From: a virus
Length of the DNA stretch: 49,142 nucleotides
Virus record (IMG/VR): IMGVR_UViG_3300007516_000030
Coordinates: 1 to 49,142 of that record
Direction: 5' to 3' (one strand)
The notes beneath the pieces were generated by a model. It had not been told where the DNA came from and made no database searches. It was given only the letters and a program-made list of their open reading frames with translations. This document shows positions 1 through 49,142 of the stretch, piece after piece; position 1 is the first letter of the stretch; the number at the start of each line of letters is the position of its first letter. A program made the translations under genes and the position numbers.

Positions 1-1
1 A

Positions 2-1363
2 ACTCCTAAAGTACAAGCACCAGTAGCACCAACTCCTAAAGCACCAACACCAGTAGCAGCAACTCCTGCAGTACAAGCACCAGTAGCAGCAACTCCTAAA
101 GTACAATCACCAGCTGACGTACCTTTTAATGCTTTGCAACCTAGTTTAGATGCTTTTAAAGCATACCAAGCAAAAATAAAAACTTCTGCAGCACCAACAC
201 CAGTAGCAGCAACTCCTGCAGTACAAGCACCAGTAGCAGCAACTCCTAAAGTACAATCACCAGTTGACGTAGCTTTTAATGCTTTGCAACCTAGTTTAGA
301 TGCTTTTAAAGCATACCAAGCAAAAATAAAAACTCCGCAAGAGGCAGCAAAATTAGTCGAAGAAGTAAAAAAAGATCCAACATCTTTTGGGCTAACTATT
401 AATACTTTAACTGGGTGGTCCAATAGATTTCTTGTAAAAAACGGCTTAAAAGCACCAAATGAAACACAAGTGGTGCCTGTAAATAATAATATAGTTGCAG
501 ATATGCAAAAAAAACCAGAAAAAGAAGTTTTTGTAGAAAGTAATAGTAATAAAAGTGCAAAAGATATTTTTAGTTATCTTTCTACAGTAAAAGGAAATAA
601 TTCTGACTTTATAAGTTACTTAAATATTAATGAAGGAAATTTACAAAAATTTAAAATAATAAAAAACAATCAAAATAGTAAAATAACAGATTCTTATTCT
701 GGTGTTATAGGAATAGCTCATTTTTTATTAGATTCTGATATCAGTGGAAAAGAAATTTTTCATGATCCAAATGCACAAACAATGATTGGTTATCAATTAA
801 ACAATAAAAACATAATGAAAGGTTCTACTGTTAAAGACCAATATGTACCAATTTTAGTTAATAAAGAAAATGATATTGCAGAAATAAGTTATAGAAAAGT
901 AATAGATCTTACAGAAAAAGAAAAAACACAAATAATTGCTCCTCTTAGACAATTTAGATACGAAGATATTGATTGGGGTAGCCAAATTCCTGCTGAAGGT
1001 TTTGAAAATACTGTAAAGCAACTTAAAACTAAAAGTGGGGATATTACTAGAATGCTTTTTCCAACTGCTTTAGGAAAAGATTCATATGGAAAATTTGGTG
1101 GAGGAAGTTATGTACTCATTGTAGAAAATAAAGACATTATAGTTGATTTTGCAGGCAGTATATCACAATTAATATCAACTTCAAAACAAATTGCAAGTTT
1201 ATATAAAGTAAATGTAAATGATATAATTATAGCATTTCATGATACAGGGTCTTACTCTGCTAAACCAAAAGCAGATAAAAATGGAAATTTAAAATATTCG
1301 CAGTGGTCTGATTTTAATCCTGATGGATTTACAGGAGGCGGATTAGCAATAATAAAAAAATAA
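2..1363 (+). CDS. Repeat-rich protein upstream of virion RNA polymerase (5' partial)
   Basis: The frame is open to the left edge, so the gene begins outside the window. The first in-frame start-like codon, a TTG at 134, lies inside a repeat and is not a likely start. At least 453 residues are present. The first ~110 visible residues are low-complexity Ala/Pro/Val/Thr sequence (units such as PVAATP) alternating with two copies of a segment beginning NALQPSLDAFKAYQAKIKT. Such a linker resembles flexible spacers in virion proteins (inference). The remaining ~340 residues look globular, with a glycine-rich C-terminal part (GKFGGGSY, TGGGLAI) and no catalytic motif that I recognise. It lies 12 nt before the giant RNA polymerase gene on the same strand, so a virion or injected protein of the transcription module is plausible. 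I cannot name its function. Confidence 0.75.
   Translation, partial: TPKVQAPVAPTPKAPTPVAATPAVQAPVAATPKVQSPADVPFNALQPSLDAFKAYQAKIKTSAAPTPVAATPAVQAPVAATPKVQSPVDVAFNALQPSLDAFKAYQAKIKTPQEAAKLVEEVKKDPTSFGLTINTLTGWSNRFLVKNGLKAPNETQVVPVNNNIVADMQKKPEKEVFVESNSNKSAKDIFSYLSTVKGNNSDFISYLNINEGNLQKFKIIKNNQNSKITDSYSGVIGIAHFLLDSDISGKEIFHDPNAQTMIGYQLNNKNIMKGSTVKDQYVPILVNKENDIAEISYRKVIDLTEKEKTQIIAPLRQFRYEDIDWGSQIPAEGFENTVKQLKTKSGDITRMLFPTALGKDSYGKFGGGSYVLIVENKDIIVDFAGSISQLISTSKQIASLYKVNVNDIIIAFHDTGSYSAKPKADKNGNLKYSQWSDFNPDGFTGGGLAIIKK
41..340 (+). repeat. 150-bp tandem direct repeat, two copies
   Basis: Bases 41-190 and 191-340 are two head-to-tail copies with an exact 150-bp period. I count only two substitutions (positions 114/264 and 122/272) over the first ~145 bases. 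Each copy encodes 50 residues: an Ala/Pro/Val linker followed by a helical-looking NALQPSLDAFKAYQAKIKT segment. Shorter related A/P/V units run to the left edge, so further copies may lie outside. The low divergence suggests a recent duplication, and the in-frame period suggests tolerance for changes in linker length. Confidence 0.9.
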
Positions 1364-1375
1364 ATATATATATAT

Positions 1376-4300
1376 ATGTCATTTAATGAATACGTAGCAA
1401 AAATTAATTCAGGAGTAATAGCGAATAGCTCTGCTTCTGGATTTGCAAATCAACAAAAGCAGTTAATGCAACAATTTGGGCAGATTCCTCAAAGCATGAA
1501 TTATAATGAAGATAGGCACGATGATTTAGTTAAAAAAGGCTTATTCAGAGGGTATGATGAAGCTGCAATGATGGATCAAAGAGCTTTACAACAGACTACT
1601 TCACAAAAGTGGGGAAATGCTTGGGGAAAAATGGGAGTACTTACAGGTACTACTTTTTTAGATGCTACTATTGGGTCTTTATGGGGAATAGGTGAATCAT
1701 TAATTGCTGGAGACGCTAGTAAATTTTGGGATAACAAAGCTTCTAATTTTTTTAGCAGCGTTAATGATTGGAGTGAAGATGCTATGCCATTGTATCAAAC
1801 AACTAAAGAAGAAAATACTCCTTGGTATCAAAGAATGACTACTCCTGGCATGCTGGCCAATTTTTGGGGAGATACAGTATTTAAAAATTTTGGCTTTACT
1901 ATAGGCGCTATTATGGGTGGTGCAGCTATTGCAGGTTCCGCTTCTAAATCATTGGGTAATATTTTTTCTAAAAAAATTGCAGGAGAATTAGGCAAATCTT
2001 TGGTTAAAAATTCAGATGATGTTGCAAAAATTATTGGAAAATACGGTGCTAAAAATGCAGATGATTTAATTCTTATGGCAGGAAAAGATCCTATGATTGC
2101 TAGCCAAATTTTACAAGAAATACAACAATCTGCTAAAGTTATTAAAAATATAAACACTGCAAGTAGTGCTTTAGGTTTAGTAGGTTCAGCTGTGGGAGAA
2201 GGTAGAATTGAGGCTATTAATGGTAAAAATCTAATGTTTGATAAATTAATATTAGAAGGTTATGCCCCAGAAGAAGCTGAAAGATTAGCTATTGGTGCAG
2301 GAAATATTCAATTTGTTGCTAACGTGGCTTTATTGTCTTTATCTAATTACGCTCAATTTGGTAAGATGTTTGGTTTTGGTAATAGAAGTGCTGCTCAAGC
2401 AGCAGTTAAAGGTAATTTTAAAGAAGCTAAAGATTTTTTTGTAAAAGAAGCAAGTAAAAAAAGCTTGGCTGCCAGAGTTTTTATTAACCCAATAATTGAA
2501 AGCAATGAAGAAATGTCTCAAGCATGGGCAGAAGATTTTTCTCATGATATAACATTGAGAAGAAATGACAAAGAAGCACAAGGGTTTGTTGATGATATAA
2601 TAGCATCAGGAATGAAATCTTTTACTAGTTCTTATGGAAACATAGATAGATGGGAAGAAGGTTTTGCAGGATTTATTACAGGTATGGTTGGATTACCAAA
2701 TGTAGGTGGAATTAGAAATAAAATGAAAGGTGGGCAAGGGTCTGTTTGGGCAGGTGGAATTGCTGGAACATTAATGGATAATACTAGTAATAATAAGCAA
2801 GCAGCTGTATATGCAGATACATTAAATTCTATAAAAAATTCAGATGCATTTCAAGTTTATTATAAAAAAGCAGTAGTTAATGCTTCTTATGAGCAAGATA
2901 AAGAAAATGCCATAGAAGCTAGTGATACTAATGCTTATGACAATTTAAATACAGAACAATTTATTAATGATGTTGGATCTGTTGTAGCAGCTGGTAAATA
3001 TGATTCTTTTATGGAATCTTTAGAAGAAAATAAGCAGCTCACAGGGAAAGATATTAGAATGGCTTTAATGATTAATAAGGATAAAAATGGAGAAAATTTA
3101 GCAGAACCAATAGATACTTTTAAAAACAAGACTGATAAAGAAATAGAAAATAGTAATTTAAAAAATATTGAATATCTTTCTAAAAAAGCCGAGCAAACTA
3201 GAGATTTAAAAGAACAATTAGATGAAAAGCTTGCGTATATGGGGCTTTCTAACACTAGTGATTTGGCTGATATGTTATTAATTGATGGTGTTATGTTAGA
3301 AGAAACTAACAATAAAGCTTTAAAACTAGCTCAATTAATATCTGAAGAAATTAATACTATGTTTACGGCAAAAGTAAACAAAAACACAGTAGAAGGAGCA
3401 AAGCATCATTCTGCTTCTATGTTAACTGTAGATGATTTACGACAAACTTTTAGACTATCTATTCCAGAAACAATTTTAAAAGAAAAAGATATTATAAAAA
3501 GAAATCAACTTTTAACTGAATTTTTAAATAATAAAGAATCAAAAGCAATTGCTTTTACTTCTAATTTAGAAAAACTTGTTGAGAGTAAATTTGGTGAAAA
3601 TGTTAAATTTAAAAATATAGATAAAAAGAAAAAAGCAGATTTAACTGTAGAAGAGCAATTAGCCGTATTTTTAAGAGATAATTATGCACTAGCTATTAAT
3701 GAATTTACAAATAAAAAATCTACAAATGCTACTTTAGTAACTGATTTAATAAAAACAGAAGTTACTAGAGAAAGATTTGTTAAAAATTATAAAAAACTAA
3801 ATGAAAATTTAGAATTAGCAGATAAAAATATTACTAAAGAAAAACAAAAAATAGATGAATTAGGTTCTACTGAAAACTTTGTTACTACAAGTAAAAAAGA
3901 AAAAGCTATTTTAGATAAACACGAAGAAATAAATTTAAAAATTGATTCTAAAGATTTTAATAGAGGAATTATTTTAATTAAAAGTACTTTATCTAAATTA
4001 AAAGAGCTAAAAACTAATCCGTCTATTGCTTCTAATATTAGTAAACTTGAAAATCAACTTAAAGCTTTAGAAGATCTTAAAGTAACTAAGCAAGAAGACT
4101 CTAATAATAACAAGAAAAAACCAGTTATTGTTGGTGTTTCTAGTTTAACTGAAATTTATGATAAATATTTAACTCCAGAACAAAAAGCTGAAAAAGAAGA
4201 GCTAATTAAAGATTTAACTGATAAAAATATTAAAGCTGCATTTGTAATTGAAATAGAAGACAATGCTGTAGAAGGCAACAAAGCTCCATTTGAACATCCA

Positions 4301-7300
4301 TTAGTTAATATTACTAAAGGAAATAGAACTGGTAAATCAGTTAATGTTTATTTAGACATGAATAAACTTGCTGGCAAAGATAAAAGAAAAATTTTATTAG
4401 GTTCTTTACTAGACCCAAATAGATTTGTTAATAAAAAAGGAGAAATACTTAATTTAGCTGATCCATCTATATTAAATAGGCTTTCTAATGGACTTGTTGA
4501 AAATGGAGAATTAACTTCTAAAGGAACGTATTTTGTAGGTACTTATTTAGGATTACAAGCTGCTTGGGAAGAATTAAGGACTACTGGAAAATACAAAGGG
4601 TTTTTAAATATAAATAAAAAACCTGGCTTTACTATAAAAGAAGAATCAGAAAAAATAACTAACTTATATAATGCTAAAAATCATGGAGTAGATTTTGGTT
4701 TTGGTAATGCTTTGTATATTTCTGATAAATATAATGTATTTATTTTTAAAATTACAGAAGATGGTAAAAATATAAAGTTAGACCCTAATAATGATTTAGC
4801 TGAAATCGAAGCTTATAAGCAATATTTACAAAATAATAGAGTATCCGCTACTCAAACTATTTCAGAAAACAAAGAAACTGTTGGTTATCCTTATACAATG
4901 GTTGTTCAAAATGGAACTAATCATGTATTAGTTGGTATACAATTTCCTAAAGCTGCTGAGTCTGAGATAGATATGGCAAATTTAGACGTAAGAATAAATG
5001 AAGTATTTGATAATAAATTAACTGGAAATGATTTACCTGTTACAATTAATGGAAAACATTTAAGTTTTTTTGTAGGAAATAAAGAAGATAAATCAGATAA
5101 TTTTAACATTTTTGTTCATTTAGATACTGCTAATGGAGTAGATTCTGATGGAAACGTACAAGAAGAAATTCTTACATTTAATGTTAGTGTAAAAAAAGAC
5201 AAAGAAAACAGAAACAGAGTTTGGGATTATAAAGATCCAATAAGTAAAAAAACAATTAAATTAGTAGCCATTAGAACTGCTGATGGCATTAAGTATTATA
5301 AAGTAAATAATACTGTTTTGTGGGATTTTAAAAGTAAAAAAAATAATCCTCCTGCCAAAATAAAAGAAACTATACTATTAGAAGGAGGAAAACAAACTAG
5401 TTATTTAGTAGAAGAAATATCTCCAATAGAAGTTATTGGGGTTTTGCAAGATTTTATTAAAGGAACTGAAATGCATGAAAAAGGTGAATTTACTATTGGA
5501 GATGCTATTTTAGAAGTAGATAAAACAGATAATATTGATGATTTTCAAACTAAAGTAGTTGTTTTTACAGATTTAATAGTGCACCCTACTGCAGCAATGG
5601 TAAAAAAAGGAGCTACTATTAAGCCAGTTATTAAAGCTTCTATAACAAAAACAAAAGATGTACAAGACGATGATTCAGAAAATGCTCCTCATAATGCTTT
5701 ATTTGATAGTTATGTAAACAAAGCAATGGGAATATCTAAAGCCATTAAAGCAGGCGCTACTGAATCTTTTGAAAAAGAAGCAGCTGATAAATTTTTAGAT
5801 CTTTTAGAATTTACAAAATTAGCTTTAAATGCAGAAAGAAATTATAATAATACTGCAAAAGAAATTGAAGATGCATTAGATACTATTGAAAATTGGTTAA
5901 ATACTAGAGAAGGTACTGCTGAAAAAGTTTCTAAAAATAAACGTGTTTCAAAAATTACAAAAAGTAAAAAAAATAACACAGAGGAAGGAAGTGCTATTGG
6001 TAATGTTGATTTAGCAAATAAAAAAGATACTGAAGATAGTAAAAACAGTAAAAATAAAATAGATCCTAAAAAAGATCCTTTTGACGCGCCTTTTACATTT
6101 GATGAATATGGCGAAATAGAATCTTTTGAAGAAGCAGAAGCAAGATTAAAAGAAATACTTTCTGTACCAGTACAAAGAATTAAAAACATTATTGCTAATG
6201 GTAATGCATTAGGAGTTTTTTTTAATAGTGCTATTGGTTTAAAAGATAGAATTGGGAAATCTGTAAAATACCACGAAGCTTTTCATGCAGTATTTAGAAT
6301 GTATTTAGATAATACAGAAATTAATAAGTATTTAAAACTTGCAAAAGAAAAGTATGCTAAACCTACTCAAGAAGAATTAGATAGACTAGGGAAATTAATA
6401 AGAACAGAATTAAAAAAAGACCATGGACTATCTAAAGAAGAATTAGAAGATTTGTGGTATGAAGAAAAAATGGCAGATGAATTTTCAAATTATTCTGTTA
6501 AAAAAGATAATGCAACAGGTTTGCAAAAGTTATTTAATCTTTTATTAGATTTTATTGATAAGTTTTTAAATTCTGATTTAGAAACATTATTTAAAGAAAT
6601 TTATGAAGGTAAATTTAAAACGGCATTACAAAAAAATAACAGCCTTAAAAGAAATAATCCTGCATTTAAAGTTTTATCTTACAAAGATGGAGATTCGTTT
6701 AAATTTTTAAATAACAAGCTAACTAGTATAATTATAGGTAATATTGCTGAAAATATTTTTAATAGAAATAAAACTGTTTATGATGACAAAGTATTTGAAA
6801 TAGCTATGCAAAAAACTTTAGATAGTTTAGACCCAAATCAATATGCTGCAGATGTAGATGCATTTGAATTGCTTGGAGCTATTAACAAGTTTGACAATAT
6901 TAGAGTAGTAGTAGAAAATAATATAGAAGAACTTCAAAAAGAAGTACAATCTAGACTAAATTTATATTCTATAGAAGCTATTAAAGAAAATGAGGATATT
7001 GAAGAGGTTTTAGAAGGCATAGAAGAAAACTCAGATTTTTCTAGATTTTCAAAATCTATATGGGAAACAGGTGGATGGGCTACTAATTCTAAAAGAATAA
7101 AATCTTATTTTGGCTTTACTAAAGTGTATACGGATATTTATAATTTAAATATACCCAATAAGCCTGAATACTATTTAAACGCTGACCCAATAGCTTTTTA
7201 TCAGTATTTAGAAAGAAATTTAGCCAATACTAAGTACGAAGAGGTATTTAAAAAAATACAAGATATGGCAGCTGTTGACCAAGATATTGCTGCTATGTAT

Positions 7301-10300
7301 AAAAAAATGGTTAATGACATAGCAAAAGAATCTGGTCTAGAAAGAATATTTGTTAATGATTTATTGTATCGTGGTGAATACGAGTCTTTAATAGATTCTC
7401 CATTATTTAATGATATGTTAAATAGTTTTTATAAAATAAAAGGTAATTTTTACATTTCGCAATTAGATGCAAATACAGGAGAAACTACTTTTTTTAATGC
7501 TAATGAAAATGGAGCAGATAAAACTATAGTACAAAATTGGGCAAATGCTTTTAGTAATTTAGACATTAAAGCTAAAAACAAAAAGAAATATTTAATAGGA
7601 ATTATTGATACAATTTCTTCTAATTTAATAGTAGATAAAAATTTAGACAGTCCTACAGCGTTTAATCAAAAAGCTGATATATTACACAATCTTTTTAAAG
7701 AGTTGGGAGTAACTTTAAGCAGAGATTACATTATTTGGAATCTTTTGCATTATAATAAAGATTTAAATTATTTACCTGAATTTTATAATGCTTACAGTAC
7801 TGCAGAGCCTTTTACTAATATAGGTGGAAATAATTTATTTATTACTTTAAGTTCTTTTATTCGTAACTATTACGATGAAAAAGATTCTTTGGGTTTATTT
7901 TCTACTAAAGCAATAAAAGACAAAGAAGAGTCTGTTATTAGTATATTTAGAAAAGTAGCTAAAAATACTATTTTATTTGATAAATCAGTCACTGAGTCTA
8001 CTTTTACAAATGGAGAAAATAAGCAAATATTTGATAAGATTTATCCTTCTTATTTATTTGAAACTTTAAATTATTATTCTAAGCTTACTGTGTCTGAATT
8101 AGAATCTTTAAAAAACATAATTCATACTCAAGATAGAAAGTCTTTAGTATTGTTTTATAAAAAATCTTTAAATAGATACATTGGAAACTATGAGTCTATA
8201 ATGTTATTAGAAATGTTGACTTCTAATCCTATGTTTGAAGAAGATGCTCATTTTTTACAATTTAAATTTTCTAATATGCAGCATGCAATTCATGATGCAT
8301 TTAAAGAAAAAGACGCTAAAAACCTATTTAAAAGGACTAATATAGCCAAATCATTTAAAAAGTTAGATAATATTGCAACAGAGTTATTTTCAATGGGGGC
8401 TTACTCTCAAGAAGAAAATAGGGTTTATATTGACAGAAATAAAAAACCCCATAACATAAAGTTTTCTTGGATACATTTAGGACAAAATGAAGGTAAATCT
8501 ACTACTATTTCAGTATTAATGCCAATAATAAATGGTATATCTAATTTAAAAGAAGGAACAGCTATAGAAGATTTAAATTCTTTATTCGGCCACGAAATTA
8601 GAAGTATTAATAGAGTTAAACAAGAAATAAAAGAAATTAATGATAATGGTGTACAGGCTTTTATTGCTTCTGGTAAAAATTATTCAGAAGCTTATCACGG
8701 TAAAATAGAAGATGGAAAAATAAAAGAAAGTACTTCTAGAGGATTAAAAGCATTTAATATGCCTGCAATTTTTGAACAACTATCTTCAGATTACAATTTA
8801 ACTGATTTACTTGATAATGGAAATACAGTGGAACAAGAATTAACTAATTTTTTAGAAAATGAGTTTAACTTATACAAAGAATTTTTAACTGAAAACAATT
8901 TACTAACTGGAACTAAATCTGATTATATTCCTGGGTATTTTAGGGGAGATAATAAAGAAATAAATATTTCAAAACTTAAAGATTATTTTATAAATGATTA
9001 TTTGAATACTTTTAAAATGAATCTTATTTTTCATGGTAATTTTGCAGCTAATTTTAAAAGTTATGATGATGTAATTAAAAGAAATGCAAGAATTATAGCT
9101 AATGGCCCGTCTGTAAGAAGAAAAAAAATCAAACTAGCTATATTAAAATCTAAAAAAGAATTAATATCTGAATTTGAATCTTATAGAACTGGAGTAGATA
9201 AAGGAGTAATTGATTCTGATGAAAATAAAGAAATAGATAGTACTGATGGTCAAACTATTGGTACAACTCAATTTACAATACATTATTTAAAATCTATGGG
9301 TAAAGTTACTAAAGAAGTAAGCGATATACTTTCTAAAATAGAAAGAGGAATAGATTTAATAGAGCCTGTTACTGAATCAGAATTAAAAATATTAGAAAAA
9401 AACAATGCTACTTTACAACCTAAAAAAATTGTGCAAGGAGATATGTTTAGTTATATTAAAACATCATTACATACTTTAACTTTTTCTCAAGTTGCAAAAT
9501 TAAGAGCTGAATATAATAATTCTTCTGACGGGTTAACAGCTATTAGTGTTATTAACAGGGCTTTTAAATTTGGAGATTACAATCAATTATTTGAAGAAAT
9601 ATTTGAACCAATAGAAGGAAAAGAAGAGTTATTTGCTTTATTACAAGAAATGTATACAAATAAAGTAGATATTGTTGCATTTGATTCTGCTGTCAAAACT
9701 TTTAAATCAAATGTAAATGACAATTTAGAACTAGAAAGTACTATTTATGGTATGGATAATTCTAGTTATTACATTAATTACATTCAGTTTATAGATGGTA
9801 ATACAATGAGAGAACAAGTAAATACAGATGGATTTAAAGAAGAAGTACCTCATGGTGTTCAACTACAACAATTAATTTCGTCTGAGCAACTTGCTTTAGT
9901 AGCTTATTTTATGGATAATAAGTTAGATATGGATCAATTAGTAGATGCTTACCAATCTTTATTAATGAGTAGAATAGAAAATGGCTTAGAAAAAAAGCTA
10001 CTTCCTAGGTTATTTACTTTAGCTCCTAATGGTAAACTTAGTGAAACAGCGTGGGATGATTTAATGGCTTACATGAAATCTGCTGTTTCTGATTCTTCTG
10101 ATGATCCTTATATAAATATTTTATTTTCTGATCTACAAGATAGAGAGCCTGAATTTAGTTTAGATTTTCCAGTTATACAAAGAAAATTTCAAGCTTTGTA
10201 TTTAGCCTATGTAAGTAAAAAAGTACTAACTCACAAAGTTAAAGGGAATAAATATACATTAGTTTCTGATTATGGAATTAATTTACCTAGATATACTATA

Positions 10301-13300
10301 AAAATAGCCGATAGTTTAGGACAACTTGATTTAACCAACATTTCTTCAGAAGAACTTAGTACTTATATTCAGTCTAAAAATAATTCAGGAATATATAAAG
10401 TATTAGATTCTGCAGAAGGTTCTACAGGAGTTGTACAACACAGACTTAGACATAGAGTTTGGGATAAGCAAGCTAAGCATTATTATTCTGAAGCAATAGT
10501 ATCTGAAAAAGTTTTAAATAAATTAAAACTTAAAAAAGGAGACATTATTCGCCCAGAACTATTAAAACAATTAGGACTAAGAATACCAACACAAGATAAA
10601 CATTCAATGGTGGTTTTAAAAATTGTAGGTACTGTCCCAGGGTATATGGGTAATATAATACATTTGCCTTATGAAATTATAAAATTATCAGGTGCGGATT
10701 TTGACGTAGATGCTCTTTATTCAAGGGCTTTTTATTATTTTCAAAATGAAAATCAAAGTCAAGTTATTTTTGGAGATTACTTAGAAAGTAAAACTCCTAA
10801 TGAAACTGCTTATGAAGAATTTCTTATGAGTTTTCATACTGACAATTCTAAGTATGGTAAATACGCCGAGTCTTACTCTAAATATAAAACAGAAGCGCAA
10901 AATTTTGCTAAAATAAAAGAATTTGCTTTAGCTAATAATTTTCTTTCTTTTGATGAATTTGTAAAAAAGTATGGTAAACAAATTAAAAATAATGTAAAAA
11001 AGTCTAAATTATCTCCAAAAGAAATTAACCCACTAACTTTAGAAGAAACAAATAATTTATTACTTAGACTGGAAATGCAGTTTGTAAACAACGATGGTAA
11101 TAAAGATATAGCAGCTACTCCTGCTTCTATGGCCACTATTAAAGCAACAAATGATTTATTTAGTAAAATAGAAAAATTAACTAATGTTTTTTCAAGACAC
11201 AACAAAGTAAATAGTAAAAAAACCATACAAACAGGACAGAATAATATTGGTCCATCAGCTGTGTTTAATACTTTGTTTCAACAACTAGTTAAATATAATA
11301 TAGAAACAGAGTCATATTTTGGTTTATCTTCTTTTAAATCTTTTCTTGGCGAAACTGGTGATAGAATAAATAACATGATTTCTGAGATTATTAGTTCTAT
11401 GGTAGATAATGCAAAAGAACAAGATGCAGCTAAATATAATTTAACTTTGGAAACTATGACTCCTGTATTAACCTTAATAGGTATAGGTATGGATCCTGAA
11501 CGAGTATTGCTTTTAGCCAAACAACCTGCTGTTAAATTTATTATTAAATATTTTGATTTTGAAAGTTCTCCTTTAAATAATAATATTAAAAAGGAAATGA
11601 AGAAAGTTAAAAACGATAAAAATAAGCTTTTAAATTATTTATTAACAGAGTTTAAAAAAGAAAATAATTTAGATCCAGATTTAAAGATTGATTCAACAAT
11701 GCCTTCAAACGAGGTTTTAATAGAAAATACTATTAAAGTAACAAATTATGCTTCGCAATTGTTTATATTGTCAGAGTTTGTAAGATTAGTAGATTATTCT
11801 AAACAACTAGTAAGTGCTACTAGGTTAACTGGCTTAACTAAAGGCTTTAAATCCTCTTTTGATGAAGTAACTGTTGAGGAAGATTTAAAAAATTTAAAAT
11901 TAAAAATTGTAGGGGAAGGGCATAAAATTAAAAATTACGAAATTGTTAATAGTAGTGATAGCGCAAGTGATTTTTTACCTTTATTTAAAGATAGTTTACT
12001 TAAAACTAAAGTAATTGCTGGGCATATTATGATTAAAGTTTCTGATAGTTTCTTTTTATCATTATCTAGCCCTTATGTAGAAATACAAAAAGAAATGGCT
12101 AAAGGATTGAAAGCCAATTCTCTAGAATATAAAGATACAAAATACGCTATAAATGAGGCTATTGTAGCTCGTTTAATGACTTATATTCATAATTCTCCAA
12201 TAGACCCTAGTATATTGTTTGATGAGTCTATTTTTGAGGCTTATAAAAACCTAAAAAAATATTTTCCTGAAAATAAATTTATTCAAGATTTAATTTTAGA
12301 AGATATAGAATTTAAAAAAACCAATGGTAGAGTTTTTAAAAATTTAAAAGTAAATTCTTGGGTTAGTTCTAATCCTTCTTACATAGCTGAAATGTTGTCT
12401 TCTTTTGAAGAACTATATAATATGTTAAATGAAAAAGGGAATTTTACAAATTTAACTTTATTAATGCGGTATTTAACAGCCAGAAATGGTTTAACATTTC
12501 AAAATGGAAGTTTTATAAAATTTATATCTCCTACTAAATTTAAACCTTATCATAAAAGATTAAAAAGCATTAGACTTAATATGTCTGAGTTAAATTATGA
12601 CGAATCAAAAGTTGAAGAAATAATAGGAATGTCATTAAATCAATTTAAATACGAATCTTCTTATATTTTTAGCGTAGATAAACAAAATGAATTTTTATTG
12701 GCTTTTAATAATACAGACAAAAACCCAATTAGTAGTAGTCTTGAAAATCCAGTAGTTAGAACTAAAGACAAAGAAATAGTGACTCTTAACTCTAGTTATA
12801 CTATAGACTTTAATAAAAAAGCTAGCGAAACTGAAGAAGAAAAAAACAAAAGAATAGCGGAAGCTAAATCTGATAATTTTAATAAAATTCAATTTTATAC
12901 TAATGTAGACACAAGCATTGTTAATAAAAGAAAAAAGCTAAACAATCCTGCAATTATAAAATTAGGCAAATCATCTCTTTATAAATTAGTTAGAACTTCT
13001 GAATATGTATCTAAAACTGATGGTGGCCCTGCTTTTTTAGTTAGAGATTTTGTAAGCAAAACTCAAATTACTTATAAATCTAAAGACAGCACTAGTATTG
13101 AAATAATTATTGCTACTGGTAAAATAATTAAAGAAGAAGCACTAGATTATGTAATGACTTCAGATTTAAGTGAGTACAAAAAAGTAAATTCATTTAATTA
13201 TGGCTCAGTAATAAATCCATATGCTTGGGCAGTAGAAGATGTAGAATTTTATGCAAAACCTTTAGTAGAAAAAGAAACAGAAGAAGAAGAAAATACTTCT

Positions 13301-13558
13301 ACCTTTTCTACAAAATTAGAAGGAATATCATTGGGCTTAGATTTAAATATAGATTATATTGAGCCCAAGGAAAGTAAAAACAAACCTATAGAAGGTAAAT
13401 CATTTATAAATCAAATAACAAAACAAGAAAGAATAAAAATTATTCTTTTGATAAATAATGCAAATGTTAATGAAAAAATATCTTATGAAGATGCTTTTGA
13501 AATTTTTGCAGTAGAAGGAATGGTAGCTTTAAAAGAAAGAATAGAAAACTGTAAATAA
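1376..13558 (+). CDS. Giant virion DNA-dependent RNA polymerase of crAss-like phage type, with embedded zincin motif
   Basis: 4,060 residues. The sequence around residues 3085-3120 holds RIPTQ, then VPG, then ADFDVDA with the DFDVD triad at 3108-3112. This is the metal-binding DxDxD signature of the single-chain double-psi beta-barrel RNA polymerases known from YonO and the crAss-like phage phi14:2, which are packaged and injected to transcribe early genes. Upstream, HEAFH at residues 1633-1637 with nearby acidic residues (EEKMADEF) resembles a zincin metalloprotease site. The N-terminal ~270 residues contain Gly/Ala-rich hydrophobic stretches (GAIMGGAAIAGSA, ALGLVGSAVG) that could contact membrane. 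Long Lys/Glu-rich helical regions follow. ATG at 1376 has no Shine-Dalgarno motif, only a TA-rich leader. The next gene starts 4 nt after the stop. Whether the chain is cut by its own or its neighbour's protease motif is unknown. Confidence 0.9.
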   Translation: MSFNEYVAKINSGVIANSSASGFANQQKQLMQQFGQIPQSMNYNEDRHDDLVKKGLFRGYDEAAMMDQRALQQTTSQKWGNAWGKMGVLTGTTFLDATIGSLWGIGESLIAGDASKFWDNKASNFFSSVNDWSEDAMPLYQTTKEENTPWYQRMTTPGMLANFWGDTVFKNFGFTIGAIMGGAAIAGSASKSLGNIFSKKIAGELGKSLVKNSDDVAKIIGKYGAKNADDLILMAGKDPMIASQILQEIQQSAKVIKNINTASSALGLVGSAVGEGRIEAINGKNLMFDKLILEGYAPEEAERLAIGAGNIQFVANVALLSLSNYAQFGKMFGFGNRSAAQAAVKGNFKEAKDFFVKEASKKSLAARVFINPIIESNEEMSQAWAEDFSHDITLRRNDKEAQGFVDDIIASGMKSFTSSYGNIDRWEEGFAGFITGMVGLPNVGGIRNKMKGGQGSVWAGGIAGTLMDNTSNNKQAAVYADTLNSIKNSDAFQVYYKKAVVNASYEQDKENAIEASDTNAYDNLNTEQFINDVGSVVAAGKYDSFMESLEENKQLTGKDIRMALMINKDKNGENLAEPIDTFKNKTDKEIENSNLKNIEYLSKKAEQTRDLKEQLDEKLAYMGLSNTSDLADMLLIDGVMLEETNNKALKLAQLISEEINTMFTAKVNKNTVEGAKHHSASMLTVDDLRQTFRLSIPETILKEKDIIKRNQLLTEFLNNKESKAIAFTSNLEKLVESKFGENVKFKNIDKKKKADLTVEEQLAVFLRDNYALAINEFTNKKSTNATLVTDLIKTEVTRERFVKNYKKLNENLELADKNITKEKQKIDELGSTENFVTTSKKEKAILDKHEEINLKIDSKDFNRGIILIKSTLSKLKELKTNPSIASNISKLENQLKALEDLKVTKQEDSNNNKKKPVIVGVSSLTEIYDKYLTPEQKAEKEELIKDLTDKNIKAAFVIEIEDNAVEGNKAPFEHPLVNITKGNRTGKSVNVYLDMNKLAGKDKRKILLGSLLDPNRFVNKKGEILNLADPSILNRLSNGLVENGELTSKGTYFVGTYLGLQAAWEELRTTGKYKGFLNINKKPGFTIKEESEKITNLYNAKNHGVDFGFGNALYISDKYNVFIFKITEDGKNIKLDPNNDLAEIEAYKQYLQNNRVSATQTISENKETVGYPYTMVVQNGTNHVLVGIQFPKAAESEIDMANLDVRINEVFDNKLTGNDLPVTINGKHLSFFVGNKEDKSDNFNIFVHLDTANGVDSDGNVQEEILTFNVSVKKDKENRNRVWDYKDPISKKTIKLVAIRTADGIKYYKVNNTVLWDFKSKKNNPPAKIKETILLEGGKQTSYLVEEISPIEVIGVLQDFIKGTEMHEKGEFTIGDAILEVDKTDNIDDFQTKVVVFTDLIVHPTAAMVKKGATIKPVIKASITKTKDVQDDDSENAPHNALFDSYVNKAMGISKAIKAGATESFEKEAADKFLDLLEFTKLALNAERNYNNTAKEIEDALDTIENWLNTREGTAEKVSKNKRVSKITKSKKNNTEEGSAIGNVDLANKKDTEDSKNSKNKIDPKKDPFDAPFTFDEYGEIESFEEAEARLKEILSVPVQRIKNIIANGNALGVFFNSAIGLKDRIGKSVKYHEAFHAVFRMYLDNTEINKYLKLAKEKYAKPTQEELDRLGKLIRTELKKDHGLSKEELEDLWYEEKMADEFSNYSVKKDNATGLQKLFNLLLDFIDKFLNSDLETLFKEIYEGKFKTALQKNNSLKRNNPAFKVLSYKDGDSFKFLNNKLTSIIIGNIAENIFNRNKTVYDDKVFEIAMQKTLDSLDPNQYAADVDAFELLGAINKFDNIRVVVENNIEELQKEVQSRLNLYSIEAIKENEDIEEVLEGIEENSDFSRFSKSIWETGGWATNSKRIKSYFGFTKVYTDIYNLNIPNKPEYYLNADPIAFYQYLERNLANTKYEEVFKKIQDMAAVDQDIAAMYKKMVNDIAKESGLERIFVNDLLYRGEYESLIDSPLFNDMLNSFYKIKGNFYISQLDANTGETTFFNANENGADKTIVQNWANAFSNLDIKAKNKKKYLIGIIDTISSNLIVDKNLDSPTAFNQKADILHNLFKELGVTLSRDYIIWNLLHYNKDLNYLPEFYNAYSTAEPFTNIGGNNLFITLSSFIRNYYDEKDSLGLFSTKAIKDKEESVISIFRKVAKNTILFDKSVTESTFTNGENKQIFDKIYPSYLFETLNYYSKLTVSELESLKNIIHTQDRKSLVLFYKKSLNRYIGNYESIMLLEMLTSNPMFEEDAHFLQFKFSNMQHAIHDAFKEKDAKNLFKRTNIAKSFKKLDNIATELFSMGAYSQEENRVYIDRNKKPHNIKFSWIHLGQNEGKSTTISVLMPIINGISNLKEGTAIEDLNSLFGHEIRSINRVKQEIKEINDNGVQAFIASGKNYSEAYHGKIEDGKIKESTSRGLKAFNMPAIFEQLSSDYNLTDLLDNGNTVEQELTNFLENEFNLYKEFLTENNLLTGTKSDYIPGYFRGDNKEINISKLKDYFINDYLNTFKMNLIFHGNFAANFKSYDDVIKRNARIIANGPSVRRKKIKLAILKSKKELISEFESYRTGVDKGVIDSDENKEIDSTDGQTIGTTQFTIHYLKSMGKVTKEVSDILSKIERGIDLIEPVTESELKILEKNNATLQPKKIVQGDMFSYIKTSLHTLTFSQVAKLRAEYNNSSDGLTAISVINRAFKFGDYNQLFEEIFEPIEGKEELFALLQEMYTNKVDIVAFDSAVKTFKSNVNDNLELESTIYGMDNSSYYINYIQFIDGNTMREQVNTDGFKEEVPHGVQLQQLISSEQLALVAYFMDNKLDMDQLVDAYQSLLMSRIENGLEKKLLPRLFTLAPNGKLSETAWDDLMAYMKSAVSDSSDDPYINILFSDLQDREPEFSLDFPVIQRKFQALYLAYVSKKVLTHKVKGNKYTLVSDYGINLPRYTIKIADSLGQLDLTNISSEELSTYIQSKNNSGIYKVLDSAEGSTGVVQHRLRHRVWDKQAKHYYSEAIVSEKVLNKLKLKKGDIIRPELLKQLGLRIPTQDKHSMVVLKIVGTVPGYMGNIIHLPYEIIKLSGADFDVDALYSRAFYYFQNENQSQVIFGDYLESKTPNETAYEEFLMSFHTDNSKYGKYAESYSKYKTEAQNFAKIKEFALANNFLSFDEFVKKYGKQIKNNVKKSKLSPKEINPLTLEETNNLLLRLEMQFVNNDGNKDIAATPASMATIKATNDLFSKIEKLTNVFSRHNKVNSKKTIQTGQNNIGPSAVFNTLFQQLVKYNIETESYFGLSSFKSFLGETGDRINNMISEIISSMVDNAKEQDAAKYNLTLETMTPVLTLIGIGMDPERVLLLAKQPAVKFIIKYFDFESSPLNNNIKKEMKKVKNDKNKLLNYLLTEFKKENNLDPDLKIDSTMPSNEVLIENTIKVTNYASQLFILSEFVRLVDYSKQLVSATRLTGLTKGFKSSFDEVTVEEDLKNLKLKIVGEGHKIKNYEIVNSSDSASDFLPLFKDSLLKTKVIAGHIMIKVSDSFFLSLSSPYVEIQKEMAKGLKANSLEYKDTKYAINEAIVARLMTYIHNSPIDPSILFDESIFEAYKNLKKYFPENKFIQDLILEDIEFKKTNGRVFKNLKVNSWVSSNPSYIAEMLSSFEELYNMLNEKGNFTNLTLLMRYLTARNGLTFQNGSFIKFISPTKFKPYHKRLKSIRLNMSELNYDESKVEEIIGMSLNQFKYESSYIFSVDKQNEFLLAFNNTDKNPISSSLENPVVRTKDKEIVTLNSSYTIDFNKKASETEEEKNKRIAEAKSDNFNKIQFYTNVDTSIVNKRKKLNNPAIIKLGKSSLYKLVRTSEYVSKTDGGPAFLVRDFVSKTQITYKSKDSTSIEIIIATGKIIKEEALDYVMTSDLSEYKKVNSFNYGSVINPYAWAVEDVEFYAKPLVEKETEEEENTSTFSTKLEGISLGLDLNIDYIEPKESKNKPIEGKSFINQITKQERIKIILLINNANVNEKISYEDAFEIFAVEGMVALKERIENCK

Positions 13559-13562
13559 TAAT

Positions 13563-16500
13563 ATGAACTGTATAAACACAAAACACCCAGAATTTGTAAA
13601 TTTAGTAGAAAACTCAGACATAGGACCATTTGTTTTAGAGTTTGTTGTATCTGCTTGGCAAAAAGATAACAATAGCAGTAATTTTCCAAATTTAGAAGAA
13701 GTTAAAATAGCGTATACTAAATGGCAAAATAAAAAACCAAATAAAGCAGAAGCCACTGATAAAGAAACTACTATAAACATATATGCAGGAACTAATGAAA
13801 ATGCTGAATTACAAGAATCTATAACTCCAGAACAAAACAAAAATACAGTAAAAACTTCTTCTATGCATCCTGAGTCTTTTAATAGTCAAATGACTATGGA
13901 GAATGGTGTATTTAATAAAGAAGAAATTAAAAGAAAATTACAAAAAGAAGGAAGTGAAATTACAAATTTCTTATTAGACTTGCTTTTTAAACACATTGGA
14001 GATGATTTAACAGTAGAAGTAGTAGATACTTTAATAGGCAATAATGGTAAATATAATTCTGAAAATAACACTATCGTTGTTAGCAAGCAAAGTCCTAATA
14101 TTGAAGGTTCTTTAGTTCATGAATTGTTGCATGCTGCTACTGTTAAAATGGTAACAGCTTATAGAATGGGTATTCTTAGTTCTTCAGAAACACAAGCAAT
14201 GGTTAATTTAGAAGCACTGCATAAAGTGTATAAAAGAAACTTTAGAAATGACGGTACTCAAGCCACAGAAAGCTTAGAAGAATTTATTACAGGTGTTTTT
14301 ACTAATGCTAAAGTTCAAAAAAATGCAGACAGTATAAAGTATAAAGGAGATAGAAAAACATTGCTTGAAAAGTTTTTTTTACAAATGATGTCTTTTTTTG
14401 GATTTAATTCTAATAGTAACACAGTATTGTCTAGTAGTACTTATAACATTATTTTTCTTTTAGATGGTATTAAAACTGATTTAAGTAATATACATTCTTT
14501 GGGAATATACGATGAATTAACTCAAGACCAACGCGATATTTTAACATTTCAATACGCTGGTAAAACTATTGAAGCAAAAGAGGCTGCTGAAAAATTATTA
14601 ATTGAAAGTGCTAAATACGAACTTTCAGATAATGGAAAAACCTATATAGATAATAAAGGTATAAAATATATAAGAGTAGGAGATTGGTATCAAAAAGAAG
14701 AGGGGTATTCTTTTACTGGAGACAAAGCTAATTATGAAAAAAATAGAACTTGGGGAAACCAAATAGATTTAATTTTAACAGGTATTTTGTTAAATAAATC
14801 TTTAGCAGACATATCTGAAGAAATAGATGATTTACTTATATCTATGCCTTTTGTAGAAGATTCTTACAAATTAAATGGCGAAATATTGGCCGAAGTTTAT
14901 GATTATTTTAATAACTGGGTAACTACTAAAAAAGCAGAAGGGTATATTATACTTCCTCAAATAACAGTAGGAAATAAAAACCCTTTAAATGATGACGTTA
15001 AAAAATCTGTTGCAGGTACTTTAGATGTCATTTTAATAGACAAAATAGGTAAAGTAGATATTGTAGATTTAAAATCTAGTATTCATTCTGTATATGCTAG
15101 CAAATACAAACAAAATTATGGAGAAAGTAAATCCACTAGAGATAGGCATTCAATGCAATTAGGTGCTTATAAAGGAATATTATATTCTAAAAATATTGAA
15201 ATAGGACAAACTTTTATATTACCAGTCAAATTAAATCAAGCGGTAGATCCTTTAACTGGTGACAATATGGACGAAATAGAAGGAGTAGTATTTGAAGAAA
15301 TGATGCCTATTATTCCCAATAAAGACGCAATTAAAAGATTATCAAAAGATGGATTAGCTACTTCTTCTTATAACGAAAACAAAGGGTATGATAGTTTATT
15401 AGATTCTATAATGACACTATTAAAAGAAAAAATAATAGAATTAAAAAACAATGGAAATAAAACTTTTTATATTGAATCTTTGCAAGAAGAATTGTCAAAA
15501 AAAGAACCTATTTTAGCTATTGAGCATTTTATTAATGATACATATATTCAATATTATGGGCCAGATAATAAAAAGTTTTCTGGGTATTTAGAAAGAATGG
15601 TTTATATATCTAAAAATAGTAAATTAACCGAAGCTGAGAAGTTAGTACAATTAGAAGAAATACAAGATATTGTTTTAATGTATGAACGTACTTTAAAACA
15701 ATTGGAAATTGATTACAGCTATATGATTATAGATGGAAAAATAACTGCAAATGCTAAAGATTATTCAACCATAGATAATTTAAATAAATTAATAACTGAA
15801 TATCGCACTATAGGATTAAAACTTAATAGAATTCTTTCGCCAATTCAAGCTAAAATTTTAGCTGATTCTACTAGACAAGGTGTTGACCCAGCAATTAAAG
15901 AACAAATAACTAAAATGGAGTTAATATTAAAGCAATCAAAAGCAGCGCATGACAGTGCTATAAAAGAAGGCAAATTAGCTGTTATTTTAAATAGACAAAA
16001 AAGTAAAATAGAGGTATTACAAGAAAATATTTCTAGATTAAAAAATGCTTCTGCTTTGGGAGAAAAAGATTTTTTAAAAGATTTAAACGATGGAGCAAGA
16101 GAAGATATAAGTTTTGTTGAGTTTTGGTTTCGTCCTTTTATATCTAGTTCTAATAAAATAGTAGCAACAGTTGCAAGAAAAATAAAGTCTGAATTTGAAA
16201 AAGCCAGATTATCTTCTTGGAATGAGTCTTTAATATTTGCTGAAGCATTTGAAAGATATAAAAAAGCTAGTAATGACTCTCAAGATGATGTAGAAAAATT
16301 TAATAGAAGATTTTATAAAACTGTAAAAATTCCAAATGGAGAAAAGAGCGCAAAAGAAACTTATATACTTAACAGTGATATAAATTGGACTGCTTATCAA
16401 GATGCTTTAATAGAAGCACAACAGCAAACTAAAAATATGGATTTTAAACAAGCTCGTAAGCATATGAGTGAGTGGTATAAAATGAATACTAAAACTTTAC

Positions 16501-18485
16501 AAAAAGAAACTATTTATGCTACTAATCCTATAACAGGTGAAAAAACTGTTTATATTAAAGGTATGGATCAGTTAATTGAAGAAAAAAAGCAAAATTCAAC
16601 AGAAAAAGAATTTGATTATTGGTTGGCTAAGTCTAAAAATAATGGGGCTTTTTCTTTGCCTGCTGACGTTTATTCAAATGTTATGAATCTTAATGCAGCA
16701 GAACAAGAATACTATGATACTTTGTTGTATTATCTGTTTAGAGGTAATAATGAACTGCCTAATCAAGGCCTATTGTATAAAATGCAAATACCTTCCATAA
16801 CTAAAAATTCAAACGATAGGGTTAGGCGGAATGGAATTAAAAATTATTTTGAATACAATTATAGTAATTCTTATGAAGAGGTTGCTGAAGACATTGATAT
16901 ATACGGAGAAAAAAACTTTGCTATTCCTATTATGTATAGACAATCAATGCCTATTGCAGATGTATCTTTAGATTTAGGAGCTTCTATTATGAGATTTTTT
17001 GATGCTTCTGAAAAATACAAAATTAAAAAAGGAATGCTTTCATTATTAAAATCTGTACATAATAATGTTAAAGCTTCTAAACCAGGCATGTCTACTGAAA
17101 GAGGCCTAGTTAAAGACTGGATTGCTAAACAAGTCCAAGTAGATAAAACTCAAACTAAAAATAATGGTGGTTATATAGCAGATGCTATAGAACAAATGAT
17201 TAATATACATATTTATGGAAAAAATACTGAAAAAGCGCAATATGGAAAAATAGATGCTAACAAAGTAACTGACGCTGTAATGGGACTTCAATCTTTAACT
17301 ACTATTGCTGCTAATCCTTTACTATCTTTAGCTAACTCGTTAATGGGTAATGTATCTAATTTAATAGAAGCTGCTGCAGGTAAACATTTTACTATTAGTA
17401 ATTGGACTAAATCTTTAGCAATATATTTTTCTAGTGAAGTAGATTTTATGACTGATTTTAATAATCCTGTTAATAAAAGCAAAATGGGGCAATTATTAGA
17501 TGTTTATGATTCTATACAAGGAGATTTTTCTGATAGATTTGGTAGAAAAATGACTATGAGTGCAGCTAGAAAAGCTTTTTCTTCTGATACATTATTTTAT
17601 TTACAGCACAAAACTGAGCATCAAATTCAATCTACTGCTTTAATAGCAAAACTATTAAATACCAAAGTTACTATAAATGGAGTAGAATCCACATTATACG
17701 ATGCTTACGAATTAAAAAATGGAAAGCTAAGTATAAAAAATGGTACTATGCATAAAGGAATTGATATTTCTAATCAAGTAATGATTATCTCTGTACAAGA
17801 AGATATGCATTCTATTAATAAAGATTTACAAGGGGTGTATAACTCTTTTGATAAACCATTAGTAGAAAAATATTGGTGGGGAAGATTGTTAATGATGTAT
17901 CGTAAGTTTATTGTTCCTGGAGTTATTAGAAGATTTGGTAATATGCGAGTTGATATTGAATCAAACGAATTAAAAGAAGGTACTTACAAAACTTTTTTAA
18001 GATTATTTTTTAATGAGTTTAAAGAACTAGGAAAATTTATAACTCCAGGAATGGAGTCAGAAACCTTAACTCAACTTGAAAAAGAAAATGTTAGAAGAAC
18101 TTTAATGGATTTAGGTATAATGATAGTTTTAGTATTTTTATGTGCAATATTAAAAGCAGCAGCTGCCGGTGATGATGATGATGATTGGTTATATTGGGTT
18201 TATTATCCTGTATACAGACTAAGAGCAGAATTAATGTTTTTTATTAATCCTTTAGATGGCGCAAGAGTATTTAAAACTCCTACAATAGCGTATTCCTTAC
18301 TAGAAAAAATATTAAGAGTTTTTGCGCAATTATTTGACCCTTTTGAAGCTTTTCAAAGAGACCAAGGATTGGCTGAAAAGGGAGATTACAAACTTCCATA
18401 TAGAATGTTAAATGTTATAGGTGCAAACGGAAGAAGATTTGATCCAGAAGAAGCTTTAAAATTGCTAAAAATGCAAACAAATTAA
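13563..18485 (+). CDS. Large companion virion protein with zincin motif, PD-(D/E)XK-like motif and C-terminal membrane segment
   Basis: 1,640 residues, starting 4 nt after the RNA polymerase stop, so the two are probably co-translated. Residues 186-190 read HELLH within SLVHELLHAA, a zinc metalloprotease motif. Residues 488-532 carry D488 (GTLDVIL), D502 and K504 (VDIVDLKSS), and Q532 with a following Tyr (MQLGAY). That order fits a RecB/Cas4-like PD-(D/E)XK nuclease. A helical region rich in Lys and Glu follows. Near residues 1516-1538 a hydrophobic segment (GIMIVLVFLCAIL) precedes an Asp run (GDDDDDW), consistent with one membrane span. Comparable large proteins sit beside the RNA polymerase in crAss-like phages and are thought to be packaged. 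Nuclease and protease activities are inferred from motifs only. Confidence 0.75.
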   Translation: MNCINTKHPEFVNLVENSDIGPFVLEFVVSAWQKDNNSSNFPNLEEVKIAYTKWQNKKPNKAEATDKETTINIYAGTNENAELQESITPEQNKNTVKTSSMHPESFNSQMTMENGVFNKEEIKRKLQKEGSEITNFLLDLLFKHIGDDLTVEVVDTLIGNNGKYNSENNTIVVSKQSPNIEGSLVHELLHAATVKMVTAYRMGILSSSETQAMVNLEALHKVYKRNFRNDGTQATESLEEFITGVFTNAKVQKNADSIKYKGDRKTLLEKFFLQMMSFFGFNSNSNTVLSSSTYNIIFLLDGIKTDLSNIHSLGIYDELTQDQRDILTFQYAGKTIEAKEAAEKLLIESAKYELSDNGKTYIDNKGIKYIRVGDWYQKEEGYSFTGDKANYEKNRTWGNQIDLILTGILLNKSLADISEEIDDLLISMPFVEDSYKLNGEILAEVYDYFNNWVTTKKAEGYIILPQITVGNKNPLNDDVKKSVAGTLDVILIDKIGKVDIVDLKSSIHSVYASKYKQNYGESKSTRDRHSMQLGAYKGILYSKNIEIGQTFILPVKLNQAVDPLTGDNMDEIEGVVFEEMMPIIPNKDAIKRLSKDGLATSSYNENKGYDSLLDSIMTLLKEKIIELKNNGNKTFYIESLQEELSKKEPILAIEHFINDTYIQYYGPDNKKFSGYLERMVYISKNSKLTEAEKLVQLEEIQDIVLMYERTLKQLEIDYSYMIIDGKITANAKDYSTIDNLNKLITEYRTIGLKLNRILSPIQAKILADSTRQGVDPAIKEQITKMELILKQSKAAHDSAIKEGKLAVILNRQKSKIEVLQENISRLKNASALGEKDFLKDLNDGAREDISFVEFWFRPFISSSNKIVATVARKIKSEFEKARLSSWNESLIFAEAFERYKKASNDSQDDVEKFNRRFYKTVKIPNGEKSAKETYILNSDINWTAYQDALIEAQQQTKNMDFKQARKHMSEWYKMNTKTLQKETIYATNPITGEKTVYIKGMDQLIEEKKQNSTEKEFDYWLAKSKNNGAFSLPADVYSNVMNLNAAEQEYYDTLLYYLFRGNNELPNQGLLYKMQIPSITKNSNDRVRRNGIKNYFEYNYSNSYEEVAEDIDIYGEKNFAIPIMYRQSMPIADVSLDLGASIMRFFDASEKYKIKKGMLSLLKSVHNNVKASKPGMSTERGLVKDWIAKQVQVDKTQTKNNGGYIADAIEQMINIHIYGKNTEKAQYGKIDANKVTDAVMGLQSLTTIAANPLLSLANSLMGNVSNLIEAAAGKHFTISNWTKSLAIYFSSEVDFMTDFNNPVNKSKMGQLLDVYDSIQGDFSDRFGRKMTMSAARKAFSSDTLFYLQHKTEHQIQSTALIAKLLNTKVTINGVESTLYDAYELKNGKLSIKNGTMHKGIDISNQVMIISVQEDMHSINKDLQGVYNSFDKPLVEKYWWGRLLMMYRKFIVPGVIRRFGNMRVDIESNELKEGTYKTFLRLFFNEFKELGKFITPGMESETLTQLEKENVRRTLMDLGIMIVLVFLCAILKAAAAGDDDDDWLYWVYYPVYRLRAELMFFINPLDGARVFKTPTIAYSLLEKILRVFAQLFDPFEAFQRDQGLAEKGDYKLPYRMLNVIGANGRRFDPEEALKLLKMQTN

Positions 18486-18501
18486 CACAAGCTAAGTATA
18501 A

Positions 18502-18530
18502 AAAAAGGAGTTATTTATTAACTCCTTTTT
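18502..18530. terminator. Bidirectional rho-independent terminator between convergent arms
   Basis: A 12-bp perfect stem (AAAAAGGAGTTA paired with TAACTCCTTTTT) encloses the 5-nt loop TTTAT. The stem begins with an A-run and ends with a T-run, so it can act for transcripts on both strands. It lies 16 nt after the rightward stop and 7 nt beyond the last leftward stop, exactly where the two transcription units converge. Confidence 0.9.
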
Positions 18531-18537
18531 ATATTTA

Positions 18538-18879
18538 TTACCATTGAATTGTATCCGAAGCTTGCAAATAAAAATTATTTCCAAAATAATGGATAGTATG
18601 CGTAAACTCTCTCGCAGCGAGGCCTACTTCTAAAGTAACACGTGCTTTTAAAGTATTTTTTTTCCAATAGACCGATCCTGACATCAGAAAACCAAAAGAC
18701 TTATCTTCGACAAAACCTGAAAATAAATTTATTAGGTCATATTTTTCTTCTTTGCTTATTTTATTAATAATCCTGTAATATAGATTTAAGTGGGGTAATT
18801 CTGCATCTATTGAATCAAAATAACCAATAGGCAATTCAACTGAATCTTCTTGCAATATATTTAATGTATCTGCTATCAT
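18538..18879 (-). CDS. Hypothetical protein, last gene of the leftward arm
   Basis: 113 residues, not recognised. It is acidic at the N-terminus (LQEDSVELPIGYFDSIDAELPHL). The second half is rich in alternating hydrophobic residues (GFLMSGSVYWKK, ARVTLEVGLAAREFTHTIHYFG), suggesting a small beta-rich fold. There is no signal peptide, membrane span or catalytic motif. Its ATG overlaps the TGA of the upstream gene in an ATGA arrangement, so it is probably translationally coupled. The stop abuts the convergent terminator. Function unknown. Confidence 0.7.
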   Translation of the reverse strand: MIADTLNILQEDSVELPIGYFDSIDAELPHLNLYYRIINKISKEEKYDLINLFSGFVEDKSFGFLMSGSVYWKKNTLKARVTLEVGLAAREFTHTIHYFGNNFYLQASDTIQW

Positions 18880-19067
18880 AATTTTTTAAATTTATTTAAA
18901 GAATATTTTTTAAAGTCTTTTTTTACATTGTACCATAATTGGTCATAATTATGCCCACTACTAGTAAAACTAGTAAAATCTTTTTTATTTGTAATTTCGA
19001 CTATAAATTGTTGTTCATTTAGTAAAAACTCTACATTATAGCCTTCTGCTATTAATTGTTCTTCCAT
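18876..19067 (-). CDS. Small hypothetical protein
   Basis: 63 residues from the ATG at 19067 (start MEEQLIAEGYN). A longer reading from a TTG at 19127 would overlap the upstream MazG-like gene by 53 nt, so the ATG is preferred; it leaves a 7-nt gap. The sequence has alternating hydrophobic strands (VEFLLNEQQFIVEI), then an aromatic, Lys-rich C-terminus (YDQLWYNVKKDFKKY). No family recognised. The stop overlaps the next ATG (ATGA), which indicates coupled translation. Confidence 0.6.
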   Translation of the reverse strand: MEEQLIAEGYNVEFLLNEQQFIVEITNKKDFTSFTSSGHNYDQLWYNVKKDFKKYSLNKFKKL

Positions 19068-19074
19068 AATAATT

Positions 19075-19374
19075 TTAAATTTGCCCGCTAAATTTTTTTT
19101 CTTTAATATATTGTGCAAATTTACCAAGTTTAAAATTTATTCTTTTTTTAACTTGTATTTTACCAAATATATTTTTTAGTATTTCCATTCTAATTTCTAC
19201 GTCACCAATTTCGTCAATAACATTTTGTTTAGTAGTTTTTTTGTCTTTTTTAGTTATATATTGTAATAGTGCTGTTTGTAACTCAGATAGTTCTTCTAGA
19301 ACTTTTATTAATTGATAATCTGGATTATTGTTTTTAATTATACTATTTATAATTTTTTTATTTGCTTTATTCAT
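19075..19374 (-). CDS. MazG-like nucleotide pyrophosphohydrolase
   Basis: 99 residues. Residues 25-33 (VLEELSELQ) contain the EExxE metal-binding motif (E27, E28, E31), and residues 54-58 (DEIGD) supply the ExxD pair (E55, D58). Together they form the four-helix MazG/all-alpha NTP pyrophosphatase signature, which hydrolyses (d)NTPs to monophosphates and pyrophosphate. The length fits a single-domain phage MazG-like protein. Phage relatives are proposed to clean or bias the dNTP pool or to lower the alarmone ppGpp. It sits with dUTPase, ribonucleotide reductase and a second pyrophosphohydrolase, which favours a role in nucleotide pools. The substrate cannot be read from sequence. Confidence 0.8.
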   Translation of the reverse strand: MNKANKKIINSIIKNNNPDYQLIKVLEELSELQTALLQYITKKDKKTTKQNVIDEIGDVEIRMEILKNIFGKIQVKKRINFKLGKFAQYIKEKKFSGQI

Positions 19375-19412
19375 TTTTTTAATTGTTTTAATATAGAATT
19401 TCTAGAAATATA

Positions 19413-20231
19413 TTAACTATTTTGTCTTCCTTTTGATTTTGAGTATAAATTTTTAACAAAATCGCTTTGCCAATATTTTTTTGTATTTATATCCATAATT
19501 GATAATTTACCCTCAAATCCACCTCCTGTATCCATATTCCATACGTTACACCTATTCATAGGAACAATAATAGAACCATTTTTAGGTTGTGCTTCTTGTT
19601 GATATTCTTTTAAATGCGGTTTAATTTTGTGAAAAGTAGTAGTAGAATGCCCTATAAATACTTCCTCATGCTTATACATTCTATATGGATTAGGCCTATA
19701 ATATTGATCATAATCAGGGTGTGATTTTTTTGGTACTAAATTATCTAAAGCAACAGCTAATTCCCACATATCTCTATCCCAATAATAATCAGAATAATAC
19801 ACTTCGTGACCTAAACCTTCTTTAGATTTAAACCCTCCATGTACAAATCCTCTATTTTCATCATCTATATAATAGTTAATTAATGATTTGTAAAAATCTT
19901 TATGAGTATTTTTTACCATAAATCCTGTTTCAATGTAAGAATCAATTGTAGCATTTCCACCTTGTTGTTTCCACATATGAGTACTTTTGCCATCAATTAA
20001 CCAGTCTTTTGTCCATTCATCGTGATTACCTTTAATAAAAATAATTTTAGGATTTTCTAATTTCATGTTTATTAAATATTCAATTAATTGTGCTGTTTCT
20101 GGCCACCCATCAGAATAATCTCCTAGAAAAATAAGTTTATCATTTTTTGGATTATAACTACATCTTTCTAAACATTGTATGAGGGCCCTTAAGCCCCCAT
20201 GAATGTCTCCAATACATAAAATTCTTGTCAT
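19413..20231 (-). CDS. Calcineurin-like metallophosphoesterase (PPP-type)
   Basis: 272 residues with the metallophosphoesterase motifs in order: GDIHG at 8-12, GDYSDG at 37-42 and GNHDEW at 68-73, followed by VHGGF and IGHS histidine motifs. This arrangement matches the PPP family, which includes lambda-type Ser/Thr/Tyr phosphatases and ApaH-like diadenosine tetraphosphatases. A two-metal site removes phosphate from a protein or nucleotide substrate. The C-terminal motif WNMDTGGGFEGKLSIMDI is typical of the phage protein-phosphatase branch. Its ATG overlaps the TGA of a small membrane protein gene (ATGA), so the two are coupled. The substrate is unknown. Confidence 0.9.
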   Translation of the reverse strand: MTRILCIGDIHGGLRALIQCLERCSYNPKNDKLIFLGDYSDGWPETAQLIEYLINMKLENPKIIFIKGNHDEWTKDWLIDGKSTHMWKQQGGNATIDSYIETGFMVKNTHKDFYKSLINYYIDDENRGFVHGGFKSKEGLGHEVYYSDYYWDRDMWELAVALDNLVPKKSHPDYDQYYRPNPYRMYKHEEVFIGHSTTTFHKIKPHLKEYQQEAQPKNGSIIVPMNRCNVWNMDTGGGFEGKLSIMDINTKKYWQSDFVKNLYSKSKGRQNS

Positions 20232-20398
20232 AAAAGTGAAATTATAATACCAATAAAAATACCATGAAATAGGCCATTTAATATAAGTATGCCGATATTG
20301 TAATTTGCTAATTTTTTAAAATTATTTATTTTATTTTTAAATAAATAATATAAGCCGTAAATAGGAATAAATGATTGTAAAATTTCTGTTTTTTTCAT
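20228..20398 (-). CDS. Small membrane protein coupled to phosphatase gene
   Basis: 56 residues, ATG at 20398, TGA overlapping the phosphatase ATG. The N-terminal half has a short hydrophobic segment (IPIYGLYYLF) followed by a basic loop (KNKINNFKKL). Residues 34-56 form a long hydrophobic helix (NIGILILNGLFHGIFIGII) ending at the stop. I predict one or two membrane spans. The gene fills the gap between the dUTPase and phosphatase genes, and the ATGA overlap supports it as a real gene. No family recognised. Coupling hints at a role near the membrane for the phosphatase, but that is speculation. Confidence 0.65.
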   Translation of the reverse strand: MKKTEILQSFIPIYGLYYLFKNKINNFKKLANYNIGILILNGLFHGIFIGIIISLL

Positions 20399-20409
20399 AA
20401 TTTTTTGTT

Positions 20410-20880
20410 TTATTTTCCTGTACTTCCAAAGCCACCTTTTCTATTGCTTTTTGTTATTGGTAGTTTATCAACAATTTCAATTTCTGTAGGTATTACTTTC
20501 GATAAAAATATTTGACCTATTCTATCTCCTTCTTTAAAAGGGAATTTTTCGTAAACTAACATGTTTTTGTTTTTAAACCAATTCATTAAATTTATATTTA
20601 TTGGTAATCCAGTAAATCTAAATTGATACTCATTAGTGTAATCTTCTTCTCCAATTCCAAAATGATTTCCTAATATCCAATTAGTGTTTGATAAGCTACT
20701 TCTTGGTATTAAGCAAATTTTATATCCAGTTGGAGGTTTCATATTTAAATTAGTATAGCAAATATATTTATTTTCTGCTATTTTTTCTACTTCTGTACAA
20801 AATACATCAAATGCAGCAGCTTTATCAGTCGCCATTTTTGGGTATTTATTGTTTTCTTTTTTCTTTATTAATAATTTCAT
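20410..20880 (-). CDS. dut: dUTPase (dUTP diphosphatase)
   Basis: 156 residues from the ATG at 20880; a frame from TTG at 20907 adds nine residues and is less likely. All five trimeric dUTPase motifs are present: AAAFDVF (21-27), PRSSLS (59-64), a divergent motif 3 GIGEEDY (75-81), GDRIGQIFL (118-126) and the C-terminal P-loop-like RKGGFGSTG (147-155). The enzyme converts dUTP to dUMP plus pyrophosphate, keeping uracil out of DNA and feeding dTMP synthesis. In motif 3 the usual catalytic Asp (G-[VL]-I-D) aligns with Glu78, a conservative but notable change. It lies in the nucleotide block beside ribonucleotide reductase. Confidence 0.92.
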   Translation of the reverse strand: MKLLIKKKENNKYPKMATDKAAAFDVFCTEVEKIAENKYICYTNLNMKPPTGYKICLIPRSSLSNTNWILGNHFGIGEEDYTNEYQFRFTGLPININLMNWFKNKNMLVYEKFPFKEGDRIGQIFLSKVIPTEIEIVDKLPITKSNRKGGFGSTGK

Positions 20881-20928
20881 AGTTATATTTTCTTTTTTTT
20901 CTTTCAAAATTTTATTAAATTTATCATT

Positions 20929-21946
20929 TTAACCACATTTTGAATGCCCACAATTTTTACATTTTGAACATCCTTCTTCAAATATTACACTAGCAGAATT
21001 ACATTCTTCACAGTTAACTGTTGATTTTGTTCCTTCTGGAATGTATTTTTTTAATACTCTAGCCAAAGATTTAGTAAATGACATTATTTCTCCATCAGAT
21101 TTTTTAAGTTGCTCTACAATAAATTTAATATCAGTACCATGTCTTAATGAAGTACTAACTAATCTTGTAATTGTAGCTTGTTCATCTGTCATAAAACTAC
21201 TAATATCATAGTTAATGTCATTTTGTTTAAAAAAATATTGCCCTTTATTTTTTTTATAAATAATGCCAGAACCAAAATAATTGTTTTCAGATTCATCTAT
21301 AAAAACTTCATAAGGCTTATTGTTTAATAATCCAATGATAATTTTATAGGCTACATCTTTAGTAGTACTTAAAAACACTTCTGCTTCTAATTCTCTAGGT
21401 CTTTTAGTTGCATCTTTATAATTAAAAATACTGTCTTTTTTAGAGTTTTCTGAAACTAAAACACCAGTTCTACAACCATCTCTATATACAGTTACACCTT
21501 TAACCTTTTGTTTCCAAGACTCAATATAAATCTTAGCTACTTCTTCTTTAGTCACTGTACTGGGCAAGTTAATAGTACTTGAAATACTGTGTGTTGTATA
21601 TTTTTGAATAATAGCTTGTATTTCTACTCTATTAATCCAGTTAATATCATTAGCTGTACTACCAAACCATGGTGACATTTTAAAATACATTTCTAACTTT
21701 TCCTTATCTAATTTACTTATATCAGGATCTTGCCCAATTTTATCTAATTGTATCAAAGTCCATTGTTCAAACTTAGAATGTAATATTGGATATTCCATCC
21801 AATTATCTCCATTCTGGTCTGTAAAATCAACTCTTACACCTTCTTCTCCTGGATTAACTTTCTTTCTTCTCATATAAAATGGAGAAAATAAAGGCTCAAG
21901 TCCAGAAGTAGTTTGTGTAAGAATGCTTACGCTGCCTGTTGGGGCG
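20929..21946 (-). CDS. nrdJ: Ribonucleotide reductase, class II type, exon 2 (C-terminal part)
   Basis: This is the C-terminal third of the reductase, joined to exon 1 after removal of the group I intron. It begins inside a Val codon and continues with APTGSVSI and SGLEPLF, conserved finger-loop and barrel motifs of the catalytic subunit. ISSTINLP and GVTVYRDGCR follow. Then comes a TSCPD-like region (about 50-170 residues from the end) and a C-terminal zinc-ribbon (CEEC, CSKCKNCGHSKCG) ending in cysteines that could pass electrons to the active site. The TSCPD plus zinc-ribbon tail, and the absence of any small-subunit gene in the window, favour an adenosylcobalamin-dependent class II enzyme. 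A TTG at 21981 gives an apparent start, but it lies inside the intron. Confidence 0.85.
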
Positions 21947-22889
21947 CATCTGTTATGTATGCCGTTTAAACATACTCTCAAAGTTTCCTCTGAGTATCGG
22001 ACTATATCACCTCCCTTATATCTTCATAAGGGAGTTGGATTTTCGTGGAAGGGATTATTGTTAGGCTCACCCTTCTAGTCTCTGAACCTCCTAAACTCTT
22101 TTAACCTAAGTTTAGCTTGGCTGCTGATTAGCATTTTTTGTTATTTTTTTACATAAGGAAATAAAATAATCTTGATCATATATATTCTTCATTATATTAA
22201 CATGTCTATGTACCCATTGTACATTTCCTTTAATATAGCCTTTAGAGCTATCTATTCTATCTAAAGAAGCATTCCATTCACTATAATCTAAATTATTAGA
22301 GTTATTCATGGGAACATTTGTTCCTTTAGTTAGAAAGATAGGTATTCCTGATAATTTACATTTATGATTTTGTTTAATCATTAATTTCCATAAATTTTCA
22401 GTAGTCATATACTTCTTATCCCATTCTTTATTCCTACTATCACAACCTACTTTAATTCTATACAATTGTGTTTTAGTTAAGTCACCAGTTCCTTGGTGTC
22501 CTACAGAATAACCTTTGTGGGCTATTATTTTATTTTTTACATTTACTAAGTATTTTTCTTTATTGCTACATGCTCTGCATTTTTTTGAGTCACTCTTTAA
22601 CGAATCTACTCTTTTTAAATGCTCTGTATCACATAAAGTGCATACTACTTTTAAATGTCCTCTATGGTGGTTATTATTTTTATTTTTCACCATATGAACC
22701 TCATTAGATATTACTTTGTAATATCCAAATATTTGACCTTTTTTTATTTCTATTCTTTTACCCATAGGAGCAAAGATACAAAAAAATAATTTAAAAACCA
22801 AATTTTATAAGATTTATTATTAACAAATTTTAGCCTTCCAGCAATTTATCCAATTTTTCAATACTCATTGCTGAGTAAAGCCGCCATTG
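21947..22889 (-). mobile_element. Group I self-splicing intron (subgroup IA-like) in the ribonucleotide reductase gene
   Basis: 943 nt interrupting the reductase gene. Exon 1 ends ...ACCGT at 22890 and the intron ends in G at 21947. Joining gives ACC GTC GCC CCA, restoring NTVAPTGS and an 866-codon frame. P1 forms between exon CCGT (22893-22890) and intron GCGG (22884-22881), with the expected U.G pair at the splice site. Core elements follow: AATCAGCAGCCAAGC (P/Q-like), GTTCAGAGACTAGA (R-like; GACTA of P7 at 22076-22080) and GATATAGTCC (S-like; TAGTC of P7 at 22000-22004). A 9-bp P8-like hairpin lies at 22011-22034. A GAAA-capped P9-like hairpin lies at 21972-21997. The core resembles the T4 td intron. 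Most of the 5' half is the HNH gene. Confidence 0.92.
22112..22765 (-). CDS. HNH homing endonuclease within the group I intron
   Basis: 217 residues from the ATG at 22765; an in-frame TTG lies upstream at 22801. The N-terminal region (KKGQIFGYYKVI) with cysteine pairs CTLC and CRAC resembles the zinc-ribbon-like domain common before phage HNH nucleases. The HNH core follows: CKLSGIPI, then ASLDRIDSSKGYIKGNVQWV and HRHVNIMKN. Such enzymes nick or cut intronless alleles so that the intron is copied in. The last seven codons (NANQQPS, stop) lie within the conserved P/Q segment of the intron, so coding and ribozyme sequence overlap. Transcription is in the same direction as the host gene. Confidence 0.9.
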   Translation of the reverse strand: MGKRIEIKKGQIFGYYKVISNEVHMVKNKNNNHHRGHLKVVCTLCDTEHLKRVDSLKSDSKKCRACSNKEKYLVNVKNKIIAHKGYSVGHQGTGDLTKTQLYRIKVGCDSRNKEWDKKYMTTENLWKLMIKQNHKCKLSGIPIFLTKGTNVPMNNSNNLDYSEWNASLDRIDSSKGYIKGNVQWVHRHVNIMKNIYDQDYFISLCKKITKNANQQPS

Positions 22890-24469
22890 ACGGTATTCCA
22901 ACTTACATTTCTTCTTCCAAATACATCCATTCTTCTACATTGCTCAGGAAATTCATCTAAAAGCATTTGATAAAAATCATTACATCCTACACCAATATTT
23001 ACTCCTACAAATTCTAAATTTCTATCCCAACCATCAAAAGGGCCTCTTAGTATTGATAAATCAATAATACAATCAAGTTCTCCTTTCATTTTAGTTTTTA
23101 CTATAGAATGAATATATTTTTTACCTTTCTCAGAATCGTATTTAACTCCAAGTGCAGCTAAAGTATCTCCTAATGCAGTAAACCCACACCCAGTTCTTCT
23201 TCCACTAGCAGCTACTTTTCTTACATTTTGCCACAACTCTAATTCATCTCTTTTTATTTCAAAAGGCTCTGGGTCAGATTCAATTTTAGCAAAAATTTTA
23301 TCAATATGTTCAAGTTCTAAATCAACTAAATCATCAGCTAACCTTTGTTGTTCATAAGCCATTTGATATAGAAGTTCTGTATCTAGCTCTGCTTTATTTG
23401 TAAAAGGATTTTTCACAAAACTAAACAAGTTCAAAGCCATTAATCTACATGCATCATATTCTTGCATAAAAATTTCCCCACAAGGATTGGTTGTTACACC
23501 TCTATATTGTGGATAAACTCCATCAGGACTATAATTCCAATGTCTATCAATAAACATTTGACCTGGTTCTGCATTTTCCCAAGCATTTTCACAAATAACA
23601 TTGTATAGTTCTTTTGCTTTAATCTTTTTTAGATAAAATACCGCATTATCTCTTTTATGGTCTTCTAAATAGACTAATTCATTATAAGGACTTTCTAAGC
23701 ATTCGTCACTGAAATAACTTAAATCTTGTTCACAAGGAAATCTAAGGATATAATCTTCATCATTCTCAACAGCCTTCATGAAGTCATCTCGTAAGTTGAC
23801 TGATATGTTTGCTCCTGTAACTTTAGTTCTATCTTTTTTAATATTGACAAAATCAAATACATCTGGATGACGTACATCAATAGTAATCATTAAAGCGCCC
23901 CTTCTACCTTTTTGTGCTACTTCTCTTGTAGTGTTACTATATCTTTCCATAAAAGATACAGCACCAGTAGATGAGCCAGCAGCATTACTAACAGATACAG
24001 AATTTGGCCTAAGAGTAGAAATATCAATTCCAACTCCGCCTCTTCTTTTCATTAAATTAGCCAGCTGTTGGTCTTTTTGAAGTATTCCTCCATAACTATC
24101 ATGTGGTTGTCCTACTACAAAACAGTTAGATAAACTGCCTATTTTTGTAGGATGACCTAACATAGACATAATAGAACCTTGTGGTACAATGTATTTAAAA
24201 TCTTTAAACATATTAAAGATTTTTTCTTCTGTTAAAGGTGTTCTTTGTAAAGCATAATCAGACATAATTTCTAAGTTAAAAGAAGCATCTTCATAATCAT
24301 TTTTTTCTTTTTTAATATACTTAGATTCTACTTTAGCAAATTCTTTTGCCAATCTTTTGTGCATTTGGTCATAATGCGTTTCAACCTTTGTTGCATATTT
24401 TCCTTTCCAAACTGATTTTGCTAAATCATCTCCAGGAAACATTAAATTTTCATCAGTCTTTGTTTCCAT
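22890..24469 (-). CDS. nrdJ: Ribonucleotide reductase, class II type, exon 1 (N-terminal part)
   Basis: Start is the ATG at 24469, preceded 4 nt upstream by a strong AGGAGG (24474-24479), one of the few good Shine-Dalgarno sites here. Motifs in order: DDLAKSVWKGKYA (14-26), the N-terminal redox Cys in SLSNCFVVG (C116), RRGGVGID, NPCGE with catalytic C330 and E332, C341 (partner of C116), and SGRRTGCGFTALGD. The exon ends in the Val codon of NVSWNTV (residue 527). With exon 2 the product is 865 residues. It reduces ribonucleotides to deoxyribonucleotides for phage DNA synthesis. Without splicing, translation would stop four codons after NGGFTQ, giving a truncated, inactive protein. Confidence 0.9.
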
Positions 24470-24590
24470 TGTTCCTCCTTTTTTGTAAGCCTGTTTTATC
24501 AAGAGTTTTTTCTCTTATTATTTGATACTTGCCGCTCCATACACTAGCAGCAAGTTCATCTTTTTTAAAATATTCTAATAATTTACTCAT
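24453..24590 (-). CDS. 45-residue ORF resembling the reductase N-terminus, overlapping the reductase start
   Basis: ATG at 24590; the frame runs 17 nt past the reductase ATG in another frame. The product begins MSKLLEYFKKDELAASVWSGKYQ. DELAASVWSGKY matches DDLAKSVWKGKY of the reductase itself (residues 14-25), with nine identities over twelve positions. The rest is basic (QKRRNNGNKD) and is partly dictated by the AGGAGG of the reductase. It may be a leader peptide coupling translation to the reductase, or the relic of an older 5' end of the gene. There is no homology beyond that one motif. The reading frame is clear; its expression is an inference. Confidence 0.5.
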   Translation of the reverse strand: MSKLLEYFKKDELAASVWSGKYQIIREKTLDKTGLQKRRNNGNKD

Positions 24591-24611
24591 TGTTATTTTT
24601 TAATACTGCTT

Positions 24612-24773
24612 TCAATTTTTACTTTTTAGCTTTTTTACAATATGTTTTTTAATTTCTGGTTTAAATTTTATAAATCCAAAACTATCCATTGCTTCAAAAA
24701 ACTCACTTAAAGTATATTTTTTACTAACTAGGTTTTCCAACCATTTAAATTTTTTACTTTTTATATCTATCAT
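24612..24773 (-). CDS. Small basic hypothetical protein
   Basis: 53 residues, ATG at 24773, TGA at 24612. The start overlaps the end of the upstream pyrophosphohydrolase gene by 20 nt. The sequence is Lys-rich and predicted helical (KFKWLENLVSKKYTLSEFFEAMDSF read in parts), with a very basic C-terminus (KKHIVKKLKSKN), which could bind nucleic acid. No family recognised. Tight packing with its neighbours and a codon pattern like theirs support it as a gene. Confidence 0.5.
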   Translation of the reverse strand: MIDIKSKKFKWLENLVSKKYTLSEFFEAMDSFGFIKFKPEIKKHIVKKLKSKN

Positions 24774-25062
24774 CAAGTTCTAATTTATTTTCCATCATCC
24801 AAGATAAAAACAATGCATTACATTGTATATGCCCTATGTGTGACAATCCAGATTCAGAATCATTATCCTCTCCTTCCATAAAAGCGTCTAAATGCCTTTT
24901 TAAACTTTCGCAGATTTCTATTATTGATAGCCCTTTTTGCCAATTATAATTTCCATATTTTTTAGCTCCAAATTCTAATACTCTTACCATTGGAACTAGA
25001 GAAGATTGTGGTACTAATCCCCATTTTAATTTATCTGTGTTGAATCTATTTCCTTTATTCAT
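24754..25062 (-). CDS. dATP/dGTP diphosphohydrolase-like protein (MazG-related, DUF5664 type)
   Basis: 102 residues. The N-terminal motif RFNTDKLKWGLVP, then EFGAKKYGNYNW (30-41), and the helical block ESLKRHLDAFMEGED (52-66) with HIGHIQCNALFL (75-85) match the small phage nucleotide pyrophosphohydrolases annotated as dATP/dGTP diphosphohydrolases. MazZ of 2-aminoadenine phages is a relative. Acidic residues in helices 2 and 3 (E63, E65, D66) would hold the metal ions. It is the second all-alpha pyrophosphohydrolase in the window and lies two small ORFs upstream of the reductase, so a role in dNTP pool control is likely. Substrate choice is unknown, and no PurZ-like gene is visible here. Confidence 0.75.
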   Translation of the reverse strand: MNKGNRFNTDKLKWGLVPQSSLVPMVRVLEFGAKKYGNYNWQKGLSIIEICESLKRHLDAFMEGEDNDSESGLSHIGHIQCNALFLSWMMENKLELDDRYKK

Positions 25063-25651
25063 CGTATTTGTTTAAAATAAACTCATTATACATGTAAATT
25101 TCTTCTTTAGCAATTGGTTTATCCCATACTTCCCATTCTTCTGGAATAACTTCATTTGTTTTTAATTCTGTAATTTTTCTTAAATCTTCATGTTTATTTA
25201 AAATTTTCCATTCTTTTGTAAGTGATCCATCTGTGTCTTTTCTTTGGAAAAAAGTAACTTTGTATTGTTGTGAAAATTCAGAATATTTACCTTTTTTAAA
25301 TAAATTTAATATTTTTTCAAATTCTTCAGGTATTTTAAATACTACTATAACATCTCCATATCCTTCTGTATCATACAGATCTACATACAAAGGGTGGTGA
25401 GACAATTTATCTAAAAAATCATTAAATTTTTCAAAGTTTTTATTATTGTGTTTAAATAAGAGATGTAAGTGATTTTCATATCCCATGTTGTTTAAATTAT
25501 CATCTAAATAGCAATTAATAATTCCATTTACCAATAAATCTGCTTTTTTTATATTTAACATAGGCATTAAAAACCAATAAGAATTTGTTCTTAGTATTTC
25601 TTCTGAATTTCTAACTAATGGAATACTTTTGTTTTTTAATGTGTTAATCAT
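25055..25651 (-). CDS. Hypothetical protein
   Basis: 198 residues, not recognised. The sequence appears mixed alpha/beta and acidic, with a central segment GYENHLHLLFKHNN and a later DLYDTEGYGDVIVVFKIP. An aromatic C-terminal part carries WEVWDKPIAKEEIYMYNEF. There is no signal peptide, membrane span or metal motif. The gene overlaps both neighbours by 8 nt, a sign of a tightly coupled operon. It sits between a RecB-like nuclease and a pyrophosphohydrolase, which says little about function. Confidence 0.7.
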   Translation of the reverse strand: MINTLKNKSIPLVRNSEEILRTNSYWFLMPMLNIKKADLLVNGIINCYLDDNLNNMGYENHLHLLFKHNNKNFEKFNDFLDKLSHHPLYVDLYDTEGYGDVIVVFKIPEEFEKILNLFKKGKYSEFSQQYKVTFFQRKDTDGSLTKEWKILNKHEDLRKITELKTNEVIPEEWEVWDKPIAKEEIYMYNEFILNKYDE

Positions 25652-26654
25652 ATAAACTTATTTCTATTGTTCCTTTATTTTCAATATAATCTCTGTGGTC
25701 TTCATAACCATGTTCGTCATACCAAATTTTATCTAGTATAAGATCATGCCAACCTTTAACAATTTTACCATTAATAGTTCCACCTGTTTTTGATAATTCT
25801 AGTGTTTTTTCATTAATAATAAATTTTCTAGGCGTACCTATATAATCAAATTTAGTAGTTTCTATTATGAACATAAAAGGAAGAACAGTATAGTTTTCCA
25901 ATAAATTTTTAAAATAAATTTTAATGCCCTCTACATAAATACTTGCTTGATAATTATAATTAAACATTCTAATAGATTTGTAAAAACTAATAGTACTGTC
26001 GCCAGTAGTTTTAAAATCTATAGGTTGAATAGTTTTTTCTTTGTGATTTACAATTACTTTGTCTAATTTACATTTCATGTCTTCACCTAATACAGTCCAA
26101 TAAACTTCTAATTGATAAAAAATTTCTTCATTATCTCCTGCAGTTAATTGTGAGTAGTTTTTAGTAAATTTATGACTTTTTAAAGAAGTAACAATCTTTT
26201 TACAAGTTTCGTATTCTTCTAAACTTAATACTATTTTTCTATCTTGCATATTAAGCATTTCTAGATAATTCCAAAACTCATCAAAATCAAATTTTTTGAT
26301 TCTTGCGTCTTTATCCACCATTTTAACAAAAAAATCTATTTCATCCATTACATCTAAACAATATGCAATGTTTGCAAAATCTTTTATATTTTCTGTAATT
26401 TGACTAGATTCGCAATAATTTTTAAAAATTGTGTCTGCTAGTAATAATACTTTTCCAGTTGGAAAATTGTTTTTATGTAGATAAACTTGCTTATTAAAGG
26501 CTTCTTGGCCTTCTGTAAGCAATATATCTACTGCTGAACCTTTATCGAAATGTCGACCAGGTTTGCTTTTTGTTTTAAATAAAGTAGGATGCGTAGCTAA
26601 TCTAGAAAGTCTAGAAAAGCTTAGCGCATCTACTTCGTAATAATTATGCTCCAT
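25644..26654 (-). CDS. PD-(D/E)XK nuclease, RecB/exonuclease-like
   Basis: 336 residues. The catalytic signature is in the second half: D198 (KCKLDKVIV), D213-F-K215 (PIDFKTTG), then Q236 and Y240 (YNYQASIY). This is the D...DxK...QxxxY pattern of RecB/Cas4/lambda-exonuclease-like enzymes. The N-terminal SRLATHP and FDKGSAVD motifs are common in the phage branch annotated as PD-(D/E)XK exonuclease (DUF3799-like). It probably degrades DNA ends for recombination and replication. It overlaps the Holliday-junction-resolvase-like gene by 11 nt, and a Sak4/RecA-like ATPase is encoded in the same arm, so a phage recombination set is plausible. Confidence 0.8.
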   Translation of the reverse strand: MEHNYYEVDALSFSRLSRLATHPTLFKTKSKPGRHFDKGSAVDILLTEGQEAFNKQVYLHKNNFPTGKVLLLADTIFKNYCESSQITENIKDFANIAYCLDVMDEIDFFVKMVDKDARIKKFDFDEFWNYLEMLNMQDRKIVLSLEEYETCKKIVTSLKSHKFTKNYSQLTAGDNEEIFYQLEVYWTVLGEDMKCKLDKVIVNHKEKTIQPIDFKTTGDSTISFYKSIRMFNYNYQASIYVEGIKIYFKNLLENYTVLPFMFIIETTKFDYIGTPRKFIINEKTLELSKTGGTINGKIVKGWHDLILDKIWYDEHGYEDHRDYIENKGTIEISLYD

Positions 26655-27087
26655 TAAATATGTTATTAACCTCTTCTTCTATTTTTTTCAATTGTTCTTC
26701 ACTGATTATTTCTTCATATTTGTGAAATTTAGCTAAAATCTTAATAATATCATCAAATTGGAAAGTAACCAAATGATTTTCTTTTTTGTATCCATCTAGT
26801 TTGTTAAATACTACTTTAATAAATTTGTGTTCAGGAGCATTGGGAGGGAAATTTAATTTTAAATTCTCTTCCATATTCTTAAACTCTTTATCTGGTTTTA
26901 TTCTGCTTGCTTGATATCCACTTTTAGCTTGTAATAAATAAGGGATTCCCCACAAATCAAATCCACTGTCATCGTATAATCTTGATGCCTGTCTACTTGT
27001 TTTAGTAAAGGAGAATCCCATAGCTCTATATATTTGGGCTAAAAACCTTTCATATGTATTGCCTTTTACTTTGTTTTTGTGTGCCAT
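26644..27087 (-). CDS. Holliday junction resolvase-like nuclease (Hjc-type PD-(D/E)XK)
   Basis: 147 residues. The motif order KGNTYERFLAQIYRAMGF (8-25, E13), then SGFDLWG (D44), then LLQAKSG (Q53, K55), matches archaeal Hjc and phage resolvases: a Glu, an Asp and a [E/Q]xK on a short beta-hairpin core. The Q in place of the more usual E before K55 is seen in some nuclease families and needs testing. Resolvases of this type cut branched DNA during packaging or repair. The C-terminal ~40 residues are a charged helix. The gene overlaps its neighbours slightly on both sides (TAATG with the amidoligase gene). Confidence 0.7.
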   Translation of the reverse strand: MAHKNKVKGNTYERFLAQIYRAMGFSFTKTSRQASRLYDDSGFDLWGIPYLLQAKSGYQASRIKPDKEFKNMEENLKLNFPPNAPEHKFIKVVFNKLDGYKKENHLVTFQFDDIIKILAKFHKYEEIISEEQLKKIEEEVNNIFNGA

Positions 27088-28568
27088 TATAAAAATAATT
27101 CTCTAAATGCATTTTCTTCATATTTGAATTGTTTATCATTTCTTAAAAATGAATCATCAGCGTAATTTCCATTCACAAACAGCTGCATAAAACTATTTGT
27201 TCGGTAGTTAATATAATCAATTAAAAAATTAGAAACTTTTTTACCGTAATCAGATTCTTCAAATACTGAAAATATATCAGTAAACATTATTTTTGAATCT
27301 TCTTTTAGTATTTTATCTGTATTTTTTTTACTATATTTAATTAGCGCTGAACAGATTAACAACCACAAAACTATTTTTTGGTAGTTCAAGGTTGGTTCAT
27401 GTAATCTAAATTCAATTGTTTTTCCGTTAGACATAAAAGGTAACATATTTACCCAAAAATATCTGCTTTTGTTATTCCATTTATTTCCTCCTACATCTTG
27501 TCCAATAGGGTTTACAAAGTCTAGTATTTTATTATACTTTTCTTCTTCTGTTCCTGCAGAGGATAAATATAAGCCTCTAAGAGGTTTACAATGGTCTTTG
27601 GCTTGACCATTTGCCTGCTTTTTAGATGCAAAATAAGTTTCATCTCTTTTATAAGGAGGGACAAAATCAAATATTTCTTGTTGGACTCTATAACATAACC
27701 TGTAAAAAGCTATTATTTCTTTTTTAGTTAAATTAAAATTACCAATATGTACATGTAAAGAGCAAAATTTGTCTATTTCGCAGTTTTTAATGGCCACATT
27801 ACCCATTTGTTGAATGGCTTTAATGCCTATTTCATTTACAAAAGGTACGCTTACATATTCATGTCCTGCAATTGAACCATCTCTTAGTGGTAAAAATCCA
27901 GTTTCCCATATATACTTATCTGGTAAAATTCCCGAAGTAGTTTCTAATTCTAAACCAAAAGAATAAGGAGCAATTAAATTATAGACTTTTTTTTGATTTT
28001 CAGTAACTTTATCTGTTAAAGAAGTTTGTACAGATTCTATTATTTTTTTAATTAACTGTTTGTTGTGATCTGCCAATGAATAAGGATAACCATAAGTATT
28101 TATAAATTCTATTTCTGTTTTAAATAGAAAAATAAATTCAGAATTAGATAAATTTTCTTTTATAAGGTCTGTACTTGCATAATCATTAAAAAATTTTCCA
28201 AAAATATAATTAGAACCAATTAATTCAGCTACATCTGAATTTATAACTGGTAAAAAAACAATATTATCTTTATAATTTTTTATAGTTATAAATCCTTTTA
28301 CATTTTCAATTTCACTTTCTTTAATAAATATTCTAGTAGCATAAAGTGGACTAGGTTCAAAATACCCTGTTTTTATTTTTTTATCTTTAAATGAAACAAT
28401 TCCTTCAGAAAGTGTAGCCAGTTCTTTTGCTTTTATGTGAATATAACTTCCTGTTGAGTAATTTAAAACTAATTCAGGGGAATTTTCTTCATACCATTCC
28501 CCTTTTCCTTTTGCGTATTTTATTGTATTATAAGTTGAATTACTTATAAATATTTTTTTATTTTTCAT
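27087..28568 (-). CDS. Amidoligase (GCS-like COOH-NH2 ligase, Amidoligase_2 type)
   Basis: 493 residues. The N-terminal ~195 residues are of unknown fold. The catalytic half begins at SFGLELET (203-210), followed by RDGS (229-232), GHEYVS (235-240) and CSLHVHIGN (269-277). This Glu-rich, HxH metal pattern defines the amidoligase superfamily related to gamma-glutamylcysteine synthetase and glutamine synthetase, as described by Iyer and colleagues in phage and bacterial clusters. Such enzymes use ATP to join a carboxylate to an amine. It is the last gene of a run that also contains a class II amidotransferase, GGCT-like protein, second amidoligase, ATP-grasp ligase and class I amidotransferase. 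The substrates are unknown. Confidence 0.82.
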   Translation of the reverse strand: MKNKKIFISNSTYNTIKYAKGKGEWYEENSPELVLNYSTGSYIHIKAKELATLSEGIVSFKDKKIKTGYFEPSPLYATRIFIKESEIENVKGFITIKNYKDNIVFLPVINSDVAELIGSNYIFGKFFNDYASTDLIKENLSNSEFIFLFKTEIEFINTYGYPYSLADHNKQLIKKIIESVQTSLTDKVTENQKKVYNLIAPYSFGLELETTSGILPDKYIWETGFLPLRDGSIAGHEYVSVPFVNEIGIKAIQQMGNVAIKNCEIDKFCSLHVHIGNFNLTKKEIIAFYRLCYRVQQEIFDFVPPYKRDETYFASKKQANGQAKDHCKPLRGLYLSSAGTEEEKYNKILDFVNPIGQDVGGNKWNNKSRYFWVNMLPFMSNGKTIEFRLHEPTLNYQKIVLWLLICSALIKYSKKNTDKILKEDSKIMFTDIFSVFEESDYGKKVSNFLIDYINYRTNSFMQLFVNGNYADDSFLRNDKQFKYEENAFRELFL

Positions 28569-30271
28569 TATATTATTTCCTCTATAAATTCGTAAGTATT
28601 AAAAGCAACTATTGCTGTGCCAAGTTTGTTATAATTTAAAATTCCACTTTCATTTAAGTCTGTTCCAGGACTATAAGTTGTGTGTAATTCTGTAATAATT
28701 TGTAAAGCAGAATCAACTTCTGTATTAAATTCTTCGCTTAGTTGATCTGAATAAGCCTGCTCTTGCGCTTTTTTTTCTTCTTCTTCTTTGCTAAGCTTGT
28801 TAGTTATTTTTAATTTTTGTCTTTCTAGTATTAAAATATCAGATTTTTTAATTTCTTCTTTTTGTAAACAAGTCAAAGCAACAACCATTCCTTCATCTCC
28901 AGAAAAAGATAATTCAACAATATTGCATTGAATTTCATCTTCTAATAATTCTCCATCTGAAGAATAAATATTTAAATTGTCAGAAGAAAGATAATATTGG
29001 TCAAAAAAACAAGCTAAAATATCATCAGAAGTATTGAAAAACTCTTTTTTGTCGTTGTAAATATCTATAAATTTAATCAAATCTCCCCAATAAGTAGAAA
29101 TAAGATTGCCATTATAAAAAGCAAAGTATTTATCACCATAGTCAGGTTTGACCCATCCTTCAATATTCCAAGAGGCTAGTTCTGATAATGATGAAAATCT
29201 ATATGCTTCTAAAGTAGCTAAATCTATATCAAAAAATCCTGTCATTTTTTTTCCTGCAAGCTTATATTTTAAATTATCAATGTAAATTCTATCTTTACCA
29301 GGGTCTTTAAAAACTTGAATCTGATTTGAAAACATGTTAAAATACTGCTCTTTTTTAAGTATTTTTTTTTGTTTTCTAGATAACGTAGACTTGTTTTTAA
29401 TTATTTCAATATTTTTTTTATCTGAAGAATAATGATTATTAACAATTGTACTTTTTGCTCTATCTTCCCAAGCTTGCCTAAAATCTTCTTCGTCTTCGTA
29501 ATACGATCTTTTTTGATATCCAACTAAACTTAAGCTTTTTACTTTAATGGTTTTTACTAATTTTTGCGAATTAATAAATTGCCCATTTTGCACAGTAATT
29601 AATTCATTTTCTGGTACTTCTCCTATAATTAAATTTGGATTTTCTATTTTTAAAATATTAAAAGGCTCTATCATAGACGAAAAATAAATAAAATTATTTA
29701 AATCTTGCATAAAAAATAAAGGTCTTTCTTCTATTTTATATTGACTTGCGCCTTTAAAAATAAACAATTCATTAATATTTTTAGGATTATACCACATCAA
29801 CGCTGCAGATCCTTCATATGATTTTAGCATTTCTAAATAAGTTTTTGCATTTAAAGATAACAAATAAAGAAATTTTTCTGAATCTGTTTCCATTGCATCT
29901 AACTTATTTTTATCTAAATTATATTTTTTTTCTATTAAAATACCATATAATTCATCAATGTTGCTTATAGTGCCGTTATGAACACCAATTAATTTTGTAT
30001 CAATATCAAAAGGATGAGTATTTTCAATGGTTTTTTTCCCTACTGATGCTTTTCTAGCATGCATAATAATAGTGTTATTTTTACCAGTAAATTCTAAATT
30101 GTTTTTTTGTAAATAATCTTTAAATTCATTTGGCCATATACTTTTATATATTTTTCCATTAGTACTATAACCTATTCCTTGACCACCTCTACTGTCATTA
30201 AACAACGCCATTAATTTTAACCAAAGTTTATTTGGTTTTTCTTTTCCACAATATCCTATTATTCCACACAT
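28568..30271 (-). CDS. Class II glutamine amidotransferase (Ntn hydrolase) with unknown C-terminal region
   Basis: 567 residues. The N-terminal ~200 residues are a class II amidotransferase domain with a complete site: C2 directly after the initiator Met (MCGIIGY), R73 in HARKAS (71-76), NTHPF (84-88), the oxyanion HNG (98-100) and D130 in ETDSE. The domain releases ammonia from glutamine or acts as an N-terminal nucleophile amidase. The remaining ~360 residues include a Lys/Glu-rich helical stretch (about 475-500) and match no synthase domain that I recognise; there are no PurF, GlmS or AsnB motifs. It shares a base with the following amidoligase gene and lies 1 nt after the GGCT-like gene, so it belongs to the amide-chemistry set. 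Confidence 0.85.
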   Translation of the reverse strand: MCGIIGYCGKEKPNKLWLKLMALFNDSRGGQGIGYSTNGKIYKSIWPNEFKDYLQKNNLEFTGKNNTIIMHARKASVGKKTIENTHPFDIDTKLIGVHNGTISNIDELYGILIEKKYNLDKNKLDAMETDSEKFLYLLSLNAKTYLEMLKSYEGSAALMWYNPKNINELFIFKGASQYKIEERPLFFMQDLNNFIYFSSMIEPFNILKIENPNLIIGEVPENELITVQNGQFINSQKLVKTIKVKSLSLVGYQKRSYYEDEEDFRQAWEDRAKSTIVNNHYSSDKKNIEIIKNKSTLSRKQKKILKKEQYFNMFSNQIQVFKDPGKDRIYIDNLKYKLAGKKMTGFFDIDLATLEAYRFSSLSELASWNIEGWVKPDYGDKYFAFYNGNLISTYWGDLIKFIDIYNDKKEFFNTSDDILACFFDQYYLSSDNLNIYSSDGELLEDEIQCNIVELSFSGDEGMVVALTCLQKEEIKKSDILILERQKLKITNKLSKEEEEKKAQEQAYSDQLSEEFNTEVDSALQIITELHTTYSPGTDLNESGILNYNKLGTAIVAFNTYEFIEEII

Positions 30272-30272
30272 A

Positions 30273-30638
30273 TTATCTTGTTTTCCAATTACCTGATTTT
30301 ACTAATAAGCTATTATTAATGTTACCATTATAAACATAAAGTTTTGCTACTCCAAAAGCAGTTAAAATATTTTCAATATAGTAATTTGCTCCTAATTCCA
30401 TTTTATCAATTCCTTCTCCAATATTATAATCTGTTACTTTAAATAAATCTACTTCTAAAGTTCTTGTTTTATCTTTAGTTTTTTTAATACCAGGATATGA
30501 CCCCAAAGAATATAAATTATATCCAGTCAGTATTAAAGTATCTAAAAACTCTAAACCACTTTCAAAGTGCTTATAGTTATATTCTCCTTTTCTTAAAGAG
30601 CCATAAACTAAGATTAAATCGTCATTTTTTTTATTCAT
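30273..30638 (-). CDS. Gamma-glutamylcyclotransferase-like protein (GGCT/AIG2 fold)
   Basis: 121 residues. The motif VYGSLRKGEYNY (11-22) is the substrate loop of the GGCT/AIG2 fold. E81 in IDKMELGANYY occupies the usual catalytic glutamate position. Family members release 5-oxoproline from gamma-glutamyl amines or act on related amide bonds. Its length equals a single GGCT domain. It lies 2 nt after one amidoligase-like gene and 1 nt before the class II amidotransferase. This supports chemistry on gamma-glutamyl intermediates, though the phage substrate is unknown. Confidence 0.82.
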   Translation of the reverse strand: MNKKNDDLILVYGSLRKGEYNYKHFESGLEFLDTLILTGYNLYSLGSYPGIKKTKDKTRTLEVDLFKVTDYNIGEGIDKMELGANYYIENILTAFGVAKLYVYNGNINNSLLVKSGNWKTR

Positions 30639-30640
30639 TT

Positions 30641-31450
30641 TTAATTGTTTATTGTTACTAAATTAGGCAATTTAATGTTGTATTTGTTAATTAATTTTTC
30701 AGCCAATTGTTTGTTAGACGTATTTATACATTCTTGTATTTCTTCTCTATCTGGAAAATCAAAAGTTAAATTGTTGTTTGCAAATTCAAACATTTTGTGT
30801 ACTTGATTAAATACCCATTTAATTGTTTTTTCATCTGTTAACCAAAAATTAGAAAGAGTTCTATATTCAAAACCATATGGTTTAAATCTACAACAACCAG
30901 CTTTACCATACATAGTTCTTCTTTTAGTATCTTCATCCAGTAAAACAGAAGGAACACCTAAAAAATAATCCATTAATCTAATATAAAATTCACTATTATC
31001 CATTTCAGGGTTGGGGTATCCTACATGAATATGTCCTCCACAACTCCTTAAGCCTTCTTCTGGATCTGGTTTTTCATTTTCTTCTTGAAGCCAGGCTGAA
31101 AAATCAGGTTCACAACCAAATTCTTTTGCTTTTTCACCCTGTAATTTTTCTTTTATAAAGAATTTAGAAGGGCTTACATCTATAAATATATAATCAGGAG
31201 TATTTTTTTCAATGTAATTAAACATTTTTTTATGAGCATTAACAAAATCATCTGCTGTTTTAACAGCGGGGATATTGTATTCTACCATAACATTGTCACA
31301 CAAAATCATATAACCGCCTTTTAAATCTGTAGGATCTTCTTTACTACCTTTAAAGTATTCTTCTGAAGGAATACCAACGCCGTTTTCATTTATTAAAAAT
31401 AATTCAGGATCAGACCCAATTGTTATTTCGTTTTGATTTATTTTTTCCAT
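30641..31450 (-). CDS. phiEco32-like amidoligase, COOH-NH2 ligase type 2
   Basis: 269 residues. Motifs GSDPELFL (12-19), CDNVMVEYNI (51-60), FGCEPDFSAW (111-120) and GGHIHVGY (138-145) are those of the phiEco32-like COOH-NH2 ligase type 2 family. The Asp/Glu pairs and HxH would bind Mg-ATP in a glutamine-synthetase-like fold. The family is proposed to form amide or peptide bonds on a small molecule or protein. The length agrees with the phage family. It lies 26 nt after the ATP-grasp ligase gene and directly before the GGCT-like gene. This is a second, distinct amidoligase next to the Amidoligase_2-type enzyme. Confidence 0.88.
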   Translation of the reverse strand: MEKINQNEITIGSDPELFLINENGVGIPSEEYFKGSKEDPTDLKGGYMILCDNVMVEYNIPAVKTADDFVNAHKKMFNYIEKNTPDYIFIDVSPSKFFIKEKLQGEKAKEFGCEPDFSAWLQEENEKPDPEEGLRSCGGHIHVGYPNPEMDNSEFYIRLMDYFLGVPSVLLDEDTKRRTMYGKAGCCRFKPYGFEYRTLSNFWLTDEKTIKWVFNQVHKMFEFANNNLTFDFPDREEIQECINTSNKQLAEKLINKYNIKLPNLVTINN

Positions 31451-31475
31451 GTTTTGTTATAAATTTTTTAAATTA

Positions 31476-32489
31476 TTAATTGTTTTTTAATTCTTCGTCT
31501 TTTAACTGGTAATTTTTCCAAATTAAAGAACTACCTTTTTCAAATCCGTCAGTTACCCAATGCTCTCTTTTTATTGTATTTTTTATTTTGTCTCCTCTAA
31601 ATAACCAATCAAAATACATTGCCCATCTTCCTGCAACGTATTCAGAGGTATTTAAAGTAGGAGCGGTGTTTACTTCTAATGCGTAAGCTTCTCCATCTTT
31701 GTACATTACATCTACACCTCCAAAATCTAATTCTACAGCAGCTATGGCTTTTAAAGCTACGTCAAGCACACATTTTAAATTCTGTTCGTCTATAGTAGTC
31801 CATTTAACGTAATCAAAAGGATCTGTATCGTTTTGAGCTCTGTTCCAAGCAATATTATTTTCTTTTGGCTTGGATTTCTCCATTACAGCAATTACTTTAT
31901 TATGTCCCGCATGTATTCTAAATTCCCTAGTTTTATCAATAAATTGAGAATAGTAAAATTTTTTATCATTATGATGCGCAATAAATGCTGCAATAGAATC
32001 TAGTACAATAAAATTTCTGCCTTTGCTATGTTCAAAAGGTCTTGCAATAATAGGAAGGTCTGTTGTTAGAATGTTGAAAAGAGTTACTAATTTAGGACAA
32101 TTTACATTGTTTTTAATAAATAATTCTCTAGAACGTAGTTTGTTAGTAGCATTTTCTAAACCAACAATTTTATTATAAACTATAGAATTTTCCATTTTAA
32201 TGTTTTCCCTGGTGCCCCACCTAATTAAAATAGAATTTTTTAAGGCTATATTATCAGCTTTATACTCAAATAAATATTTTTTATTTTCTAAATTAACAGC
32301 CAGTTTATCTCTATTTTCAAAAACTCTGTAATATTGAGGAACAGTTTTTAATCCAAGTTTTGATTTTTTTATTTTAAAAGGCATTTGTCTTCTTTGTACT
32401 AAAACACATTGAGCTGTTCCTTTTGTATGGACTAGTTTTGTAGAAGGTCTTCCATGTTTACCTGTTAATACTATATTTTTAAAATTCAT
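31476..32489 (-). CDS. ATP-grasp ligase
   Basis: 337 residues. ATP-grasp features in order: LPIIARPFEHSKGRNF (145-160, nucleotide-binding basic strand and Gly loop), REFRIHAG (188-195), ELDFGGVDVMY (253-263), and ALEVNTAPTLN (270-280) with the metal-binding E-x-N (E272, N274). The N-terminal ~110 residues form a preATP-like region. RimK-, D-Ala-D-Ala-ligase- and cyanophycin-synthetase-type relatives join a carboxylate to an amine through an acyl phosphate. In phiEco32-like clusters an ATP-grasp enzyme accompanies amidoligases and amidotransferases. It lies between the class I amidotransferase and the type 2 amidoligase genes. Confidence 0.85.
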   Translation of the reverse strand: MNFKNIVLTGKHGRPSTKLVHTKGTAQCVLVQRRQMPFKIKKSKLGLKTVPQYYRVFENRDKLAVNLENKKYLFEYKADNIALKNSILIRWGTRENIKMENSIVYNKIVGLENATNKLRSRELFIKNNVNCPKLVTLFNILTTDLPIIARPFEHSKGRNFIVLDSIAAFIAHHNDKKFYYSQFIDKTREFRIHAGHNKVIAVMEKSKPKENNIAWNRAQNDTDPFDYVKWTTIDEQNLKCVLDVALKAIAAVELDFGGVDVMYKDGEAYALEVNTAPTLNTSEYVAGRWAMYFDWLFRGDKIKNTIKREHWVTDGFEKGSSLIWKNYQLKDEELKNN

Positions 32490-32545
32490 TTTTTTTATAT
32501 TTATTGTCTTTTATAGGCATTGGCCTAATAATCAATTTTACTTGT

Positions 32546-33283
32546 TTACTTTTCTACTTTGCGTATATACAATACGCACGTTTCTGGTTCTATATGAGGT
32601 ACAGAGGTTTTAAAAGAAAGGTCAGCACATTCTTTAGAAAACATTCCTTTATCTTCCATAAAATCTACTAATAAATTTTGTAAATACAAAACTGTTTGGT
32701 GTTGTTCTTCTCCATATAAAAATTGAAACTCAGGATGAGATTGAATAGCTAAAGCATTTGTTTTTTTAAAAAACACTATCTCAGGATCACTTTCTACTTT
32801 TTTTATTTTAGTGTTGTTATAATGATAATTATTACATAATTGTTTTTCAGCTTCTCCTATAACTAAATAATCTTCTTTAGGCATTTCAAATGGATACATC
32901 ATTTGGTGATGCGTAGACGTTACTGTTAGTATATTGTTGTCTATTGTTTTTATTTCGTGCGAATTAGGATGATTCATATCTTGAACTAATTTTCCACCAG
33001 AACCAGCACAAAGTAATTGTGCACCTCTACAAATACCAATTAATTTTTTATTTTGTGCCAAAGCAGTTCCTAAAACTAAAAATTCTTTTGCATCTCTAGT
33101 TAAATCACTGTAAGTTCTTTTATATTTTGGATGACCATAATAAATAGGATCTACATCAGATCCACCAGTAAACATAACTAAATCAGCTTCTTTTAAATTA
33201 TTAGCAAGGCCCACTCCTAAACTTAAAATCCAATTTGCGTATCCTATAGATCCACCTACTATATATATTTTTTTATTTTCCAT
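32546..33283 (-). CDS. Class I glutamine amidotransferase-like protein (peptidase C26 / PuuD-like), copy 1
   Basis: 245 residues. FTGGSDVDP (38-46), the nucleophile elbow GICRGAQLL with C85, TSTHHQMM (123-130) and IQSHPEF with H183 and E185 complete a Cys-His-Glu triad. The STHHQ motif and the C-R-G elbow are typical of gamma-glutamyl hydrolases such as PuuD rather than of synthase-linked amidotransferases. The likely reaction is cleavage of a gamma-glutamyl amide or release of ammonia from glutamine. It is the first gene of the contiguous amide-chemistry run. A paralogue lies at 45677-46420. Confidence 0.85.
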   Translation of the reverse strand: MENKKIYIVGGSIGYANWILSLGVGLANNLKEADLVMFTGGSDVDPIYYGHPKYKRTYSDLTRDAKEFLVLGTALAQNKKLIGICRGAQLLCAGSGGKLVQDMNHPNSHEIKTIDNNILTVTSTHHQMMYPFEMPKEDYLVIGEAEKQLCNNYHYNNTKIKKVESDPEIVFFKKTNALAIQSHPEFQFLYGEEQHQTVLYLQNLLVDFMEDKGMFSKECADLSFKTSVPHIEPETCVLYIRKVEK

Positions 33284-33298
33284 TTTTTTAATTTTTGT

Positions 33299-34057
33299 TT
33301 AAAATATTTGATTAGTCCAGACAATTTGAAATTCTGGGCCATTGTTTTCTTTAATTATTTTGTTTGCTTTGCTAAAATTAGATTTACCAAACCAATTATT
33401 TCCTCCTAAAAAGGGGTCTCCTGCTTCTAATATATAGTGCTTATTTAAATCAATAAGAGATTTGTATTTTTGCCCAACAGAACCCCATAACATAAAAATT
33501 ATACCTGAATTATTGTTATTTATAACAGAAATAGTTTCAATTATAAAGTCTGTCCAAAGATTTTTATGAGCAGCCGAAAAATTTAATTCGCACGTAAGTT
33601 CAGAATTTAATAATAACACTCCTTGTAACGCTAAATCAGTTAAATTTGCATCTCTTCCAGGAAAAGCATCTTCTCCATACAAATCTAAATCAATTTCTTT
33701 GATAATATTACTAGTGGCTATTGGAATATCCATGCTTGTTGGATTTAAACTATTGTAACTATAAGCTAATCCATCGCAAATTATTTCTCCTTTATAAGCT
33801 ATGTCATATGGAGTATTTCCTATTATTACTATTTTTAAATATTCCCAAGGAGTCAATTTAAAGCAATTAAATAAATTATTAGTGTGTGGTAATATTTGTT
33901 TTTTTTGTTGAGCTTTAGTTTTTAAAAAATTTTTAATTTCTTGAAATTCTTTACTCCACAAAAAAGATTTTAATTTATTATACCATCCTAATCCTAATTT
34001 ATCAATTAAATTTTCTTCTCTTTTTTTGTTAAATTCTATGTAATTATATGTAATCAT
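33299..34057 (-). CDS. Uracil-DNA glycosylase homologue with catalytic residues replaced
   Basis: 252 residues from the ATG at 34057, which overlaps the upstream TAA by one base. The UNG framework is clear: KLTPWEYLKIVIIGNTPYD (67-85), GLAYSYNS, a GRDANL turn, QGVLLLNSELT (145-155), FMLWGSVGQ and NNWFGKSNFSKAN. However, the catalytic motif GQDPYH reads GNTPYD, so the water-activating Asp is Thr82 and the following His is Asp85. In the HPSPLS loop the sequence is EAGDPFLGG, so the catalytic His is missing. The uracil-recognising Asn (N151 in LLLN) and the pocket Tyr (Y84) remain. It may bind uracil or DNA without cutting, for example as a replication or protective factor (inference). Confidence 0.82.
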   Translation of the reverse strand: MITYNYIEFNKKREENLIDKLGLGWYNKLKSFLWSKEFQEIKNFLKTKAQQKKQILPHTNNLFNCFKLTPWEYLKIVIIGNTPYDIAYKGEIICDGLAYSYNSLNPTSMDIPIATSNIIKEIDLDLYGEDAFPGRDANLTDLALQGVLLLNSELTCELNFSAAHKNLWTDFIIETISVINNNNSGIIFMLWGSVGQKYKSLIDLNKHYILEAGDPFLGGNNWFGKSNFSKANKIIKENNGPEFQIVWTNQIF

Positions 34058-34536
34058 TACCAATTGTTTTGTTTTCTAAATTCTTCTAATTCTTCTTTGT
34101 TATTAATATTTAATGTTAATAACAAATCAGGCCAATTGTAATTATCTTTTCCTTTTTTGGAGTCATAGAAGTCTTTTTTTTGGGCAAATGGACCTTCTTC
34201 AGTAAAAGTTATTCTGATTTTTTGCATTTGTTCGCAATGCCACATTCTAAAATACATTCTTTGGTCCTTATTTTCTTTATAATATAATTTCACTTTAAAT
34301 AATATTCTAAAAAGTTTTTCAGCTGTGCAATAAGGATAGTATGTATTTATTATTTCTAATAAATCATAAAAACTCCTAAAAGAATTATCCCTACATTGCA
34401 ATTCAGTACATTCTGGGTTTTTATAAGTTTTTTGTGCTTTTGCTCTTTTTGGACCGTAAACATCAGTATGGCAATTATAAAGTAATTTTATAAATTCGCT
34501 TATAAGTTTTGGTGGTTTAAATTTTACATAAATCAT
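34057..34536 (-). CDS. Hypothetical protein in replication block
   Basis: 159 residues, not recognised. It starts with MIYVKFKPPKLISEF, then has a Cys/Arg-rich stretch (NPECTELQCRDNSFRSF), a helical aromatic block (YDLLEIINTYYPYCTAEKLF) and YFRMWHCEQMQKIRITF. The four or five cysteines are not arranged as an obvious zinc ribbon. It overlaps the glycosylase-like gene by one base and the upstream gene by four (ATGA type), so expression is coupled. Its place between primase and glycosylase-like genes suggests replication, with no direct evidence. Confidence 0.7.
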   Translation of the reverse strand: MIYVKFKPPKLISEFIKLLYNCHTDVYGPKRAKAQKTYKNPECTELQCRDNSFRSFYDLLEIINTYYPYCTAEKLFRILFKVKLYYKENKDQRMYFRMWHCEQMQKIRITFTEEGPFAQKKDFYDSKKGKDNYNWPDLLLTLNINNKEELEEFRKQNNW

Positions 34537-34913
34537 TTTTTTTTATTTTTATAATTATACCATTTAACAAATTTACAACACACATCAAATAAAGCGTCAC
34601 TTTCTACACTTATTTCTACTCTTTCATTGCTTATTAAAAGTTTAACAAAGTTTTTACAAATTAATATTGAATGTTCGCCATCATCTATATTATTAATAGT
34701 ATCAATTACAGGCATAATCCATCCATATTCTTTGTGAAATAGTAAAAACTCACTATTATTTTTAGAAATATAGGCTTTGTCTGATTGAATGTTCATTTTT
34801 TTTATATTCCACCAAGAATCGTGAGGGCCATCTGGAAAATGTTGTTCCTCCATAAATTTTGCTAATAAATAGCTGTTAATTATTCTTTTGTTTTTGTTTT
34901 TTTCTATAATCAT
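34533..34913 (-). CDS. Hypothetical protein downstream of primase
   Basis: 126 residues, not recognised. The N-terminus is very basic (MIIEKNKNKRIINSY), followed by a helix (LAKFMEEQHFPDG), and the protein ends with VKWYNYKNKKK. No catalytic motif, membrane span or cysteine cluster is visible. The ATG overlaps the primase stop by four bases and the stop overlaps the next ATG by four, showing tight coupling on both sides. A small DNA-associated role is possible but unsupported. Confidence 0.65.
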   Translation of the reverse strand: MIIEKNKNKRIINSYLLAKFMEEQHFPDGPHDSWWNIKKMNIQSDKAYISKNNSEFLLFHKEYGWIMPVIDTINNIDDGEHSILICKNFVKLLISNERVEISVESDALFDVCCKFVKWYNYKNKKK

Positions 34914-35914
34914 GTTAAAAATTTTTTAAAAGCGTTTTGCCCATATTTAGTTACATATTCAAAAGGATCTTTTACCCCTAATTCAATTGGTATTACTTCG
35001 TATGGTAATCCATGCATAAATTCATATTCTTTCATTGCAGTTATTCCTGACTCGTCATTATCAAACATTACAACAATATTATCAAATCTTTTAAATAAAG
35101 AATTAATAGTATCTTCAGTTAATATTATATTTTCTGATTGAGGAGCTATTGCAGGTATGCCTAATTCATAAAATACTACTACATCTTTCATAGATTTAGT
35201 AATATATAAAATTTTTCCACTTTCTGGAATAAAATCTATTCCTTGTATTAAATCACCTGTGCAATTATTAATCCATTTAAATTTTTTGTTTTTTTCTTTT
35301 GGCCTATATCCTTTAATTTTGTTATTAATTGACCAAGAATAAATTGGATTAATTTCAGAATATGTCCACAATTTAATAAAATTATAATACAATGTTTTTA
35401 CAGAAAAAATTCCAAATTTATTTAAAGTGGTTTTACTTATTCCGCCTTGTTGCCAATAATTTAAATCAGAAATAGTAAAATTTTGAATTATAATCTGTAT
35501 AAAAGCATTTTTTTTATTTTCTTTATTTTGATAATTTGTATATTCTATTTTTTTTTTAATTGTTTTAGAATTTGTAAAAGTATGGCTTATTCCTAAATGC
35601 ATACTTTCATTAATTAAAAGCAAACTTTCTAAAAAAGTACTATTTTCCATTATTTGTACAAATTTAAAAACATCTCCTGCGCCATTTTTTGTAATGTTTC
35701 CAAAATCATTCCATAATAAAATGCCTGCTTTATTCCAATAAATACCAAAAGAAGGCGTTTTATCTTTTCTACCAGGTAAAGGAGAATTTATCAAAGTTCC
35801 TATTTCGTAATCTATTCCTAGAAAATGTCTATATATTTCAGCTTCCGTAGTTTTTTTTAATATATTTTCTTTATTAAGTCCTACTATTTTGCCTCTTGTT
35901 TCATATTGCATCAT
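34910..35914 (-). CDS. DnaG-like primase with TOPRIM domain, zinc finger absent
   Basis: 334 residues. NSPLPGRKDKTPSFGIYW (43-60) and WNDFG..GAGDVFKFV (68-86) correspond to the CHC2-type N-terminal fold of DnaG, but the zinc-binding Cys/His residues are replaced (SPLPGR instead of CPFHxE). The C-terminal TOPRIM domain has ILYITKSMKDVV, where Lys takes the place of the conserved Glu, and VVMFDNDESG, which supplies the DxDxxG metal site. The enzyme should make RNA primers for the phage fork. Two other genes sit between the primase and the SSB candidate region. The Glu-to-Lys change is also, to my knowledge, present in other phage TOPRIM proteins, but its effect on catalysis is unclear. Confidence 0.82.
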   Translation of the reverse strand: MMQYETRGKIVGLNKENILKKTTEAEIYRHFLGIDYEIGTLINSPLPGRKDKTPSFGIYWNKAGILLWNDFGNITKNGAGDVFKFVQIMENSTFLESLLLINESMHLGISHTFTNSKTIKKKIEYTNYQNKENKKNAFIQIIIQNFTISDLNYWQQGGISKTTLNKFGIFSVKTLYYNFIKLWTYSEINPIYSWSINNKIKGYRPKEKNKKFKWINNCTGDLIQGIDFIPESGKILYITKSMKDVVVFYELGIPAIAPQSENIILTEDTINSLFKRFDNIVVMFDNDESGITAMKEYEFMHGLPYEVIPIELGVKDPFEYVTKYGQNAFKKFLT

Positions 35915-36461
35915 AAGTTTTAATTAATTGTTCAGCTTCTTTAATTTTATTATTTATTATTAGTACTTTAATATTTAACCAATTCGTAGTAACATCAGGT
36001 GGAAATAAATTATTAATTGTTTTTGTTTTGCTTAATCTAAATAAAAATACTTTATTATTTTTGGCTGTTGTTTTTATAAAGTCGTAGTCACTTCCTACAT
36101 TATAAATTGATCTACTGCCAATTGTATATTTATTAGTATAAATAGGGCAATGCCCCATTAAAATAGCTTTGTGCACATCAACACCTAAATCAATAAATTC
36201 ATAAATTTTTTCTATTGTTTTTTTATTAGTTATTTCATATCTTGCCAATTTAAATAAATATCTAAAATGATAATTATTTACTCCTTTTATGTAATCTTTT
36301 TTTACTTGTGCTCCTAGTAGTATACATAAATTTATAAATTTATTTTTATTTTTAAAATTAGGAATTCTAAACCCCAATTTTTTATACATAAAATTATCTC
36401 CGCAGTTATTTGTTTTTACATCATAACCAGAAGTAGTTTTAAAAAATCCTCTTAATATCAT
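35901..36461 (-). CDS. Hypothetical protein between SSB candidate and primase
   Basis: 186 residues, basic, not recognised. The N-terminal part carries MILRGFFKTTSGYDVKTNNCGDNF. Later regions include INLCILLGAQVKKDY, a helix around YKFIDLGVDVHK, and FLFRLSKTKTINNLF. There is no clear catalytic motif. It overlaps the primase start by 14 nt. It starts just after the terminator that follows the SSB candidate, so it may depend on readthrough or a nearby promoter. Function unknown. Confidence 0.65.
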   Translation of the reverse strand: MILRGFFKTTSGYDVKTNNCGDNFMYKKLGFRIPNFKNKNKFINLCILLGAQVKKDYIKGVNNYHFRYLFKLARYEITNKKTIEKIYEFIDLGVDVHKAILMGHCPIYTNKYTIGSRSIYNVGSDYDFIKTTAKNNKVFLFRLSKTKTINNLFPPDVTTNWLNIKVLIINNKIKEAEQLIKTYDAI

Positions 36462-36478
36462 TTTTTTTAAGTTTAAAA

Positions 36479-36503
36479 AGAAGGGAGAGAACGTCTCCCT
36501 TCT
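36479..36503 (-). terminator. Rho-independent terminator after the SSB-like gene
   Basis: A perfect 10-bp stem (AGAAGGGAGA at 36479-36488 with TCTCCCTTCT at 36494-36503) and a 5-nt loop, followed in the leftward direction by a T-run (CTTTTTAAAC). It lies 21 nt after the stop of the SSB-like gene and 17 nt before the next ATG. It would let the SSB-like gene be expressed far above the primase genes downstream, which fits a protein needed in many copies. Confidence 0.85.
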
Positions 36504-36524
36504 ATTATCAATTATTTGTTAATA

Positions 36525-37151
36525 TTAGAATAAATCATCTTCTGAAGATGTGTATCCTTCATCTTTTGTTATTACATTAGTAGTTGGTACAATGTCAAGT
36601 CTTTTAATTAACTTATCACTGTTTTTTAATTTTTCGCATCTTTCTTCTAGTGTAGTAAATTCATCTACACTAGCAATAGCACCAAATGGAAATAATACAG
36701 GTTTTACCCAAATATTAACTTTACCAGTTTCACTATCTTCAATTGCTACTTCTTCTCCACCAAATATAAAAGAACCTTGAACACTGCGAAGTACTTTTTT
36801 TATTGCTTTTGCATATTCTTCATCATTAGTAACTGTATCTAGTGCGTCATCTAATAAAGCCCTTACTCCTAACTTATCTGCTAGCATTATAACTTTGTTT
36901 TCTGTGTAAGGCTTAGCTTTTTCACTTAACCACAATCTATCTTCTGCTATTTGCCCTGTACCAAAAGCATGCGCTACTAAATCTTTGACTGGGCTAGTCA
37001 TATATGTAAACTTTAACCCTTTTGAACCAGTTCCTGCAGTTACAAACTCTACTTCAACAATTTTTGCAATTTGTGTTGTACCTGGAGTTATCCATTTACT
37101 TACTATTGTACTTTCTACTACTTCTTTTCCTCTTGTACTATAATTACTCAT
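36525..37151 (-). CDS. Probable single-stranded DNA-binding protein
   Basis: 208 residues. The protein appears beta-rich in the first half (TTQIAKIVEVEFVTAG, KGLKFTYMTSPVKDL), with a central helical region (VRALLDDALDTVTNDEEYAKA), another strand pair (SFIFGGEEVAIED, VNIWVKPVLFPFG) and an acidic C-terminal tip ending SSEDDLF. An acidic tail with a final Phe is a hallmark of SSB proteins that recruit replication partners. It has its own terminator and a ~155-nt leader, both consistent with high expression. The ssDNA-binding call rests on tail, size and position between primase and Sak4/helicase genes, not on a recognised OB-fold motif. Confidence 0.6.
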   Translation of the reverse strand: MSNYSTRGKEVVESTIVSKWITPGTTQIAKIVEVEFVTAGTGSKGLKFTYMTSPVKDLVAHAFGTGQIAEDRLWLSEKAKPYTENKVIMLADKLGVRALLDDALDTVTNDEEYAKAIKKVLRSVQGSFIFGGEEVAIEDSETGKVNIWVKPVLFPFGAIASVDEFTTLEERCEKLKNSDKLIKRLDIVPTTNVITKDEGYTSSEDDLF

Positions 37152-37163
37152 ATATTTTATATA

Positions 37164-37295
37164 TTAAGTTGATTTTTTTAGTTGGTAATCTTCCAACATT
37201 TCAAATGTATTAATTTTTTTGTTGCCTCCAGAAAAATTATAAAAAACTGTGCTAACTTACGATTTAGCTGATAAGCTATCAAGCTTTCGATCCAT
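37164..37295 (-). pseudogene. Small ORF with an in-frame stop upstream of the SSB-like gene
   Basis: The 155-nt gap (37152-37306) between the ATPase and SSB-like genes holds a frame from ATG 37295 (MDRKLDSLSAKS) that meets TAA at 37257-37259. It then stays open for 30 more codons (VSTVFYNFSGGNKKINTF..., ending YQLKKST) to TAA at 37164. The second part has a protein-like composition, yet no ATG precedes it apart from one late internal ATG. It could be a broken small gene, or the leader and promoter region of the SSB-like gene. The gap also holds the near-palindrome TGATAAGCTATCA and a GGAGG. Which of these is right cannot be told from sequence. Confidence 0.3.
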
Positions 37296-37306
37296 CACGT
37301 TAATGG

Positions 37307-38134
37307 CTAATCTTTTAAATATATTTTATCCCAATGAGTGACAACATTATCATCAATCATTTCAGATAATAATATTTCACCTTGCAGATGTTTACATCTT
37401 CCGCCGCTAATTAATAAATCATTATTGCTTTCAAAATTAACAAAAACATTATTTTTTGCATCTCTTGTTAATTTGCCAACAGCATCCACTCTTGATGGAA
37501 TAATGTTAGCTAATTTTCCAGTTAAATTTAGCTCTTTAGTTGTAATAAATTCATCATTAGCATTGGCTGTTCCTACAAACTTGTCTTTAATATGGCATGA
37601 AAACAATACTCCTTTATTGGCACAACTACACATCATTTCAAATAGCTCTAAAAACCATTCTCTGCTGTGTTTATACCCATATCCTTGTGGTATGTCATGT
37701 ACAGTTTCAAAGTCTTTGTCTGTGTATTTAGCATATGTACCATCATTTCTTCGATTAAACTTTATACCTTGTGGTTTTTTCATATAATTAAATGTACCGC
37801 CTATTTCTGACCATTCATCTATTTTAGTTAATGTGTCAAAAATTACGTAATCATATAATTTTTTATCAATTATTTCTACTAATAATTCTCGAAGTTCTTT
37901 TGGGTTACTAATGTTTACTTTAACAGCATCATTGTAACTAGCTCCATTATGTTCTAAACTTACTAAAAGAGATTTACCTTCTTTAGTAAATTCAGTTGTA
38001 AATTTTGAAAATATAGTAGTTTTTCCTATTTTTGGTGGTCCGTAAACTATTGCTGTAATAGGATTAACAGCTGTTTTTTTTGTTATTTTTGTTGGTAATT
38101 CCAAAATTAAATTAATTTTTGTTATTTTTTTCAA
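37307..38134 (-). CDS. RecA/Sak4-like P-loop ATPase (probable recombination mediator)
   Basis: 275 residues. Walker A is YGPPKIGKTT (31-40), and Walker B is YDYVIFDTLTK (about 94-104). CSCANKGVLFSCHIKD contains a sensor-like polar position. The size and single RecA-core layout match phage Sak4 proteins, which act with SSB to anneal or pair single strands, and AAA_24-type proteins. The start codon is TTG at 38134 (TTG AAA AAA ATA); no ATG or GTG lies in frame before the P-loop. It overlaps the end of the helicase gene by 23 nt. A nearby SSB candidate, RecB-like exonuclease and resolvase would complete a recombination set. Confidence 0.75.
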   Translation of the reverse strand: MKKITKINLILELPTKITKKTAVNPITAIVYGPPKIGKTTIFSKFTTEFTKEGKSLLVSLEHNGASYNDAVKVNISNPKELRELLVEIIDKKLYDYVIFDTLTKIDEWSEIGGTFNYMKKPQGIKFNRRNDGTYAKYTDKDFETVHDIPQGYGYKHSREWFLELFEMMCSCANKGVLFSCHIKDKFVGTANANDEFITTKELNLTGKLANIIPSRVDAVGKLTRDAKNNVFVNFESNNDLLISGGRCKHLQGEILLSEMIDDNVVTHWDKIYLKD

Positions 38135-39263
38135 TTAAAGCGTAAACTTTATTCATTCTTTCGTAATTATTTGCATTGGGCATTTCTTTAAACTTATTTA
38201 TTGCTCCATCAAAATATAAACCTAAATTCAAACTAGGTCTGCCTATTCTATTTTTAAGTATAATTAAAGATCTAAAATTATCTTTTAATCTAGTTATATC
38301 ATATCCTAAATAATTAGTAAGTCCATATCTATAAGGAGCAAACAATCCAATAATAACTAATGCGTCTCTTTGTGTTAGTTTATTATCTCCTAAATTGTCT
38401 AAACTAGGTTCTAAACGTGCCGCTTTATAGTGTTCTACATTTTCACTAGCTGCTGCTTGTTGCTGAATATTTACAATTGAATATTTCCAATGCTTTGTTA
38501 TTTGTTTTCTACAATAATCTGCAGACCAACTAGTCATTGTTTTGTGCAAAGAACCTTCATGTTTTTTTTCAGGTTGTAACAATGCTATATGATCTGTAAT
38601 TACTATTACATATTCATTTTCATTGTTTTGTTTATAGTGAGAATATTTCCAGTTCTCTTTATTTTCTCTTTGCGCTTCATACTCATCGTGAGTAATAAGT
38701 CTCCTTTTAGATTCATCGTTAAGTTTTAATTGTGTCCAATAATGTACTCCATTCTCATTGGAATATTGTCTACAATACTTATAAATACCATAAGGATTAG
38801 AAACAGAATCAATAATTTCAACTGAATCAAATAATTCTGCAAAATAATCTTTTGCACATTCTATTTTTTCAATAATTTCATCGCTTATTTCTACATCGTA
38901 CATAGAATTTAATTGTAAAACATCTATATAAATTTTAAAATGTTCAGCTAAATGCGCCACTATTAAAGTATCTACAAATTCTTCTTTAGATTCTTCTAAA
39001 GCAAAATATAAAATTTTTAATTTTAAATTAGCTTCTGGATGAGCTTTAATAAAATCATATGGAGTTTTAACAAACATAAATTTTGCTAGCTGAGTTTTTC
39101 CAATTCCAGAATTTGCTGTTACAAGATACTGAACTCCTTTCATAATGCCTGGTAAATATTTACTTAATATTGGAAAGTTTTCATAAAAAGGAATACAATT
39201 ATAACTGCCTTCTTTTTTATTTAGTTGCTTAGCTTTTATATCTGCTAATCTTTCATTAAACAT
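38112..39263 (-). CDS. Replicative DNA helicase, DnaB-like (SF4)
   Basis: 383 residues. The RecA-like motor has Walker A TANSGIGKTQ (49-58), the H1a-like LKILYFALEESKEEF, Walker B VIVITDHIALL, H3 SIVNIQQQAA, and the C-terminal RLKDNFRSLIILKNR followed by LGLYFDGAINKF with the arginine-rich H4 region. There is no separate N-terminal primase-binding domain of DnaB type: only ~45 residues precede Walker A. It should encircle and unwind DNA at the fork. It shares one base with the upstream gene and overlaps the ATPase start downstream, so three proteins are made from closely coupled frames. Confidence 0.85.
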   Translation of the reverse strand: MFNERLADIKAKQLNKKEGSYNCIPFYENFPILSKYLPGIMKGVQYLVTANSGIGKTQLAKFMFVKTPYDFIKAHPEANLKLKILYFALEESKEEFVDTLIVAHLAEHFKIYIDVLQLNSMYDVEISDEIIEKIECAKDYFAELFDSVEIIDSVSNPYGIYKYCRQYSNENGVHYWTQLKLNDESKRRLITHDEYEAQRENKENWKYSHYKQNNENEYVIVITDHIALLQPEKKHEGSLHKTMTSWSADYCRKQITKHWKYSIVNIQQQAAASENVEHYKAARLEPSLDNLGDNKLTQRDALVIIGLFAPYRYGLTNYLGYDITRLKDNFRSLIILKNRIGRPSLNLGLYFDGAINKFKEMPNANNYERMNKVYALIEKNNKN

Positions 39264-39901
39264 TAATTTATAGAATTAGTTTTCCAGTCTGTTGGTGTGT
39301 TTTCTCTTTGAACTACTTCTATCCATTCTTCTAATAAGGAGCCATTATATTGTTTAAATATAAAATAATCTGCTTTTCGCAAATATTTTAAATTATCAAT
39401 AGAATTAACATAGGCATTTGTAGCTTTAATTATTAGTTCAGGACTAACGTCTGGATTTGTTTTCAAAAACTTTTTCATCTTGTTTATACAATCAGAAACA
39501 CTTCCACCAACACCATTTTTATGTTTCATATAATCTTCTCGCCAATAATACATCCACTCTAAATCAGCTTCTTTAAATTTTTTTAAAGTAGAAGATATTT
39601 CTTCAATTTCTGTTGATATATTATTATAAGTTTTAATAGGAATTGGTAGCATTTCAATAGTTTGTATTATTTTTCTTCCAAATTCTGTTATTTCTAAATT
39701 AAATGGTTTGTTTTCAACATTTAAAAAAGTTATAAACTCTCTTCTTACTAGTTCTTTTATTACTCCGTAAGGAATTTTATTTTTTACTATGTATTCTTGA
39801 GTATCTTTTAAATGGTACGCAAGATACATTAATCCAAATTGGTCTGGACTTAGTTTAAAATTTTGTAATTTTTTAATAATATCATAAATCTTTAAATTCA
39901 T
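39263..39901 (-). CDS. Hypothetical protein upstream of replicative helicase, possible winged-helix protein
   Basis: 212 residues, no named family. The first ~80 residues (NLKIYDIIKKLQNFKLSPDQFGLMYLAYHL, then VIKELVRREFITFLN and LEITEFGRKII) have the rhythm of a winged-helix domain. The rest is helical with aromatic residues (EWMYYWREDYMKHKNG, SVSDCINKMKKFLK). A helicase loader or DNA-binding replication factor is possible, because it directly precedes the helicase gene and shares a base with it. This is inference from position and predicted fold. Confidence 0.6.
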   Translation of the reverse strand: MNLKIYDIIKKLQNFKLSPDQFGLMYLAYHLKDTQEYIVKNKIPYGVIKELVRREFITFLNVENKPFNLEITEFGRKIIQTIEMLPIPIKTYNNISTEIEEISSTLKKFKEADLEWMYYWREDYMKHKNGVGGSVSDCINKMKKFLKTNPDVSPELIIKATNAYVNSIDNLKYLRKADYFIFKQYNGSLLEEWIEVVQRENTPTDWKTNSIN

Positions 39902-40022
39902 AATTTTGTTTTACTTTTGTTACTCTCAATTTATCATAAGCATTTGTTTTTTCAATTTGTTTATAATATTTTTGTTTTAATTTGTTACTTTTCAATGACA
40001 AAACTAAATAGGCCTCTACCAA
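39882..40022 (-). CDS. Possible small basic protein with TTG start
   Basis: 46 codons from a TTG at 40022, immediately after the preceding TAA, to a TGA at 39882 that overlaps the next gene by 20 nt. The sequence is basic and helical (LSLKSNKLKQKYYKQIEKTN..., then RVTKVKQNYEFKDL). There is no ATG in the frame. It fills an otherwise empty 121-nt gap in a tightly packed operon. Two neighbouring replication genes also need non-ATG starts, so translation is conceivable but unproven. Confidence 0.3.
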   Translation of the reverse strand: MVEAYLVLSLKSNKLKQKYYKQIEKTNAYDKLRVTKVKQNYEFKDL

Positions 40023-40319
40023 TTATAAATTTTTAATCATCATCTTTAAATTTCCAGGCAAATACCCAACTCTTCTAGGAAAAATGTGCTTTACTTCAAA
40101 CCCAAAATAACGCAAATTATTTTCTAAAATTTCTTCTCCCAATGTTACAATTGCAAATATAGCTGTCTGCCCATTACCAGTAGTAATTCCTACTTCTGTA
40201 TTGTTTTTCATTTGTTTATTCAGTATTTTCAGTGCACAAGACAGTTCTTTTTTAGTTGTTGTATTATTTATGTCAGATAATTGTGCCATAGCACAACATG
40301 CTGTTGTTGTTTTTTTCAT
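40023..40319 (-). CDS. Hypothetical protein
   Basis: 98 residues, not recognised. It starts MKKTTTACCAMAQLSDI, which could be read as a short lipoprotein-like leader but lacks a hydrophobic core, so a cytoplasmic protein is more likely. The middle part (VGITTGNGQTAIFAIVTLGEEIL) is small and hydrophobic, and the C-terminus is basic (FPRRVGYLPGNLKMM). It overlaps the stop of the SF2 helicase gene by four bases (ATGA). Function unknown. Confidence 0.65.
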   Translation of the reverse strand: MKKTTTACCAMAQLSDINNTTTKKELSCALKILNKQMKNNTEVGITTGNGQTAIFAIVTLGEEILENNLRYFGFEVKHIFPRRVGYLPGNLKMMIKNL

Positions 40320-41449
40320 TTAAAATTTTTTATTGATGTGTAAGTAATATTATTACGATCTAAGCCTTCTATGGCTTTTTCTACCCATTTTTCGTCTTGG
40401 GTGTTGGAGCAAGATAAGATATAAATTTTAGCTTTATGCCCATTTCTAAGCCTAACCAATCTCCCTATTCGTTGAATTAAATTTCTAGGATTAGAATTAA
40501 GTTGCACTACAACTCCTATGTCTAAATCAGATATATTTATTCCTTCGTTTAAAGATTGAACACACGATAATTTATTAATTTTATTTTTTTGAAATAATTT
40601 TAAATCTTTATCATCTGTTTTTGAATGAAAAGTATTTTTTTCTAATTCTTCTGCTTGTTTAATACTTCCTGCAAATATCAATGTTTTTGCATCTTTTGTT
40701 ATAGAATTTAATATTAGTTTAGCTGCGTCTGTTTTAGATTGTAAATCATATAACATGTGCATTCTATTTAAATATAAAAATTTTGGAACAGGTTTACCAG
40801 AAAATTGTATTTGCTGTATTCTTCTGCTTTTAAATTGATAATTACTAGCTTCTGTAGTCATAAAAGGCTTGTCTTTTGTTCCCCCTTGACTGTTTAATTT
40901 AGTATTATCTAATTGAGTTTCTACAACAATAATTTCATAAGAAGCTACTATTCCTAAATCAACTCCTTCATCTAGTTTTACTTCTTTTATCATACTTAGC
41001 CCTAAATAGTTAAATATTTCTATTTTATTTTCTTCAGTAGGTGGTGTTGCAGTTAATGCTAATATTTTAAGCGATTTTAATTGTTTTTTAGAAAGTGCTC
41101 TAAATGGCTCAGAATTGGCTAAGGTAATATTATGACCTTCGTCTAGTATTACGCCTGTATACTTACTTAAATCTACTTTAGCTAAACTTGCATAGCATTC
41201 TCTGTCTAATTTAGAGTAATAAGTTTTTTTCTTCCATTTGGAGAACTCTTCTGCCCAATTTTCATCTCGTAACTTTTCTGTTGGAACTATCAATAACCAT
41301 TTTCCTTTATGCTTATTATCACTTATAATGTTTATAGCAATTTTAGATTTACCTGCTCCTGTACAAAGTGCAGCTAAACCTTTATAATTGTTTTTTTCCC
41401 ATAGGAATTGTACTTCTTTTTGTAGTTTGTCTTTTATTTTGTTTATCAA
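40316..41449 (-). CDS. Superfamily 2 DNA/RNA helicase (DEAD/H-like)
   Basis: 377 residues. Motif I ALCTGAGKSK (27-36), motif II LDEGH (102-106), motif III ALTATPP (131-137), a motif IV-like LIFAGSIKQAEEL, motif V LNEGINISDLDIGVVVQ and motif VI RNLIQRIGRLVRLR are all present. This makes a complete two-lobed SF2 motor of minimal length, similar to phage UvsW-like or Res-type helicases. Likely roles are branch migration, R-loop removal or replication start. The frame opens with TTG at 41449 (TTG ATA AAC AAA); no ATG precedes motif I. It lies 11 nt after the upstream stop. Confidence 0.85.
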   Translation of the reverse strand: MINKIKDKLQKEVQFLWEKNNYKGLAALCTGAGKSKIAINIISDNKHKGKWLLIVPTEKLRDENWAEEFSKWKKKTYYSKLDRECYASLAKVDLSKYTGVILDEGHNITLANSEPFRALSKKQLKSLKILALTATPPTEENKIEIFNYLGLSMIKEVKLDEGVDLGIVASYEIIVVETQLDNTKLNSQGGTKDKPFMTTEASNYQFKSRRIQQIQFSGKPVPKFLYLNRMHMLYDLQSKTDAAKLILNSITKDAKTLIFAGSIKQAEELEKNTFHSKTDDKDLKLFQKNKINKLSCVQSLNEGINISDLDIGVVVQLNSNPRNLIQRIGRLVRLRNGHKAKIYILSCSNTQDEKWVEKAIEGLDRNNITYTSIKNFK

Positions 41450-41460
41450 AATATAATTAT

Positions 41461-42015
41461 TTAATTTTCTTCAATAGGTATATTTGTCATATCTCTTTGC
41501 ACAGTAATAGGCATTTTTTTAAATTTTTTTAAATTTATTATGCTTAAATTTATATGAAAATTATTATGATCAAAAACATTATAAGGACTATTTACGTTAA
41601 TAAAGGATTCCTTATAAGAATATAATAATTTTTCTAAGGGGTCCTCATAGATTACTTTAGGATTTTTTAAAGAATTTAAAAATAGTTGAGAAGAAAGTAT
41701 ACCACCAGTTTCATGCCATAAAGCTCTAATAAAATTTAATATTATTAAATTTTTAATATACCCTTTTATTTTTCTATACTTAATATATTTAATTTTTTTA
41801 TGAGTAACTATAGAACAAGGAGTTATTTGGTTGACAATAGAAACTAATAATTTAATTTGTTCATAAGTAATATCTGGCTCCTCAAACTTATAAATGTACA
41901 GATTTTGTACATATTCAAAACCATCTCTATCTATTGATGCCCAACATGCTGATGAATTTGATTTTATTACTTTTTTATTTACATATTTTCCGTAATAACA
42001 GCTATAATTTCTCAT
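41461..42015 (-). CDS. Hypothetical protein
   Basis: 184 residues, not recognised. It has a Tyr/Cys-rich N-terminus (RNYSCYYGKYVNKK), a middle section with EPDITYEQIKLLVSIV, a basic stretch (KKIKYIKYRKIKGYIKN), and a C-terminal part with PLEKLLYSYKESFINV. No catalytic motif or membrane span is evident. It overlaps the upstream gene by 4 nt (ATGA). It lies between DNA polymerase and SF2 helicase genes and may belong to the replication set. Confidence 0.65.
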   Translation of the reverse strand: MRNYSCYYGKYVNKKVIKSNSSACWASIDRDGFEYVQNLYIYKFEEPDITYEQIKLLVSIVNQITPCSIVTHKKIKYIKYRKIKGYIKNLIILNFIRALWHETGGILSSQLFLNSLKNPKVIYEDPLEKLLYSYKESFINVNSPYNVFDHNNFHINLSIINLKKFKKMPITVQRDMTNIPIEEN

Positions 42016-42395
42016 TTTTCTAATAATATTTTGTTATATAAATTGTTTAAATACTCTACTGTATACTTATCATTAACTTTAGTATTTTTTTTTGAATTAT
42101 TCCAATAAAGTGCGTCATCAATCCAAATAAAATCTTTAATAATCCTATGATGTACTTTACCAAAAAATACTACTTTTTTTATATCATGGCATACTCCTGC
42201 TATAAAATTACCTTTAATAAGACATCTTAATAGTTGTTTTTCTGTGACTTTTAAAGCTTTAAAATAAGTAAATAAGTCTTTAAATGACCTTCTTGGGTAT
42301 ATTTTTATATCTTTTTTAAATAATTTAACTGCGACAAAAGAATAAGTAGGTGCTTTAATTCCCCCTAATAATTTTAATAATTGACTATCTTCCAT
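42012..42395 (-). CDS. Hypothetical protein downstream of DNA polymerase
   Basis: 127 residues, basic, not recognised. Features include APTYSFVAVKLFKKDIKIYPRRSF and KVVFFGKVHHRIIKDFIWIDDALYW, read as short beta strands and aromatic helices. There are no recognisable active-site residues. It starts 10 nt after the DNA polymerase stop and is coupled to the next gene by a 4-nt overlap. Function unknown. Confidence 0.65.
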   Translation of the reverse strand: MEDSQLLKLLGGIKAPTYSFVAVKLFKKDIKIYPRRSFKDLFTYFKALKVTEKQLLRCLIKGNFIAGVCHDIKKVVFFGKVHHRIIKDFIWIDDALYWNNSKKNTKVNDKYTVEYLNNLYNKILLEK

Positions 42396-42405
42396 TTTAT
42401 TTTTT

Positions 42406-44382
42406 TTAATGTGACCAATATTCTACTGTAGAACAATCTGCCTTTAATTTAACTATTTTTACCCACACAGCTCCTGCTTTTTCCATATAATAAGATAAAG
42501 CGATAGCAGATTCTTTTGCGTATTTTTCTTTAACTTCTACATTTATTTCATCGTGCACTATATTAGTGAGTTTTACTACATTGTTGTAATTTTTACAGTC
42601 TACCCACTCTGTAAATAATACTCCTGCCAGTTTAGTAATATTTCCTGCCATTCCTTGTATAGGGCTATTGAGAGATTTTCTATCTATAGCGCCTGTTTCT
42701 TTTTTATTTTTGGGTTTTTTAAACCATTGTTTTCTTCCAGTTATAGGATCAATAAGTATATATCCTTGTTTATAAGTTTCTTTTTTAACTTTTTCAAAAT
42801 ACTCTTTTAATTTTGGAAAAGCTTTAAAATAACTATCGAACACATATTCTCCTGCTTCTTTTGTTATACTTAAATTTTTAGATATAGTAAACCCTGTACC
42901 GCCAAATTGAATAGCAAATCCAGCTAATTTAGCAGTTTGTCTTTTTTCACTGTGGTCTTTTTTAATTTCTTTGTCAGTTAAATTCATTAATTCTGTGTTA
43001 ATATGTTTAGCAACAAAGCAATGCATATCTCCACCTTCGTTAATTAATTTAATAATATTGGGTTCTCTTGATTTTTCTGCTAAACAAAGTGTTTCTTGTG
43101 CTCCATAATCTGCATTATTTATTCTCCAGCCAGCGGGACAATTAAATGCTCTTCTAAACATATCTGCTGCAGGAATGTTTTGTAAATTTGGATTACTACT
43201 TGAACTTCTTCCTGTTTTAACAATTTGCTTGTAGTTGCTGTGAACTCTATTTGTTATAGGATTTATGTATTTAAAAAATTTAATGCCAAACGTTGTAACA
43301 GATTGCTCTGCTTCTTTAAATTTTAAATATTTATTCATAAATGTTTTAGTAATATTGTCAGCATTTTTAAAAACCCCTAACATAGAAGCACTGACTACTT
43401 TGGCGTTAACTGTATAAGTTAATTTTCCAGTAGATTTAGAAATTTCTTCAGTACATATTCCTAAGTATTTAAAAAATTCTATTACTTGTTGAGGACTTGT
43501 CCAGTTTATAGTACATTTAAAATCATTAGAAAACAAATTTAATTGTTTATCTACAAATTTAGATGTATTATAATTGCTAATTACAAAAAAACTTAGCTCT
43601 TCTTTAGCAATTTGATATATTGGAAAATTAAAATCATATGCCTCTTTCCATCTATCTTTATTAAAATGCATACCATTTAATTCCATATTACCTAATACGG
43701 GTAAGTATTTAAATTCTAAGTCTAGTGTTCTTTGTAAAGTTTTTTCTTCAATTCCTTTTAATTGTAAATTCCTTATGAGTAAAGGTAATAATATATCTTC
43801 TGCTCCATAATTTATTTGTCTTAAAGTAAATTGAGATTCTTTAATATTTAAAAATTCCAGTCTTGTATTTTTGTTTACGGTTTTTTTTAAATACCTAAAT
43901 ATTAAATCTTCTAAGCTAAACCCATCATAATCTTTAAATTTACTGTCAGGCTGTTTTATTCTTGCTTTATTAAACTCAACACCATTAAATAAAATTTGCT
44001 CTGCTAACATAGTGTCATAGAGGTTGTTTATTTTTATTCCGTATGCGTGTAACAAATGCTTGTATTCAAATTTTAAATTATGCCCCACTAACAATATAGA
44101 AGGGTTAGTTAAAATTGAATATAATTTTTGAATGTCTATTGTTCTAACATCAATTATAAATTGAGTATTTTCATCTCCAATTTGTAACATTACTATTTTC
44201 GATAAATAAGGATCTAAACCCTCGTTTTTACCATATTTACCATTAAATTTTCTTGTTGTTTCTATATCTAAAGAAAGTACTTTTTTTGTTTTTAAATAAT
44301 TTACACATTCTTCTATAGAACTTGTTTCATTATTTTTAAATAAAGTACTTTCTCCAATATATTTGTAATTTATTTTTTTAAT
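42406..44382 (-). CDS. Family A DNA polymerase with 3'-5' exonuclease domain, probable AUU start
   Basis: Polymerase motif A is NNADYGAQE, motif B lies in KRQTAKLAGFAIQFGGTGF and motif C is IVHDEI, all of Pol I type. The exonuclease motifs are SLDIETT (D39, E41), GHNLKFEYKH (D replaced by E106) and YGAEDI (D196). Motif ExoI lies upstream of the first in-frame ATG (44190). The frame stays open for 66 more codons to a TAA at 44392 and contains no ATG, GTG or TTG. The start is therefore taken as ATT at 44382 (ATT AAA AAA ATA AAT), giving 658 residues; ATT at 44385 and ATA at 44388 are alternatives. Starting at 44190 would remove ExoI and leave 594 residues. The enzyme is the replicative polymerase of the phage. 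Confidence 0.88.
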   Translation of the reverse strand: MKKINYKYIGESTLFKNNETSSIEECVNYLKTKKVLSLDIETTRKFNGKYGKNEGLDPYLSKIVMLQIGDENTQFIIDVRTIDIQKLYSILTNPSILLVGHNLKFEYKHLLHAYGIKINNLYDTMLAEQILFNGVEFNKARIKQPDSKFKDYDGFSLEDLIFRYLKKTVNKNTRLEFLNIKESQFTLRQINYGAEDILLPLLIRNLQLKGIEEKTLQRTLDLEFKYLPVLGNMELNGMHFNKDRWKEAYDFNFPIYQIAKEELSFFVISNYNTSKFVDKQLNLFSNDFKCTINWTSPQQVIEFFKYLGICTEEISKSTGKLTYTVNAKVVSASMLGVFKNADNITKTFMNKYLKFKEAEQSVTTFGIKFFKYINPITNRVHSNYKQIVKTGRSSSSNPNLQNIPAADMFRRAFNCPAGWRINNADYGAQETLCLAEKSREPNIIKLINEGGDMHCFVAKHINTELMNLTDKEIKKDHSEKRQTAKLAGFAIQFGGTGFTISKNLSITKEAGEYVFDSYFKAFPKLKEYFEKVKKETYKQGYILIDPITGRKQWFKKPKNKKETGAIDRKSLNSPIQGMAGNITKLAGVLFTEWVDCKNYNNVVKLTNIVHDEINVEVKEKYAKESAIALSYYMEKAGAVWVKIVKLKADCSTVEYWSH

Positions 44383-44410
44383 AATTATTAATTAAAAATT
44401 TATTTTCAAT

Positions 44411-45052
44411 TTACCTAATAAAAGTATATAAACTATAAGGATTATACACTAAATCTTCTGTAATGTGTGTAATTTGTTTATTATTTGCTTCAATTTTATC
44501 AAGAAGAATCATAAAGTTTTTTGAAAACAAATTATTATTATTGTGTTCTACTGTAATAATTAAAAAAATATTGCGTTTTATTAATTCTTCAAAAGCTTTT
44601 ACTATTATAGTATCTATAATTTTATTATTATATTTAATAACAAAAGGATAAATTTTTGCAGCTTCATTTATTACTTTTTGAATATTGGTAATTAAAATAC
44701 CAATAGAATTGAAGTCATATTTATAAAATAAAGTAGAGTTTACATTAAAAGTTGTTTTATACAAAATTCCAGAAAACTCTTCATTATCTAAAATTAATAA
44801 AAAAGAATTTAAATCAAATTCTATACTATCTAGTATTTCTTGTTCTGTAAATTTATCAGGAAGTGGAGGAGGAGGAACAACAGTAACAATTAATTCTTCT
44901 ATTAATTCAAAATATTTTTTATGATATTTTCTAATTTTTCCTGTACTGTTTTTAACCCAATAAAAATTGTTTTCAATTTTATTAATATTATAATTATTTC
45001 CTACTATTAAATTATATTTTTTTTCAGCGTTATTTATACAAATTATTCTCAT
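44411..45052 (-). CDS. Hypothetical protein upstream of DNA polymerase
   Basis: 213 residues, not recognised. The N-terminal ~55 residues (MRIICINNAEKKYNLIVG, NNFYWVKNSTGKIRKYHK) look like a small beta-barrel. A proline run (VVPPPPLPDKF, about 58-68) then links to a helical and strand-rich C-terminal domain. That region contains EFDLNSFLLILDNEEF and ELIKRNIFLIITVEHNN. No catalytic motif is seen. It lies 28 nt before the inferred polymerase start. Confidence 0.65.
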   Translation of the reverse strand: MRIICINNAEKKYNLIVGNNYNINKIENNFYWVKNSTGKIRKYHKKYFELIEELIVTVVPPPPLPDKFTEQEILDSIEFDLNSFLLILDNEEFSGILYKTTFNVNSTLFYKYDFNSIGILITNIQKVINEAAKIYPFVIKYNNKIIDTIIVKAFEELIKRNIFLIITVEHNNNNLFSKNFMILLDKIEANNKQITHITEDLVYNPYSLYTFIR

Positions 45053-45055
45053 TTT

Positions 45056-45403
45056 TTAATATATTTCTTTGTTGTTTACTTTTAAAAATACGTCATTTAA
45101 CGCTGTATTAATATAATCTATATCAGAATTTTTTTCAAATGTACCAGTTGAAACTATTCCAATCTTGTATATTTTTCTTTTTTTGAATACTCTTATATCT
45201 CCTTTTTGTAAATGACTGCAATAGGATTCAATTACTTGTCCTTTGATTAATTCAGATATCCAAGTTATATCTTTTTTAGATGTATTTTCAACTAATTGAA
45301 AAGGCAAAGTTTCCCCCACCTTTTCAATAATTAAAATTTTTACTTTTTTTTTATCTTCTATTTGATCATTATTATAAATGATTATTTGTTGATTTAAATC
45401 CAT
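45056..45403 (-). CDS. Hypothetical protein
   Basis: 115 residues from the ATG at 45403; an in-frame TTG precedes it by one codon. It overlaps the upstream gene by 32 nt. The sequence is beta-rich (KVKILIIEKVGETLPFQLVE; KGDIRVFKKRKIYKIGIVS), which would suit a small barrel fold. No known family or catalytic motif. It ends 3 nt before the next ATG. Confidence 0.6.
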   Translation of the reverse strand: MDLNQQIIIYNNDQIEDKKKVKILIIEKVGETLPFQLVENTSKKDITWISELIKGQVIESYCSHLQKGDIRVFKKRKIYKIGIVSTGTFEKNSDIDYINTALNDVFLKVNNKEIY

Positions 45404-45680
45404 CAATTGAAGTTTTTAATTTATTAGCTAATTCGTAATTTTCTTTTTTTAAAGCAGCATCAAGTTTTATTTTTAAATTATCAAAAGAATTTACATTAGT
45501 AGTTTCTTTTAAATATTGCTTAAAAAATAAATCTTTATTATGTGAAATAAATTTTAATTTGGTTACTTTTCCTTTTCTAGTGTAATAAGTAGAAAATTCT
45601 ACAGCCCCTTTTTTACTTAATTCTTCCATATCTGTATTTTTAAAAATATTTAAAAACAAAGTCTTAAGATAAACTATCAT
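45372..45680 (-). CDS. Small protein with UVR-motif-like helical hairpin
   Basis: 102 residues. The C-terminal segment LDAALKKENYELANKLKTSID (about 71-91, read in parts) follows the UVR motif pattern (acidic-basic helix, then NYELA, then K/R-L) found in UvrB, UvrC and McsA. There it forms a protein-protein helical hairpin. The N-terminal part is strand-like (VEFSTYYTRKGKVTKLKFI). The ATG overlaps the stop of the amidotransferase gene (ATGA), supporting the chosen start. A role as an adaptor is possible; function unknown. Confidence 0.55.
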   Translation of the reverse strand: MIVYLKTLFLNIFKNTDMEELSKKGAVEFSTYYTRKGKVTKLKFISHNKDLFFKQYLKETTNVNSFDNLKIKLDAALKKENYELANKLKTSIDGFKSTNNHL

Positions 45681-46420
45681 ACAGTTTCTGGAATTTTTAT
45701 TTTTTTAAAACTATTTTCAATTTCAAACAAACTTTTGTAATAATTTTCATCTAATAGCTTTTCAATCATAGCAATAGATAATTCACAATCTCCTAATTCT
45801 TCTGGATGCCATTGAACTGTAAAAGCAGGGTAATCTATGTAACCCAGTGCTTCATTGTGCTTAGTATCGTTTTCTTCTCCTTTATAAACAGCTAAACTAA
45901 TTGCATTTTCAGGAATTATATCAATGGCTTGGTGATGAATAGAATTTACTTTGTAATTAAAAGAATAAGCTGATTCTAATCCAAATTTTTTCAATGAAAT
46001 TAATGAAATATCCAAATTATGCACTTTTTTTGATCTATTATTTTCGTTAGTTTCATGCCACATATTTTGAATTAAGTGCCCATTGTTAATTGCTGCAAAA
46101 CTTTGATGTCCTCTGCATATTCCAAATATAGGTACTTTTTTTTTCATATATTTAGGCAACAAAACCATGTCAAACCATTCTCTAAATGGACAAGGTTTGC
46201 TAATATACATAGATATACTTTCTTCGCTAGATAAATATCTACAAACATCTATGTCAGGTCCACCAGGTAATACTAATAAGTCAATGTCTCTAGTAGTTTT
46301 TTCATTTGGATTTATAATATGTACATCACCAAAATGTTGAAAAAATTCTACATAGGCAAGTGTAACACCGAATCCTGTTCCCATTACCCAGCCTGCTATT
46401 CCTATTTTTTTTCTATTCAT
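45677..46420 (-). CDS. Class I glutamine amidotransferase-like protein (peptidase C26 / PuuD-like), copy 2
   Basis: 247 residues. LVLPGGPDIDV (49-59), the nucleophile elbow FGICRGHQSFA with C102, NSIHHQAID (159-167) and FTVQWHPEE with H205 and E207 give a complete Cys-His-Glu triad. Like copy 1 it has the CRG elbow and the [ST]xHHQ motif of gamma-glutamyl hydrolases. The overall sequence is divergent, so it is an old paralogue or a separate acquisition. It lies ~12 kb upstream of the amide-chemistry run, on the same strand and possibly the same transcript. It is coupled to the next gene (ATGA). Confidence 0.85.
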   Translation of the reverse strand: MNRKKIGIAGWVMGTGFGVTLAYVEFFQHFGDVHIINPNEKTTRDIDLLVLPGGPDIDVCRYLSSEESISMYISKPCPFREWFDMVLLPKYMKKKVPIFGICRGHQSFAAINNGHLIQNMWHETNENNRSKKVHNLDISLISLKKFGLESAYSFNYKVNSIHHQAIDIIPENAISLAVYKGEENDTKHNEALGYIDYPAFTVQWHPEELGDCELSIAMIEKLLDENYYKSLFEIENSFKKIKIPETV

Positions 46421-46439
46421 TTTTTATTATTTTTTTAAT

Positions 46440-46514
46440 TTACCATTTAACAACATTGTCAATGGGCTTTGTATTGTTTTGTTCTTTAGCTTTGAAAAAA
46501 ATTATTTTTTTAAT
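46440..46514 (-). CDS. Possible 24-residue ORF with AUU start
   Basis: The gap before amidotransferase copy 2 contains a frame starting ATT AAA AAA ATA, the same first four codons as inferred for the DNA polymerase. It reads as a hydrophilic peptide (FKAKEQNNTKPIDNVVKW) to TAA at 46440. There is no ATG. Only the shared start context and composition support it; it may be noncoding. Confidence 0.18.
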   Translation of the reverse strand: MKKIIFFKAKEQNNTKPIDNVVKW

Positions 46515-46842
46515 TTAATTCTATTAATAATTTATGGCATTTATGCATCCATTGAATTTCTTCATTAATATACCTATAATTTTTATTAATATTTGGGTTA
46601 AATTTTTCAATATACATATCATTGCTTGTGTTTAAATTTCCTCGTAATTTTCCATTACTAAAAAAAGCATTTTTATAATATAGAGCTTTCCCTATTTTGT
46701 TACATGTAAACTTTAATCCATCTTCTGTCATTGCTACTCCTAAAGGCTTTTTATTGCTTTTTTGTCTCATTACCAAAAAACTATCATTTACAATTTTTTC
46801 TTTTACTCTTTCTAAATTCATTTTTCTATCTACATTACTCAT
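46510..46842 (-). CDS. Hypothetical protein
   Basis: 110 residues, basic, not recognised. Segments include NLERVKEKIVNDSFLVMRQKSNK read as a helix, KPLGVAMTEDGLKFTCNKIG and a C-terminal helix EIQWMHKCHKLLIELN. There are no clear motifs. It has its own 38-nt AT-rich upstream gap. Function unknown. Confidence 0.6.
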   Translation of the reverse strand: MSNVDRKMNLERVKEKIVNDSFLVMRQKSNKKPLGVAMTEDGLKFTCNKIGKALYYKNAFFSNGKLRGNLNTSNDMYIEKFNPNINKNYRYINEEIQWMHKCHKLLIELN

Positions 46843-46880
46843 TCTTCTACATATTTTAGATAAAATAAAAATTAATATTT

Positions 46881-47114
46881 TTATCCTTTTGATTTATAAT
46901 TAGCGTAATTTTTAAAAATGTAGTATATATAAATAATTTCGTTTTTTAAAAAATCTTGTATACTAACGTTTAAATCATCTCCTTTCATTTGTGTTTTACA
47001 TCCACGAAAATTTCTTAAATTTTTTAATCTGTCGACAAAATTTTCTCCAACAGTAAAAGTTTTTGTAGTTATTTTTTTAGGAAAAGGTTTTTTATCAATA
47101 CTATTTTTATTCAT
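46881..47114 (-). CDS. Small basic hypothetical protein
   Basis: 77 residues, Lys-rich (DKKPFPKKITTKTF, RLKNLRNFRGCKTQMKG), with a hydrophobic aromatic C-terminal stretch (NEIIYIYYIFKNYANY). No family recognised and no clear membrane span. It is one of a row of short early-looking genes near the right edge. Function unknown. Confidence 0.55.
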   Translation of the reverse strand: MNKNSIDKKPFPKKITTKTFTVGENFVDRLKNLRNFRGCKTQMKGDDLNVSIQDFLKNEIIYIYYIFKNYANYKSKG

Positions 47115-47179
47115 TTGTTGTTATTAAATTTTTTTTATTTCCTTTCTTTATCTATAAGCATCAGGATATTCTTTTTACA

Positions 47180-47416
47180 TTATTGTGCTAATAGTAATGC
47201 TCTACTTTTGTTATATTTAGTATTAAGATTTATAAATGAATTGCAAGATACTAGGCTACCTGTATGTAGTATTCTATGTACTCTTGATTCATTAATTTCT
47301 ATAACGTCAATATTTCTTTGGTCATTTAATTTTCTAAAGAAAGTTTTTTTTTCTTCTTTAGTTTTTAACTCTGATGGAGTTTTAGTAGTTAAAAAACAAG
47401 CTATTTGTCTATTCAT
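47180..47416 (-). CDS. Small hypothetical protein
   Basis: 78 residues, starting MNRQIACFLTTKTPSEL and continuing with a charged helical region (KTKEEKKTFFRKLNDQRN), then VIEINESRVHRILHTGS. It is basic and probably cytoplasmic. No family recognised. The 65-nt stretch downstream, before the next gene, holds nothing I can identify. Confidence 0.55.
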   Translation of the reverse strand: MNRQIACFLTTKTPSELKTKEEKKTFFRKLNDQRNIDVIEINESRVHRILHTGSLVSCNSFINLNTKYNKSRALLLAQ

Positions 47417-47421
47417 TTTAA

Positions 47422-47697
47422 TTAAATTTTTATATTGTTAAATAATTGTGGTTTAACTTTTTCTAGCCAAATAAAATGAAGTTTTAATTTCATTTCTTCC
47501 CCCCAAGATAATTTTCCAGTAATATGCTGCTTAAATTTTTTAACTTTTTGCTTCCTATCTATGGGTACTAATTTTAAAAAATTTCCATTGTTATCCCTTA
47601 GTTCTTTGGTGGGGTGTCTATAACCATTAATACCAATTGGATTTACTAAATTATTTTCATCGTCATATTCTTTTACGTATGGCTCACATTTTTTCAT
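47422..47697 (-). CDS. Small hypothetical protein
   Basis: 91 residues, basic. NLVNPIGINGYRHPTKELRDNNGNFLKLVP suggests a compact N-terminal domain, followed by DRKQKVKKFKQHITGKLSWGEEMKLKLHFIW. No known motif. It lies 94 nt downstream of the tRNA gene on the same strand. That gap holds only short open frames without good starts. Confidence 0.55.
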   Translation of the reverse strand: MKKCEPYVKEYDDENNLVNPIGINGYRHPTKELRDNNGNFLKLVPIDRKQKVKKFKQHITGKLSWGEEMKLKLHFIWLEKVKPQLFNNIKI

Positions 47698-47791
47698 TTA
47701 AATTCTTTTTAAGTTGTGTAAATTTACTTGTTTCATTGTTTTAATATTTGATTCTATTGCAGGAACAATAATATTGTTAAAAACTTCTTTG

Positions 47792-47865
47792 TGGTTTTAC
47801 ACGGACTCGAACCGTGGGCCACCTGATTATGAGTCAGGTGCTCTAACCAGCTGAGCTATAAAACC
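47792..47865 (-). tRNA. tRNA with anticodon CAU (Met elongator or Ile2)
   Basis: A 74-nt cloverleaf: acceptor GGTTTTA (47865-47859) pairs with TAAAACC (47799-47793). It has a D arm with AGCTCAGCTGGTTAGAGC, an anticodon stem CCTGA/TCAGG with loop CTCATAA (anticodon CAT, 47831-47829), a T arm with GGTTCGAGTCC, and discriminator A at 47792. CCA is not fully encoded. G1-C72 pairing excludes initiator fMet. With CAU it is either elongator Met or, if modified to lysidine by the host TilS, Ile reading AUA. AUA is a common codon in this AT-rich genome, so Ile2 would be useful to the phage. The sequence alone does not decide. Confidence 0.93.
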
Positions 47866-47876
47866 TTTTGTTTAAT

Positions 47877-48065
47877 TTAAAATATAATAAGCTCTTCTAA
47901 ATCAAAAGCAATATTAGTTTTTCCCATAATAATGTGTTTTAATTCCATGGGTTTTCCTACTACATAACTATAATAAGGCGTCACAGAAACAATTGTGTCT
48001 GTCCAACTAGATAAACCATAAACATTTCTTTTGAATTTTTTTCCTATTAAGTTTTTTTTATTCAT
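47877..48065 (-). CDS. Small hypothetical protein
   Basis: 62 residues. It starts MNKKNLIGKKFKRNVYGLSSW and continues with short strands (DTIVSVTPYYSYVVG, IAFDLEELIIF), suggesting a small beta-barrel. No known family. It lies 11 nt before the tRNA gene and overlaps the upstream gene by 8 nt. Function unknown. Confidence 0.55.
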   Translation of the reverse strand: MNKKNLIGKKFKRNVYGLSSWTDTIVSVTPYYSYVVGKPMELKHIIMGKTNIAFDLEELIIF

Positions 48066-48603
48066 TGTTTTCTAATTTTTCTAATTGCTTTTCAAATCTA
48101 CTAATACTACCCCATATAATAGAAGCATCAGGATCTAATTCTTTGATTTGTTCTACTAATTCATTACACCTACCATCTTTATAAAATTTGGTTTGAATAG
48201 CATCTGCTAAATTATTTAAATGAGCAGGTGCAGAAATTGAAATTCTTAAATCATAATTAGACCATTTGGTTTTATAATCAGTAAACATAATACCCCTAGT
48301 TAATTTATTTTCTAAATTATATAGTTTACGATTACGAACTCTAACAATTGAATTATCAGAACCAAATAAATGTAAAAATCGTAAAAACCATCTAGGACAA
48401 TGCTTGGGTTTTGCTTCATAATCTAATGCAAGTACTAATGGAAAGAGGGCTCTGAATATATCAGTATTTTCTTTCCAAATAGTTGTACCAAGATATTTGT
48501 ATTTCTCAGCAAATGTTCTTGGAAAGAAAACTGCTCTTATATGGTCTAATGTAATGTTCTGAGTATGTATCATTCCATATTTTTTACCTTTAAATATTAT
48601 CAT
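48058..48603 (-). CDS. Hypothetical protein
   Basis: 181 residues, not recognised. Features: HTQNITLDHIRAVFFPRTF, an aromatic basic region KPKHCPRWFLRFLHLFG, and a C-terminal helix DASIIWGSISRFEKQLEKL. No catalytic motif, signal peptide or clear membrane span, although the FLRFLHLFG stretch is hydrophobic. It starts 1 nt after the repeat-protein gene and is probably coupled to it. Confidence 0.6.
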   Translation of the reverse strand: MIIFKGKKYGMIHTQNITLDHIRAVFFPRTFAEKYKYLGTTIWKENTDIFRALFPLVLALDYEAKPKHCPRWFLRFLHLFGSDNSIVRVRNRKLYNLENKLTRGIMFTDYKTKWSNYDLRISISAPAHLNNLADAIQTKFYKDGRCNELVEQIKELDPDASIIWGSISRFEKQLEKLENNE

Positions 48604-48604
48604 G

Positions 48605-48982
48605 TTATTTTACAATTTTAAAAGGTTTACCTAAAATCTTTGTTAACTCTTTCATTGTGTATTCTTGTATTAGTTTTGGTTTGTGGTCTTTAATATAACC
48701 ATGTGAATTTTCATAATAGATTACATTACGATTTTCATCATATTCTTTTTTATACCAATAACCATTTGAATTTTCAAAATAGATTCTATTACGATTTTCA
48801 TCAAATTCTCTTTTAGTCCAAAAACCTTTTGAAGTTTCAGAATAGATTAGATTATTGTTTTCATCAAATTCTCTTTTAGACCAATAACCATCTGAATTTT
48901 CACAATAGATTTCATTACCATTTTTATTCTTAATAATAAAAGGAAATTCTGTTATGTTTAATTGTTGTGCTATTGTTTTCAT
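48605..48982 (-). CDS. Protein of tandem YD/MORN-like repeats, copy 1
   Basis: 125 residues. About four near-identical units of ~18 residues follow the pattern GYWxKREFDENxNxIYxENSN (for example SDGYWSKREFDENNN and SNGYWYKKEYDENRN). They resemble the Tyr/Asp/Asn-rich repeats seen in RHS/YD-like and other phage accessory proteins. The N-terminus (MKTIAQQLNITEFPF) and the C-terminus (YTMKELTKILGKPFKIVK) are unique. The repeats predict a small beta-hairpin stack. A second copy of the gene lies directly upstream (49036 to beyond the edge). Its ATG overlaps the end of the old frame of that copy. Function unknown. Confidence 0.7.
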   Translation of the reverse strand: MKTIAQQLNITEFPFIIKNKNGNEIYCENSDGYWSKREFDENNNLIYSETSKGFWTKREFDENRNRIYFENSNGYWYKKEYDENRNVIYYENSHGYIKDHKPKLIQEYTMKELTKILGKPFKIVK

Positions 48983-49035
48983 TTTACAATTTTAAAAGGT
49001 TTACCTAAAATATTTGTTAATTCTTTCATTGTGTA
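48979..49035 (-). pseudogene. Untranslated tail of repeat protein copy 2
   Basis: 19 codons after the premature TAA still match the C-terminus of copy 1 almost exactly (YTMKELTNILGKPFKIVK). They end in a TGA that overlaps the copy 1 ATG. The preserved frame and sequence indicate a recent nonsense mutation (GAA to TAA). The ATG inside (MKELTNIL) could permit re-initiation to keep coupling with the next gene. Confidence 0.6.
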
Positions 49036-49142
49036 TTATTGGATTGATTTTGGTCTGTTGTCTACAATTTCACCATATGAATATTCACAATAGATTTCAT
49101 TACGATTTTCATCAAATTCTCTTTTAGTCCAACCACCATTTG
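49036..49142 (-). CDS. YD/MORN-like repeat protein, copy 2 (5' end outside window, shortened by a stop)
   Basis: Only the 3' part is visible: GGWTKREFDENRNEIYCEYSYGE followed by IVDNRPKSIQ and TAA at 49036-49038. In copy 1 the equivalent codon is GAA (LIQEYTMKEL). Here GAA has become TAA, so the conserved tail is cut off. The old tail (YTMKELTNILGKPFKIVK) is still readable in frame down to TGA at 48979, overlapping the copy 1 ATG. The gene is therefore a truncated paralogue, intact or not further upstream. Confidence 0.65.
   Translation of the reverse strand, partial: NGGWTKREFDENRNEIYCEYSYGEIVDNRPKSIQ

Follow-up and report, generated by a model that had tools for sequence, protein, structure and literature searches.

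The phiEco32-type module, a set of amide-bond enzymes encoded by tailed phages, is the described system closest to the locus analyzed here. According to a passage in a 2023 article (PMC10580990), Iyer et al. suggested in 2009 that the amidoligase and the GATase alter the cell wall in the case of phiEco32, preventing superinfection. In the phiEco32-like phage SU10, the ATP-grasp protein, the amidotransferase and the GGCT protein are early gene products, and all three were detected by mass spectrometry of concentrated phage (PMC4281155). The literature that we searched contained no experiment giving an activity, a substrate or a product for any member of the module; the interest of the locus described below lies in this question of the product, pending since 2009, rather than in any novelty of the system itself. 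Carboxylate-amine ligases are known to build amide bonds with ATP, class II domains draw on glutamine, and C26 and GGCT enzymes open gamma-glutamyl-amine bonds.

We analyzed a virus record of 49,142 bases (hereafter, the window, i.e., the whole stretch of DNA). The primase of this virus has its best matches in crAss-like phages, and a 1640-aa protein encoded on the plus strand has matches among crAss RNA-polymerase-like proteins and in Leptolyngbya phage Lbo-JY46; together, these matches support the crAss-like label that the initial annotation had given to the carrier. Six adjacent, co-oriented ORFs at positions 27087-33283 of the minus strand, separated from their neighbors by -1 to 56 nt and located near replication genes, encode the module; a seventh candidate member is displaced. 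In the order of transcription, followed by the displaced gene and by two neighbors outside the module, these features are:

32546..33283, minus strand: Peptidase_C26 (PuuD/SpuA-like) gamma-glutamyl hydrolase, subfamily 1 (PF07722 8.4e-18)
31476..32489, minus strand: RimK-like ATP-grasp carboxylate-amine ligase (PF08443 3.4e-5; phrog_2599 4.8e-22)
30641..31450, minus strand: PF14395 phiEco32-type COOH-NH2 ligase type 2 (PF14395 3.3e-14; phrog_3815 1.1e-71)
30273..30638, minus strand: GGCT/GGACT-like gamma-glutamylamine cyclotransferase (PF06094 GGACT 8.9e-13)
28568..30271, minus strand: class II (Ntn) glutamine amidotransferase (PF13522 GATase_6 2.8e-12; phrog_7218 3e-36)
27087..28568, minus strand: PF12224 Amidoligase_2, glutamine synthetase / gamma-glutamylcysteine ligase fold (PF12224 2.3e-9; phrog_2443 2e-19)
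45677-46420, minus strand: second Peptidase_C26 hydrolase, subfamily 2, displaced from the module (PF07722 3.2e-22)
33299..34063, minus strand: uracil-DNA-glycosylase (UDG)-like neighbor, outside the module (tblastn to the phi14:2 UDG, 2e-16)
34910-35914: primase, adjoining the module

The Pfam matches of all seven module-type proteins exceed the Pfam cut-offs. A UDG neighbor of the module is common to the window and to two crAss-like phages, phi14:2 and cr108_1, and ribonucleotide reductase genes lie close to the module in the same three genomes.

The catalytic residues of the respective families are present in the window proteins and conserved across relatives. The first C26 hydrolase carries C85/H183/E185. 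In the ATP-grasp protein, the catalytic residues are K117/E189/K205/D260/E272/N274, and K117, E189, R191, K205, D260 and E272 are invariant in 89 out of 89 sequences. The family residues of the PF14395 ligase are conserved as well; a sequence search for solved structures returned none for this ligase or for the ATP-grasp protein. The GGCT protein contains the YGSL motif and matches the YtfP structure 1xhs (1.2e-10), and its catalytic E81 is invariant in 42 out of 42 sequences. The amidotransferase has C2/R73/N99/G100/D130, and about the first 240 residues of its model (1-238) match the GlmS glutaminase 1xff (2.4e-13); its C-terminal half was modeled at low confidence, and the fold search gave no match beyond the glutaminase domain. 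The PF12224 protein combines an N-terminal extension of ~190 aa, modeled at low confidence, with a domain whose invariant catalytic residues are E207/E209/E237/H272/H274/R369/E386/R388; the best fold matches of its model are glutamine synthetases, YbdK and glutamate-cysteine ligase, with weak E-values. Thus, the initial annotation, which had described a tightly packed, single-strand amide set with intact motifs, three ligases, three or four amide-cleaving enzymes and an amidotransferase C-terminal half of no recognizable family, holds in all of these respects, as judged from the ORFs, their spacing, the Pfam and PHROG matches, the intact sites and the models.

The closest IMG/VR relative (contig L012) has the same gene order, and its six proteins are 47-70% identical to those of the window. 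The pN/pS values in this comparison, in which synonymous sites are near saturation, were 0.37-0.75 for the six proteins (0.37 for the PF14395 ligase), and they are consistent with purifying selection on all six genes. A carrier peptide gene hidden inside the module was considered and ruled out, because the spacing of at most 56 nt leaves no space for it. None of the defense models of PADLOC matched.

The displaced C26 hydrolase, which the initial annotation had proposed as a seventh member, has C102/H205/E207, all conserved. Its closest phage homologue (36% identity) lies within the module of Lbo-JY46, where it immediately follows the PF14395 ligase, and eleven other C26 genes are nearer to it than to the first C26. 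Genes of this second subfamily stand right beside a subfamily 1 gene in two loci (L084, L085) and occur with no first C26 nearby in three others (L049, L052, L062). Since other phages have subfamily 2 within the module or next to it, the displaced gene plausibly belongs to the same pathway.

We then considered how widely the module is distributed and how tightly its genes are linked. The PF14395 ligase was found in 312 GenBank phage records, among them phages of Pseudomonas, Escherichia, Vibrio, Aeromonas, Proteus and Salmonella, and an alignment-based scan placed homologues at 518 IMG/VR loci; single-sequence IMG/VR scans with the ligase and with the amidotransferase gave zero matches. For neighborhood analysis, we used the best 80 of the 518 IMG/VR loci and ten GenBank loci, all chosen by the PF14395 ligase only, and searched them for partner genes with profiles built for each partner. 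Rarer layouts are under-sampled, because these 80 loci are those most similar to the ligase of the window. All four core enzymes (PF14395, PF12224, ATP-grasp and class II amidotransferase) were found together in 81 of the 90 loci. In the 42 loci flanked by at least 7.5 kb on each side, the amidotransferase and PF12224 were always present (42/42 each), followed by ATP-grasp (39/42), C26 (35/42) and GGCT (23/42). From this recurrent linkage in loci picked for the PF14395 ligase only, we conclude that the module genes act together. In the complete or nearly complete genomes of CW02, VR7901, T2S1, tf, T2S2 and CVT22, the profile matches form a single cluster each, and phage T7 gave zero matches to any module profile. 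A search for further genes constantly linked to the module returned replication-type genes only and no added biosynthetic partner. Matches in bacterial genomes mostly show the same phage-type layouts, and no bacterial pathway context was found for them. Small amidotransferase-like matches that follow PF12224 in some loci were considered as split C-terminal halves of the amidotransferase and rejected; they represent a second Ntn protein that starts with MCLII or MCIII.

The loci fall into two layouts: (i) layout A (the window, phi14:2, cr108_1, Lbo-JY46 and many IMG/VR contigs), in which the amidotransferase is followed by a long PF12224 protein (median ~520 aa), GGCT is usual, and a ~190-aa protein that we label H190 (phrog_4877/11055) is absent; (ii) layout B (LUZ24-like, phiEco32/7-11-like and Zobellviridae phages), in which H190 stands between PF14395 and a shorter PF12224 protein (median ~350 aa). 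The presence of GGCT and that of H190 are anticorrelated (Fisher p 2e-7 for all loci and 3e-4 for the well-flanked ones), although these p-values overstate independence, because the layouts cluster on a quick tree of the PF14395 ligase (4 changes versus 30 when shuffled). H190 was sought next to PF12224 in the window module and is absent; as a marker of layout B only, it is not required for the module. The possibilities that H190 corresponds to the extra N-terminal part found in long PF12224 proteins, or that it is a degenerate C26, were rejected, having no hhalign support.

Several Zobellviridae-like carriers encode small proteins, many of which map between the ligase genes, with a C-terminal tail peculiar to the genome: LEENV in CW02, LENK in VR7901 and Klyazma, MENE in T2S1, LENE in CVT22 and KxDWL in a MAG contig (L100). 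The numbers of neighbors with similar tails were five to eight in VR7901, CW02, L100, T2S1 and Klyazma, and 300 random tail draws across all loci never gave more than two. This sharing is explained in part by a Shine-Dalgarno sequence that overlaps the next start codon. The MAG contig, together with tails that are kept where there is no coupled downstream gene, suggests additional selection on the tail protein sequence.

The reading that we favor, with a probability only a little above even, is that the window encodes a crAss-like version of the phiEco32-type module, i.e., a short gamma-glutamyl amide pathway that is expressed early, among replication genes, and is directed at the host side. 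The proposed scheme consists of the following steps: (i) the PF14395 and PF12224 ligases and the RimK-like ATP-grasp enzyme would join carboxylates, probably of glutamate, to amines, spending ATP; (ii) the class II amidotransferase would free ammonia from glutamine, or would work as an Ntn amidohydrolase; (iii) the two C26 hydrolases and GGCT would strip gamma-glutamyl groups; (iv) the enzymes would be made early, alongside the replication genes; (v) the product would act on a target such as a host protein, a metabolite or some component of the envelope. With gamma-glutamyl groups removed by C26 and GGCT, gamma-glutamate would serve as a transient carrier or protecting group. How the reactions are ordered can only be guessed, because class II GATase domains can either transfer ammonia or merely hydrolyze. 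Three loci (L101, L102, L108) retain only PF14395, C26 and GGCT, which suggests that the product of the PF14395 ligase is what both cleaving enzymes act upon. No more than about half of the loci have a GGCT, and about a fifth have no C26 nearby; the cleavage steps may therefore be supplied by the host or may differ between phages.

The module adjoins primase or helicase genes in crAss-like, LUZ24-like and Zobellviridae phages, and this adjacency, together with the early class of the SU10 proteins, indicates action early in infection. The initial annotation had left capsid, DNA and a host molecule as targets of the product; a host-side target is more likely than virion DNA or capsid, mainly on the grounds of gene position and early class; bulk DNA is disfavored, for phage tf, by the data discussed below, and the capsid by the early placement. 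Because tailed phages that differ widely have kept the set, it probably confers a real benefit. Since carriers are in culture (phi14:2; tf and LUZ24-like phages of Pseudomonas; phiEco32-like phages of E. coli), the question raised in 2009 can be tested directly.

Decoration of virion proteins, of capsid or tail, with amide-linked amino acids is an unlikely alternative to such a host-directed pathway. The detection of three SU10 enzymes in concentrated phage would fit it; however, presence in a concentrated stock is not proof of being virion parts, the same enzymes are early products, and annotated complete records place the module in the early/replication block and not with the structural genes.

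An auxiliary role in nitrogen metabolism, with salvage of glutamine, gamma-glutamyl peptides or polyamines feeding nucleotide synthesis, we consider distinctly improbable. The several glutaminase-type and gamma-glutamyl-cleaving enzymes are compatible with it, as is the ribonucleotide reductase in the neighborhood of the module in all three crAss-like genomes mentioned above; yet salvage has no need of three ATP-dependent ligases that spend ATP on bond formation, and these enzymes rank among the most constant parts of the module.

RimK elongates a protein C-terminus, and the ATP-grasp enzyme of the module is RimK-like. It is conceivable, but improbable, that proteins receive amino acids or peptides from the ligases, the substrates in Zobellviridae-like phages being the small phage proteins with shared C-terminal tails, of which CW02, VR7901, Klyazma, T2S1, CVT22 and L100 have at least six each. 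Shared tails were looked for in the window, tf, phi14:2 and cr108_1, and none was found, and many of the tails coincide with a Shine-Dalgarno sequence overlapping the next start codon; both observations speak against this reading. In a broader form, which seems to us no less improbable, the module would be a phage protein-tagging system, whose three ligases would add an amide-linked peptide or amine to C-termini or side chains and whose hydrolases would trim or reverse the addition. If tagging takes place, the shared-tail proteins encoded between the ligase genes would be its substrates in Zobellviridae-like carriers.

It is very unlikely that the pathway makes a hypermodified DNA base or nucleotide that shields phage DNA, even though the module lies among replication genes and beside a UDG-like gene in the three crAss-like genomes. 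Phage tf carries the four core enzymes and GGCT, and its virion DNA is cut by RsaI, HpaI, EcoRV, SmaI and HaeIII (PMC3517423), so that the bases at those sites are unlikely to be modified in bulk in tf. Inspection by eye of the conserved neighbors revealed no recognizable base-modification gene. Finally, a fortuitous grouping of unrelated accessory genes might be imagined in a compact genome, given how dense and mosaic phage genomes are, but this explanation has virtually no probability and is refuted by the co-occurrence of the four core genes in loci chosen for PF14395 only and by the empty result in T7.

The butirosin side-chain route (BtrJ, BtrG) resembles the window in combining ATP-grasp with an AIG2-type cyclotransferase, and the GGCT homologue of phage tf is annotated as BtrG-like; in contrast to that route, the window cluster has no carrier protein gene and adds further ligases, an amidotransferase and C26 enzymes. 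The Puu pathway (PuuA/PuuD, via gamma-glutamyl-putrescine) shares with the window the C26 family and the idea of gamma-glutamyl protection, whereas the window ligases come from other families (PF14395, PF12224 and ATP-grasp). The PuuA/PuuD-like chemistry proposed initially stands in part: the PuuD-like component agrees with the C26 and GGACT assignments, but the two C26 proteins score 18.3 and 32.8 bits against the NCBIfam PuuD equivalog, far under its cut-off of 266, and the six module genes include no PuuA-type ligase, PuuB oxidase or PuuC dehydrogenase.

Among phages, Lbo-JY46 has homologues of both window C26 subfamilies and of the other five enzymes in one run; its PF12224 protein is only 28% identical to that of the window and, unlike the window, it has a third C26-like gene, with NAD-salvage-type genes alongside. 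CrAss-like carriers were already on record in Steigviridae (Crassvirales): in phi14:2, which was isolated on Cellulophaga baltica #14, primase and UDG flank a row of GGCT, ATP-grasp, PF14395, amidotransferase and PF12224, and in cr108_1 the primase is followed by ATP-grasp, C26, PF14395, amidotransferase, PF12224 and UDG, with two extra genes of no assigned family after ATP-grasp. Profile searches detected no C26 in the phi14:2 locus, compared to two C26 genes in the window, and no GGCT in that of cr108_1, compared to one in the window. The gene order of the window (C26, ATP-grasp, PF14395, GGCT, amidotransferase, PF12224) differs from that of both phages. With the phiEco32-type module, the window shares PF14395, PF12224, RimK-like ATP-grasp and class II amidotransferase, all adjacent, and the GGCT and C26 genes that many members possess; it differs in the amidotransferase preceding a long, N-terminally extended PF12224 protein, in having no separate H190 between PF14395 and PF12224, and in two C26 subfamilies, one of them displaced. 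The initial annotation had presented the locus as the best candidate for an undescribed system, which does not stand, given that the set occurs widely, that it had been predicted by 2009 and that sequenced phages, the cultured phi14:2 among them, already carry annotations of it; the window module is a member of an established phage amide-bond gene set.

Among the compared module loci L002-L091, H190 (a protein of about 190 aa) and GGCT seldom occur in the same locus, and in loci lacking H190 the PF12224 proteins exceed the others in length by approximately 170 aa. A sequence relation between H190 and the PF12224 extension was sought, and none was found. In about ten loci of layout A (amidotransferase followed by long PF12224), the PF12224 gene is followed by one for a second, short class II amidotransferase-like protein (MCLII/MCIII), located at L016:10126-10773 and also present in L017, L018, L027, L030, L035, L041-L043 and L062. 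Three other loci have only the PF14395 ligase, C26 and GGCT, and lack the amidotransferase, PF12224 and ATP-grasp:
L101:5174-10066, reduced set
L102:953-4571, reduced set, on a short contig
L108:4642-9723, reduced set

Each of six genomes, CW02 (L112), VR7901 (L113), T2S1 (L114), Klyazma (L116), CVT22 (L119) and L100, encodes at least six small proteins with a common, genome-specific C-terminal tail (LEENV, LENK, MENE, LENK, LENE and KxDWL, respectively), and many of the corresponding genes are interleaved with those of the amidoligase module. The tail sharing is partly accounted for by Shine-Dalgarno/start overlap; synonymous changes and uncoupled cases suggest that protein-level selection acts on the tails as well.

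In Lbo-JY46 (L005), GAP52 (L008) and 7-11 (L009), genes for phosphoribosyl-pyrophosphate synthetase and nicotinate/nicotinamide phosphoribosyltransferase are situated upstream of the module, at a distance of a few kb. The window itself contains:
1376-13558, giant ORF, 4060 aa
13563-18485, giant ORF, 1640 aa, matching crAss RNA-polymerase-like proteins
33299-34063, UDG-like gene, adjoining the module

A UDG gene adjoins the module in the crAss-like phages phi14:2 and cr108_1 too, as the UDG-like gene does here.
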